A DNA stretch of 64,000 nucleotides, from positions 372,001 through 436,000 of the forward strand of contig JAQGDQ010000046.1 in NCBI GenBank assembly GCA_030141605.1. Reading direction: 5' to 3'. Source of the stretch: Tubiluchus corallicola (taxonomy: Eukaryota > Priapulida > Priapulimorpha > Priapulimorphida > Tubiluchidae). Below are positions 1-64,000 of this stretch, one piece after another; within the stretch, counting starts at the first letter, position 1; every line of letters begins with the position of its first letter. Made by a program: the position numbers and the translations under genes. A model generated the notes under the pieces. It had not been told where the DNA came from. It was given only the letters and a program-made list of their open reading frames with translations, and searched no databases.

Positions 1-1282
1 CATTGCTGTCATTATCGAGAATTAGACTAAAAAACAAAGCAAAATGACATTATGAGAAACACCAGTAAGTGTAGTATAAGGGTGTACTATAAAACGAAAT
101 AGAATTACGTAGCATCCTGCCAGGTGCATGAGCAAACTTTTTTGCAGCTGGAGTTCTTATTATCGCCTATGAGCAATCCAAGACGTTAAAAGAGAAATTA
201 TTAATACAATTATTTTTTGCTTTTTGATGTCTGTTGCCTACTGTGTAATAAAAACCAATTACCATCGATAATATAATAACTCCAACTTGGCTTATTAATG
301 CTAACAAAGTAACAGAATAATAATGTTAATAAGTTAAAACTGAACTCTGTATGCTAAGTAACCCTCTGGCGCTTACTATATAGTCTTAGCCTCAGGATTC
401 CATGGGACAGAAAACTTGTTAGATGAGTGTAGGGTAGTAATTTCTGTACTTTTCCCTCGCTAGCAATAAGTATGCTATCAGACTTTGTCTTCCAACCAGA
501 GCAAAATTCATTTCAAGTAAACAAATTTAGTACCTAAATAAACCAGCAAGTAAATAAATTAAATAAATATGCACTATGTACACAGCTATTTATTGGACAT
601 ACCGGCTGTCACTTCAATAGCGCACAGGCCCACAGGCCCGTCGTTATAATTATCTGCATCCAGAGCACGGCAGACTCACCTGCTGCTAGCAGTTATATTC
701 CTGTACAAGTTTCATAACACAACACCTACATGTATTTGAACAGATGTCAAATTTACAAAGCTAGAGTGATTTCAGTACTTTTTTGCAAAATCTTGTGTAG
801 AAAAGAATGCTCTACCGTTTGTATATTGAACAGTTCTCAATACAAGCTATCACTTAGAAACAAGAAGGCTTTGAAACAAAACTTTTCTGAAAATTCTACG
901 TACTTTTCATATCATCCTGTTAATTACTCAACTAAATAAAAAAATCTAAGCATCTACTGCTGGAAAGACAATTTAATTCTCTTTCAGAAAATATGTAGTT
1001 TTACACTAGTATCTCATGCAATTAGGCTGTTATAGGCATTTTGTACAGGGTCGTCAAAACTACTGAATATTAGTCGTCGTGAAGGAGTTAAGTGAAGAAT
1101 AAAGTAAAATTCTTCCATCAAATGGTGATATCTTTTGTCAAATTACTTGTGCATGCATACACTCCTGTATTTATATTTAATGAGACTTGGCAAAAATACT
1201 GCTGCTGTTAACAGTAATTTTAAAAGTGTGTTGCTAGGTAGCTTAATCATTTAAAAATCAAATCTACATTTCATTTTTTCAG
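1..1282. other. Intron of the CAMTA gene (upstream part)
   Basis: AT-rich sequence before the acceptor at 1281-1282. I see no other exon of the gene and no repeat that I can define. The short open frame at 730-939 has no family resemblance. Confidence 0.5.
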
Positions 1283-4200
1283 TATGCTTTCTTCAAGAAG
1301 ATGACACGAGCTGCAGTTCTGATACAGAGTCAGTATCGCACCTATCGACATCACAAACATCTGAAACAAATGCGTCAGAATGCCAGTTCTGTACTACAGC
1401 AGCAGTCTGTTAGCAGGTAAAATATTAACAGATTATGCCAGTATTCCTGTTCTGAGTTTTCACCCACAGGGCCGTTGTTGCAGTTTTTGGTAGACTATTT
1501 GCATCTACGAACATCTATTTTGTGTATAATTTTGTGCCTACCATAAAAAGTCTTGCTTCGTGGTTTTGGTTATTTCTCTGCTCACCGTGAAGTCGGAGCA
1601 ATAATGGTAGAGTGGTATGAAAAGAATGATGTGCTGTAAATGTGTGAAGTATTTTTGCAACTTAGCAGTGCTTAGCTATATTTTTGCCCAAGTGTAGTAT
1701 TTCTGAAACACTTTTGTCAGTTTGTTAGATAACCAACTCTCAGCTTCTATAACTGAGAACATAAATGCTGTTGTCTGTATTCTAATGTTGTCACATAACC
1801 TTTTGTATGTAATCTGAAGCAACACCACTAACATTGGACTTGGCAGTTCTGGCTACCATGATAATGTGATAACTCTGAAGCGACAGCAAGCAGCGGCGCG
1901 AAAAATTCAACGATTTATGCGCCAGTCAAAAAATCGGTAAGTGCTTTTTCCCTCTAACTGCTGTATGGCTTGGGAGTGAGTGTCTGGTAAATGATAGACC
2001 AGTAGGCACTATTTTTCTGTTGGTGCTATCTTAGAAGCATGGATATAATCACCATAGTAATGGAGGCAGGTGACCACGTGCAGTAACTCTCAGATGCTAC
2101 ACAACATCATATTCTTTTCTTTAAATTCGTGGTTATCATTACATTTGTTACTTCACAGTTTTGTAGTGTCTGTCTTTACCATGTACAGGTCACTTGCAAG
2201 ATCAAAGCAACATGAAGTATTGCATTGCATTAACACTATAGCAACTGGTTAACCGGCATAGTTAGTGCTAGTTAGGTGTTGGTGTGAGGCAAATGCTTAC
2301 TGACACACTAATAAATGACTAATTGTTTATTATAAGTTGCCAAATTAAAGCTTCAGGGTATATTGTGAGAATTTATTGCTTTTTTGGAATGTTATTAAAA
2401 TTTTTGCCATTTTATTTTAACTGCTTATAAAACAGGGACAGGTAGGCTTTGGCAAATTTTAAATATAAAAGTTATTAATTATATTTTTATTCTCTTTTGA
2501 CTTTTATCTGTTTTGTACAGTACTATTAAGCATCGTCTTGCATGAGTCTTGCTACGTCAATTGGATTGTTCACAATCGCTTTTCGTTTGCCATTGTTTCG
2601 GAAGAATTGCTTTGTTTGCCCATTAAATGTTTACAAGCACTTCATTGAAAATCAGTTAAATAATTGTTTAAAAAACTGGTAGCTTGAATTTTAACTTTTT
2701 AATTTTACTAAAGTACAATTTTTGCCTTAACTGCTTAAAACTCATTAGTCATTCTACTCGAATAATGGTATCTTTTTGTTTTAAAATATAGCATACTTGC
2801 ATATCACAGACTTAACCAGGAAATAGCACCTGTTTTCATAATTGCATGCTTTTTTTATTTATAAAGTATTATACTCTTTGTACTTTTTTATTGAATTCAC
2901 AAAAACTTGATAAAATGCACTTAATTTTCAATGACTGAATTATATAGCTCATTTTGGTCTTGTGCTCGTCGTGTTTTTCAAGTAGAAAATTTATAATTTT
3001 GTTTCATGTGTTATTTTAATATATATATGTAATTAATAAATTAAGCTCAATTCAAACAAATGACAAATATTTTTGTATTTGTTTTTGTAAGTTTGCAATG
3101 AATGCAGGAAAATTGAATTATGTACACACTTTCATCTAGTGGTTGAATTCCCATATGAAGCTAAGTGCTTCATAACAAATGAAAATCAAATTAAATTCTC
3201 TTTTTACATAGTGAGATGTTCCCTTTTCTGTCCCAAAAAACTCAATCTCTGTCTATTGTTAAACTGAATGAAGGGATAGTAAATAGTACTCGATGGATAT
3301 TTTATTACTGCTTTGATGGCTGCTCTCAGGGCTTTCTTTGGTTCCTAAATGCTAACAGTTTTATAATATCGTTTTGCTACTGCTTGCATTTACACACAGC
3401 GACTGCTTATAAATCCTTTTTTTGTTTGGGCCAATTATCTGTGGAATACTTTTACCAAATTGTTTCCGTTTCAACTACAACCTGACCCACCTCAAAAGAA
3501 CTATTAATAGGTATTGCCAATCTCTAGCAAATTAGTGCAAAGATTTTACTTTTTGGAACATATTTCCACCTCCTGCGTCCTGAGTGGCCATTGGCACTGT
3601 TGTTGAGCGATTTGATAAAGCTTTATAGCTTTTGTACAAAGAATTTGTTTTTGCAAACTCAGATTAATGTTAAACAATATTCAATTTCCTGGTTAAAGCA
3701 CTTGCAAAAAGAAACTTACCCATTTGTTTGCACTTGAGATAGGATCAAAACATGAAACAAGTGTCACTTTTGCATGTTAGCATCATGTTCTCACTAGTGT
3801 TTGAAAGCCATTTTTTAAATTTATTCTTTGTATTGTATCTCAACGGACTGTCACAATTTGTGAGTGTACATTTAGCCAACAATGAATAGATATGTATCGT
3901 CTATTATATTTAATATTTTGTGGGCATGTTTTTATGATGCATTTTAACAGTTAAAATAAAGATCTAACTGACAATTAACACAGCAAAATTTTGAGTTTGA
4001 AACTAATTTTAATGGTTGCTAATACGTGTTGAACTACTAGTGTCTCCATACGAGGTGTATCCATCCAGTAAACCTGTAATACTTTTCTGGTAGTTTGGAA
4101 CTTTAGAAAAAATGTGCGCTTTAGCTTAATATGCGTAATACCAGTGGTGCTAAGCAGTCCTTATATTGTGAGCACTGTCAATTATGTAGTTAGTGTACTA

Positions 4201-6850
4201 GTGAATTTAAGATCATGTCTTAATATGTACATGTGTAAATGATAGTGTACGATTGTTTGCATTAGCAAAATCGCATTCCGAAATTTGAATTAGAAAAATA
4301 CAGTAATGCGACAATGCTGTTCACGGTTTTTTAACATAGTAGAATTCTAAAATGTTCAATTAGTACAATTAGGCTCATGTCTCCTTTTACCAGAAATGTT
4401 ACAGTCTGGATGTGCTATTGTTATTTTGAATGTTGTTAACAACTAACTAACTGACGTTCGTTTTATTTGCATGCAAACACAGTTTATGGGACTGCTTGAA
4501 CTCGACTCAGGTTTGTAGTGCAACATATTAACTTGATGTAGCAATTTGAAATCATCCTTAGGTTGCTAAGCTTTCAAGAAAAACTAAATTCACCTAAGAT
4601 AAACTTAGTTTGAATTGACAGTTTCTCAAATCCCCGAAAAAATGATTTTCAGTACCAACTTTGTAATTTTTTAATTTTGTTAACTGTTAGGATGATGCTT
4701 TCTGAGGAGCTTTAGCATTTGTGCATAAAAAGCTAACAACTTTAAATAATGGTTTTTATTATTGGTGTAATAATTTAATCAGTTTTTGTGAAGCGGACAT
4801 TTTTGTAGTTATCAATAATCGACCGATTATGTCTCTAAATAATGTCTCACCTAAAAAAATCAGAAATATTCTGCCAAGAAGCCTGGTAAAAATACAATAA
4901 TTAGTAAATTTTACGAATGAAAATCTTTGAACCTTTTTGTAGTTTGAATTACAATGGGAAATCCATGTAATATTTTATTAGCAAGTCATGCATGATGGCG
5001 CCAGCAGAAATCTTTCTATTTGTTATAGAAAACTAATCAGCGCCTATTGTAAACAAAGATGTCCCACAAGCATGTAACCATATACTTTGTTACATTTGGT
5101 TTCATCTGCTGTATGCTTTCCGGCATTAATTTTTTAAGCTGTAATTAATTATTAAGGATGACAACAAACAAAACCAGTAGAGTTTGGAGTGTTTTTTAAA
5201 ATCAGTTCAGTAAACCAAAATAAAAACAAAAGGGAGTTGCAGTGTTCTTTGCAGCTATTCAAAATGCTGAAAGAGCAATTTACTTACATATTGCACAAAC
5301 CTAAACACACAAAACAGGGTTTAATTGAACAGAACGGTCTACCTTTTTTTAAATAATTGGTTATCAGCTGATTATTTCTTGTAATCGGTTGCCGGTTAAT
5401 CGGTAAATTCCACAGTCAGTGCACTTCTAGTTTTTATTTAATGTATGCTGCTAATCAGTGGTGCCACTCTTTGAAACTTGTTTTAAGAACTGAAATTGAC
5501 ATTTATGTAGTTAACTGTAAAAATTATGTTGTAAAAATTTCAAAAAGTAGATTTGTAAATGTTTTAGATATTTGGCTACTTGATTTTTTGCTAGCTGCAT
5601 ATAGTTAAACTCATAACACTAGCTGAAATGTTTGTTGTTATCAGTTTCAGTGAGTAGCACTAACTATTTTTAATCTTTTAGCAATTTTTTTATCCTTTAT
5701 GTATTTGTAGTCAACTGATAAAATGTCAAAATGCATAAATTAGGTACAACCCAAAAGTTGGTATTTTGACAGTTTCAATTAGAGAATGTAATTTTTCAGT
5801 CACACCAAGTAAATGCTTCATATTGATGCTTTCAAGAGGAAGTAAACAAAGGTCATACAAAATTAATGAAGTTTCTCTTATTGAGGCAGTACTAACTTAA
5901 TCACATTGAAATACCAAAGGAATTGTAAGGCTGGATATGGTTAATTTTATTTGTTCAAATAACTTTGTATGTTCACATATATAGAAATGCAAAAATTTAA
6001 GTGTATTCATAATAAAATTTCAATTAGTGGCACCACTGCTACACGAAGAATCCCTGAATACCTTATTAAGATGTATTCGCCAAATTTTACGCAAATAGAT
6101 TTGTAGATTAAGTGAGTACATGGTAATCAGAAATTCTTTAGAGATCTTGGGATTGTTGCAAGTTGCTACATTACAAATATCTTTTTCTGTTCTTTTTGGT
6201 AAGTGTAAGAGTACTGGATGACTACTTTGTAGTGTACTCAACAGTGTATTCTTACTAGTGCAGTCTGATTTTCAATCATTTATGTGCTAATAGTAGATCA
6301 GTTTTCTTATCAGCCAGATTAAGATGACCTATATTGTTAATCATTAAAAATAAAAATTTACTGGACAAATTTTTTTTTAACCTTTTCCAGCTTAGTGTAC
6401 ACATCTTGTTAAGCAAGAATATTTGCTATAATTACTTCCAAACATCAGAGCATCTGTGTAACTGCCTCATTAAGATCTTGCTTTGTAGCAGAATTTTCTT
6501 GTTTTTATTGTTATTTGTTAACAACTCTAGTTTACAGCCATCTGACTAATAATGCCAAATTTTTAGGTGCTAAGCAATAATTGAGGTACACACTACACAC
6601 CTGATTGCACGTGTTAATTATTTGACAATCTTTATTAGAAGCTCTGTTGGGATTACTTTTTTTGATGACGTACATTGATTTGTCTTTAATTAAATTGATT
6701 TTTTCTTTCCTTTTAATTACATTGTTATCATACAGTTAACAAACCATGCATTGCAAACTAACCACAATTTTTGGTGACAGATTACAACAAGAGCGGGCAA
6801 AACAGGCCGCTATTTCTACAAAAAGAGAGAGAACCCCTTGCACTAACTAG
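1283..6850 (+). CDS. CAMTA: CAMTA-type calmodulin-binding transcription activator, C-terminal exons (partial)
   Basis: Only the C-terminal end of the gene is in the window; the CG-1, TIG and ankyrin parts would lie upstream of base 1. Three exons are visible: 1283-1416 (enters after a TTTTTTCAG acceptor), 1820-1936 and 6781-6850, ending at TAG 6848-6850. Exon phases join cleanly (2, then 2). The first exon encodes an IQ motif of the form AVLIQSQYRTYRHHKHLK; the second contains AAARKIQRFMRQSKNR, which matches the last conserved basic helix of animal CAMTA proteins; the third encodes LQQERAKQAA and a short basic tail. The family binds calmodulin through such IQ motifs and regulates transcription in the nucleus. 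The start of exon 1820 is uncertain: an alternative acceptor 30 bases downstream (exon from 1850) keeps the frame. The 4.8 kb last intron is large for this window. Assignment rests on the pattern of IQ motif plus ARKIQRF; gene number (1 or 2) cannot be decided. Confidence 0.8.
1937..6780 (+). other. Last intron of the CAMTA gene
   Basis: Starts with a GTAAGT donor at 1937 and ends with the ACAG acceptor at 6777-6780. It is AT-rich throughout. Open frames in it (for example 3216-3485 and 6334-6549) have no recognisable domain and no splice context. I see no mobile-element coding remnant. Confidence 0.6.
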
Positions 6851-9800
6851 CTACTGATGGACAAGAGAGGAAAATACATTTTCTGTTCACTTTGGTTCTG
6901 ATAAAAGTTCTGAAGTGTGGAGCTTACGAAGATCAAAATATTGTGAATTTGCTGCTCTTGGCTGAGTCAAAGTGGTGTCTTATATGCGAGCTCTTCAGAA
7001 AACGTTGAGGAACAAGAAAAGGAGAAAAGTTAAAAACTTAATTCCATTTCACTCATTTGTTAATTCTTTGTATATATAATTATATTTTGTGTTTCCTAGC
7101 ATGCAGTTACATGTTTACCCATAATCCATTGCATGTTATCAATTTCTTGTAAAATAAGGAAGTGTATTTTTGTTATTAAACAACTCATGAATTGTTATTT
7201 ACTCTTGTTGATTATCTAAAAATTTCAAATTGTTAAAATTCATGTAAAGGATTTATCACATTTTTCACATATTTGTAGGCACTTACCATGTCTGTATATA
7301 TGACCAAATGGTGAATTTTCTTGAATTTAAGCTGGTAAAATCTTGTAAGAGTGTGTGCGTCAAATGTGCAAAGGTTTCTTTGTTGCAAAAGCAGCAGTCT
7401 TTATCACGTTAAGGGACGCCTCTCCTATTAGTCATTAATTTCTTTTACACTTATCTGTGATTTAGATTTTTGATATTAACTGGCTTTGTTTGCAATACTA
7501 TAAAAATTCTTGTAGCTTGTTCTTTATCACAAGTATGGTTTAGCATGTTTTAACAACATTATATCTTTGTTTCTATTCATTTATATACTGAGTTAGTATG
7601 ATTGGAAGTTAGATGTATTGTTGTAAACATTCCCAACTCTGTGAACATTGCCAAAATACTTTAGCAAAATTTGTTAAAGAATTTAATATCTTAACTTTTT
7701 GTTGCTCTTGTTGTTCATTGCAAAGATAAATGCATTTTAGCTGGTATTTCATTAAAAATGTAAAAACTGTACAGTTGTACTGGCTGGTTCAGTATAGTTA
7801 ATTGGTAGCACAGCAAATTGTAATTTTTTCATCAAATTTTAACTCATTTGTTAAATAGGTCGAAATGGTGTTAGCGAAATTACTTAACACCACTTGTAAG
7901 AATACCTTACTTAGTCTTTTTATGTTTTCACTTCTGTGAGAGTGAAGTCTTAATATTTTTTATTTTTGCATTTATGCAATTGTTGTTTCGCTAGTTATTT
8001 TGACTTGCATTTGTTTGAACACTCATATAGGACAACTGTCACTAGTAGTGAGTGTGGTTAGTTTATTTCTTTATGTTTCTGTACACGTCATTTGAACAGT
8101 CTCCATCACCATCATACAACTGCATAAACAGTTCTTTTTAGAACAATCATCTTATCTTATTTAAATATGTATAGCCATTAGTATTTTCTTACTTTTTTCA
8201 GAACCCACTATTATAGTTCGTCTTTCTTCCATTTTTCAAGTAGTTTGCATAGTATAACACTGACACCGAGCACAATTTATTATAATTTCTTGAAATTTCT
8301 TCTTACTAGTGGTTGTTATTACTATTTGTATGCCTGTGTACTTGTACTGTACACTGGATGGTAATATTTCTTTATATTTTTGCCTTATCTATTTGTTCTA
8401 TTTCATCGAGACATTTAAAAGTTCTGCACGTGACAGTAAGAAAATCAGCAAAATTCTTGTCAGTTTGCTTGCTCCTAGATATGTTTTTAAACTTAGTTCA
8501 ACTAAGTTTAAACTAAACTTAGGCGACTTAGTTCGACTTACACAGCTGCCTGAATTTTTCACACATCTTCAATTCATTTTTTTCTGATAACATTGTATTA
8601 TTATCTATTTACATTACTTATTATATCTGTTTACATAAAGATATCCACAAATGTGCGTGGGCTATAGTTTGGCAGTTACATTTGATTTTTCTCATTAAAG
8701 TTCTAAGAAACTTTATAGTTTCAAATCATAGTTTTGCTGTTGGAATTTGTCAGATAATTTAGAATGACAATTTGACAAAATGAATTAGAAAATTTTGGAG
8801 TGAGCCACAGATTTTCTACTAATACTTGTTATCATGAACCCTTTGCTATTATTGGATTAAAATTTTTTTCCATCCAAAAACTTTGTGTTTAGCTGTGGTT
8901 TGTCAGATCTAACGAAATGCATGAGTGAACGGTTTCGTAATGAAAAATGATTGAAGTGAATATAACTAAAAATGGCTTAAGCTCTCTTCACCTGAATTGG
9001 GTTTAAGTAAATCATCTTCGAGTGCTTAGGGCTCACAAATAAGCCTCCTCGTTGTGAATAAATTAAGCCTATGGAAAGAATTGGGTTCGAGCAGAGTTTA
9101 GACAAACTATTTGAACAAATTCGCTTCAGTGTGAATATGCAAAATCAACAACCAACATTTTTTTACAAAAAAAACACGAGCTTCCCATTGTGTGTGCAAA
9201 TTCAATTCAATTCTTTACTAGTTGACGTACCACTGCAACTATAACAATTCCTGATGATAAAATACGTGTGCAAACATTAGTGTTTAAATGATAAATATAT
9301 ATATACTTCACTAATATAACATACAATAACTACAATATACTAGTTTTCTAGTTAATGATTATCTGCGACCCGGGGTCTTTCATTTGCAGATCGATGGTGT
9401 CATTACCGACTGAGGTTAACCGAGGGATGCAAATATTCACGATGCTAAAAAACTAGTGTTATTCTTACTAATACAAACTTAATTTAAAACAAAATAAATA
9501 CGTTTATCTCATATTTGTTGTTAAGCAGTAATTTTATTAAACAACAATGGAACAAACATAAAACGTGAGTATAAGTGATCATTCTCATTCACCAGTCAAA
9601 AGTTGCTTGTAATTGTGCGTGTCAATATTAGTACACATTCGTAATGAGCTGATTAAAAAATTCAAAATAAGTAACATTTTTGTCTTCATTTGCCTGCTTT
9701 TACGTAAAACAGTTACAAACTGCAAAGACTATCTCAAGGCTCATACTTCATAAAACCTTTCCGAAGGCTTGCTATAGCCTAAGTTTACTTGAGTACACTC

Positions 9801-9871
9801 GCCTGTTTCAGCTGCTCAATGAGCTACTGGCACATACTAAACAATGAACGGAACACTCTCAACTTTGGGCC
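6851..9871. other. 3' side of CAMTA and intergenic space before the convergent lipoxygenase gene
   Basis: Probably holds the CAMTA 3' UTR first; the poly(A) site could not be fixed. A perfect palindrome lies at 8486-8512. A TTTATT at 9533-9538 (AATAAA on the minus strand) is a plausible lipoxygenase poly(A) signal 334 bases past its stop codon. Otherwise I see nothing definable. Confidence 0.4.
8486..8512. repeat. Perfect palindrome, 13-base arms with a 1-base centre
   Basis: The arm TTTAAACTTAGTT is followed by C and then by its exact reverse complement. More CTTAG/CTAAG words follow up to about 8540. It shares the CTAAGTT/AACTTAG core with the palindrome at 29207-29240, so both may come from the same class of short foldback element. 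This is seen directly; the origin is inference. Confidence 0.6.
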
Positions 9872-12800
9872 CTATATACTGATAGAGTTTGGGACAGCTT
9901 TGGGATCCAACCAGTCGTATGGGTACTTCAGTTTTGAATTTCGTTCTTTGATCGATTTGCTGATCTCGTTTAGATCTGATGTCAATCTAAAAAAACATTC
10001 ATTTTGAAAAAAATGACTACACTGTTATTATTTCAAATAATAGTAGTTCCATTAAGGGGACACAGTTTATTTCTCTGCATCCAAACATTTCCTAAATACG
10101 AAAATGTTGACAGATTCTATATCTTAAATTTGTTTCTTTGTGTTACCAAAAAGTAGCACCCGTTATATTATGTTATAATGTATTATGAAATCTCTCGATA
10201 CAGCGCTGACATTTATGAAAGACAATTTTCTTACTGTTTTTTGGCATTGATGCCAACTTCGTCGTAGAAATATTGCACCTCAAAATCTGACAAGCTGTTA
10301 GTTCCTTTGTCACTAAGTAACTTTGTTACCACCATGACGTCCAATATGATTTCCTGGTCGGGTAAAGCTGAAATAACGTCTTTTTCAGTACGAGGAGTCT
10401 GAAAATAAATTTATAGCTTCATTAGAATCTAATTTTCTTCAAACACATGTCTTCAATATCCTTAATTTTGCAACGTTATATTATGACTCCCAAAATACCA
10501 TCACAGTTGTGATTACTATGTATGAGTGCCATCCAGGAAACGGGCCTACTCTGAAAGCTACTTTGTTCTTACTGAAATTATAGACTAATAAAATAGAAGT
10601 TTGTCACATGTAGTTACTATAGAAATTCATAAAACTCCAGACTTGGAGAAATGAATCACTTCTACTATGCATATGCTCAAGTCAAAAAATGCCAGTTACG
10701 TTGAAAAAAGTGACAGCCAATCTTTTTCATATTCGTGATAAACTGATCAAATATCTCAACAGTTATTAAAAATCTACCAGTGACAGAGTATCGTCCACCA
10801 CTGGCTGAATTTTGGGTGTCGGTAATGATTAACCGATGATTTTTTGTGATGGGACTAAGCCTCACCAAACAATAATTAAAGATAATCAGGTTTTTATTAT
10901 GACTGTAGAAAATTGTATAAAGCCAATAAGGCGACTAGCGGCTGTAGCTTCCAGCTACCAGTGACCAGCATTCTGATGATACACCAAGGCAACTCGCGAC
11001 TCGTGTCTGCGTGCAACCACCATATTTGTAAATTATTAGAAAACAGCATCAGTATAATAAAACAAAAAGAAAGTTTAAGAAAGAAGGAAATTTTATCCAA
11101 AATTAATGTTGTACAATGCTAAAAGAATGTTCATGGTGCGCAGATTATATGAAGTATAATTTAGACAAAATAAAGCAAAACGGTCGCTGTACATGACCAC
11201 TCACAATTGCTTCCCTCGTCTGGACTTTTTTGTTACCAAAATACTATTTATTTTACAATAGTCGTTAACAATACAATTGTATATGGTTTGTCTGTATGGC
11301 TGATTTATACATTCTTACCCATTATCATTTTCTTTTTCTGCTCATTGGTCGTAATTTTATAAACGTTTGCATGATCAACATTTATTATACTATGTAAAGT
11401 TTGTGTGATTGTGATTTTATGTATTGGATTATCTCTGCCTTGTTAAAGCTGGTTGCTCCAGCACTTAACTTTTTACTATTTATTTGTGCCTTATTACTTT
11501 GTAAAAAGTGCAAATAAAACTCATTCATTCATTGAAACTGAATGCCAAGAATTAACTTACTGATTTGTTAATCTAAGATTGTAAATATATGAATGGAAAT
11601 TTTTAACATTAATTTTTATTAAATAATCAAATGAATTTTGGAACAAATGATCGAATTATCAATACTTGACGGTGAAAAGGTGCAGTTTCCAATCCTTTTT
11701 GTGACAAGAATTGTCGCAGGTCGTAATTTTATTCTAACCTTGCGGTATTTCCTGTATTATATATTTTATTCTTTTATTATAGGTTTACTACATATGTTAT
11801 ATCAATTTTAATGGCCAACTTAATATTGTTGTTATGTAATTATACGTGTATATGACGTTTTGTAAGTAAAGCAGAATATATCACATGACCACAAGCTGGG
11901 ATATCATTGGATGATTTTCGATAGACGCTGGTCCCTGAACCCCAATCTCAAAAAACAGAAAAAAAATTTGTTTTCGATCTCTGGCAACTTGCAATATCGT
12001 CGCACAATCGTACATTAATAATATACACGTCCTATTTCTTTCACGTCGGTAGACGCCATCGCTGAACACGGTCGCCAGTCGCCTCTAGGTATGATAAGCA
12101 ATAGTCAGTTCTCTGCCTACTAAACTGGATATTAATTAAACACAAAGAAAAGCTGTGGGGCCTAATTAGCTGTGATTAGCTGTAGCTCTAAATTACGTGT
12201 GACTAAACTAATAATTAAACGTCAATAAATAATCTGCCTAATACGTTGTCCTAATACATTGCTTTGATAAATACGTAGATTTTTGGGTAAAACAATATTA
12301 TAAGGTATTACCTTGTCCATTGGTGGTTCACCTTTAAGAACGGATGGATAGTTTGGTGGGAAGCCATATTCGTCATATTGTTGAAAATTCACTGAAGCGT
12401 GACCAACACTGCAGATGTAAATGATGGTAGTAAAAACTTCAACTAATTGCTCAACAGTTGTGAATTTGTCTCCTTCTCCAGGTACACCCTTGTATTAAAG
12501 TATCAGACGACTTAAATTTAATAAGTACTATATATATAGTTAAAAACTTATCATGAATACAAGTCATAGGCGTAAAGTTAACGGTAATTAATGAACCTTT
12601 TATTACGCATTTAAATATTAACTACCACCTAAGGCTTTCGCGCCTGGCATATATATAATTATTAGGGTAGAATATTAGGGCTGTAATAATGTGGGATATT
12701 CTTCGAGCCCGTTTGCTATTCGATTCTCTTGTACCGTGACTCATTGATCTTTCAGTCCGTCGTTCCTACAGCTCACTGGTCCCTCAGTCCATTGTAGTTA

Positions 12801-15800
12801 TTTCTTTACAGGTGGTTAAGACGTCAGGCTATCGCCTAAGTTCATTTTAGATTGAAGTTACTAAGTTACTATTGCTTTAAAGAGAACAAATCCTGTTTGT
12901 TAAAAAAGTTTTTGCTGGTTAAAAACTGCTTAAAGTTTTTGAGAAACAATTACAAAAGTGAGAGAAAGTGTTGAGACCAATGGGAAGAAAAACTACAATA
13001 GTCGAAGGAAATGTTTAGTAGAATAAGTCAGTCCTTGAGGTGCATTTGAAACTCATTTTCATGTTTTTCTGCTTCAAATGAGACATAGCCTAGGTACTAT
13101 ATATATATACTATGTATGTATATATATATATATATGCTGAGTTTAATCAAAATGCGTAGTAAACAAAGCACTTTTGCTATTTTTGAAGTTTTTTCATTTT
13201 TTGTTCACACTTTTCCTTGTTTTGCCTTAGCCCGATTAAGCACAATTTTTCCCTCTTCGACTTATTTACCTTTGTTTTCAACTGTTACCTTTATTATGTT
13301 TATCTTTTTTAGCATCGACTTAAAATTCACATTTGATTTCCTTTCCATTTGTCTTTTCAATTTTATTGTTGGGCTGCCTGTTGCTTTTTTCGTCTTTGAC
13401 TTCCTGCTCTTTGCTGTTTTTGACAATGCTTTTTATCTACGTTATTTTTACACGATTTTTACATTATTTTGTTTATTCTGTTGTTGTGTGTTTTTTCATT
13501 TCTGACTTCATTATCATTGTGTTATGAAATTGCGAGTGTCTATTTTAGCTTTCGTGTTTATTGCAGTTAGGCCTACTATTGTTTTCACAAATGTTTTTTG
13601 GCATGCATGTGAGTCACCCGTATACATTCAATGCACACGTGCAGCTGTATGCTTAGGCCTAAATCTAGTCAATATGTTTGGTTGATGGCAAACCGGTCGC
13701 AGCCCTACTTTGAAGTCCACTGCAGCATAGACTAAACACAAATGCGCGTGCAAAAATCAGTAAACATCGGACCAATTATCAGACCAAACTTCGTCTAAAA
13801 CTTATTTGCAAGAATCTGTGTCAGATCATCATACATCTTAAGGCACGTGGAAGAAACTCTGTTGGATCTTCTTACTTTAATCTACACCTAAATTTCATGG
13901 ACAAGAGAAGTTATATCCAAATTTTAGGCTACCAGTCAGTTAGCTCAGTTCTCCTTAAAACTTAAAGCTCTAATTCATATCCAATAAGGCAATAGCTCAG
14001 TCGGTTCGATTTAGCTTGAATCTACACAAATTTCGTGCACAAATCAGTCAATTCAAGTTTCGTGAAGCTACATCATTTTATACGTATTTTGTGTGAAAAA
14101 GTCAGCCCGAATGTATCATGCCTCTTACTTCAAGTCGTAGATGAACTTTCTTCACATCAGATTCATCTTACCTTGAAGCCACATTTACAGCCGTGTTTCC
14201 CAGTGAGTTCAGCTCTCCACTCCTGGAGTTCTTCATCGTTCATTATCTTTTCTGGTGTATCTGCAAAAATGATGCGAATGCTTCGTACAAAAACGCAGAG
14301 CACTTTGAAATAGTGGAGGCAGTTCTGTAGTTTTTAAAGAATATAAATTGGGCTGCTTTCAAAAACTAGTCTGAAGCAGTTTGTGTGGTTGTTACTGTTG
14401 CTCCTGCTGCTTTCTATTATTTCTGTCGTTGTTGCTGATGTTGTTAACCTTCTTGCTGTAATTGTTGGTATTGATGGTTCAGTTTTTTTGGGAATTCGTC
14501 CAACAAAATTAATTTTATTAAACTCCAGCCATGAACTTATTTGCGGATTAAAAATGTGCCTTACGCAATATTTACTGCGCATAATTTGGTGTGCACAACC
14601 TGTGCCGAAACGACCGTGCGTGAAATAGTTCTGCATCAACCATTTTCTAGGCATGACACTTGCATTGGGACCACGCAAAGTGTTAGCAGACGTTTTAAAG
14701 AAGTCCACTGTAAGATTTACTAATCATGAAGTAAGAATCTAACTCACCATAATGGTGTTTAACTATTTGATCTACATATCTGTTGAGCGCATAGAAAATT
14801 TTCAATGCATCATCACGAGCGTAATATCCAGGCAGAATTTTGTCATCCAATAAGCCTCGCGATTCTAATTCGTTAGGAAGATTGCCATTTTGACTGAAGT
14901 TCCAGTCTGCAAAGCTGCAAAGAGTAAAAAATTCAAAATGTTTCCACGGAATTACATGTTATTGAAGTCGTAGACGAAAATGAATATACATCGCCAAACA
15001 ACTTTGATCTGGGTTTAGTGACTGGGTATTAGTTGCGATCTGTATGCGACGCCATTAGGCCTTGTTGAGTTGGAAATTAAAAGCTTTACTAAGCATAATT
15101 AAAAATGGTCAATGTGCTTAACTTTTATCACAATTTACTTGCCTCTTTTTCACTATCTCAAATGCACCAGTTCTGCCGATAGCGAGTGTTTTACTAATCC
15201 ATCCAGATTCTGATATCAGTAGATTAAGGCCTCGCCTGAAGTACAGTAAAAAAAACAAGTGAAATACGCGCATACTTGTCTTCGTGGATAATTAGTGCCC
15301 GAGGCTAATGTCCAAGAACTATTCTTGCCTTAACAAGAAGTCCCTACTGTAGTGAAAATGGATGACAGAAATTGTTACATGATATACGTGCTCACAGATG
15401 TAGTAAATATGTAAAATGCACCAGTTAATTTTACCAGTTAACGATCTTGATAACAATACTGTGCTTACTGATACTTACGTGTTTATAGCAATCAAATAGA
15501 GAAAATGCGGTGCAAGTAGTTTAAACACTGGATGTGAGGGGCTCAAGTTCCTGTGAGTACAAACCACCACCCCTTCCATGACAAGATGTGTTAAACCTAT
15601 AACAATCGTATTTGGAAAGTACCAGGAGATTCGATTTAAGACAACACCATTTATTTCATAATCAATGTGGTATACTTAACTTGACTCGCAAAAACCCGTT
15701 TCAGAAGCTAATTAGACACAAGCCCCTATTGATTATAATAAAATTTGTTAATTAAAAAAATCAGCAACTGTGTGTATGAAAACCTTTATAAAACCTATTT

Positions 15801-18800
15801 ATACCGTTGCAAAGTATCCACTCTTACCTAGATGTGTTACAGCTTGATGGACTTGCGCGTCTGAGTTGTTGTACCACATCTTAGCAAGAAGCCAAGTGTA
15901 ATGAGAGTCTTTGGGTGTGAACACCTGTTCGCAAAGCATAGAACTACATTAGAAAATAAATAGCATTCTTTCCTACATGCAGGTTACATTCCTGAAGGGA
16001 TATCTACGAAACTAGCAAATGTACATTCACCTAGCTTGTACTCAAAAGTATCCAACTTCATATCAAGTATTTGCAAACGTTACATTCTACTGCTCAATTT
16101 AACTTATATTCGATCTACATGCATCCATTCCAGGAGCTGTTTTCGTTACAAGCATTGGGCTTTTCTATTAATTACTACATCCGACAGCTGTAAATTAACA
16201 ATTTATCAGAAATGTCTTCAGCTTTATTAGCTAGGCCTTTCCATCACAGAAGACTCCTAACAGTGACCTGAGTAATTGATGGCGATATCTGATCACTAAT
16301 TTTCAGTAATTGAATATCGGGAAAACTGTTTTCCAGGCAGTTTCATGTATCACTTTTGAGAATCGGCTAGATTCCAGTTTTGCCACAACTTCTCTTCAAT
16401 ATTACTAAAAGGCTCTGCCGTTGAGTGCTGAATGAGTGACGAGCGCTTATAGTGTGCCATGGTCACATTTGTCTATTATGTTAAATACTTGTGTTGCTCC
16501 TGTATAAACTTCTGACTTCTAAAACAAGCAGAATTGCAAGTATTTTTCATCAAATAGCTCATGTCGGTATTAGTAGGCGTACTAAATAACAATTTTACGT
16601 ACAGGGCTTTCCCGAGTTTGAAAAAGTTGAATGGCTACTGGTATTAACGTCTGGTCATCCTTGAGATAGAACAGAGCGTATGGAACGCATACCTGTAAGT
16701 ATGAAAGAAACAAATTACATTAGCAATTTATTACAGGTAAAAGGAAAATTATGAGCTTCTTTATTTAACATAGGCCCTGCCAGATGTTAGGGTATTTAGT
16801 GTGAGCCCATTTTCGAGTTGATATTTGCTACAACGCTGTAAAGAGGATCAGATTCAGGCGAAATCTAAAACCTGTGCTACGCTGTGTGGCACCGTACGTC
16901 ACCTGACCGTACTCTAAACTCTATCTTCCCTCGCGTCACTTTACGATATCTTAAGAACCTTTGGCGTAGCTCATTTTATCTTACCTTGGTATTTGCAATA
17001 GTAGGAATACCCTCCAACAGTTTATGGTCAGTATAAAAGAGTTTTTTGGAATTTGCAGCTTCTTCCATTGACTTTCCTTCCAGAAAAGGTGCCACCAGTT
17101 CTTGACTCACATTAAAGCTGGAATCAAAGGCAGTATGGTAGAAAAAGTGAGTAATGCTGAAATACATTAAAACTGCGTAATGCTAAAAATGTTATTGGCA
17201 TTACATTGCAACGAAAAGCATGTCAATTTGCATTTCCAACATTTTGCTTTTGTGTTGCTAAGCGTTCCGAAAAGCAGCAGATGAAAACGTTAAAATGACC
17301 AAACACATTATAAAGGAGAGTTTGTGTAATTGACTTGATTTTTTCTTTAGGGCGCATGCTTTCACCCACAGTCTGAGCATCTGAGCGTTGTTTCTTTGAT
17401 TTTCATTATAAAAATTCCTGCATAATGAAAGTGGGGCATCAGAATGTGAATTTCTTACTTTTTTGGTAAATCATCTCCTTTTACAAAGAGTCTAATCATC
17501 TTAGCGTTGACGCCTGTCAATCTTTGTCTTGCGAAATGTTCGTCTGTTTCCCATCCTTCTGCATTCTGTAGATAGATAAATAATCAAATTTCGGGTTAAT
17601 AAAGCATATGAACTCACTTTTTCCGACGAGTACACTGAAAATACGAAAACAAATTATTAGCTTATTCCTTAAACTGCCAACTGTATTATATTAAGGCAGT
17701 ACCAAAAACAAGACATTGAAATTTATACTACCAGGATGGCCGAATGTTCTGGTAAGAAAGTGATAAACTTGGATGGATAGTACACAGTCAAAGGTGTTTT
17801 TACTGCAAGAAGTGCAAGAACTAAACAACCAAAGTATCAGACATTTACACCTTATTTCATCAGCTGGTAAGGGAACTAGTTAGTGACCTAGCTTGGTGTG
17901 TGATTTAAGTTAAAGAAAATTTTCTTGAACGTCAACAGAACTGTAAACTTATGATCAGAAAACTGGACTTACAGAACTTATTCCACCAGATACATTAGCG
18001 GTATAGTCAGTGACCTTGTAATGATGGAGCAATGACAAAGGTCTTCAAAGTTTTTGAATTCTAATCAATATTTATAGTAACTAATAAATGCACACAACTG
18101 AGAACTTTAACCTATGCAATTTAAGTATGTGCACTTTGTTTTCTTAATTATTCAATATTCATTAGTTATAACAAGCGTGTCATGCTCCCATCTTAAATCC
18201 CACTCGAATTATTGTTATAGTTTATTTTGCAAACTATCTGAGTAGAAGCCAAAATTTACTTGACTTGTATATAGATCTATTTTGTGGTATATCTGAGAGA
18301 GAATCCCTAAAACCTGTTGCAGCAATATTTATAAATTAGCTCACCTTAGGAACTGGAAAATGCTTGAATTTGTACATGTCCTTTAGATCATCAACTGTTT
18401 GCCATTTGTCTACTACAAATTTAGTAATTGCACTTTCTGCCAACATTTTCATTTTTCTCTTTACTAGATCCCACTGCATAAGAAAAAATATTGAAAACTT
18501 AAAATGACTGTTCGTGAAAATACGTACGGGTACGAGCTTATAGATACAACTTGCGGTAGTAACGGCAGCATGCGTGTATAGAGACGGAACTTGCGCAAAG
18601 ACAGGGGGTTTTATAATTCTGAATTATCTTATTAATGGTTAAAACTGCATTATAACATAAGCTCTATATAATTTCAGCAAAATTTACTGCGAGAGTTGAC
18701 TCGAAATGTTCTTCTCGATCAGTTAAATTCTAAATTAGGCCAGCGATTTTGATTCATGTTGAAAACGATACCTCAAGCACGACGTTTCAAAATACTGTTG

Positions 18801-20950
18801 TCAAAAATTTTTATTATAAAGTAAACCACGCAATTATGCAAAGAAAAAACTTCTTGTAGGCTGTATTTCAGGTTTTATCTGAGGAAAAAAGTATTTATAA
18901 ATGCCCAGGCTCAAGTGACAATTTTATGCGATTTCTATGTATACAGTGTTTTGAAACTCGCTATTTGCACGGATTCACGACAACACAGTAACTAGCACAC
19001 TAATTGCTAGGTAACACACCACAAATAAAAGTTTTAGCAGATTTGCAGTTATGGAGATGAATACGTAGTAACAGACCTCGCTTAGCTTTCATACTAGACT
19101 AAATATAGATTTAGTAGGTATAGCATACAGAACACACGTATGCTGGATATTGTTAATTCCATTAAATTTTGTTTTGCTAGCTACTCTTGTTATAGCTTTA
19201 CATTTTCCAGAGCATGTTCAGCTGCATAAAAATAATGGCTATTATAGCAATAGTTATTATTCTTAAACAGCTCAATATATTCCACTATTGTTGTAAAAAA
19301 AGCGTTATCTGCCTTCGGATAAGCTTGAACAACACTAAACAGTTTTTGGCTCTCCAAAATTTTTGAGGTCTTTTACGTTTACCTCAGCCAGACAGCCACA
19401 CAATGTGGCTGAAACAAAATTAAGAATATTGCAATAAATGTAGTTTGTGTGCAAATTTTTATTTGACTCATTGCAATTGAGCATTAATAACTTTGACCAC
19501 AAGGTGACCTTGTTTTGCGAATTGCACCACACCTCACACTTTAATTTCAGTTAGCTATTACTTTTAACTGATTAGTAGCCTATACTTTTTTCAGTGTCCA
19601 AACCTATTACTTTTTATAACAATCTAATGTATAGCAAAAATTCCAGAGTTTGCAGGGTAACTTTTTAACGTCTTCTTTTTGCGAATCTCGCTTACTCATA
19701 AATGTCTCTATCATTAAGTAGCGTCTCGTATCACTGGGATGCACGCAATGCCCACAATATGGAAAATCACAAAATGCAGATATCTGTAGGCCCACCTTAT
19801 AATCATCAGAGAATTGTTCGACAACAGGAATGCTTTTCACCTGCAAAATTAAATCCAATTTAATAAATTGTGATGTACAGATAAAACATTTCCTTGCTTC
19901 TAAATGTTCCTTTCGTTCCTTCCTTCCTTTCTTCTTTTACTTGCTTTGTAAATAAATTCCTTTTGAACCGTTATACGAAGTATTTTAAACTAAGTTTTGT
20001 GGATAGCTAGTCTACACTATAGTTTTTCAAGCAGTTTCAACAAATTTTTGTCTAAATGAAGGGATCAGAGAAGTGAGTAAATACTTTCTCCGTTCGTAAA
20101 TTATGGCAATAAATTTTGTGGTGCTATTTATTTTCTGAAAACACAAACTTTCTGCCAAAACTTCTACACTCTACCTGGCAGGGAATTCCATCGTAGTGGC
20201 GAGTGAACTCATATATCTGTTTTTTCTCTACTAGTTCCTGTTTCCGTGGTTCCATCTGATCATCGAATTGAGGTAAACAACAATCATGTTCCTTAATTCG
20301 GTATTTCTGGAATGCGTTAATCCACCGCTGTATGGGAAAGTAGAATTGACACCCAACAGAAACATGTTGAACCATCACGTAATCTACATACCTGAAAGTC
20401 GTGTAGAAGTTTGAAATGGATCAAACTGTGTAGACTGAAAATGTGCAAGTGGATTTTGGCTGACCATGCAAGTAAGTGAGAGAAGCTTATCAATGGGAAG
20501 GCGAAAGGAGAGTAAGTGAAAAAAACGTGTGAGTGTGAGCTAGCTAGCGACGAATTAGGTGTGTCACGACGGCGAGCATATTTTGGGAGCTTATTGGTTT
20601 GGCCACTTTCAGAAAACCGGTGGCGGAAAAGTTAAAAAGGTGTCTTACCAGTCGTCACAGAAGCCGTTGGCATCTCTCCACAATTCTATTTGTGCAATTT
20701 TGCCAAACCCCGACAGCTTTGGACACGGGAAAACGTCCGTGTTGCCTCTCTCGAAATCATTTCTGAAGAGGACATCCAGGCATATTTCCGGTGACTTCCG
20801 GCCCGAATCGTCAAAAAGTACGATGTAGACGTTGGCATCCGTTCCAGCTCCCTTTTTGTCACCAGTTCGTACGTGGATGTGGTAGTCAGAAAATCTAAGT
20901 GCTGCTGGATTCCGGATACTTTTTGATAAGGAATATAAGTAATTTCCCAT
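9872..20950 (-). CDS. PLAT-domain lipoxygenase (non-heme iron dioxygenase), about 718 residues
   Basis: Lipoxygenases add O2 to polyunsaturated fatty acids. Exons on the minus strand, 5' to 3': 20950-20649, 20391-20175, 19840-19796, 18473-18345, 18014-17973 (uncertain), 17802-17732, 17565-17459, 17117-16985, 16692-16603, 15924-15828, 15596-15479, 15235-15143, 14914-14748, 14260-14172, 12488-12312, 10398-10235, 9986-9872. Start is ATG at 20950, just before the PLAT domain (about residues 18-135). The catalytic domain shows [16 protein letters not shown], then iron ligands His410 and His415 (QAVTHLG / LTHLV, split by an intron), His597 and Asn601 (GHASVNF) and the C-terminal Ile718 (PNSISI). 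TPRTEKDV and DELQ-W type blocks are also present. Phases agree at every junction except that into exon 17802-17732, which is off by one base. The intron 15142-14915 uses a GC donor. Length and ligand set indicate an active enzyme; position and stereo-specificity cannot be read without alignment. Confidence 0.92.
10399..12311 (-). other. Lipoxygenase intron holding a retroelement tail
   Basis: Contains the LINE/SINE-like 3' tail at about 11215-11535 described separately. The short open frames at 10677-10868 and 10897-11100 have no splice-site support and no family resemblance, so I do not call them exons. Confidence 0.5.
11215..11535 (+). repeat. Probable truncated non-LTR retroelement 3' end with (CATT)n tail
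   Basis: The stretch ends in AATAAAA followed by CTCATTCATTCATT, a simple-repeat tail typical of some LINE and LINE-dependent SINE families. A GCTGG-TTGCT-CCAGC hairpin lies at 11448-11462, about 50 bases before the tail, as in the 3' UTR hairpins such elements use for reverse-transcriptase recognition. No coding remnant is visible here. It sits inside a lipoxygenase intron. Confidence 0.45.
12489..14171 (-). other. Lipoxygenase intron
   Basis: Includes an alternating AT tract at about 13098-13135. The open frames at 13116-13505 (hydrophobic, pyrimidine-rich) and 13333-13527 are low-complexity by-products. No exon with matching phase is visible. Confidence 0.5.
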
Positions 20951-22522
20951 GATTTTCAGAAGATGTTTTTCTTTGGTGGTGTTGTTGTTGTTATTGTAAG
21001 GCCACAAAAGACTCTCTGAATGTGCCAGGTCCTAGAAAATCGACAGAATCTTGGACAATTATCTACAAATGAGCTTAAACATACAACAAGGTTCGTAAGC
21101 TATTTTGCATAAATTATAATGCGTGGAAAAATGTAGCTACAAGAATGTAGTTTTTCTGTAACAGTTATCTTTGACCAAATAGTCAATCAAGAGTCAATAA
21201 CCATTCAGTTAGTAAAACCTGATAACATGTTTTCATTAACCAGCTACCACGCTAAGTTGATCAGAGCAAAAACTCCAGTCGGTCCAAGATCGGTAATCGA
21301 CAATCAGAAAAAAATTGTATTCCATGAACTCCGAGATTATTTGATTTTTTGAAGGTTGGCTCTACAGAATTGTTAGATTCAAAATGTTAATGCATTAGAG
21401 ATTTCTTAAGAGATAGGAGATCGAATAGCTCCGTGGAAGCTGTGTCCTCGACGCTCGTTAAATGGACTTTTCGATAATGCTAGCTACATATTTATATATA
21501 AACTTTATTTATTTAGTGTGAATCGATAAAACAGCGTAGCTGATGACAGTAATGTTACTACAGTGTTCTAATACTTCTATATACAAAGCTACGTTTGTTC
21601 ATTTTCAAGTCAAAAATTGTTCACATATTTCGCAGCTCTAAAAGTAATAAAAAATCATTACTTTACTTTAAACACCATAATGATGCAATAATTAATTTTG
21701 TAGGTTATCTTCAACTAATTTTTTAATCTTTGTAATTATAACGTTTTCTTGACTGACTAGTGACTAATGTTAGCTACATGAATATTAATCATAATATAAA
21801 GTCCGATTTATCATGGAGTTCGCAGGCATATCCGGGCGCCGGTTCTAATAAAACTCTACCAAACGTTCATAAGTTAATAATCTTGATGTTGTAATACCGG
21901 GTATGGTAAGCGTAATTGTAATCCGCGCAGCCCTGCGATACGTTCATTCATAAATCTGACCCACGTTTCTTTACCCTTTGCCATGTGCAAAAATTAATTA
22001 AAACACACTGACCTTTGAGACTGTAAGCCAATATCCTGCGTAGTCTCGAGGCACTATGCACGGTACTTCACAGCTACTGTATTTCACTGTTTGCCCTCTA
22101 GCAAAATATATCCGGTCTTATGAAGCAATTTCATTGAATAACTTTTCATTCTAAGGGCGCGGCAAAATCAGTGGTTAATTCAATAATAGCGTATATGAAT
22201 AATCGTGTCACATCAACTGAAGTTTGGTTAATGCATAGGGTAAATGTTCCATTCCGCGCAGAAAAATGGCGCAAGGCTTAGCCTGAATTAACGAAAAAGA
22301 TGGATTATTCGCTATACCTACTGCAACTATAAGTGCAAGGCTACCGGAGTATTTAGAAATCTATTTTTACTTGTTTAGAGGGTCACTGTCACGATTGTAG
22401 TCGAGCAACTATGACCAAGCCGAATAAATATTGCCGTACTCAACAAAGGCATGCAGGGCCGCACTAACTAAAAGTATTTTTAGCGTCCTTTCTCAACTGC
22501 TAGGCCCTTTCAACGGCCCCTC

Positions 22523-22853
22523 CATGCACCACATTCGCAAAATTGAATTTTTGTTGTACGTAATAAAGTATAATGGTACCTATGTCTTAGGCTTGTGCAT
22601 GTGTTGTCGTGCACTAATTTATTGTAATTAATTAGTTATTTACAGCTTGTATTGATTTCATTTGAAGTTAAATTTGTGACTGGTCTTCTGCCCCCGCGCA
22701 CTTAACCCGCAAAATTGAATTTTGCCGTGCGTAATAATGGTACCTACGTGCTAGACTTATGCATGTATTACAGTGCATTAATTAATTGTAGTTAATTACC
22801 TATTTACACCTTGTATTGATTTCATTTGAAGTTAAATTTATGACTGGTCTTCA
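22523..22853. repeat. Degenerate tandem duplication, two units of about 160 bases
   Basis: Unit 1 (about 22523-22690) and unit 2 (about 22697-22853) run in parallel. Both start near CGCAAAATTGAATTTT, pass through ATAATGGTACCTA and a TGCATTAATT-like stretch, and end in TTGATTTCATTTGAAGTTAAATTT and CTGGTCTTC. Several substitutions and small gaps separate them. Confidence 0.75.
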
Positions 22854-23379
22854 AAAGCAATAAAACTCTACCATTTCTACTGCACACTCTTCGTGTATAT
22901 ACTCTTCACTAGATTTTTACACAGCCTTTTCATCAGAAAACTTTTGAAATACTAACTTTTCTTTTTCATATACACAATTTCAATAGTTTCACCATCTTCA
23001 AGTCCATAGCTCTGGTATGGTTGCAAGTAGTTGTGGCCAACCTTTTTGCAGTTCAATATCTGCCAGATTTTTTACCTTCCTTTCTCGGTAGTGCCCTTCT
23101 GAAGGATTTGATTCTCATGGATTTATGTGCCATGATTAGATAAACGATATTGTAAGAAACTTTTTTAATTTAATGGAGGAGTCGTTTGCATGCATGTAAA
23201 CTGTGGTCAAAAGCAAGGCAACTCGTCAGTGAGATCTGCATACAATGACAAAATCTTAGGGATGCAGGTAAAGCAAAACTAGAGATTGTTTTACTGAGGC
23301 AAGACGGGTTACTGTTAGTGTGGACGAATCATATATTTTGACAGAAAAGTGTTTGTTTGGCCACCCTATGCTACAGCCT

Positions 23380-23605
23380 AGTTTGCCTAGTGGTAGAACA
23401 CTGGAGGCACGGCTGAGGTGCTGCACCAGAGATCTTTCTCAATTTTTTTTGGAAATTCGTGTTGACGTATCGGTCAATACCCCCAGTTTTAAACTGAAAA
23501 TTCACACCGCTGTTACTGACATCAAAGGCACTTGGACTAGGGTGATCACCTTGTGAAGAAAATTTTCTCTGCAACCCTCGGGATAGCCAGTCGGGGGGGG
23601 GGGGG
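23380..23605 (+). repeat. Possible decayed tRNA-derived SINE
   Basis: The start CCTAGTGGTAGAACACTGG looks like a tRNA/SINE A box and shares CCTAGTGGTA with the clearer SINE at 36715. No good B box is preserved, so this is weak. It ends at a run of 13 G residues. Confidence 0.25.
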
Positions 23606-25542
23606 TGATGTGAGTAGTCTTGGGCTAGCGGTGGGTTGGCAACGCTTGGCAGCGAGCCAGTGGCTTAAACAATCAATAGTCTGTAGTCCGAAATGATGCA
23701 AAAATTGAACAGTTACTGAGTTTTTTGTATTGATGCTTTGCTTATATTATCCTAGTGATCTGGTGATGAAATACTTGAGTTTGTAGTTTAATACCACGAA
23801 TAAAAAATGTGTTTTGAATGTTATTTTGAGATTTTAATGACAGCTTCAATTGATCTTTTGAGAGTTTAGATTGTCATTATACGTTAATTCATGTATGATC
23901 AACCCAAATTTAAAGAGAAACCGAGCCTAATCTTAAACTACAGCCCAAAGTAATCTACCCTGTAAAATATTGAAAGGGAACGTACTAATTTTTTTCAAAA
24001 ATGACTAACGCGAAAGAATTATTACGACTGAAACGTAACTTCGCGCTCGCGCTGCTAGCTCTTCGCTATTACATGCATTTCGCCATTCGATAGTTAGATA
24101 GGCACTAGCGTATGCTTCTCGAAATGCGATGCACAAAAGAACAGTTGCTGTATCTCTCAGTTTAAAGGTGTTTAGTTGTGACATAGTGCAAACGTTTGAA
24201 ATTTGAACTTTAATTTGAATTTTAAACTTAAAATTTGCCGAGTTTTGTATATCACACTGAACTTGTACAGAAGCAATGTACTTTAATTTTCGCTTTCGTA
24301 AACACATGCAACATGGATGTTTGTGCTGTTGAAAATTATGTTCAGTTCTGATGTTTTCACTAGTAAATTAAGTTTTTAATCTATTATTTAATTATCAGAA
24401 ACGTTTCATTATTATAGGTTTAAAAATATATGCATTTTACTGTACTTCAAAATGGGATAGGATATGAAAAATCATCCTGTTTTCCTTTAACCAAGTTTTA
24501 CGGCACTTAGTGTACAGCTGGGGCCGGGGGGGGGGGGCTGCTTTAAGTACGCTGAACAATGTTGCATATTGCCGAAGGAGCCAAACAAATTTAAACAAAC
24601 GCAATTTAAAAACAAAAAATAACACTTAATAATAATTATGCAGCAAAATTAACTGGGCGAACGTTCATTTAAATTTTGTTTCATTAACCTGCCTTTGAAT
24701 TAGTTGTAAGTTTGCAACATATGAGATTGCCTATCATACAAAAAGCTGATTTTCCTGACAGTTTCCTGACTTCTTTGTCCTTAATTTGCTGACATGTCCG
24801 ATGAAATCCGGAAAGCAAATTTGACGGATCTGTCTTCACTCAAAAATTTTACTAGCAGGAAGCAATTTCTAGTCCGTGTAGGGTCTCCTTAAAGCTGATC
24901 TCTGGAATTTATTATTCTGGTTTCAACTGTGGCGTTTTAAAAGCTCGCCTATCACTCTCTTAGCCATTCAAACGTTATTGAAGCCTTAGTGCCATAGTGA
25001 CTATTACTGTATTACGTGTCGATACAGCCTGTACAATGTTGGAAGTAAAATATAGAATGCAAAATAATACTTCGATGCAGCTAACAAGGTACAGTAAATA
25101 ACCTGGATCAGCATGGTGAATAAAACCACTCAGAGCGAATATTAAGCCTGATGGTCGGCCATCTATACCTTTGTCACTAGGCACACATTGTGACCATGTT
25201 CTTCCCCATTGTTTGCCTTGCGTTTGTTACGTTGTAATTATTGCTGGTTGCTATTATAAAACGAATACTTAAAACGTAGTGGATATTCTCCGTCAGCGTT
25301 GGTGTATAATAGCAAAATTGTCATGTACCTCACGTATTCGCTTGAACTTAACTTGTTTCAGTGAGTTCAGGTAGAGGTCCTGGCGTAGGCTCCAAAGAAA
25401 CCCGCTCCAAAGAAATCAACGTAAACAGCAGTACGTTGCTTTACACACGTAATACGTCGTGCATGTATAATACAAGTTGGCCTTATGGACCTCGTCAATA
25501 ATTTTGTCTGCTGGTATTTCCGTCGTAATAAGTTCGCAGAGC

Positions 25543-27133
25543 ATGGACTCGCTGTGTAGTTTGACAAACCTAGAGCGAGTTACAAAAGCGTTTTTGTTTG
25601 TCACATCCGCCTGGTTTTTGTTCAGCGTAATCATTGAATTAAACAGTATCTCACAAAATTCGGTTCCTGTTTTCTCTTATGCTACGAAACAACGGATAAC
25701 GTTAGCGTGAGTTTATTTTGTGTTATTTTTAACTTATTTTATAATAATGGAGAGGAAAAGCGTATAAAGTGTATTACATGTGTCAGTTGTATATTTATCA
25801 TCTGACTGCATTAGGGTTTTTATTGTTTGTATGGGTTGTTTTACAGTATTAGGTGTAATATTGTCAAACTGCAAATGGTTCGTCATTTTGTTATTTTTTG
25901 TAAATAATTTCAGTTAAACCAGCGAATATATTATCCGCAAGAGAAAAGCGAATACAAACATCTCTGTTTGAACTAGAGCAACAAAAGACTAAGCACAATC
26001 GCGGCACACGTAAAAAGTATGTAGATTACTGTAATGACAGGTAATGGAAGAATAAACCGCTGCGTAGCCGATTTTGGGGCCTGAGTTTACATTTTACATA
26101 ATTTATTAATGCACACAAACAGTTTCTGCATAACCATCATATCTATATATAATCTTGTTATTGTTGCTGAAGTTATTATTAAATAAAAATATCAAGTTTT
26201 GAATTAGTGATATTAGGCCTGACATACTACGTTTCCTTTTTCAGAATTAATGATTCCCAAATGGACACTGGTGAAAATTTGCATACAGAACAGCCACCGT
26301 GCCCTAAACAACCACCTGGCCTTACGGGAGCATTTAAACCTGTCATTAAGGAAGACGTGGTCCGTGGCAAACTACGTACCTTGAAGCGACTAACTGGGGG
26401 TGTTTACCACCCTCCTAACTGTACTGCACAACAATCTGTTGTAATTGTTGTTCCATATAGAGACAGAGAGAGTCATCTGTTGACTCTTCTTGCAAATCTA
26501 CACCCACTGCTGCAGAAACAGCAAAGGAGTTATCGTATCGTCGTCGCTGAACAAGAAGGTAACGAAACTTTCAACAAAGGCGTGATAATGAATGCTGCGT
26601 TTGTTGAAGCTAAAAAGCTTAGTCAGTTTGAATGTGTGATATTTCACGATGTTGACCTTATTCCTGAGAATGATAAGAACATATACAAATGTGTGGAACA
26701 ACCTTATCACATGTCCTATGTTATCAACAGGACTGGCACTTATAAAGTTGGCTATCGCGCCTTGGTAGGTGGTGTTTTAGCATTTAAAAAACAGCACTTC
26801 GAATTGGTGAACGGTTACTCGAACGAATTTTGGGGTTGGGGTGGAGAAGATGATGATATGGAAATGAGAATAAAATACTCCAAACTTCAAGTCAAACGGC
26901 CATCCAAACAAGAAGGACGGTATCATATGCTAAGGCACGTTAAAAGACCACCTTCCGGTTTAAAAAAAAAATTATTTAAAACATCAATGTTCAGACTAAA
27001 AACTGATGGCCTTAACAAGTTAAATTATACTGTGGTGTCGCTTTCCGAAGAGCCGCTTTATACGTATCTGTTAGTGAGGATTGAAATAAAATCACCTATC
27101 AAATGTGATGAGAAATGTATTTTAGCAACTTAA
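25543..27133 (+). CDS. Beta-1,4-galactosyltransferase family protein (type II Golgi enzyme), 350 residues
   Basis: Two coding exons join in phase 2: 25543-25706 (GTGAGT donor) and 26245-27133 (TTTTTCAG acceptor, stop TAA). The first exon encodes a 15-residue cytoplasmic end and a signal anchor (about residues 16-33). The second holds the whole catalytic domain in family order: CPKQPPGLTG (74-83), VPYRDRE (124-130), the metal-binding DVD (190-192), GGVLAFKKQHF (230-240), WGWGGEDDD (251-259), and the Met283/His286 pair in HMLRH that matches the Mn-binding residues of the family. Such enzymes move galactose (or GalNAc) from UDP-sugar to N-acetylglucosamine or xylose on glycans in the Golgi lumen. 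The acceptor cannot be predicted. An additional exon-like segment at 25914-26040 does not fit the frame (see finding). An AATAAA lies at 27392-27397. Confidence 0.93.
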
Positions 27134-27391
27134 TGTGACATTGGACGTTGAACGGTGATTATGCTCTGCATCTCAAAAATGGATTTTAATTTATATCCTT
27201 ACTTAGAACTTGACAAAGGACCGAGTTTGAAAAAGAGAACATGCACTTATTTTTCAGTCAGGACCTGGTGTTGTTGTCTCTCTCATTTTAATATCATTAT
27301 AACTACGTGTTACACTGCTGCGACTGCAAGCCAAACTAGTTACCAATGAGATGAAGAAAAGGCCCTAATGTTCACCACCTAGTCTGGTCAA

Positions 27392-27397
27392 AATAAA
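27392..27397 (+). terminator. Poly(A) signal AATAAA of the galactosyltransferase gene
   Basis: It lies 259 bases past the stop codon and about 27 bases before a transposon inserted at TA 27422-27423. Confidence 0.5.
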
Positions 27398-27423
27398 GTA
27401 GGCCTATGACCAAGGCAAAAATA

Positions 27424-28435
27424 GTGTAACGCTAAATTTTTACACAGACATTCAGAAAATCGCCAAGAATAACATATTGAAAAGCACCTAAAGTCCATTT
27501 TAGGGAAAAAAAGTTATAGGCTTTAAATTCAAAGTGGCCTCTGATGCAGTTTCAGGTCAAAATAATTCAACCTAGCACTTTGGACAACTGGTGTAAAAGC
27601 ATACAATGATCTATCAGAAAAACAGTTTTTCAAAGTCATTCAAAGTCATTTTGTTTCAAAATGCTCGCCAATGCAGCTTAAAGGTCAAAATAACTCAACC
27701 AGGATTCTAGGAAGTCTTTGAGATGTACAGTATTTGCTTATTATCTTATCACGGGCACATGTAAGTAGAATGACGTAAACCCCTAAACAGTTCTGACTGA
27801 AATTAGAAACTTGTAATTATAAATTCGAAAAAAACGAAAATTGAAGCATGTAAGAAATTGAATTAAAAGTACCCTCAGGTGTCCTCAAAATGCTGTGAAA
27901 TGTAGAAAAAATACAAAGAAAATCTTTTTGATTATTGTAGTCACTCATCATCTCCTAATATCTTCAAGTAAGTTGATTAAATTATCTTTTAAGTAACAAT
28001 TCAAGGTCTATGAAGGCACTTTAACTACTTATTTATTCCAACCAAAATAAGTTGTCCTAGAACGCAAAAAACTACCTCCAAGTGCAGTAAAATGCACCTG
28101 CTCCCTCAAATCAGCTAGCTGCTCGTTAGGCCCTTGAGTAAAATGTCACCGCCAACATAATTTAGGCACTGATTGGTTTGATTTTAAAGCTGCTTTGGCG
28201 GCCATTTTGAAACAAAAGTGACAGAATAAACTTGAAACACTATTTTTCCGATAGACCATATGTACTTTTATTTCAGCTGGTAATACATTAATGCAGTCTA
28301 AAATTCTATTTGAGTTATTTTGATTACGAAGCTGCTTCGATAGACATTTAGAATTCAAAGCCCATAACTTTGTCCCTGGATGAACTCCACGGAATATGTT
28401 ACACTAGACACCTGAGCGAAAATTCAGCGTTACAC
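27424..28435. mobile_element. Foldback DNA transposon with about 290-base inverted arms and TA target duplication
   Basis: The left arm (27424 to about 27715) and right arm (about 28150 to 28435) are inverted, diverged copies. Tips are GTGTAACGCT on the left and its complement on the right, each flanked by TA. Matching internal blocks include AAAGTTATRGGCTTTRAATTC, CAAAATAAYTCAA and TTTGTTTCAAAATG. The middle (about 27716-28149) has no transposase. Long terminal inverted repeats and a TA duplication suggest a non-autonomous element mobilised by a Tc1/mariner-type transposase. The open frame 28146-28358 lies in the right arm and is not a gene. Confidence 0.75.
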
Positions 28436-29279
28436 TATCTCCGGGTGATACGTTTATTTGGTGTAATTTGACAGAACTAACAGGGTCTGTAACCTTTAGC
28501 ATTGTCACAGGTCAAAGCACCTGCGTGTATCGCATTTCTAAAATAATATTCTTTGTCTTCTGGAATTTTCAAGGTAGGCTCAACATTTTGCGCATGCTAT
28601 GGCTACACTTGTTGTGTTCGGAAAAATTGGCAGAAAAAAATCTAAAACAAAAATATCACACGGCCAAAGCGGACAAAAGACATAGATTCGAAAGAATATG
28701 GAACTATGAATGCTGTAACGTTCGTTCCCTAAATAAACTTTTGCCGCTATGTGATTTCTCTGATAAAGATCAATGGGAGATGATGAGTGACTACAATGTG
28801 TGCTTGGCAACCGAAATTAAGCATATGTAGGCCTGAGTAGTTGAAAGATGTGTAATTCCCAGAAAGTCGCTCAAGTGTGGCTTTATGTGTCATACAATCT
28901 CTGGGCAGTTGGAGCACACCGTCCGAATGTGGCCAAGATTCAATGTCTAATCTTAGCAGACTATGTCTGACAATTAAGCTATGTCGCGGTCCTGCCACAA
29001 TCATTTATATTAAGTAGGTTTTACAGCTGAGTACCAAACTAGATAAAAACAAACATTTTTACAGGGAATTTAAGATGCTGTAGATTTTCTATTCCTGAAA
29101 ACTCCCTCATTTATCTTTTATTTTTTTAGAACAAGTTACTTTGGAAGAGGCGAAGCCAGCTTCACAAAGCCATCGTTATTAATAGTTTATTCAGCGTAAT
29201 TTAGTGAAAGCCGTCACTAAGTTAACTTAGTGACGGCTTTGTGAAACCGGCCTCAGATTCGGTTCAATAAAAATCATTT
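28436..29279. other. Short intergenic stretch downstream of the peptide-precursor gene
   Basis: Holds the palindrome at 29207-29240. TTTATT at 29117-29122 is AATAAA on the minus strand and may be the poly(A) signal of the 29280-34002 gene. The open frame at 28468-28830 is not supported by any motif. Confidence 0.4.
29207..29240. repeat. Perfect 34-base palindrome with further outer inverted repeat
   Basis: The arms are AAAGCCGTCACTAAGTT and its exact complement, with no spacer. A looser inverted copy of the GGCTTTGTGAA part lies just to the left at about 29153-29171. The arrangement looks like a tiny foldback element end. It is about 40 bases downstream of the stop codon of the minus-strand peptide gene, so it could also form a hairpin in that transcript's 3' UTR. 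Confidence 0.7.
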
Positions 29280-32200
29280 CTATACAATATCATTGGCATC
29301 AATATACAGTACATCATCAGCATCATGAAGATAATAGCAGTCATCATCATGTTTGCTTCTTACAGCTGCAACTCTAAGCTTTCCTTTGCGTTTTCGGGGA
29401 CGACGACGTCGCCCAGTTGCAACCACATTGTCGTCATTACCTACAGCGATCATTCCTCGTGTTTTACTTCCGGATACGGCTACATCGTCTTCTCCTTTGT
29501 TTGTAACTACAACACGTCTTCTGGTTCCAGCAATAACTCCTCCTTCGTTGCCAAGAGCTTCAGCAACAAGAAGTGTTTCCAAAAGGTCATCGTCGTCATT
29601 TGCATCACTTCCTCCTGTTTCCAAAACTCTCCGTGCTCCCGTACGTTTCCTCCCTCGACGTCGCTTAGCAATGACTACGTTGTCATCATCACCAGTAACA
29701 ATAATGGCATCACTGTTCTTGTTATCGGACCTATTACTTGTTGTTCCAGCCACCACTGCATTGTTATTCTTTATTACTTGCGAAGCAATAAGGGTTTTCG
29801 TAAGGAAATCTTTATCATTCTCTTTCTCATCTAAAATCTTTGAAGCCACTAAAGTATTGATTAATGCCTCGTTTCTATCGTCCTCTCGATCGTTTATCAA
29901 CGTTGAAGCAGCAAGTGTTCTTCCAAGGGTTCTGCGCCGGATTGCCTCTAACGCGAGTGGACTATTTCCAGCGGTACGACTATTAGACCGTCCTCTGATT
30001 CTGCTTCGCAATCGCCCACGCCCACCAATAACCTACAACACAGACATTGCATTCAGAGATTTCAGTAATTTCATAAAAGTTAAATTTAATATATTTAAAC
30101 GAATCAAAAACTGATAAACGGTAACGCTCAGAATCTCCTCCTTAATTCCAAATATAATTCGCTTCTAGTCTCTATAGATTAATAATTGTACATTAGCTAT
30201 GTCATTTAACCTGTGTGTGCAAAGTCACTGGCGCAAATCTAAGCTTAGCACGGATTTTTTTTTTATTTTCTCGTTTTCTTCATATGGATTCGGATTTTCT
30301 TATGGAAAATTGGATGTAGTTTAAACCATTGTTAATCATAAAATTAAGAACATAAACAATAATCTCCCTTAATATTGCTTATCCTGCTTTAACTAGTACC
30401 TATACCTAGTGTATCCTGAACCTGATATATCTGCACTAGATGCCCTATATGCTATCTCATCTTGTCTTATCCTACAGCCTACTACGACAATAAGATACCT
30501 AATTACATAGCACAGTGAACAGTGCAGAAATTCAGTAATGTCCGCTTATAGATCCTATTTGTCACACAGATTACCCAGAATTGAACGATTCTCATCTAAT
30601 AAACGTCCGGACTAGATAGCATCTTTGCGGAACGTTATAAACATGCGTGAGATAATTGTGTGCTGCTGTTATCCATGTGTTTTAATGCATGGATTAATTT
30701 TTTTTATTGTACATATATTTAAATGTTGCTGTGGGAAGCCAACTCGTAGATTATAGCTCTATTTTTGACACAGTAAGCCACAAAGACATAATTACTGCAC
30801 TTTGTAATTGATTATAATATGGATATGTAGTTATTTAACAAACCATCTCAGCAAGTAAAAATTGACGAAATTCGGTTTGATGTTATGAACATAAACATCG
30901 GAACGGCACAAGGCGGTGTAGTAGCTGCTATATTATTCAATTTGTACGAATAGTATTGTAGCATTTGGAATCAACAGCAAACTTATCAAATTTGCCCATG
31001 ACACTACTTTTCTTAAAAGTGTTAAGTGAACATTTTTTGCCTTATCAATATGAAGTCGTGTCAGTATCAAATTCATTAAATAAATATCATCGTTAACAAA
31101 TTTCAATCTCCTTTGTTACCAAAATTACATTAGTGAAATAAAAGAGGCTTTCTATTCATCCTGCCAAAAGTGAGAACAAATATAATAGTTTTATACCATC
31201 AGCTGTTCTGCTTAACAGTTAACATCAACAGTTAACAATTCCATAAGTTATAACTGTTGTAAAATACATTGATTAATTTTTAAGTGTATAATGCTTTCAT
31301 GTAATTTTAGGCCTGTATTGTATTTGTAATCTTTTAACTGCATGTGCATGTGTATATATAGGCATATAGATTGTGTAATTTTTAAATTAATTTGTTGTAA
31401 CACTGAAGCGCATTTTTAGTGCAGTAATTAAATCTTATCGTCATTTGTTTTTAATATAGTCGCTAAGTGTGATCGTCTAACTTTGCTGTTGTCATGCCGG
31501 TGAAAAATCGAGATGGTGCGAAGCCGGCTGCTTTTACAACAAATTTAACGAGTTTAATTGCTTCTTCTGGTAAAACAAAGCTTTAGACGGCTTACTGAGC
31601 TTACGTGAAACAAAATAACAAAAGAAACAAACAAAACAGCAGAATATTCATAAATATACATGGCCATGCCCATGGACATTCAAAAAATACTTAATGCAAT
31701 CTACCTTTACCCCGTTACCCAAACATGCAAAGGCATCTTCTAGTCCAATATTGTAAGAGGAGTTCAGCGACAAAGTAATTTGCTCTGATTTTCACATTTT
31801 GGATCCTATCGATGCGATCTTTAAACCGGAGATCATCTTCCTGTACCATTCTATGAGAACCTGTCACAAGTGTCTATCCTGTAGGTTTCATGATTCTAGC
31901 TGTTATATTTATGCCGTTATTGACATGATCCCATTTTAGCACTTTTGCCCGTGTCGAATTTAAACTATACTACAAAACAATTAATTTAAATTATATTTTA
32001 GAGAGTAAAAGGTGCTTCAAATCTCCTTTAAAGCTGTATGCCTATCGCATTTTTGAGAAATAGTGTGTGAAGCTAATATCCACTTTTACATTTCGACATT
32101 AAGCAAAATGATTTTGTCAGTTCGCTAATCTCTACAAAATTAAATTAATTTCTATTTATGCCTTAAACTGGTTTGAACGTGATAATGTAAAAACACTACT

Positions 32201-33021
32201 GATAGTAAAATTAATTATTTCGCAATTGTCCGAAAACTCGCTGTATGGTCAAGTTGCGTGCTTTGTTACGAAGAAAAGCAGCACAAGATCTAGTTAATAA
32301 GTACAAGGGTAACCTATCATGGTCGCTGGTCAAAACATTAGTTCTGATTTCACTAAAAAGAAATGCAATTTCTAATTAACCAAGCATGCGAATTCAATGG
32401 AGGCCATATTATCCCCGACAGAGCCTCGAGTACAGACCACGGGTGAAAAAGTGACAAGTTCTGATTGTAGTGATACTTTTTAAGTCAATCACAACAGCAG
32501 GCCTACTTATATACATGTTTTAAATATTGTGAAAAAATATTTGGAAATATTTCACAGAAACTGTCGTTTAAGGCATTTGCTTTCACAGAAGCGAAATCTT
32601 ATCACAGTGTTGCATTGCACAGTCAAAAACGGTCACTAGTCTGATTTCCTTTTGCTCTTTAAGTGTCGTTTGTACGATTATGTTAATTTTTATGTATTTT
32701 TCTTGTATGTTACAAACATCATCTACTTGTGTGCCAAACTTTAACTGATTTGTGCCAATACTGTTTTTAGTTCCAAGAATTAGCAAGATTATTTCAGACA
32801 AGACCTATGATTTTTTTTACTCCAACTGCAACACTTAGCCTATAACACTAACTTAATACCGAAGTGTAAAGAATGTGCAAAATGTTGCACTTGGAATAAA
32901 AAAATCATTTATGTGTAGGCCCTACAAAATCACGTAACTGGTATGTATAACATATAGCAATAGCATATGCGTACAGGATAATTAGGACTGTTGCACAAAA
33001 GGATTTGGTGATGATGGTGAC

Positions 33022-33062
<41 letters not shown>

Positions 33063-34002
33063 CGAAACAACAACAATAACGATTTCAATAATGATGATAG
33101 CGATTATGGCGATAATGGCGATGATTGTGGTGATGATGAAAACGGTGTTGTTTGTAATTTTCGTGCTTTGTTTGAGCTTTGTAACGTAGTACTATAGGCC
33201 CGGCTGTCTTTTAGCACTCAGAATCATTAATAACATAATAAAAGATTATCAAAGCTTACCCTGACAGCTTCACCTTCTTGAACATGTGTTACTGAAAAAA
33301 AGAAAAAACACACTAAAATCATACAAGTCTCACATTCCAAAAATAATAAAATAAAATCGCTTGAAATAAGATTAACCGTTTGAACCAGTAACAAAACTGT
33401 GCTAATCCATATGATGATGAACATGAAATCGAAAACGACTACATTAAACAGAACCTCAGCAGACTGAAAAATAAAACACATTATTGATAAAATACATACA
33501 TACAAATTCCATAAATAAAACGACGAGGAAAAAAGTGGATTTAGGCTATAAGCAGTGTTTTTATAAATATATTTAGAAATGTCTGGAGTAAGCCTATGAA
33601 AAACAGCAAGAATACGAATAAGATACTACAATGAACAAGGTATTGTTGGGTTGATCGCAAATCAGACCCAACAGTGATTTTAATTTCATACATTTTCGTG
33701 TGAAACTTTTTTTACGAGTAATATTTTATTCCTTTACGCTTTCCGTTCTTGAACATATAAGGTTAGCTTTAGTTACTGTGGCAATTATTTCACATAAAAA
33801 TTTTAAAAAGACTATTAAATCCGGCATTGAGTGTCGTGTCTTAAAAGTTATATTAAGATATTTATGAGTTAAAAATGAGAAAACAATTGAATAAAAATTT
33901 TGTTTGCAACACATTCGTACAGTATGATACGAAATTTGTATACTCACGTATGAAGACTGTCACAGTATATAATAAAAACAAGTTAAAAGAGGGCCTAAGC
34001 AT
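29280..34002 (-). CDS. Secreted polybasic/polyacidic repeat precursor, 279 residues (putative multi-peptide precursor)
   Basis: I do not recognise a named family. Three exons on the minus strand: 34002-33948, 33291-33260 and 30032-29280, joining in phases 1 and 0. Exon 1 encodes a hydrophobic signal peptide starting MLRPSFNLFLLYTVTVFI. The 32-base micro-exon 2 encodes THVQEGEAVR, close to exon 2 of the gene at 41586. Exon 3 (250 codons) encodes basic blocks (residues 34-44, 61-67, 152-164, 200-202, 237-249, such as KRRRGRKRTGARR) alternating with acidic spacers (77-84, 143-146, 172-178, 228-230). Three TL-x-AS units recur about every 20 residues (68-116). A GDDDN/GNDDN unit followed by RRR occurs twice. 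A TATAAAT lies at 34045-34051, about 45 bases upstream of the ATG. Likely a secreted cationic-peptide precursor; an alternative is an extracellular matrix or neuropeptide precursor. The exon 1 link is inferred from phase, TATA box and signal peptide. Confidence 0.6.
30735..31040 (+). pseudogene. Decayed LINE reverse-transcriptase fragment
   Basis: Broken frames spell reverse-transcriptase blocks in order: DYSSIFDTVSHKDIITAL (about 30755-30808), GTAQGGVVAAILFNLY (about 30902-30950), which corresponds to the GxPQGxxxxPxLFNLY block, and IKFAHDTTFLKS (about 30982-31020), a damaged xADDT active-site block. Stops and frame shifts separate them, so it is dead. It lies in the long intron of the 29280-34002 gene, on the opposite strand. 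Confidence 0.75.
32115..32640 (+). repeat. Dispersed repeat, copy 1 (partner at 52605-53152)
   Basis: About 525 bases parallel the copy near 53 kb in the same orientation. Shared blocks include TATGGTCAAGTTG, AGTTAATAA, AGTTCTGATTT, AACGAAATGCAATT/AAAGAAATGCAATT, GCGAATTCAATGGAG and GTGAAAAAGTG. The copies are diverged and neither has a coding frame. It is an unclassified, non-coding mobile-element relic. Confidence 0.8.
33008..33063. repeat. (GAT)n microsatellite
   Basis: Nearly pure GAT triplets with a few interruptions, in the intron between exons 2 and 3 of the minus-strand peptide gene. Confidence 0.9.
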
Positions 34003-34044
34003 CTTTATGAAGTGACTGAAATTGTGTTTTCTCACTTTGCATGG

Positions 34045-34051
34045 ATTTATA
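34045..34051 (-). promoter_or_regulatory. TATA box of the 29280-34002 gene
   Basis: TATAAAT on the minus strand, about 45 bases upstream of the proposed ATG at 34002, leaving a very short 5' UTR. It supports the first-exon choice. Confidence 0.5.
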
Positions 34052-34796
34052 AGCGCCGCGTCGTTATTTATGTCAGTAGACGTTACCCTTACTCTGTAAG
34101 AAGCCTCATATTGAAAATTAGTTTATCAATCTTTCTCGTGCAGCATATTACCTGCATAACACAATTTTATTTAGGTTAGCTTATTAGAGCCACCATGTCC
34201 ACCTTAATTGTGAACAGGTTCACTTTATTAGAGTATTGTGAACATGCAGTTTAGCCTACATAAGAAACTAATACAAATTTAGCTTTGATTAGATCTTAAT
34301 TTAACTAGTTACATTAATTAGGCTAATAAAAAGGGGTTTGGTCGTCACAACTCTCCTACTCAATATTCATTAAGATATTTTCTTACTCAGTTTTCTTTTG
34401 TGGACCACGAAAAAATTAGTATATTCGTTACCGTGGATCAGTTTGTGATAAGCTTAGTGTGCTTGCAGGCGTACGCTAAGTAGCTGAATCAAATACTGTT
34501 TAATCATGCCTAGCAAATGTTGAATGTACTTATAATTTTACGAAGTAGTTATTATTTGTCGAGTTTTTTCTTTAGTATCTTCTGTCTATAAGCCAGGTTC
34601 AGAAAATTAGACTAAAATAACGTAGTCACAAGAAGACATCAATACAAAAATAAAACTCCTACTATCAGATTTTAATTTTAGTTTTTTCCCATTGTATGTA
34701 CACGGAAATCTCATTGAATTGTTCCCTCTCTGTATTGTGTTTGCTTAATTTTCATAATTAATCAATATCGATTATCGGAACTTTAGTTTTCTTCTT

Positions 34797-35105
<309 letters not shown>

Positions 35106-36714
35106 TTAATGTCTTATTTCCTTATTTGTTAGCACAGTTCTTTAATACATTGATAATATTGCCAACATACCTGTATTATATATCAATGTACGTTACAATA
35201 GGTCTATTGAAATTTCATAACATTATTTAATATTAATTCTCCACGGCGCTACATGCAAAATTTTTGTTAATGCGAAACACTTTGCGTAAAACTATTTACA
35301 CAATATTTTCATGCGAAAATTTTCAACTGCTGCAGATTCATTGGGCCTGCTAGAATAATAAAATTCTGCTTTAATGTCTCTTCTCTGTCTGTGAAACCAC
35401 TGTTTATATATCTAAACTGAGTACGCTTTTCTTCAATAGAAAATACTAAGAAAGAACAGAAAATAATATGTTCCACCAAGAAGCCACATTGAACCCGTAC
35501 ATGTGCAGGGCTCAAAAACAAGTATAGTACTCAATAACTGTCAATTAGTAACATTTTTTAAAGCTTTCCTAGCTATTGAGAGACACATCGCATTAAAAAT
35601 TTTCTGCCAATGGGTGGACCGGGCCGAAACCAATGGATATCGAAGACTTGAACTGCGAAAAAGCTTAGTCCTCAATCAGCGTTGATTTGTCAACATTTGA
35701 CTTTATTACTAAACAACTAAATCGGAAAGCGTCAGCACAACCGTAAAAACTGTGTTTATTTTCTAAGTAAGAGATTAAGCATTATAATCATTTTTGTAAA
35801 CTGGCAAAAATCTATAATGTATAATTTTGAGTTTAAGCCAAGTTACCCGTAAATTTTTGAGATGCAAGTGTGAAACTAATTTCGTTGTTTAGTTAGTACG
35901 AATATTGTAACAATCAACTTAAAATCTGGGTAGCGTTGAGGGTAAGATTTTTTAAAGGCTAACAAAATATGCTATATTTAAGTAGCATTCCTTCTTGATT
36001 TCTGTTTGTGCTACAAAGTTACAATATTTCTGGAGCCTTTAACTCACAAAATTAAGGAGGCGTATTTTTGCCTGTTTATTTTAAATTTTCTAACGTTATT
36101 TTGTGGGAAATATTGATCCAGTAAAATAAACAAAAATCTACTTTGCAATAAATAATTCTTCTAGCTGTTTGTGCACTGGTGGTCGTTCCATTCCTGCGTA
36201 AAATTAATGTCTGTCTGTTTAAAATGACGAAATTAGAAAGCTATTTGCACGTGGTCTAATGTTATTTTAACGATTTAACTCGTTCCTTTAAATGAAACAA
36301 ACAGTAACCTACTGGACTATTTCTCCAAACGGTGAAAGAGGTTTGTAAGTGATTTATCGAGACATGGCCTCTTCTAGTTAGTGTTGAAAACAACTTATCA
36401 ATAAAATACTGCGCGATGCATGGGTACATCATGAATTCATAATGAGCCACAAACAAGTTATCAGTTATACACTTTTAGCTTTAATGCGATGCTGCATAAT
36501 TTGATGTGCAATATGAATACCTGGATATTGTCTGTGATTATGATATGTTGGAACAGGGTATTAAGTGCTCAGTGGTCAGCTTATATGGATTTTTTAAACA
36601 GACAGTTTTATTATATATTTATAGTAACACTTTTTTTATTTCTGATTGTTAATTATTGTAAATGTATTTTAAGAATTGGACTTATGTAAAATTTAAATGG
36701 TCCTAGTTAACAGG

Positions 36715-36957
36715 AAAGATGTTGTAGGCCTCTACCCTAGTGGTATGGCTGCCGAACCAAGGGTTGGGGTTCAAATCGCACTCATGGAGGGTTTTTTGTA
36801 CCATATCCCACTCGAATAGAATAAAAGGAAGAAAGGCGGCCAAGTGATAGGCCACTCGTCTGTCGTCCGTATGTGCCGAGGCTACCAAAATAGATGCTGT
36901 ATCCATCTATCCCAACTTCTTCTTCTTTTTCTTCTCTTCCTCCTCCTTCTTCTTCTA
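36715..36957 (+). repeat. tRNA-derived SINE with (CTT)n-like tail
   Basis: An A-box-like TAGTGGTATGGC (36738-36749) and a B box GGTTCAAATCG (36768-36778) are spaced as in a tRNA head. A unique body follows (ending TGCCGAGGCTACC... ATCCATCTATCCC) and then a CTTCTTCTTC-rich tail to 36957. It would be transcribed by RNA polymerase III if alive. The ORF on the minus strand inside it is not a gene. Confidence 0.65.
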
Positions 36958-38722
36958 ATTGACCGAATAATTAAATAAATAAACTGCATGATACATGATA
37001 ACATAATAAATTCAAACGAGCTAAAACTAACTTATGAATGTTGTACTGCATGATGCTTGGACACTATAAATTCAAAATGGGCTAAAAGTAACGATATAAG
37101 GCACGATGCATCCTGCATGCTACCTCATAAATTTATAATACCATTCCTGACGGTAATGTGTTAGTGCAATGTGACGCTATTATCAAATAATTAATGGTGA
37201 ATGTAGTTGTGCATGCATACAAAAACGAGAAATACTGAATAGGGCAGTACACATGTTTTAGTTATATTGTACGAAAAGGAAAACTACCAATAAAGTCAAC
37301 GAGCTGACATAGACTAATATGTTGTCCTTCGCTGTTTTATTGCCCCAAAATTCAAAGAAAGCCGAACTTATCAAGTCCCGTGATTTAAAACCGGCGAAAC
37401 TCGTCCAATGTATTATTTTGACAAGGTAAACAGGATGTGGAGTTAATGCTGATCTCGAGCCATGTGTCTTTAATATACCAGGGTTTGTCTTTTTAGTATC
37501 TCACTTAATGAATTGCATACAATGGTCGATGCCAACTAAACGAGTGCTGGTAACTTTTATAACAATTTTTATAATGGATAAGCAGACGAAAATCTTGGTT
37601 TATAATACAACATTGCTCTGGCATTCATGGAAAGAGTTACTTCATAGCATTGTTAGTTTTTTACATAATGATAAATTCGCTTCCCATCATATTTAGTCCT
37701 ATTGACATCAAGAGTTTAATGTTGCCAAAACAATCAATCAATTAATTACTAGTACCTTAGCCAGTCGGCACCTTCTTCCCTTTTGTGATACTTCGTTTTA
37801 AAAATCAGCTATGAATGAAATGCTGACGCTGACTCCACTTTCACTGACTGTGTCCAGTTTCGCTTGACTAAAAGGTTTCATTATAAAGAATTTTTATTGA
37901 TAATGCTGATCCCCTGATGATGCTAAAGTTTTGCTGACCCACTGTTTTATTTGGCTTAATTGAAAGGCTTTATTGTGAATAATTTGTTACAATACCAAGT
38001 ATGTAAAATGCGTGTAATTATATTTAATCATTTTGAAAATATTAAACGTTGCATTGCTTCCGTTGTCGGTATCATAACACATAGCCTGCTTATTGTGCTT
38101 GATATACTAAACTAACAAAAATAAATGAACATAACAGTGATTTGCTGTCACTTTCAACAGTGTTGTAAAGAAAAATTAATGAAAAAACAATGCAGTTTGT
38201 TTCAACATTTTATTTGACAAAAAATGCTTTTTGTTGTGCAATGCTGAATAATATTTAGCATCCCGTTTCCTGTAAAGTTTAGGTAGCACTATTGAATTTT
38301 TGACAACTGAAAGCAATTTGCTTAATAATTTAACCTGTACGCTGATATGAACTATATACAGTAGGAAGCAAGACAGATGACTGACCTAGCTTAGTTGACA
38401 AACATTTAATTGCCCATATTGATATAAATAATCAAACTCATTTTGGCCTATTAGGTCTCTCCAGCGTGATCTTTTTTCCCGTCTCGCCCCGTCTGCTCTA
38501 AATGGTCCAAGCTCGAAAGTAAAACAATTTCGATAATTTTTTAGAAGTCCTACAGAAAATCTTGTAGAGTTAGAATTCTTGACTCGGCTACCTGCCTACC
38601 TTAATTATATGTACATATTTCCTAACATCACTGAAAGCAGTCAGACAGAACTATGAGAAAATTAGAGGAACTTAGGAAATGCTTCAACAGGCGTAATTAA
38701 CGCACAGGCGTGTCAAGGCAGG

Positions 38723-38731
38723 TATAAATAG
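38723..38731 (+). promoter_or_regulatory. TATA box of the 38808 peptide gene
   Basis: TATAAATAG, 77 bases upstream of the ATG. The same nonamer followed by C is upstream of the paralogue at 41586. Confidence 0.7.
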
Positions 38732-38807
38732 CCCGGGATTTGAAGTGGAGGATTTTTAAACTACATAAACAGGATAACGTTTAGCTGGTAAATATTACAA
38801 GAGAACG

Positions 38808-40549
38808 ATGAAGAAATTAGCAATTCTTACACTTTGCCTTTTGATCTCTGCATTATTGCGTAAGTATTAGGTTTATTACACTTTGTTAAGCCTACAACGT
38901 TCTACACATTATTAGCAGTAATATATCTTAACTGACCAATATAATAATAATAATAATAATAACATGCGTCAAAATATTGATATGAAGCACTGACTACTGG
39001 CGAAGTCGTTAATTATTGAAACGTCCTTACATGTTAAAATATGCATATTCTTCGGTTCGTAGTTCTAACAGAAACATTGTTTTTTATTTTAGTAACGGAT
39101 GTAAAACGGAAAGCTGAAGCCAAAGTGGTAAGACTGACCTTTACCTTATTGTTTTTGTTAGGCTTTACTTTATTAATGCTTGTCTGAATCGCGTGCGGGA
39201 TATGAATTAAACTGTACGCATCAAATATTTTACCCATGCATTAGTTTTAATATGCGGTTTTGTACTAAAGAAATCAGTGTACAGGACAACAATGAAAAAT
39301 TAAAAAGTTTTTACACTGTTTAAAATAATTAGTGCTATGTTAGTTTTATTTTGAAAGTTTAAAAAGCACTGATAGTTAGAAGCAGAATTAGAAACCAACT
39401 ACTTTTGAATGCGAAGCATTGAGTTACTGATTTATTGAGTTTTTCTGCCCAGCTGCATAGTTATATCATTTAGAATAAGATACGATAAGGTAAGATAAGA
39501 AAATTTATTTATTAATAATCAAATATAAGCACAAGCTCAGAAAAGCTTCTTTTTGACTATTATCAGCTAAAATATTACATAACAATTAACAAGAGAAATT
39601 TTATTACTTTATTTATTATTCATTTATTGACAGCATCCTTACAAGAACAAAGCAAGATTACAAAATAAAATTATCCAACAATTAATCTTTCTAAAGCTTG
39701 CCCAAAAATTATGGCTGCGGTTTCACCAGCACATGGTATTAGAGTGTGAGTGTGTTAACACAATGACTGGATTGTTATCACAATTATTGTTAACACAATG
39801 ACACAAAGTCAAAAGTGTATTAATAGTATACTGTTTCATAATTTAACGTATTGTATTCATCGTCCTAAACGGCAAAGTAGGTTTTATTCATAGACAAATT
39901 CTTGATGTTTTATCGTGATCTAAAAACAACTGAAAACATTCAAAACGGAAATAAAAAAGTTTCTCGTTTTGTATTTCGCTAAGCAATTTTTATTCAAAGT
40001 TCAATTTATTGCAATTAATTAATTAATTCGCTGCAACTCGATTTAGTACGGCGATCCTTCATGTTTTATAAGATTGAATGCCTCACGAAGACACTGTGAT
40101 TATTTGAAAACGTTTGATTGCTTTGACTTTACCCATTCAATTAATATCTTTCTATCCTAACAGTTCCATACAGACTTAGATATTTTTCGTTCGGTGTATA
40201 GTAATATAAATCATAATTATATCGTTTTTTATTACAAATTTGATGTACGCTACGTTAGCTCTTTAGTAGGGGAAATTTTTTTCTTTCATGTTCAGCGACC
40301 TTTGGCTTATGAGCCAGTGACAGTGACCAAAATCGCAATTGGGACATCCACTGAATGTTATGTGTTGGTTGTCTTACAAAAATGTATTTTGGTTTTGCAA
40401 ATGTGTTACAAAAGCAGTATTTTTAGGTTGCTGTTTCACGTGCAAGAAAAGGCTCACACCACAATTACAGAGCTGCTTACTCTGGCGTACGATACAGAAA
40501 TCGACGAGCTCGCAAGAAGATAAGCTCAGCTGTCCACGATAGGGACTGA
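38808..40549 (+). CDS. Small secreted cationic peptide precursor, 69 residues (paralogue of 41586 gene)
   Basis: Three exons: 38808-38859, 39093-39127 and 40427-40549 (stop TGA), joined in phases 1 and 0. Exon 1 encodes the signal peptide MKKLAILTLCLLISALL, nearly the same as its neighbour's. Exon 2 encodes the linker TDVKRKAEAKV. Exon 3 encodes a 40-residue, very basic product (VAVSRARKGSHHNYRAAYSG, then VRYRNRRARKKISSAVHDRD) with 12 Arg/Lys against 2 Asp and no Cys. The VSR-R...SH...RA pattern matches exon 3 of the 41586 gene, which decides the reading frame; another open frame in the same exon (ending at 40523) lacks that match. TATA box at 38723 and AATAAA at 40722 frame the gene. Likely a secreted host-defence-type peptide; I recognise no named family. 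Function is inference. Confidence 0.7.
38939..38961. repeat. (ATA)n microsatellite
   Basis: About eight AAT/ATA triplets in the first intron of the 38808 gene. Confidence 0.8.
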
Positions 40550-40721
40550 TGAGAAAAGATCGAAGTAAAATACGAGTCGACATATCGATTCCATTTTCAG
40601 CTAATATCGATTTATGCAACTTTTCACTCATTAGTAGATTATTTAGATGGTGTGTGATATTTTCTGTACTTGTGCTATCTGGTAATTAGAGTATTAGAAA
40701 TTTAATGTCATGTATTCGTAG

Positions 40722-40727
40722 AATAAA
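40722..40727 (+). terminator. Poly(A) signal AATAAA of the 38808 peptide gene
   Basis: It lies 173 bases past the TGA stop, the first AATAAA in this orientation after the gene. Confidence 0.5.
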
Positions 40728-41475
40728 AAGTATATAGGCTAGATCTATTTTAAGTTACTAGAATTTTCTTTTAAGACAATTGCCGATTTTGCGAAAACTA
40801 AAGTTCAAAAGAATGAGTATACATTGGCAACAAAAATTTTAAGCGTAGTTTTTACACAACTGAGAGTCTATTACTTTGCCGTCACTTCTACACTTTCTGC
40901 TTTTCTCTGTCAGTACCCTCTAACTTTCTTTATGTCATTGTGTCTCCCATCTTTTCTTCTATCTCTCGTAGTTTTCCTCGTAGTTTTTTCACTCTCACTG
41001 TGTCACTTGCTTTTTCTTTGTTCTTTTTTCCTATTTTCTCTTTTTCTGCATCTTTTTACGTATTTATTTGTATTTTATTTCCTTTATTTTCATTTTTGAA
41101 TGTCGTTTCCATTTTTCTATGTTATTCCTTCGTGTGCCTACAAACACGGTCGTAATTTGCTTGATCTATCCCAAACAATCACATTAAGAATCCCTCAGCC
41201 TACGTGTACATAATAAGATTAATTTTGTAAACGATATAGGCCTGAAGGAATTTAATGTTATATGAGTAATAAAGCAACTTAGCGGCATTCATTCAAAGGG
41301 CTTCGTTAACGAATTAGTTGCTCCAAACAATATTTCATAACAGGCCCACGTCCCGCATCATAAGTCCGAGTAATAGGCTGAATAGCCCTGTTGACCCCAG
41401 TATATGAATATCCTGCACTAAGTAATTAAAGTTACTTATACTGGTATATTGAAAATGAAAGGGGTGCCGAAAGTG
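40728..41475. other. Spacer between the two tandem peptide genes
   Basis: Contains a pyrimidine-rich stretch at about 40900-41100 that yields hydrophobic pseudo-frames on the + strand. No exon is visible. It presumably holds the upstream control region of the 41586 gene. Confidence 0.4.
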
Positions 41476-41484
41476 TATAAATAG
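41476..41484 (+). promoter_or_regulatory. TATA box of the 41586 peptide gene
   Basis: TATAAATAG, 101 bases upstream of the ATG, the same core as in the paralogue at 38808. Confidence 0.7.
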
Positions 41485-41585
41485 CTTGGTGCAGCTATGC
41501 AATGAACACAAGGTAAACTGATTTCTCAGAAATTTCTACTGGAAGGTTTGGCTATCCAGAATCATACATCAAGCAAAACCACACC

Positions 41586-43401
41586 ATGAACAAGACTTTG
41601 ATTTTCACACTCTGTCTTCTGATATCAGCGTTGATACGTAAGTTTAAGTTTTTCCATTTTCGTTGATTTGATTTTTTTAACTTTCAGTACAATTATTATG
41701 TCTGCCATAGCAGATCAATTTCGGGAAGAAATCGCAAGAATACGTACTAACATGCTTAAATCAATGGACATTTTGTGATAAATAGTTAACACTTGTCATG
41801 TAAAATCATCAATGAACGAGATAATTGTTGTAGGTCCACTTTAAATAAATCAACTTTAGATTAAACATAACTATGTAATTGCTGTGTTGCTTTAAAATCT
41901 TTAACTGCTAAATTTAAAAGAAAGTTAATTTTATTTACATACGCACGCGAGGTAAAGCTTTCCTGAGGTGATTCATTAATACAACTTTTATCAAAATTAA
42001 TATTGTAAAGAACAAAAATGTCTATTTTATGACAAGCAACAGCCTGCATTTTAACAAAAAGAAGCTTTCCAATATTACCACTGACGAAATAACGTTAAAA
42101 GTCGTGCCAATAATTTTGTTTAAAATTGTACAGTGTATATGTCTTGATCGTTTCCTTCTGAAAAATAGAAAACAATATTTTCTAATTGATAAAGGCATTA
42201 ACCGAAATAATCAAGTGCTTGTTTGATACATTGGATAAAAAATATGATGAAGTGCTATTTTACTACAGTTTTTCATCAGCTACAAGATTTTCTCTAATAG
42301 AATTATAGAAAAGCCCAGTTTAGCTAAATTTCCGCACATTACTCCAAAACTTATTTTACTATTTTTAGAATGATGTCTATCTACATGATTTTAATATGAT
42401 TTTTACCATTTTTTCAGTGACATATCAAGTACAAGAAAGTGAAGCCGTGAGGGTACATTTTATTAATTTTCTAATGAATTTTTTATAATCATGAGTGCTA
42501 AAAATCACTTGGGAACAAAATATTTATAAAAAAGCTCAGAATATGAAATGTAAATAATAACGTCATAAACGTCATCATCATCATCATCTTCACCATCGTC
42601 ATCATCATCATCATTATCATCACCATCGTCGTCATCGTCACCGCTATTATCGTCACTACCGACATCATCATCTCCATCATCATTATCGTCGTCATCATCG
42701 TCATCATCATCATTATTATCATCACCATTACTGTCATCACCATCACCATTATTATCGTTAACTCAACAAATGCTAAATTCTATTACGGCGTAACTGTAAC
42801 CTAGTGCTTAATAAAAAGTGTTAAACATTAGTTTAAAAAATTATTCAACAAGATAAAATCTATACTTGTGCAATTGATATTTGATACTTATGACAACTCA
42901 TACACGCAAAATAGTGTACAAATGTGACCAGTGACATTACAGTTATATGAGAAAACAAAAAAACAAAAACAAAAATAAAGCAATTTTTGCTCAGAAATAT
43001 TAGCAGGCACACGATAAACAAATTTGTTAAACAATTAAAATAAAATAGCAAAGGGGTTAGTAGCCCTGTACAAAAACGGAAAAAGACGCAATGTTTAAGT
43101 TATGTTGTTATTAGTAGCTGCCTAATAGCCTACGTACAGCCTAAAGTTGCGATATTATTTTAGCCTAATTTTATCGCTATGTATAGTGTCTTGAATGTAA
43201 TAATATTCTATATAAAAGTGGTTACAACCTCAAAAAGTTATTAATTTGCTGTCGTAGGCGTATGTCTCACGATCAAGAGTGGCGGGCTCACACGGGGCGT
43301 TTAGAGCTGGAGCCGCTGGTTCACGTACTCGTGCCAAATTTAGAAGAGTTCGTGACGCTAGCGACCTCTCGTTTGATCCGGAAGAGTTTGAAGAAGAATA
43401 A
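41586..43401 (+). CDS. Small secreted peptide precursor with basic core and acidic tail, 76 residues
   Basis: Three exons: 41586-41637, 42418-42452 and 43258-43401 (stop TAA), with the same phases (1 and 0) as the gene at 38808. Exon 1 encodes the signal peptide MNKTLIFTLCLLISALI. The 35-base exon 2 encodes TYQVQESEAVR. Exon 3 encodes a 32-residue basic stretch starting AYVSRSRVAGSHGAFRAGAA and ending RAKFRRVR, with nine Arg/Lys and no acidic residue, followed by a 15-residue tail ending FDPEEFEEE with eight acidic residues and no basic one. This charge split is typical of antimicrobial peptide precursors in which an acidic propiece masks the cationic peptide until cleavage. No Cys. TATA box at 41476 and AATAAA at 43581. 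The antimicrobial role is inference; the gene structure and relation to 38808 are seen in the sequence. Confidence 0.75.
42562..42762. repeat. (ATC)n microsatellite
   Basis: About 200 bases of CAT/ATC triplets with interruptions, in the second intron of the 41586 gene. The Met-rich open frame on the minus strand across it is an artefact. Confidence 0.9.
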
Positions 43402-43580
43402 TGGGAAACTCTTAATAGCAGTAGAGTAGTGATAAAGATTCATCAAAATTCCGAGTAGTATTTAATATTTTTATCTGTAAACTACATCTTATTCTTTCTT
43501 AGTTTTCATGATGTTCATTTTTAGTTCGACTCTAGTAATTGTTTTCGAAGTTCTATGCGTTACTGTGCTCTCTGTAGCTA

Positions 43581-43586
43581 ATAAAT
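43581..43586 (+). terminator. Poly(A) signal AATAAA of the 41586 peptide gene
   Basis: It lies 180 bases past the stop, nearly the same spacing as in the paralogue (173 bases). A second AATAAA occurs at about 43811. Confidence 0.55.
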
Positions 43587-46500
43587 TGCTATAATCTACA
43601 CCTGGAGTAAGTTTAACTATGTTGATGTTAAACAAGTGTTAACATTTCTTTCTTCTGTAAAGTGCCTGAGTACATAAACTGTTTTGAACTCTATGTAAGA
43701 TCCATATTATTACATCTTTTTTGATTGTAATTTGCTTTTGAGCCATTTATAATACATCACATTATGTCAATACGTTCGCATGTGAATGGTAAACACTTTT
43801 TCTAAGATTGCAATAAATAACGGCATTATAAAAACATGTCTATAAAATCTTATGTTGTGTGAAAATTTTTGCTTGAATTCTACTTAAAAGCATTCCCTGA
43901 TTCAAGTGCGTTTACGGTGAGATTGACTATATAAATCCAGCTCACCTAATCAAAACCAAAATAAATTTTTAAATGCCTGTAAATAACGAAAAGCTATAAT
44001 AATACAGCTTTGTCAGTTACGTTGGCAGTAAACACCTTATTTAATCGGATGGCCACAAAAAGCCAGTGGCCCTTCATCGCAACAGGACGCGAACATTATG
44101 AAAAATATGAAGATATAATTACATCAGTCCCAAAATTTGTAACATTAAGCAGTAATTTGTAAGTAATTTGCTAACGATGGGAGATGTCTAATAATAGTCC
44201 TCTTGAAGAAAGTCATAGTTATTTTTTGGAAAAGAAGTCTTCAGGTAAGTCACTGGAAGAAACTGGATTTAAAAGCAATTACAACAAGGATATACCGAAA
44301 TAATATCTGGTGGCAGGTACAAAACGAATGCTGCAAGTAAGCTATCAATGCTTAGGAACCAACAGAGAGGGATCGCTCAGAGCATTAGAATTCATTACTA
44401 GATTTACCACGAGCATACAACAACTTTACAATCATAATTTACATGCAAAACTGCAATAACACAGAGGTCTCACTTAGAAAACAGGCATTCGGTAAGCAAA
44501 AGATAGCACAGCAGGCCTGCAGTAATATAACAGCAGTACTTGTAGATATTAAGCTTAAGCGTGATTAACCCGTGTGCACGATGCTCGTAACAAATTTTGT
44601 GACTCTGCATACTATAGTTTTGGAGTTATTCACTGTTACGACTTGAGGCACAAAGCCGCTTACACAATTTTCAGATTTTGGTTCCTACCTCGGTCCTGCT
44701 AAAATCCGAGGTTCTTTAGGTTTTTTATTTATTTTTATCTACACGTTTGTCTGAGCCCCTACTCTATGTGTCTACGCTTCCAGCTCCCTGATTCTAGTTA
44801 CAGCAGTATAGTTACTTTGTAGTTATTCATTGTTATGCATTTTGGCTCCTATCTGGGCCAAGCTTTAATATATCCCAGCGCTTCGAAAACTCCACGTGCA
44901 CATCTACCTCACAATATCTAAATATCTATGGAAATAATTTTGAATTTAATTTAAAACCTAAGAGGGGTTGAATGTCAGTCGAAAGTATGACCGATCGATG
45001 TCTAGTGTCCTTGACGCTTTGAATTAGGTCACTGTTGACCACACCGCTTTCAAGGCCCTTACTTCATGTGTCTACCCTGTGTCTAGTCCTCCGCAATAGC
45101 GAGTTAACATGAATTAGAAGTGGATGCGCTAACTTTCACATTTTGGCTCCTGTCTCGGGTCCTTAAATAATTTCTGTTTACTATTGATTGAATCCCTACC
45201 CCAATTACAGGTAAGAACAATCTTTACAACATCAAATTCAGAACAATTAGGGTCTATTTCGGAATAATCTACATCAAGTTCGAAAACTGTAATACAAAGA
45301 TCCTAGCAACTCTTGCTGAATAAACGAATTTAATTTCTAAATTTATTTGTCAACTGGCATCATGCTACGCGGTCTTTAAAATCAAAAGGAAAGTGACGGA
45401 CGAAAAAAAACGACAAATTAGAGCAGTTTACAAAAATGTACTGTAATTACTATAGTTTTAGAATTACTCGATATTATGAAGTTTAGCTCCTATTTCGGGC
45501 CCTTAAAAAATCCAGCTTTTTAAGCGCTCCGGTACACATCTGCCTTACAAATTCAATACCTAAATCCTACGAAAAAAATTGAACTTAACTCAGTCCTAGA
45601 AGGAGTTGAGCGGCAATCGAAAAACTGACCAACGTTCAGTGTCTTTGACCCTTTGAGCAGAGAACATTTTTAGGCGTTCACCACATCACTTCCAATGATC
45701 CTTGCCTCAGCGTTTGCGAGTTAACATGAATTAAAAATGGGAAAACAGAACGCCTAACATAATGATGAAAAATTAGAGTCATGAATTCTCCTAGATCCTT
45801 GGTGCTAGCGCTCGTGAATAAAAAAAAGGTTACGAGAACTTTAAAATGTTTAGATTTATGTACATTCTGTGAATTCCGAAATGCAACAGAAAAAAGAAAA
45901 TAGTATTTGTCACGTTGACGTTATTTTCAATGACTGAATGTTATTTCTGGTTTATGAAATCATTAAGTTCATTAACGCCAACGCCAAAGCGTAACATAAG
46001 AATAATAATACTTCCCATTTGCTTGTTTCTGAAGATGCGCCAAATTTTCTCATTACGTACGGGTTAATGTGATTTCCGATTTTGTTGTATCACACATCAA
46101 AGTTTGCCAAAGCATTGTAATTGTGCTGGAGAAGCAAGTAAAATATTTATTTATTACGCAGCAACCAAATATCTCGGTTGTTGGGATGCTATGCGGACGA
46201 CCCAGTTAAGCAGTGAAACTTGACAAGTACGGTAACTGCCGATGGCAATTTAACTTTCTGCAGGGATATTTTGTGATGTGATTAAATCGTTCCACTGACT
46301 TTCATTCTCAAGCCTAAGCTGAAACTCTGAACAAAGACTTTTTGCCTTCCCTTTGATGTACCTTGGCTGGTATCTTAAATCAAACGCGAATTCATATAAG
46401 ATTACCAACCACAGCAACCTAGGCGCGATAACACTAAAATTCCCAACTTTGCATTTCTGACCTTTCTGCCTTGCTGTTTCACCTCTTTGCCACCTCCTCT

Positions 46501-49026
46501 TTCGCTCTCTCTCTCAGTTTGTAGAGGGATGTAAAGGATTAAATGCATAATACAATATAAATATATAAATACGATATATATATATATACATATATATAAT
46601 AGTTCAGGCAAAATTTTGCCTGGTTATATCGTAAATTTTAGCAAAAATCCTTGTTCTTATATACATTTATTAGAAAGTAAAGCGTGCATGTTGAAAAGTT
46701 TGTCGTTTTTTATACTTTCCTAATAGTATAATCTAAATAACCCCAGTGAATGAATTTTGTTATTATGGACCTTAATTATTATAAATAATTGCTAAAATGT
46801 TTTATAAGCAAGTTTGTGGTACACGTATTAAGGACATAATTATAACTGACCACGTTGTATGTATATGTATATATTGGGCAAATAAAGATCTATCACCACC
46901 ATCATCATCTCTCTCTCTTTCTCTCTCTCTCGGCATGATTATACATTCATGTTAATTCAGTAGCTACGGTTATAATTGTTTTTCTATAGCACTTCAAGGT
47001 CAACAAAATTTTATCCTGCATAGAATGTAAGAAATTTTATACGTAGGTTAGTTACTCTAGCAGCCTCTTTCTTAGTTCAGCACATTAATTCTGTTATGGA
47101 TGATGCTGTAAAATGCGATGCATTCCTATGCAAAATCCGCACGGACAATAGTTAATAATAATTGGTGTAATCCGTATGCAGCCAGCATAATAGTAAATGT
47201 AATTAACTTGTTTCGCTACTTTTCTCTCTCTCCAAGAAACTTTTGCATATTATAGCTGTCACAAATTGCCCGCTTTTTGGTCGTTTATCCTCTCGGTAAT
47301 CATCAGTATGTCAAAGCACTAAAAGCATTAGAGAAAGAGTACATTGTTCCTACTTGACATTAGTGATTTGTTAACAGAACTTGTATAGGAAATGCAGCAT
47401 GGAATTTGAAACGCAAACAAAGATTTTTCACAGAAAATTGTTGTAGAGTAAATTATAGTTACCAAAGGATCAAAGATCAAGTCGTTCTATATAAAGTATG
47501 AACTCATGTTTGTTCAAAATAGCAACTTGCTGTTTTTATTTCGACATAGAGAATATTTGTATAAGATACGTTTTTGCTAAGACAACTTATTGTTTAACTC
47601 ATTAGTTAACCTATTGTTTGTTACTATGATTTCCTCGATCTGCTAAAGTCAACAAGATAATGCTTGTCTGCAAATAGACACGGTACTTCCTTGTCAGAAC
47701 AGCCCTGCTTGCCGGGAGAAACGTCACATGGTGAAATCCACAAACAGCTAAAGTAAAGAGTTGCTAATTGAGGAATGACCTCGTCTGTTGAAAGCGTGGA
47801 AAAGTTGAAAATTTGTGGATTAACATTGGTCGTCAACTCGACAACTTTAAGTTTTAATGATATGTTACTTAATGAGTAGTGCCTTAATTCATTATACAGC
47901 GTCGATACTTATAAACTGAGTAAAGGAGAACAAAGTGAACTGACTTGAATATACACACGGTAAGCACGAACACCAATATAATTTTATCAACGCTTCCAAG
48001 ACCCTCAATATAAAAAACATAAGATTTTGACGAATGAGTGGTCTCTTTGTAACTAGACCTATGGGTATACTTTTGGTTTTTAACACATTTTAAAACAACA
48101 TAGAATTCCTTGATGCCTTGGAAATCCATTTTAGCTATCAGACATGTAAGTCATAATCCATTGACTATTTTCTAAAGATACTTATCAACGGTTTATGTTG
48201 TTTAAGTAAAAAAGTTCTAATTCCTCTGGCGCTAGCGTTAATATGATTCGTGAACGAGAATGCATGCACTGACCAACGTATGACCGTTACAAAAAACTTG
48301 TATTATACAACAGAAAAATCGAAGCAGCTCAGCTTTATAATGCTTAATTACCCACGGAAATTTGAAACTCGAAATTAATCAAAATAAAGAAAAAAATCTA
48401 ATTAGTTAAAATCACTCCAGTGTGCCGAACGAGCTTTATCTGTAATACCTGCATTGCACGATAATGCAAACACATGCCTGGTTCAACAAGCGTTGCAACC
48501 AACTCTTTTCATGTGGCACAACAGAGAGCGTGAGGTAAGGGTTAAAATTACGTGGGCTTGTTAAACAGTATAACACGTACGAGTTGATGGTAATAGGTTT
48601 TAGGAGTGCGGAAGTGTGACAACAATTCAGTTTCAGTTTGTGCACTATGCAGCGCATTGTACCTTTGGTGACAGCCGAGATATTCAAACCAGTTCCAGTG
48701 TCCCTTCAGGCATTTTCACCATTAGAGGCTTTTTCAAAGTTTGGTAGCCCAATGTCTTATAGTCAAACCATAAGTTAAGTGAATACGTGAAAGAGCGGCA
48801 TAAACAGTTCAAGACATTTTTGTGATGTGCTCAGATAACAAGGAAAATTGAAAGATCAATTGAAAATGTGAAATGATTTCGCAGGTTTAGAGGTTTAGAG
48901 AATCTTGATGCACGTCAATGCTTATTTATTTCTTTAATTAACGCGGTACGTAAGCGTTTCACGCACAATGAATTTGTTTACTAATTAAGCCATGCTCAAT
49001 GAAGGAATGCAGCGAGAGCAGTAGTA
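43587..49026. other. Intergenic space between the peptide cluster and the sulfotransferase
   Basis: Holds the degenerate repeat array at 44610-45750, short AT and CT microsatellites near 46570-46602 and 46908-46932, and no open frame with a recognisable domain. I searched for a fourth copy of the peptide-gene exons and saw none, though a short micro-exon would be easy to miss. Confidence 0.4.
44610..45750. repeat. Degenerate direct-repeat array, about three partial units
   Basis: Units begin with TATAGTTTTGGAGTTATTC-like words near 44613, 44810 and 45450. Units 2 and 3 continue in parallel through TTTGGCTCCTAT.TCGGGCC or similar, GCGCT..GAAAACTCC/GCGCTCCGGTACACATCT, GAGG.GTTGAG.GGCAATCGAAA-like words, and both end at GCGAGTTAACATGAATTA (about 45102 and 45715), a spacing of about 615 bases. 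No coding capacity. Probably an old, partly tandem mobile-element or satellite-like family. Confidence 0.6.
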
Positions 49027-50115
49027 ATGCATTCAGAAAGGCAAGGAGATTTTGAGTTGAAAAGATTAAACGCGATCATTGGGACAAAATCTTTTAAAGC
49101 AGCAGTTTTATTTACTGTGTTAGGTTGCGTGTCATTTATTTCTATGGGATTTGTTTCACAAACTCAAGCAAGGGACATGGCTGCGAATATTGTGATCGAT
49201 CATGTCTGGACAAATAATGAGGCACCTGAAGGTGTTAACAAACCTGAACTTGCAGCAAGTTCTGGTGCAGAAAATGAAACTAATTTTGTGGTTTATAAAG
49301 GAGCGAAAGAATCTATATGCCAGTCCGGAACGGAACGCCGGTTTCCTCAGTGTATTATTGTAGGATTTCGCAAATGCGGGACGGCAGCTCTTCTGAAAAT
49401 GTTAAAACTCCACCCAGATATTGTAGTCCGAGATTGGGATCCCTTGGAAGTCAACTTCTTCAATACACACTATCGAAGAGGTTTAGGCTGGTACAGAAAT
49501 ATGATGCCATGTTCGAATCCTAATCAGATTACAATAGAGAAGAGTCCAAAATACATTATAACAACAGAAGCACCAACGAGAATGAAAAACGATCTTCCAA
49601 ATGTTAAACTGCTTGTGATAGTTAGGGAACCATTCATGCGCACTGTGTCAGACTTTCTGCAATATAAAGAAAAACGTAGATATGAGAGGACGTTTATAGA
49701 TTTCGTAACAGATCAAAAAGGTGCAGTTAATGTCAATGCAGCACCCGTAGTAGAAAGCATGTATGTTAGGCATATAACAAGATGGATGGAATTTTTTTCC
49801 AGTGATCGTTTCCATTTTGTCAATGGCGATAAGCTAGTCACCAGACCTTTAGGTGAGCTAAGAAAAGTGGAAACATTTCTTAAATTGAGCCATCGCATTT
49901 CAGAAGAGTCATTCGTGTTTAACAAAAATAAACACTTTTACTGTTTTCGTGAGCAGACAAATTCTGGTTTCAAGTCAGAACCGATGTGTTTAGGGAAAGG
50001 GAAGGGCAGGAATCATCCTAATGTGCCAAAAAAATTGGAAACAAACCTCAAGCAGATTTTTCAACCTTTCAATGAACAATTGTTTAAATTAATAAACGCA
50101 TCTTTTAACTGGTAG
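49027..50115 (+). CDS. Heparan-sulfate glucosamine 3-O-sulfotransferase family protein, 362 residues, intronless
   Basis: The family moves sulfate from PAPS to the 3-OH of glucosamine in heparan sulfate, in the Golgi. One uninterrupted frame from ATG 49027 to TAG 50113. A type II signal anchor lies at about residues 24-44, then a stem. The sulfotransferase domain shows the 5'-phosphosulfate loop GFRKCGTAALLKML (113-126), the catalytic Glu141 in PLEVNFF, EKSPKYI (171-177), the 3'-phosphate site with Arg200 and Ser208 in VREPFMRTVSDFLQ, a Cys306/Cys321 pair and KGKGRNHP (324-331), all in 3-OST order. The loop has Lys-Cys-Gly-Thr where these enzymes usually have Lys-Gly-Gly-Thr; the PAPS-binding Lys is kept. 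Length is typical. Which 3-OST subtype it is, and so its substrate preference, cannot be told by eye. Confidence 0.9.
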   Translation: MHSERQGDFELKRLNAIIGTKSFKAAVLFTVLGCVSFISMGFVSQTQARDMAANIVIDHVWTNNEAPEGVNKPELAASSGAENETNFVVYKGAKESICQSGTERRFPQCIIVGFRKCGTAALLKMLKLHPDIVVRDWDPLEVNFFNTHYRRGLGWYRNMMPCSNPNQITIEKSPKYIITTEAPTRMKNDLPNVKLLVIVREPFMRTVSDFLQYKEKRRYERTFIDFVTDQKGAVNVNAAPVVESMYVRHITRWMEFFSSDRFHFVNGDKLVTRPLGELRKVETFLKLSHRISEESFVFNKNKHFYCFREQTNSGFKSEPMCLGKGKGRNHPNVPKKLETNLKQIFQPFNEQLFKLINASFNW

Positions 50116-52604
50116 ATCCGACTCCACAAAACCTACACAACAAGTGATTGTTATCTGTAAACAGTTATTGCAGTTTTTTAAATATGTCACAATATAAACA
50201 GATTTTTTATCATTTTTTATTAAAAATTTCGCAATGTTTCACTGTTAGTGTGCATTGATTTCTTTTTTCAGAAGACTAGACCAGAATGAAGAAGATTGGG
50301 TTACTCATTTACTTGTTTCGTATTTTTTGTCTCGAATCGCATAGACCTCGAAATATGTAGCATTACCATGAATTGACAAAGCATTCTTGTGCCAAATTCA
50401 GCATCCTAGCTGCTCTACAAGCCGAATTACAACCCTTTTTTGGAACTAGCTGCTTTAGTAAGCCGAGCTAGGGCTGCACACGCATGCACTCACAAATGAT
50501 TCGCTTGAACCTATTTGTAAAATGTACAACTTTAGTAACATGTTATGTTTGAGATGATATCTTGCGCACGTTTCCTTTAGCCATTGAACAATTTTTCCGC
50601 TATGGTTCTCTACTCGACGCTGCAATATTAAAAAAACATGCCATATCATCCACACATCACACCATCCACTCTACACAATAGCAATAACAAAAATATTTAT
50701 AAGTTTATAATGTTTAATGTTTATAAGAATTACATCGCAAGCTAGTAACTCAAAGATGACAAAAACGTTGATATCGTGTCGGTTGTTTGATACTGTGTAA
50801 TGTTTGTTGACATTAACAAACGTGTCGTTCTTGCTATAAAGAATTTGAAAAGTGATTTTTTGTTCCACAGTTTCAAAAATGTGAAAATATTCGTGCGATT
50901 TTCCTTTGTGTCCCTGTTTTCATAGTTAGACCGCGTCTTGTGAAGAAGACAAGCATTACCATAAAAACACGAATCACATTCACACGATGTACCTAGTATT
51001 TTAATTATCTAGGAGAACTAAATATGATGAACTTTAATATCACATTTATTAAGATTCTGCTTTACAATCGAATCTTCCTGATTTACCGACGGTTTTTATT
51101 TATTATGATTATGCATTTTTGTTTCTTTAATAACTGCGCACTCACAGGAACGTGTCACGAAACTCACGTAGCACACTCTCCAGGTAGGAAGATTTGTGTT
51201 TACATGTGATTCGTCACACACAGGTCAAAGGTCACGGAGTGGGCGGGGCTGCTTTTTTGTTCAAATGGATCTCCTCCTACAGTTTCGAGCTAGGGCCACT
51301 ATTTATGTGGCTAGGCAGGGTCGAGATATTGTCCATGGCTGAATATGTGCCGTTTGCGTACTTACCGTTTGCCACCGGTAGGTGGCGAAAATTAAAATCG
51401 ATGGGTCGCGGACACCAATGTTAGTAGTGTCGAGTAACAGTAGGGTACATCGCGTCACGCGAAAGGTCTCGATGAGACAAATTGAGTGGTGTAAGTTTCA
51501 TAGATTTTTCTGGACGATGGACGTCAAGATCAGAGGTTAAAGATAAGAAGGCGTTCGTCGGGCATGCCATGGGAATGTTTAAGGGAGTTTTATTACTTTT
51601 TAGAAAGAAAAAGAGATGGTTTAGTGGAAATCTATCGTTTCGTTTCGTTTATAAGAAGAAATGCACAACGCTTACATCTATGAGTTGCTGATTAAACCGT
51701 TTTGCTATCAATAAATTAGGCAGATTAGTTTATGACTTTGCAAGTTAGATAAAAACAACTAACTTTAAAAATGATAAATTAACCTGACCTGCTTTAATGT
51801 TCGCAATGGCCTACCCGAACGCAACTGAGAAGAAATTTATAACTTCAGATCATTGACGCCCGAGTTAGCATTACAGCCTGCGTAATGTTTTCAGAAATTT
51901 TCAGGCGAAATATTTTCTTTTCTGGCCAATTTTTATAAACCTCAATGAGATCTTCACGGTCCAAATTAATTCAAATGCGGCCAAACTTTATATTAATTAT
52001 ATGAACGTTATATTAGTTTATTGTTTATGGTTATAATCATAGTTTAAAGATGGCGTTTGGGACTCTTGTAACTCGGGTTATCGATATAAGGGTTGTCTAT
52101 GGAATAGGACAGTCACATTTATTCCATTTCCGTAGCCTAACAAACGGAAAAATGCAAAAACTGGATAAATCTTGCAGACGGGCACAAGATGAGTTAAATA
52201 TAGAAAGAATACATCGCAGGCACCATATGTTCGTATGTTCAAACGGGAAGAGGAATTTAATATTTTTGTTGCTCATTTATCTTAAAGCACAGCTAACTGA
52301 CTTAGTTTCTTTATTATACTTATGCTCTGCATTCTGTAGTACTTTCAAACTTCGTCTCTACATTCTGTTTAAATTGAAAAGTCATTTTTTGGTTGCTTAA
52401 GGTTTTAATTTCATGTAAAAATAACGTTTGCTTTGCAAATTTGTGTGCATGAAAAAGCACATTAGACATTAGTTGTCATGTTGTTTACTGAAGACAGTTG
52501 TTATCCAGCGTGAACTGCTGTCCCGAATGCCGCTGGGCATGCTTACGTCGCAGTGGACGCGGAGCTATAGACCAATATGCTTGACGTCAATTGCACTATA
52601 GCTA
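50116..52604. other. Intergenic space with a promoter-like patch near 51.2 kb
   Basis: A DR1 element and GC box are at 51222-51248 and a candidate first exon at 51335-51377 (see findings). The frame 52050-52400 (116 codons from ATG) has no recognisable domain, and I do not call it a gene. The rest is AT-rich. Confidence 0.35.
51222..51234 (+). promoter_or_regulatory. Perfect DR1 nuclear-receptor element
   Basis: AGGTCA-A-AGGTCA, two perfect half sites with a one-base spacer, the class bound by RXR heterodimers, HNF4 and COUP-TF. A GGGCGGGG GC box follows 6 bases later (51241-51248). The match is exact; whether it is used is unknown. Confidence 0.45.
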
Positions 52605-53152
52605 ATGTCAGGCTTCATCTAGTTTTTACAAAATTGAAATTATATTAATTTGTGTTTTCCTTGAAATTGGTTTGAATGTGCTAAAGTTAAAATGCTATTG
52701 ACAGCGTAAAATTATTATTTTGCAACTTTCTGAAACTCGCTGATAACTGGGGAAGGAAATACCTATATGGTCAAGTTGAGTGCTTGCTTGCAAAAAAAGA
52801 GCAATACAAGAATTAGTTAATAATTACATTGGTGACTGGTCACCTATAATTAGAAGTTCTGATTTTACTAAAACGAAATGCAATTCTTAGGTAATATAGC
52901 ATGGCGAATTCAATGGAGCCACTATTATGCCACTCGCAGTCTTGATTTACGTGCCGCTAGTGAAAAAGTGCAAGTTCCGATTTCACTGAAGCTTTTAATG
53001 TGGAGCACAACAGTATTTACATACATAATGATAAATATTTTGAAAAACATTTTTTATTTGAAAAACAAACCTTGTTTATTAAAGCATCGCTCAAGGCATC
53101 TCCTGTCACAGAAGTAGAATCTTACTACAGTTCCTGACAGAGTCAAAAATGT
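52605..53152 (+). repeat. Dispersed repeat, copy 2 (partner at 32115-32640)
   Basis: Same orientation and block order as copy 1, diverged throughout, with a small insertion near 52745 (GATAACTGGGGAAGGAAATACC) absent from copy 1. The short open frame 52878-53117 lies inside it and is not a gene. Confidence 0.8.
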
Positions 53153-54059
53153 TTACTACTTACAAATAATTATCAAGTTTAACAAAATAAACGTTTCCTG
53201 AAACGAAATTGCAAAGCAAAGTTAATATGATTTTAAGCAGGTAAATATATTTGAAGTTGCAGATCTAATCGATATGAAGCAAAGCGCAAGCTGACTTTGC
53301 AAGTCTGCGATGCCTATATGTAACGTCATGGAGGTGGTTAACAGTTTTTGAAATTCCTTGTGTTCAACATTGGTTCCATTATTTCAAAGACTTCAATTGC
53401 GCCCTAGTATCATAATTTACGTAGAAAAAAAATTGAAAGCGCAGTAAATAACTATGTATGTCTGTCAAAATTCAAGACTTTTGTGCTTTAGAACTCAGAA
53501 CATCAAATAAATATGTCGAATAGCAGGAAAAAACAACAAATTTGTATGGCTCTTAAAACACTTGGTAGGAAAGACTGTAGGCCTATATATAGAATCCCAG
53601 TAAGTTGTGTCATTGTTTAAGTGCATATTTTCATAGAGACACATGTCCGTCAGCATATTGCCAAATTACTAATTTAGCAAACAGTAGCTGAAACAGTAAG
53701 CGAAATTAGTAGCGAACCAAACTTTTTTCCGCCGCCGTGGTAGTAATGACAACTTTTGTCACAATGCTTATGGTAATGTAGGTTCTTGTTCTATACTTTA
53801 ATAAGAACTGCAGCAGCATTTCCAAGAATGCAAATTATGAGTACGTTTGTGATGTAACTAGATTGCTAGGCGTATTGGTTGCCTCGCGCAACCAAACACC
53901 TTTGTTATAATATTATATAATAATGATGCCTATGACGTCTTAGATACAGAAGGGAGCTACTTTCAGATGTGGCAGTGCTTTCAGGCTAGGCAATTGTGAA
54001 TGACATTTCACCACCATGTCATTTCCATCATGCCTTAGCCCATATCAGTGTAAAAGGCA
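53153..54059. other. Upstream region of the Ig-receptor gene
   Basis: AT-rich. I see no clear TATA box near 54060 and no exon upstream, though a non-coding 5' exon cannot be excluded. Confidence 0.35.
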
Positions 54060-56753
54060 ATGCAGATAGAAATATTGGTGCTGCTTGGCGTTGTTTTCTG
54101 TTCTAACAGAGTAACTTGTCAACGATATGCCATTTTGAAACATCCAGAAGGTACATTTATTTCCGTAGGCAAACCGTTTAATCTAAAATGCCAAATTAAA
54201 TGTGCGAAAAGATTCGACTGTTTACTTAAATGGTTTAAGGACAACGAAGAAATTAGCCCAGACAACAACACAAGATATCAATGGCGAGTTCCAGGTCACA
54301 ATGGCACATCCGAAGAAAAAGATTTTAGCATCCGCATAGAGTCAGCTGAAAAGTCCGATACTGGGCTATGGTATTGCCGCGTCGTACCGTCTATACGTCC
54401 CACTTATGGCCAAAGTTCAAATACAGCTAAAGTAGAATATGCAATTCCCCCAGTTGAGATGTATTTTAAGTACAAGAAAGATGGCAAGGATGTTAAACTA
54501 GAAGAAGGGGCTCTCATTGATGTGGAAGAAGGAGAACATCTGACCATAGAATGCATAATAAATGGGACAACACCCGATCCAGGGCAATTCATACAGTGGT
54601 ACCACCTAAACGGTACATCGGAAAGGAAGGTTAATACAGGAGTACAATCAACTAGTGTCAAAACAGGGGATACTTATACTACTAAAAGCTCTGCAACTAT
54701 AGAGATGAAACAGTCGGATCAGCAATCGAAACTGAAAGTTATTTTGAAACATTTGGAAGGTTATTCAGTAACTGTTCCGCTAAATGTCATGTACAAGCCA
54801 ACATTTGCTCCATTGCCTCGAATTTTAACAGCTTATGAAGGTGAGTCGCTTACGCTTGACTGTGCAGTTGATTCAAACCCTCCAGCAAATAATGAATGGG
54901 TTCGAAACAGTAATAAAGTGGTGGGAAATGGAAAAACCTTAACTATTCCACAAATAAAACCTACCGACACAGGTCTTTACAACTGCAGGGCGGAAAATGA
55001 TGTTGGCATTACCTCTTCGTCTGATGTTGTTGTGATAGCGAGTCGCTTCCGGTTTGTGGAAGAAACACAAAGCGGCGTGTGGATAAGTAACGATACGTTG
55101 ATATTAAATTGTGTTTTCGATATACAGCCGCCAACTACCTATTATGTCACGTGGTACAAAGGCAACGAAGCTATAACTCCTGGTGATGTTGCTCATTCTA
55201 GGTATACGCTGCTCGATAAAAATTGCAATGAAAGTGGCAATTGCAGCTTAAAAATAGTCAACGCAGGACCGGTGGACAGCGAAGACTGGTACTGCGAAGT
55301 GAGAACGAATAGTACAAAATTTACCTCAAACTTGATCAATGTAACTGTTGCAGAATTTTATTTTCTCAAACATCCAGAAGACAGTCGTCATCGTTTGTCA
55401 AGTTCTTTTAGACTCGACTGTGTTTTTTTTCCATTTAGAACTCAACTAAACGAGGTCATATGGTACAGAAATAAAACGTTAATAGAACCTGGAAGTGAAA
55501 TGTATCCTAGGTACACATGGGCTGATAAAAGCTGCAAACAAAACGGGATGTGTAGTTTGCGTGTTAGTGAAGCTAAAATGGAAGATAATGCGGCTTGGTA
55601 TTGCCAAGTAAAGACGTCATCTGTCCGACATTCTTCAAATGTGGCTAACATATACGTTACTCCCCCTTATGGAACGTGGAGAATTGTGGGAACAGAAGGA
55701 GCAGTTACAGGGGATCTATATTGTATGAATAACAACACAGTTTTATCCAATAACTCTTACTTACACTTAACGCAGGGAGATTATCTGGAACTAATTTGTG
55801 TAGCAAATGGAACCGAGACCGCTGCCATGATGACAAACACGTGGTACCGCCAAAATTACCATTACTACGATCAGCCAGAAAACATAACTTCAATGACATC
55901 ATTCTGGTTTTTACCATATAACGACCCTTATGCTGGCAAGAGTGCATTAATAATAAAATCAGTACAGAAATCAGAACATTTGGCAAGGTTTCGATATGAA
56001 CTTGATATTGGGAATGCTAAGTATGGGCTAATTGTCATGCTTAACGTTACTTATGCTCCTTCAATCAAAGCAATGCCGGGGAGAATTTTTGCAAACGTTA
56101 CTGACCACATTTCTGTTTCCTGCGAGGCTGAGGGTAATCCAAGTCCCATTGTTCAGTGGATGCGTGACGATGAAGTTTTTGAAACACGTGACAATGCTTT
56201 GACGTTTGAACATGTGACGGTGGAAGATAAAGGTAGCTATCACTGTACAGCTGAGAATCCTTTAGGAAAGGCAGTGTCTTCAAAAGTCAACATATATGTA
56301 GATGATCCATCTGTATATACTACTATTAAAGTAACTGCAGATACTACACCTAGTGAAACCAAAAAAGCAGTGGAAGTGCGAAAAGCAAAAATACACGACA
56401 CTACAGACACTACAACTAGTGAAGCTGAAGAAACAACAGAGAGTGGTGAAAGCAAAACGAAGGAGAATGATACAAGTACTGCTGTCAAGGTAGCGGCGGA
56501 TAGGCCTACACCTAATGATATTGATAAAGCAGTAGGGGATCGCAAAAAGAGCAAGAAAGAGTATGAAACAAATACATTAATGTTCATCTTAATCCCATTG
56601 TTAATCGCTATAGTGGTTAGTGGCGCTCTCGGTTACATGTACGGGAAGACAAAAAGTAGTAAACCACAGGCTGCAGTAAGCGAACACGTAGGTCTTGTAG
56701 ACGGATCATCTAGCGCCCATCTATTTAACCCTGATGTAAATCATGGCGATTAA
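54060..56753 (+). CDS. Intronless Ig-superfamily transmembrane receptor with seven Ig-like domains, 897 residues
   Basis: A cell-surface adhesion or recognition protein. One frame from ATG 54060 to TAA 56753. Signal peptide about residues 1-20. Ig-like domains at about 25-127, 130-245, 248-328, 330-430, 432-538, 545-668 and 670-748. Domains 3 and 7 are I-set-like (LDCAVDSNPP..YNCRAEN; VSCEAEGNPSP..YHCTAENPLG). Domains 1, 4 and 5 are V-like with a WYC motif, and 4 and 5 look like a recent duplication (RYT..DK.C...G.CSL then WYC.V.T). Domains 2 and 6 are weak, without a clear second Cys. A Thr/Glu/Lys-rich stalk (about 750-845) with an internal repeat (KVTADTTPSE / KVAADRPTPN) leads to a transmembrane helix (about 849-870) and a roughly 30-residue tail without a visible ITIM or ITAM. 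Many NxS/T sites. Kirre/nephrin/hemicentin-like in general style; orthology unclear. Confidence 0.88.
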   Translation: MQIEILVLLGVVFCSNRVTCQRYAILKHPEGTFISVGKPFNLKCQIKCAKRFDCLLKWFKDNEEISPDNNTRYQWRVPGHNGTSEEKDFSIRIESAEKSDTGLWYCRVVPSIRPTYGQSSNTAKVEYAIPPVEMYFKYKKDGKDVKLEEGALIDVEEGEHLTIECIINGTTPDPGQFIQWYHLNGTSERKVNTGVQSTSVKTGDTYTTKSSATIEMKQSDQQSKLKVILKHLEGYSVTVPLNVMYKPTFAPLPRILTAYEGESLTLDCAVDSNPPANNEWVRNSNKVVGNGKTLTIPQIKPTDTGLYNCRAENDVGITSSSDVVVIASRFRFVEETQSGVWISNDTLILNCVFDIQPPTTYYVTWYKGNEAITPGDVAHSRYTLLDKNCNESGNCSLKIVNAGPVDSEDWYCEVRTNSTKFTSNLINVTVAEFYFLKHPEDSRHRLSSSFRLDCVFFPFRTQLNEVIWYRNKTLIEPGSEMYPRYTWADKSCKQNGMCSLRVSEAKMEDNAAWYCQVKTSSVRHSSNVANIYVTPPYGTWRIVGTEGAVTGDLYCMNNNTVLSNNSYLHLTQGDYLELICVANGTETAAMMTNTWYRQNYHYYDQPENITSMTSFWFLPYNDPYAGKSALIIKSVQKSEHLARFRYELDIGNAKYGLIVMLNVTYAPSIKAMPGRIFANVTDHISVSCEAEGNPSPIVQWMRDDEVFETRDNALTFEHVTVEDKGSYHCTAENPLGKAVSSKVNIYVDDPSVYTTIKVTADTTPSETKKAVEVRKAKIHDTTDTTTSEAEETTESGESKTKENDTSTAVKVAADRPTPNDIDKAVGDRKKSKKEYETNTLMFILIPLLIAIVVSGALGYMYGKTKSSKPQAAVSEHVGLVDGSSSAHLFNPDVNHGD

Positions 56754-56788
56754 TAGAATGGAGTTACACCTTTAGAAATTCGTTGTCG

Positions 56789-56794
56789 AATAAA
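56789..56794 (+). terminator. Poly(A) signal AATAAA of the Ig-receptor gene
   Basis: Only 36 bases past the stop codon, which would give a very short 3' UTR. Confidence 0.5.
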
Positions 56795-57140
56795 TGGCAA
56801 AATTTGCAGTGTTTTTTGTTTTGCTCATCGATGTATCAACAATGCGAACTTCTATTGATCAATATGTTTCGAGATGTTCACATCAGTCCTTCAGATACCA
56901 AAACTGTAAAAGAATTCAAATTAAAAGACTTACATATGCAATAATATGAAATTGGCGGAGCCGACTGAATGTATAGGTGAATTAGGCAATGTCTAAGGCG
57001 CAAAATTTGGCAGGGGGCGTGAAATTTTGAGGAGGAAAATTTATTGGTCAAGCAAAAACATGTGATATAATTCATAAGTGAAAGAATTTTGAATCTGCTC
57101 ATTGTATATGATTTTAACAAAATTAATATGTTTGCGATAT

Positions 57141-57308
57141 AAACAGCAACTTGCAACTGTTACAGTTGAAAGTGTGTTGGCTAACAATATAGACATTAAG
57201 CAGACAGCGCAAAAGTTTACAATGAGGAAGCACGGAAGGTTTGAATTTTTAATGATGTGTGATCAGTATGATTGTGATGATCTACGCGAGCTTATTTCCC
57301 AAAAATAA
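57141..57308 (+). pseudogene. Possible hAT-type transposase C-terminal remnant
   Basis: The frame reads QQLATVTVESVLANNIDI and then AQKFTMRKHGR, which resembles the end of the hAT dimerisation region (a xLxxLSIExxLAxxIDF..FAxKKAR pattern). Just upstream (about 56965-57030), GAATTAGGCAATGTCTAAGGC and GGGGGCGTGAAATTTTG resemble the ends of such elements. No start codon and no other transposase motif. Weak; it may be chance. Confidence 0.3.
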
Positions 57309-57639
57309 AATCACGACATTGTGCTTTGGTATATTTTTATTATAATATTGTACCAGAGCGCCTTCTGAACATATGTTAGATCAGGCTTAGATTCACTGAT
57401 TTCCTGATCGAGTTATTTTCAAGCCCAAAAATGGCTTTCCCACCAAGTTCGACCTCGAAGACTGGTGAAAGATAGGTCATGCGCCAATAAAACAGACAAT
57501 ATGTGAGTTATACAGTGGAACTTACTCCAATGCGAGACTTTTTAAGAATCAAAGGCAACAATGAAGTACAGTGTATGTGTTAAAGTGTTACAAATTAAGG
57601 TTTTTCAAGAGTATTAAAAGTAAAAAAACGCATTGTTAG

Positions 57640-57715
57640 CTAGAGCTCAACCCCAGACCCCGTAGTTGAACTTTTTTCGTTTGCATAGGGCGCTAACTCC
57701 TTTAGCCGACCCTGC
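57640..57715 (-). repeat. Possible tRNA-derived SINE head
   Basis: On the minus strand GTCGGCTAAAGGAGTTAGCG is A-box-like, and GGGGTTGAGCTCTA about 35 bases later resembles a damaged B box. No tail was identified. Confidence 0.25.
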
Positions 57716-59029
57716 AAATTGGTAGCTTAAAATTTTTATCAATTAATAAATTCTGGTATTTGCTCCAAAATGTTTACAAAATTGCTTCCAATTAATAAGC
57801 CAAACCTTTTGACCACTTCCTTTGACTTCATCAATTTGAAGTAAAATTCAGTAACCTGAATACAACACAGTTGGACATGATCTGATATAAATTAGTTGAG
57901 CAATATTCAAGTTCTAATTATAGCGATTGCAATTGTGAGAGATAAAAATAAGCAAAGTCTTAAAATAAACGACCAGCAATAAAAATACTGAGCAGCCGAT
58001 TTTAAAATATTTTAGTTATTTTATTTACTGCAAATGTATTCGCTCTAATTTGAGAAATGTTTGAATGTTGCTTAAATTTCTTATATCAGGTTACAATTTA
58101 TTTTAATGTACAAGCAATGGAATCTCGGAATCTGACGCAGAGATAGTGTGTAACACAAGGAATGGAATAGTAACCCGGCCACATCATAACGGTTTTAAAA
58201 TGACTACCACAGAAACGTTTTTTAAACAAATAAAAAATCCGTTTTACTGATCACTATGACGTTTCGAGTTATACACATATCTTCTTCAAATATCAAAACT
58301 GCAAAATAATTTACTGCAAACAAATATTTGCAATGTAATATACAATATCAAATTAATATTAAAATTGATAATTTAGAAAACATGTGCTTTGTCCATCAAT
58401 GCAGTTATTACATTGTAACAGGTATTACAATTTACATTCTTTCACGTTTACATTTATATTTAAGTCAACTTCAGTACAGTGCTATTTTCAGTAGCCATAT
58501 TAATAATTTTCTTCCTATTTTATGTAAATTTCCCCTCCCATGCATTCGTTTGAACTGTTAATTTAAAACTATCAGTTTGATATCGATATCGATACCGAAA
58601 TTACTGTAACTGCATTGTATAAATTAGTGCACAATGCAAAGCATTGGGTTACTCGCTTATTTTAGTTTTTTACGGCCCTTGGAAGTACTTTAACATGGCT
58701 GCTCGCTACACTCGTAGGCTGTTTCTCTCTCTCTCTCTCCTCCTAACCTCCCTTCCTCTCTGCCCTCTCTCTTATGCCTTTCTCCCACTCTTATCTTTCT
58801 CTCTTGTCTCTCTCTTTTTCATACTCCTCCCTCTCTGTCTCAGGGGACAGAGGAGTTAGATATCATCCTCCTGGAGAAAAATTGCAATTCATATGTGGTG
58901 TGTTACCTTTGTTGTGCACTAAGTTTGGTACAGGTAAATTTTGGTATGGGGAAATTTGCTACAAGCAGATTTCAAGCATTCGAATTCAAGTAGACTTCAA
59001 ACAACTCGAGCGGTAGAACTGCTCACCCC

Positions 59030-59427
59030 CAAATAGCACCCACCACAGATTTTCTTTAATTTGAAATGTTCTTTGTTTGACCAATTCACCTGGATTAAAT
59101 CATTCATCTTTGCATTGAAGTCACCAACGATCAACAGGTTTTGATAATTTGCTTTAGCTATGGTTGCTATATGAACTTGTTTTTGAATCTCAGCATTTCA
59201 TCGTTTTAATAACTGTTCATTCAGTTCTGCATTCTCATCAGGAATAAACAATTCAGCTCTAAGATTCATTCTTCTTATATTATTTAGAGCTCAAAGTGTT
59301 TCACCTCTTCATTTCTTCTTTTAGGAAAGAAGATCCTTCCGCCAGCTTTGTTCCTGTTTGGGAGATGAACAACATGATATTAATAACCTAGATGTGTCTC
59401 AGCAATTGCAACTGTAATTGGTCTAAC
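59030..59427 (-). pseudogene. Decayed LINE endonuclease (EEP-fold) fragment
   Basis: On the minus strand broken frames spell RPITVAIAETHLGY, HVVHLPNRNKAGGRIFFPKR, MNLRAELFIPDENAELNEQL and NYQNLLIVGDFNAKMNDL. The ETHL and VGDFNA blocks are hallmark motifs of the apurinic-like endonuclease of non-LTR retrotransposons. Stops interrupt it at least three times, so it is dead. Confidence 0.75.
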
Positions 59428-60111
59428 ATTTTCAATTGCGCTACTTATTGATTCAATTAATAATGGTAATTATTATTATTGTAAAATAAAATATTTGTTG
59501 TTGCTACGTTAATTGGAATGCAATGCTTGTCGTGCGTAATTTTTTAAGGATAATTTCAGTCTATGTTATCCTTCGAAACTTATCAGCTTTTTTCAATCCT
59601 GTTCAGTCCGTCGCAAATCGCGATCACTTATCGATTGCGCAGAAAACCAGAAATGCTTGCCTGGACGAAGTGATATTAATGCTGTTACGTTATTTTGTTT
59701 ATTACCAATTAAGTTCTGTAGTATAAGGTGTTTTTAGGTTTTAATAAGTGAGGTTCTTAAAAATGTATGTTGACCCTCCAATACTTACTTAAATGTCTGG
59801 TTCTTTTTTTACTTACTCTGTATGTAATTTTTCTACTAAAGTTAAATAAGATAACTCTCGGTAATTTAGTTCTTTGATGTTATACTGTTTGTGCTTTTTG
59901 CCAATTCCCAAGTCTCCAATACATCAGGTACTACAGCAAACCTATACATTATATTTTAATAATAATAATAATTATAGCAAACATTAAATTTTTATTATCG
60001 TCATCTCAAAAAGCGTTTTCACATTAAGTTTATTGAACTTTGTTATCTTCGAATTTTTTAATTTTCATGTAGATTTTTGCAGCACTTTCTGTGTGTTAGT
60101 GTTTATGTGCT

Positions 60112-62463
60112 ATGTCATTTCGTTCCAACAAGAAATTTAAATCGGAGTGTACAACTAGATCATCTGTTATAGTAAAAAGAATGAGTTCTGAACGTGAGCA
60201 AAACAACAGTAATTCCCCGCATTTGCCTGCTAATCAAGAAATTGACCGACCTGAAAATGTTCAGAGTACTGAACAAGGTGGTAATGGTGAGGCATCAGTT
60301 CGAGATGACTCTACAACAGATACCAGTCAACCAGTTTTCAGGACTGTAGTTACCTCTCTTGGGGAATCACATATCTTGCAAGACATTTCTTCACAACACC
60401 ATGCTGAGACGAATGGAAAAATGTCTAGTGATAGTACTGTCTTCACTGCAAAATTGAAACATTATCTAGCATTGCCTGTAGGAGACGAAGACAATGGATC
60501 TCAACCAGCAATTCTGGAAGTTCCTCAGGCGAGAGGTACCTAGTATTTTTTACAAACATTCTATGTGTACGCTTGAGCAATGGCTTACTTTTTTTATTAG
60601 ATGTTGCATTATAAACGACTCACCAGAAAATACTCAAATGAGAAGTTTACTGAACTGCTCTTAAATAACTTTAGTTTAATAGTCACTATTTAGTTCTGTA
60701 AAATTTGTGAGCTTGTAATGTAAAAAAGTACAACAAATTTTAACAGCAATCAGCATTTTGTCATTTTTAAATTACTTAAAAATAACAAAGTCCTAAAAAT
60801 TCACTTTGAATAGTGAAAGATGTTTTTGCACAAAAGAAAAAAAGTTATGTCAAGTGACTTCACAACTTATCAGGTTTTGAAAACTTTTCAATGGAACCTA
60901 AAAGGAACAGTAAACTTTTGGTTGCATAGATGTAATTCTGTGATAGTGAGTCTAAAAGTCATTTTTTTTATTTGTTAGACTATATTTACATCCCAACTTA
61001 CCATGTGGTGACACTATATGTAGTGCAGTGTAATAGTTAATTTTATGTGATAATTTTCTTTTTAACTGTTATCAACCACATATTTAACATTTGAACATAT
61101 TGTAAAAATGATTTTATGACTTTAATCTTTGTCAATAGTTATAGACACAGAAGCAGCAGAAAGTGGTGAAACTCTGATAGCTGGAAGTCAGGTTACAAGC
61201 AGCACCAGTCATGCTACACACGAAACCTGGTTTTCAAATCCATCGTCTTCAACTAGAAATGATGTGGATGTGGCTATGCTAAATAATGGTGAAGTTTTGA
61301 GTTCAGGTACTGTGGCAGTGGAATCTTCTCAGCCAGACAGCACACAATCTTTGCCTACCTCAAGTTCTACAGGGGCAACCGAAGACAGTCCAGAGTCTGT
61401 TGTCAGGTATTGTCAGGTTTGCAATGATTTTGCTTCTGGGTTCCATTACGGAGCATGGTCTTGCGAGGGATGTAAAGCATTTTTCAAGCGCAGCATAGGA
61501 AGCAACACTACGTATGTTTGTCCTGCGAAGGGTCAGTGCACGATAGATAAATTTCGGCGGAGAAGTTGCCAGGCATGTCGTTTACAAAAATGCTTTGATG
61601 TTGGCATGAATCGTTCAATCAAAGCTAGTTCAAAAAGAAAGGGTGATGGCAGTAAGGATGCAAAGTCAAAACATAAGTCTGCAGAAGGTACTGGCGATGA
61701 TATTGCCGCTATTGGTAGAACAGCTTCGGAGAGTATAACTTCTAATGAGATTGTCAAAGCGTTGCTACAATCTGATATTCATTCACTACCTTCTGGTCAT
61801 GATCACTCTGCACCAGCTACGGAGAATCATATTATGGCCACTATAACTAAGCTTGCCGACAGGGAACTGGTTTACAATATAAATTGGGCTAAGCACATCC
61901 CTGGTTACACTGACATACCGCTGAATGACCAAGTGAGTCTGTTAGAAGCATCTTGGATGGAGCTGATGGTTTATGACATATGCTTTCGTTCTAAACCTTA
62001 CAAGGGAGAAAAACTTGTTTTTGCTCCAGATTTTATCCTGGACAGGCATCTGCTGAAGACTGGAGGCTTGCAGTCAATTGGGGATATTATGCTGGCACTA
62101 AGTGCCAAATTTGATTTGATGGCATTGAGCTTGGAGGAAATAGTGTGCATGAAAGCACTGGCTTTGATCACAGCACAGTTGAAAAAACTCAGCAGTTCTG
62201 AGAAGATTAAAAGCATAGAGAAACAACTTATGGGTGCTTTAAGTGACATTATTGCTACAACCGAGAGTACCGATCGTTTCAGAATGTCTCGACTGTTTCT
62301 TATTATGCCACATGTTCGTTACATTTCTGGTCAAGGTGTGGCTCTGTTTTTTCAGATGAAGAGTGAGGCGGAAATGACAGTGTTGCTGCAGGAAATGGTT
62401 ACAGCACAGTTTATAGCACAGCACTCTGTACAACAAAACCTGATACAGAGCAAAGCCAAGTGA
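60112..62463 (+). CDS. Estrogen-receptor-type (NR3) nuclear receptor, 582 residues, two exons
   Basis: A ligand-regulated transcription factor of the nucleus. Exons 60112-60535 (GTACCT donor) and 61139-62463 (stop TGA) join in phase 1. Residues 1-232 are a Ser/Thr/Gln-rich, low-complexity N-terminal region. The two-zinc-finger DNA-binding domain spans about 233-298 and has the ER-type P box ([11 protein letters not shown], 250-254 core EGCKA), implying AGGTCA half sites. A basic hinge ([20 protein letters not shown]) can serve as nuclear localisation signal. The ligand domain (about 370-568) keeps the ER-type pair that grips a steroid A ring, Glu384 (ADRELV) and Arg425 (CFRSKP), but the D-ring His is replaced (about Leu544). 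An AF-2 core VLLQEMV (556-562) is present. EGCKA rather than EACKA argues against ERR. Both zinc fingers and the whole ligand domain lie in one exon, which is unusual for nuclear receptors. Confidence 0.9.
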
Positions 62464-64000
62464 GACCTGACTGTGAAATGGTCTTTATTCATCACCATTT
62501 ATTTTACTTGTTTTCTTTTCACTTATGAAAGCATGGAAAACAAATTTACATATTACGCATATTATAGCAAATTTTTTAAGCTGTATCAATTTCTTATTAA
62601 GCAGCACATTATTTTTGCTTAAGAAGATCTAAAATTGTTTTGCCACATGTATAATAAGTTTTCAAAATGTTGATGACCGGTGAAGTACAAAAGCAAGTAT
62701 TTTATTATTTTGTCGTTTTTCACTATAATTACTGTTAATAGTACATATACATTGTAACTACTAGTCAAACCATTGTGCTGTACCTTTCAGTTTGCTTTAA
62801 AAATCGTAGTTTCTGTACAATTAACTGCGAAATTGTTAGACTAGTTTTACCACACAACAGAATTTTACTTTGTGGTGAATCAACGAGGCTGTGTTGTCCT
62901 GCTATGAATTGAAAATTGAAAATGTCTTCATGAATGAATGGTGCTAACAACAGTTACAACTAATTATCTGTGGGTGTAGAGTATAATGATGCAGCAAGGA
63001 CTTGAGCAACATTACAAGGGATGTCTGTAATTAAAAATAACATTTCAATTCGAGGTTTGTTATGTCTATTTAGACGAAAGGTGGACAGAGAAGCCATTGC
63101 CCAAAATGTCTCACAGAAATAGTCCAGCGTGTGTTAAAAACGACTATTGTTTGTCGTTTGCCATCACAGCTCCTGCTAATTAATGTGGCAAAATAGTGCT
63201 AACTTTCGATATTTGTTTGGTGTTGCTGGTTCTTACCGCTTTTAATATCTGTTGATTTTTATCAGTTTTCCAGTTATGTATATTTATGTGTGGTTTCAAA
63301 GATCTTCATTGCTTTTTGTGTCTGGTGTAATTCAAGTTCATTTGCTCCTGAAAATGCCATAAATGGCAAGATTTGGATGTTGCACTCTTACCATTTTTTG
63401 TACAGATTGCTGCAAATGAAGCTGGTGGTCAAAGGTTTTGCTTGGAACATAAGAATGTAAACTTATACAGCTTCTGAAAATTTAATTCTTATTATTACTT
63501 TGCTTGTGATAGAAAGTATCTGTTGTTGTTCTTGAAACGAGTGAGGTTATAGTTATCAGGAAAAGAATTTTACAGTAGAGAATTACAGATAAGAAGCCTA
63601 GGGGGATCACGGTTTTATTAGCAGGCCTCCTACATCTAAGCATATCTGATTATCAGAGGTGGTAACAAAACTAATACAAATAACCTGGCAGAGATTTGGA
63701 ATGATGAAAGAGGGATCCTGCAGGCTGTAAGAGCTTGTGGCTGCCTCCATTTAACGTTCACAATACAAGAGTCCCAGCCACTTTCTAAGATATTTTTCCA
63801 TGATAGAACATAGGTCAAGTCCAAGTCAATAAAGTCATCATGAAATTGTAACTTGTTTCAGCACAAAATCATTCCACGAGAACCCTATAATTTAAACCTT
63901 AAGCATTTATATGAGTCATGTGCTGCATTTCAAGATTTACATGTGCCAGTTGACTAAGAACCTTATTACAATAGTTATACAGCAATTTTTGTAAGGAAAT
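62464..64000. other. 3' side of the nuclear receptor gene
   Basis: Probably its 3' UTR in part; AATAAA at 63828-63833 is one possible poly(A) signal. Short open frames here (62765-62950, 63636-63824, minus strand) have no support. Confidence 0.4.

What the first reader, a model, noticed from the sequence alone, without database searches (positions are those of the whole stretch)
29280..43401. A three-gene family of small secreted, extremely basic peptide precursors
Three genes share signal-peptide exon, micro-exon linker and Arg/Lys-rich last exon, with identical intron phases (1, 0). Two are tandem on + and clearly paralogous in all three exons; the third, on -, shares exon 2 (QEGEAVR vs QESEAVR) and the phase pattern but has a long, repeat-built last exon. 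I know of no described family with this structure. Secretion and charge suggest host defence; that is inference.
Basis: partly seen in the sequence, partly recalled or inferred. Interest (0 to 1): 0.9.

Follow-up and report, generated by a model that had tools for sequence, protein, structure and literature searches.

The report
Small cluster of secreted basic-peptide genes
An invertebrate-like animal genome holds three neighbouring genes that seem to share a way of exporting small Arg-rich proteins but carry different cargo; they look like undescribed members of an ordinary kind of defence-peptide gene, with one unusual twist: a tiny exon copied between two of them.

Summary
The gene models hold. 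A (+), B (+) and C (-) have three exons each, GT-AG introns in phases 1 and 0, exons 1+2 totalling 87 nt (C's exon 1 is chosen among candidates) and a TATA box 49-110 nt before the ATG. A and B are paralogous in exons 1 and 3. B and C share the micro-exon with its intron flanks and a (TCA)n array; in 343.5 Mb the exon-2 signature was found only in B and C. B-C similarity ends abruptly: exon 1 is marginal, exon 3 and most of intron 1 show none. C looks like a different payload around a copied micro-exon.

'Extremely basic' fits A; B is a +10 block with a -8 tail; C alternates basic and acidic repeats. The micro-exon ends at an (A/S/G)-E-A, signal-cleavage-like site, so it is probably the end of the signal peptide, not a linker.

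No family profile passed its cut-off. Best reading: cysteine-free cationic host-defence precursors that work like Ciona LCAMPs or myticalins without being members. Expression and activity are untested.

The parts
38808..38859 (+). gene A exon 1 (signal-like MKKLAILTLCLLISALL + 1 nt, phase-1 donor)
   Evidence: 33 of 52 nt identical to B exon 1
39093..39127 (+). gene A micro-exon 2 (LTDVKRKAEAKV with exon-1 base), phase 1 to 0
40427..40549 (+). gene A exon 3, 40 aa, 12 Lys/Arg, pI 11.7, stop
   Evidence: A-B exon 3 0 of 2000 shuffles
38723..38732 (+). TATA box TATAAATAGC, 85 nt before the ATG of A
40722..40727 (+). AATAAA, 172 nt after the stop of A
41586..41637 (+). gene B exon 1 (signal-like MNKTLIFTLCLLISALI + 1 nt)
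42418..42452 (+). gene B micro-exon 2 (LTYQVQESEAVR with exon-1 base)
43258..43401 (+). gene B exon 3: basic block ending RRVR, then acidic tail DASDLSFDPEEFEEE (-8), stop
41476..41485 (+). TATA box TATAAATAGC, 110 nt before the ATG of B
43580..43585 (+). AATAAA, 178 nt after the stop of B
33948..34002 (-). gene C exon 1 (signal-like MLRPSFNLFLLYTVTVFI + 1 nt, donor GTGAGT); best of three candidates
33260..33291 (-). gene C micro-exon 2 (LTHVQEGEAVR with exon-1 base)
29280..30032 (-). gene C exon 3, 250 aa, repeat-built, alternating basic and acidic segments, stop
34046..34051 (-). TATA box (TATAAATCC) 49 nt before the ATG of C
29186..29191 (-). AATAAA 88 nt after the stop of C
42351..42712 (+). 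block shared with gene C: end of intron 1, exon 2, start of intron 2, (TCA)n array
   Evidence: 68% over 366 columns; flank tests
33009..33354 (-). the same block in gene C

Best explanation
A, B and C are real genes for small secreted proteins with TATA-box promoters. Exon 1 plus the micro-exon encode a 29-residue front end: signal peptide with its cleavage site after (A/S/G)-E-A at residue 27 (inferred), leaving two residues before the payload exon. In B a furin-type cut after RRVR (inferred) would free a 34-residue, +10, cysteine-free Arg/Ser/Ala/Gly peptide from an acidic tail that offsets its charge until export. A gives a similar +11 peptide without such a tail. C carries a longer, unrelated payload of repeated basic and acidic segments. 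The mature peptides most likely act as linear cationic host-defence peptides that bind anionic microbial surfaces or nucleic acids without an amphipathic helix. B and C are tied by a copied block of about 360 bp that carries the micro-exon. Shown: gene structure, A-B paralogy, B-C block and its limits, charge pattern. Inferred: transcription, secretion, cleavage sites, activity.
For: Gene models, phases, 87-nt front end in 3 of 3 genes. TATA box within 110 nt of the ATG in 3 of 3 (TATAAAT occurs 18 + 23 times on the two strands of 64 kb, so about 0.035 expected per 110 nt); TATAAATAGC occurs twice in the window, before A and B (4 of 100 shuffles have two or more). A-B substitutions change fewer residues than random ones: exons 1+2, 3 of 20000 controls as few and stop-free (14013 controls had a stop); 34 codons of exon 3, 0 of 20000 (16280 had a stop). 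B-C: 51 of 63, 26 of 32 and 33 of 49 aligned columns identical in intron-1 end, exon 2 and intron-2 start. Exon-2 signature with up to one mismatch: 2 hits, both exact, in B and C; reversed control 5. Exon-1 signature: 2 exact hits (A, B) and 36 with one mismatch; control 51. C exon 3: 250 open codons, 0 of 5000 simulations open with either composition, codon-position bias like four conserved genes of the window. Charge pattern of B. Signal-cationic-anionic order is that of Ciona LCAMPs; one of them, KH.C7.94 (+11), is active against E. coli, S. aureus and yeast with the same whole-peptide moment as B, 0.118.
Against: No transcript, peptide or activity evidence. No amphipathic helix: best 18-residue moments of six A, B and C segments reached by 667-975 of 1000 shuffles (B's strand-like moment, 0.379 at 160 degrees, was not tested against shuffles). 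No NF-kB-like site GGGRNWYYCC in the window, though only 0.91 is expected. Identity of A and B in exon 3 is even over codon positions (14, 15, 13 of 34), and in A exon 3 a shifted sense frame scores better on codon use than the proposed one (0.287 against 0.207). The stretch between hydrophobic core and proposed cleavage site is rather long, and no signal-peptide predictor could be run. C fits the pattern poorly. Single-sequence models give no confident fold (mean pLDDT 36.6 for C exon 3, 67.5 for B exon 3). The synonymous bias of B-C exon 2 is only suggestive (848 or 813 of 20000 controls).
Confidence: 0.5

Rival explanations
1. Extracellular matrix or mineral-binding proteins: alternating acidic and basic repeats in C and basic blocks in A and B bind polyanions or mineral in a secreted matrix.
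For: C exon 3 is repetitive and its 20-residue windows swing between +7..+11 and -7..-8, as in low-complexity secreted matrix proteins (recalled).
Against: A and B are short; B has one compact acidic tail right after RRVR, which looks like a propiece.
Confidence: 0.17
2. Regulatory (hormone-like) peptide precursors processed at basic sites.
For: Basic cleavage-like motifs: RNRR in A, RRVR in B, RRRR preceded by Gly in C.
Against: No repeated peptide with Gly-Lys-Arg amidation spacing is seen on reading the sequences; the basic runs are longer than processing sites need.
Confidence: 0.1
3. C is an independent gene that acquired B's micro-exon (or the reverse) by a local inverted copy or a gene-conversion tract, so only A and B form a family. 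This concerns origin and does not exclude the best explanation for A and B.
For: B-C similarity covers 42351-42712 only; rest of intron 1 (103 of 200 shuffles reach the score), exon 3 (133 of 200), 5' flank (173 of 200) and 3' flank (37 of 200) show none.
Against: Exon 1 keeps weak similarity (86 of 5000; 9 of 200); the front end is 87 nt in both (with the chosen exon 1); the last 400 nt of intron 2 score oddly high (3 of 200, one of ten tests). Fast loss of similarity outside the block is possible.
Confidence: 0.45
4. The models are chance: open frames and splice-like sites in AT-rich intergenic DNA.
For: Short exons; no transcript evidence; no database match.
Against:: shared exons, phases, in-frame gap, signatures found genome-wide only here, TATA boxes.
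Confidence: 0.04

Closest known systems
Linear cationic AMPs of Ciona (Ci-MAM, Ci-PAP, KH.C7.94 and others; PMC7387483, 12 of 18 matching passages read)
   Same: Small cysteine-free precursors; signal peptide, cationic region, anionic C-terminal region in that order (B); conserved signals within families; KH.C7.94 is similarly Arg-rich and not amphipathic by my calculation.
   Different: Different signal sequences; no amphipathic helix; A lacks the anionic part; the paper's text held no 'exon', so gene plans could not be compared. A GH6 search (recalled mark of tunicate cellulose synthase) found nothing in this genome, but its control rang nowhere either.
Myticalins and modiocalins of mussels (PMC5577615, 12 of 19 matching passages; PMC12294457, abstract and outline)
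   Same: Arg-rich linear cationic region followed by an anionic extension; mature part highly variable.
   Different: Myticalin genes have a 5'UTR-only exon, signal and mature peptide in one exon, and a phase-1 intron in the extension; here the signal is split by a phase-1 intron and the payload starts at a phase-0 intron. Extension 35-75 aa and a Lys-Arg site there, 15 aa and RRVR here.
Secreted peptide genes with a phase-1 intron near the signal-cleavage site, read as exon shuffling (scorpion venom genes, PMC5308243, abstract and outline)
   Same: Phase-1 intron near the end of the signal sequence with unlike payloads behind it.
   Different: Here a second, phase-0 intron follows and a micro-exon carries the cleavage-like site; the payload exons match no known fold or family.
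Schistosome micro-exon genes (PMC10526429, matching passages)
   Same: Secreted products, very short exon.
   Different: Those have 10-20 short exons, mostly multiples of three, the majority 15 bp; here one micro-exon of 35 or 32 nt, not a multiple of three.

Membership tests
Ciona-type LCAMP precursors | signal peptide, cationic region, anionic region in that order | tested here: inconclusive
   met in charge order by 1 of 3 genes: B, +10 block of 34 aa then -8 tail of 15 aa; A lacks the tail; C alternates. The signal peptide was judged by eye only.
Ciona-type LCAMP precursors | cationic amphipathic helix | tested here: not met
   whole-block moments 0.118 (B) and 0.153 (A); best windows reached by 887 and 714 of 1000 shuffles; the script reproduces three published values
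Ciona-type LCAMP precursors | family signal consensus | tested here: not met
   by eye against the two consensuses printed in the passages: B agrees with the second only at M1, N2, K3 and L9
Myticalins | 5'UTR-only first exon, signal and mature peptide in one exon, phase-1 intron in the extension | tested here: not met
   (an upstream 5'UTR exon here cannot be excluded, but signal and payload lie in separate exons)
Myticalins | Lys-Arg site before a 35-75 aa anionic extension | tested here: not met
   RRVR and a 15-aa tail in B, no extension in A
Schistosome MEGs | many short exons, mostly multiples of three | tested here: not met
   one micro-exon of 35 or 32 nt per gene
Host-defence peptides (function) | antimicrobial activity and expression in immune or barrier tissue | not testable with these tools
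   needs RNA-seq and peptide assays
Any curated protein family | profile match above cut-off | tested here: not met
   A, B and C exon 3: none over a cut-off in Pfam (best E 0.21) or NCBIfam (best E 0.012 at 14 bits against a cut-off of 640). Solved structures: B best E 1.9, C exon 3 best E 1; A was not searched there.

The most novel reading that the evidence does not exclude
A micro-exon that carries only the end of the signal peptide and its cleavage site works as a mobile secretion cassette: a copied block of about 360 bp with it, inverted some 9 kb away, was built into a gene with an unrelated, repeat-built payload. New secreted proteins would then arise by capture of a cleavage-site micro-exon rather than of a whole signal exon.
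Probability: 0.25. Interest if true: 0.65.

Novelty: new variant of a known kind. Interest (0 to 1): 0.45.

Why it matters
If expressed, these would be a lineage-restricted set of nearly cysteine-free Arg-rich peptides, a type that homology searches easily miss. The B-C pair would also be a compact natural test of how a secretory front end is joined to new cargo: intron flanks can date the copying while the payloads do not align.

Tried and rejected
Transposon or dispersed repeat carrying exon 2: not supported. The DNA block finds only itself in the genome (which also missed C at 68%, so its reach is limited) and the exon-2 signature occurs only in B and C (A's exon 2 does not fit that signature). 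Antisense coding of the C exon-3 region (a 258-aa frame on +): codon scores favour the minus frame (0.205 against at most 0.047 antisense; the shifted sense frame scores 0.208 but has 14 stops) and Pfam has no match for it. More members nearby: tblastn of exons 1 and 3 on 200 kb of flanks gave only weak hits (best E 0.052), not followed up; exon 2 was not searched there. More members elsewhere: protein searches gave A's own exon alone, B's own exons plus one weak hit at E 0.4 (read, no such gene seen), and C's own exon alone. A and B did not find each other in these searches, so the negatives are weak. Six of the 36 one-mismatch exon-1 hits were read; none has an in-frame ATG before the motif; 30 were not read. 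Viral contigs: 16 pattern matches, none confirmed. Rfam: nothing at gathering score. Mitochondrial code as a clue to the animal: COX1 not found. Motif search in papers: 0. An acidic tail lost from A: the 3' ends of A and B do not align (263 of 300 shuffles reach the score).
Full report
What is there. A (+), B (+) and C (-) each have a short first exon with ATG and a hydrophobic run, a micro-exon of 35, 35 or 32 nt, and a last exon ending in a stop. All introns are GT-AG, phases 1 then 0. Exons 1 and 2 together make 87 nt, 29 codons, in all three. For C this rests on the choice of exon 1: three candidate readings passed a filter in 33292-38300; the chosen one has the best donor (5 of 6) but another is more hydrophobic. 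TATA boxes lie 85, 110 and 49 nt before the ATGs; TATAAATAGC occurs twice in the 64 kb, before A and before B (4 of 100 shuffles have two or more). AATAAA signals follow 172, 178 and 88 nt after the stops.

Is it more than chance? A and B: exon 1 33 of 52 nt and exon 2 18 of 35 nt identical; exon-3 proteins score 47, reached by 0 of 2000 shuffles; the 29-aa front ends share 16 residues. The substitutions between them change fewer residues than random ones do: 3 of 20000 controls as few and stop-free for exons 1+2, 0 of 20000 for 34 codons of exon 3; most controls failed by a stop (14013 and 16280). Against that, exon-3 identity is even over codon positions (14, 15, 13 of 34). The A-B exon-1 match runs about 25 nt into intron 1; the tested ends of the introns beside exon 2 do not align (189 and 71 of 300 shuffles). 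B and C: comparing the window with itself gave a block, B 42351-42712 against C 33354-33009, 68% over 366 columns. Part of it is a (TCA)n array, but the parts without it match too: intron-1 end 51 of 63, exon 2 26 of 32, intron-2 start 33 of 49 aligned columns (shuffles 0 of 200 each; under other scoring 0 and 3 of 300 for the flanks). In exon 2 the gap is 3 nt and 4 of 6 differing codons are synonymous; 848 or 813 of 20000 random controls do as well, so this is only suggestive. A's exon 2 matches C's and B's weakly (24 and 32 of 2000 shuffles), and the A and C front ends share 4 of 29 residues (1007 of 5000 shuffles).

Whole genome. The window is contig C859:372001-436000 of a 343.5-Mb assembly. 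A degenerate pattern for Q-E-(S/G)-E-A-V-R followed by GT, with up to one mismatch, was found twice, in B and in C, both exact; the reversed control pattern 5 times. A pattern for T-L-C-L-L-I-S-A-L has two exact hits, A and B, and 36 with one mismatch; control 51. Six of the 36 were read; none has an in-frame ATG before the motif. Protein searches found no other convincing member, but A and B did not find each other in them, so distant relatives may exist.

Where B and C part. Outside the block little or nothing aligns: 5' flank (173 of 200 shuffles reach the score), remainder of intron 1 (103 of 200), intron 2 after the array (178 of 200), exon 3 (133 of 200), 3' flank (37 of 200). Exon 1 is marginal (9 of 200; another test 86 of 5000). 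The last 400 nt of intron 2 reach 3 of 200, one of ten tests. Intron sequence at 81% identity that ends abruptly next to sequence with none is what a copied segment or a conversion tract would leave. So C is tied to B by its micro-exon while its payload is different. Very fast change of the signal and payload exons remains possible.

The products. A, 69 aa: after the proposed cleavage 42 aa, net +11. B, 76 aa: a 34-residue block, +10 with no acidic residue, ends in RRVR and is followed by a 15-residue tail of -8. C, 279 aa: internal repeats (131-165 with 216-250, score 65, 0 of 200 full shuffles, 1 of 200 local shuffles; 98-151 with 172-225) and alternating basic and acidic windows, with one Cys. 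The long frame of C exon 3 is not expected by chance (0 of 5000 simulations with its own composition, 0 of 5000 with the window's), and its codon-position bias resembles that of four conserved genes of the window; for the short A exon 3 the codon score does not favour the proposed frame (0.207 against 0.287 shifted). No predictor was available.

Mechanism. Best reading: secreted cationic peptides for defence, with B's acidic tail as a propiece. Support is by architecture: the Ciona LCAMP paper (PMC7387483, passages) describes signal, cationic and anionic regions in that order. My moment calculation reproduces three of its published values and shows A and B not to be amphipathic helices; the active Ciona peptide KH.C7.94 (+11, moment 0.118, the same as B's block) is not one either. 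Against it: no expression data, no NF-kB-like site in the window (0 found, 0.91 expected), and C fits less well. Predicted models are of low confidence and were not used for fold searches.

Comparison. Myticalins (PMC5577615, passages) share the charge plan but have a different exon plan. Schistosome micro-exon genes (PMC10526429, passages) differ in number and length of exons. A phase-1 intron near the signal-cleavage site with unlike payloads behind it has been read as exon shuffling in scorpion venom genes (PMC5308243, abstract and outline). No curated family passes its cut-off; B and C exon 3 match no solved structure; no paper of the library holds any of six chosen sequence motifs.

Host. 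The animal is not named. The window also holds a steroid-receptor-like nuclear receptor, a galactosyltransferase, a sulfotransferase, an Ig protein and lipoxygenase exons. The receptor's best chains overall are multi-domain glucocorticoid receptors (180.8 bits); among shown chains of ligand-binding-domain length the best is 4n1y, an oestrogen receptor (150.6 bits; recalled to be the oyster's), the next 145.8 (60 of 428 shown). That is weak evidence on the host.

Verdict. Observation confirmed with corrections; interpretation partly supported. Apparently a new set of a familiar kind, with an unusual copied micro-exon.

Noticed in passing
window 61126-62460 (+): Nuclear receptor with DNA-binding and ligand-binding domains in one uninterrupted frame (PF00105, PF00104); steroid-receptor-like, its ligand-binding part closest to oestrogen receptors among chains of that length.
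   Followed up: partly
window 12225-21031 (-): Exons of a PLAT-lipoxygenase gene (PF00305 at 12225-12494, PF01477 at 20648-21031).
   Followed up: no
window 54054-56750 (+): 899-codon open frame with seven Ig_3 stretches, uninterrupted.
   Followed up: no
window 32137-32638 and 52637-53158: Two copies of a segment, 67% over 544 columns, probably a dispersed repeat; one lies in intron 2 of gene C.
   Followed up: no
window 22536-22688 and 22708-22852: Tandem pair of about 150 bp, 82% identical.
   Followed up: no
window 34807-35094: (TTA)69 microsatellite followed by a (CAT)26 array, some 750 nt upstream of gene C.
   Followed up: no
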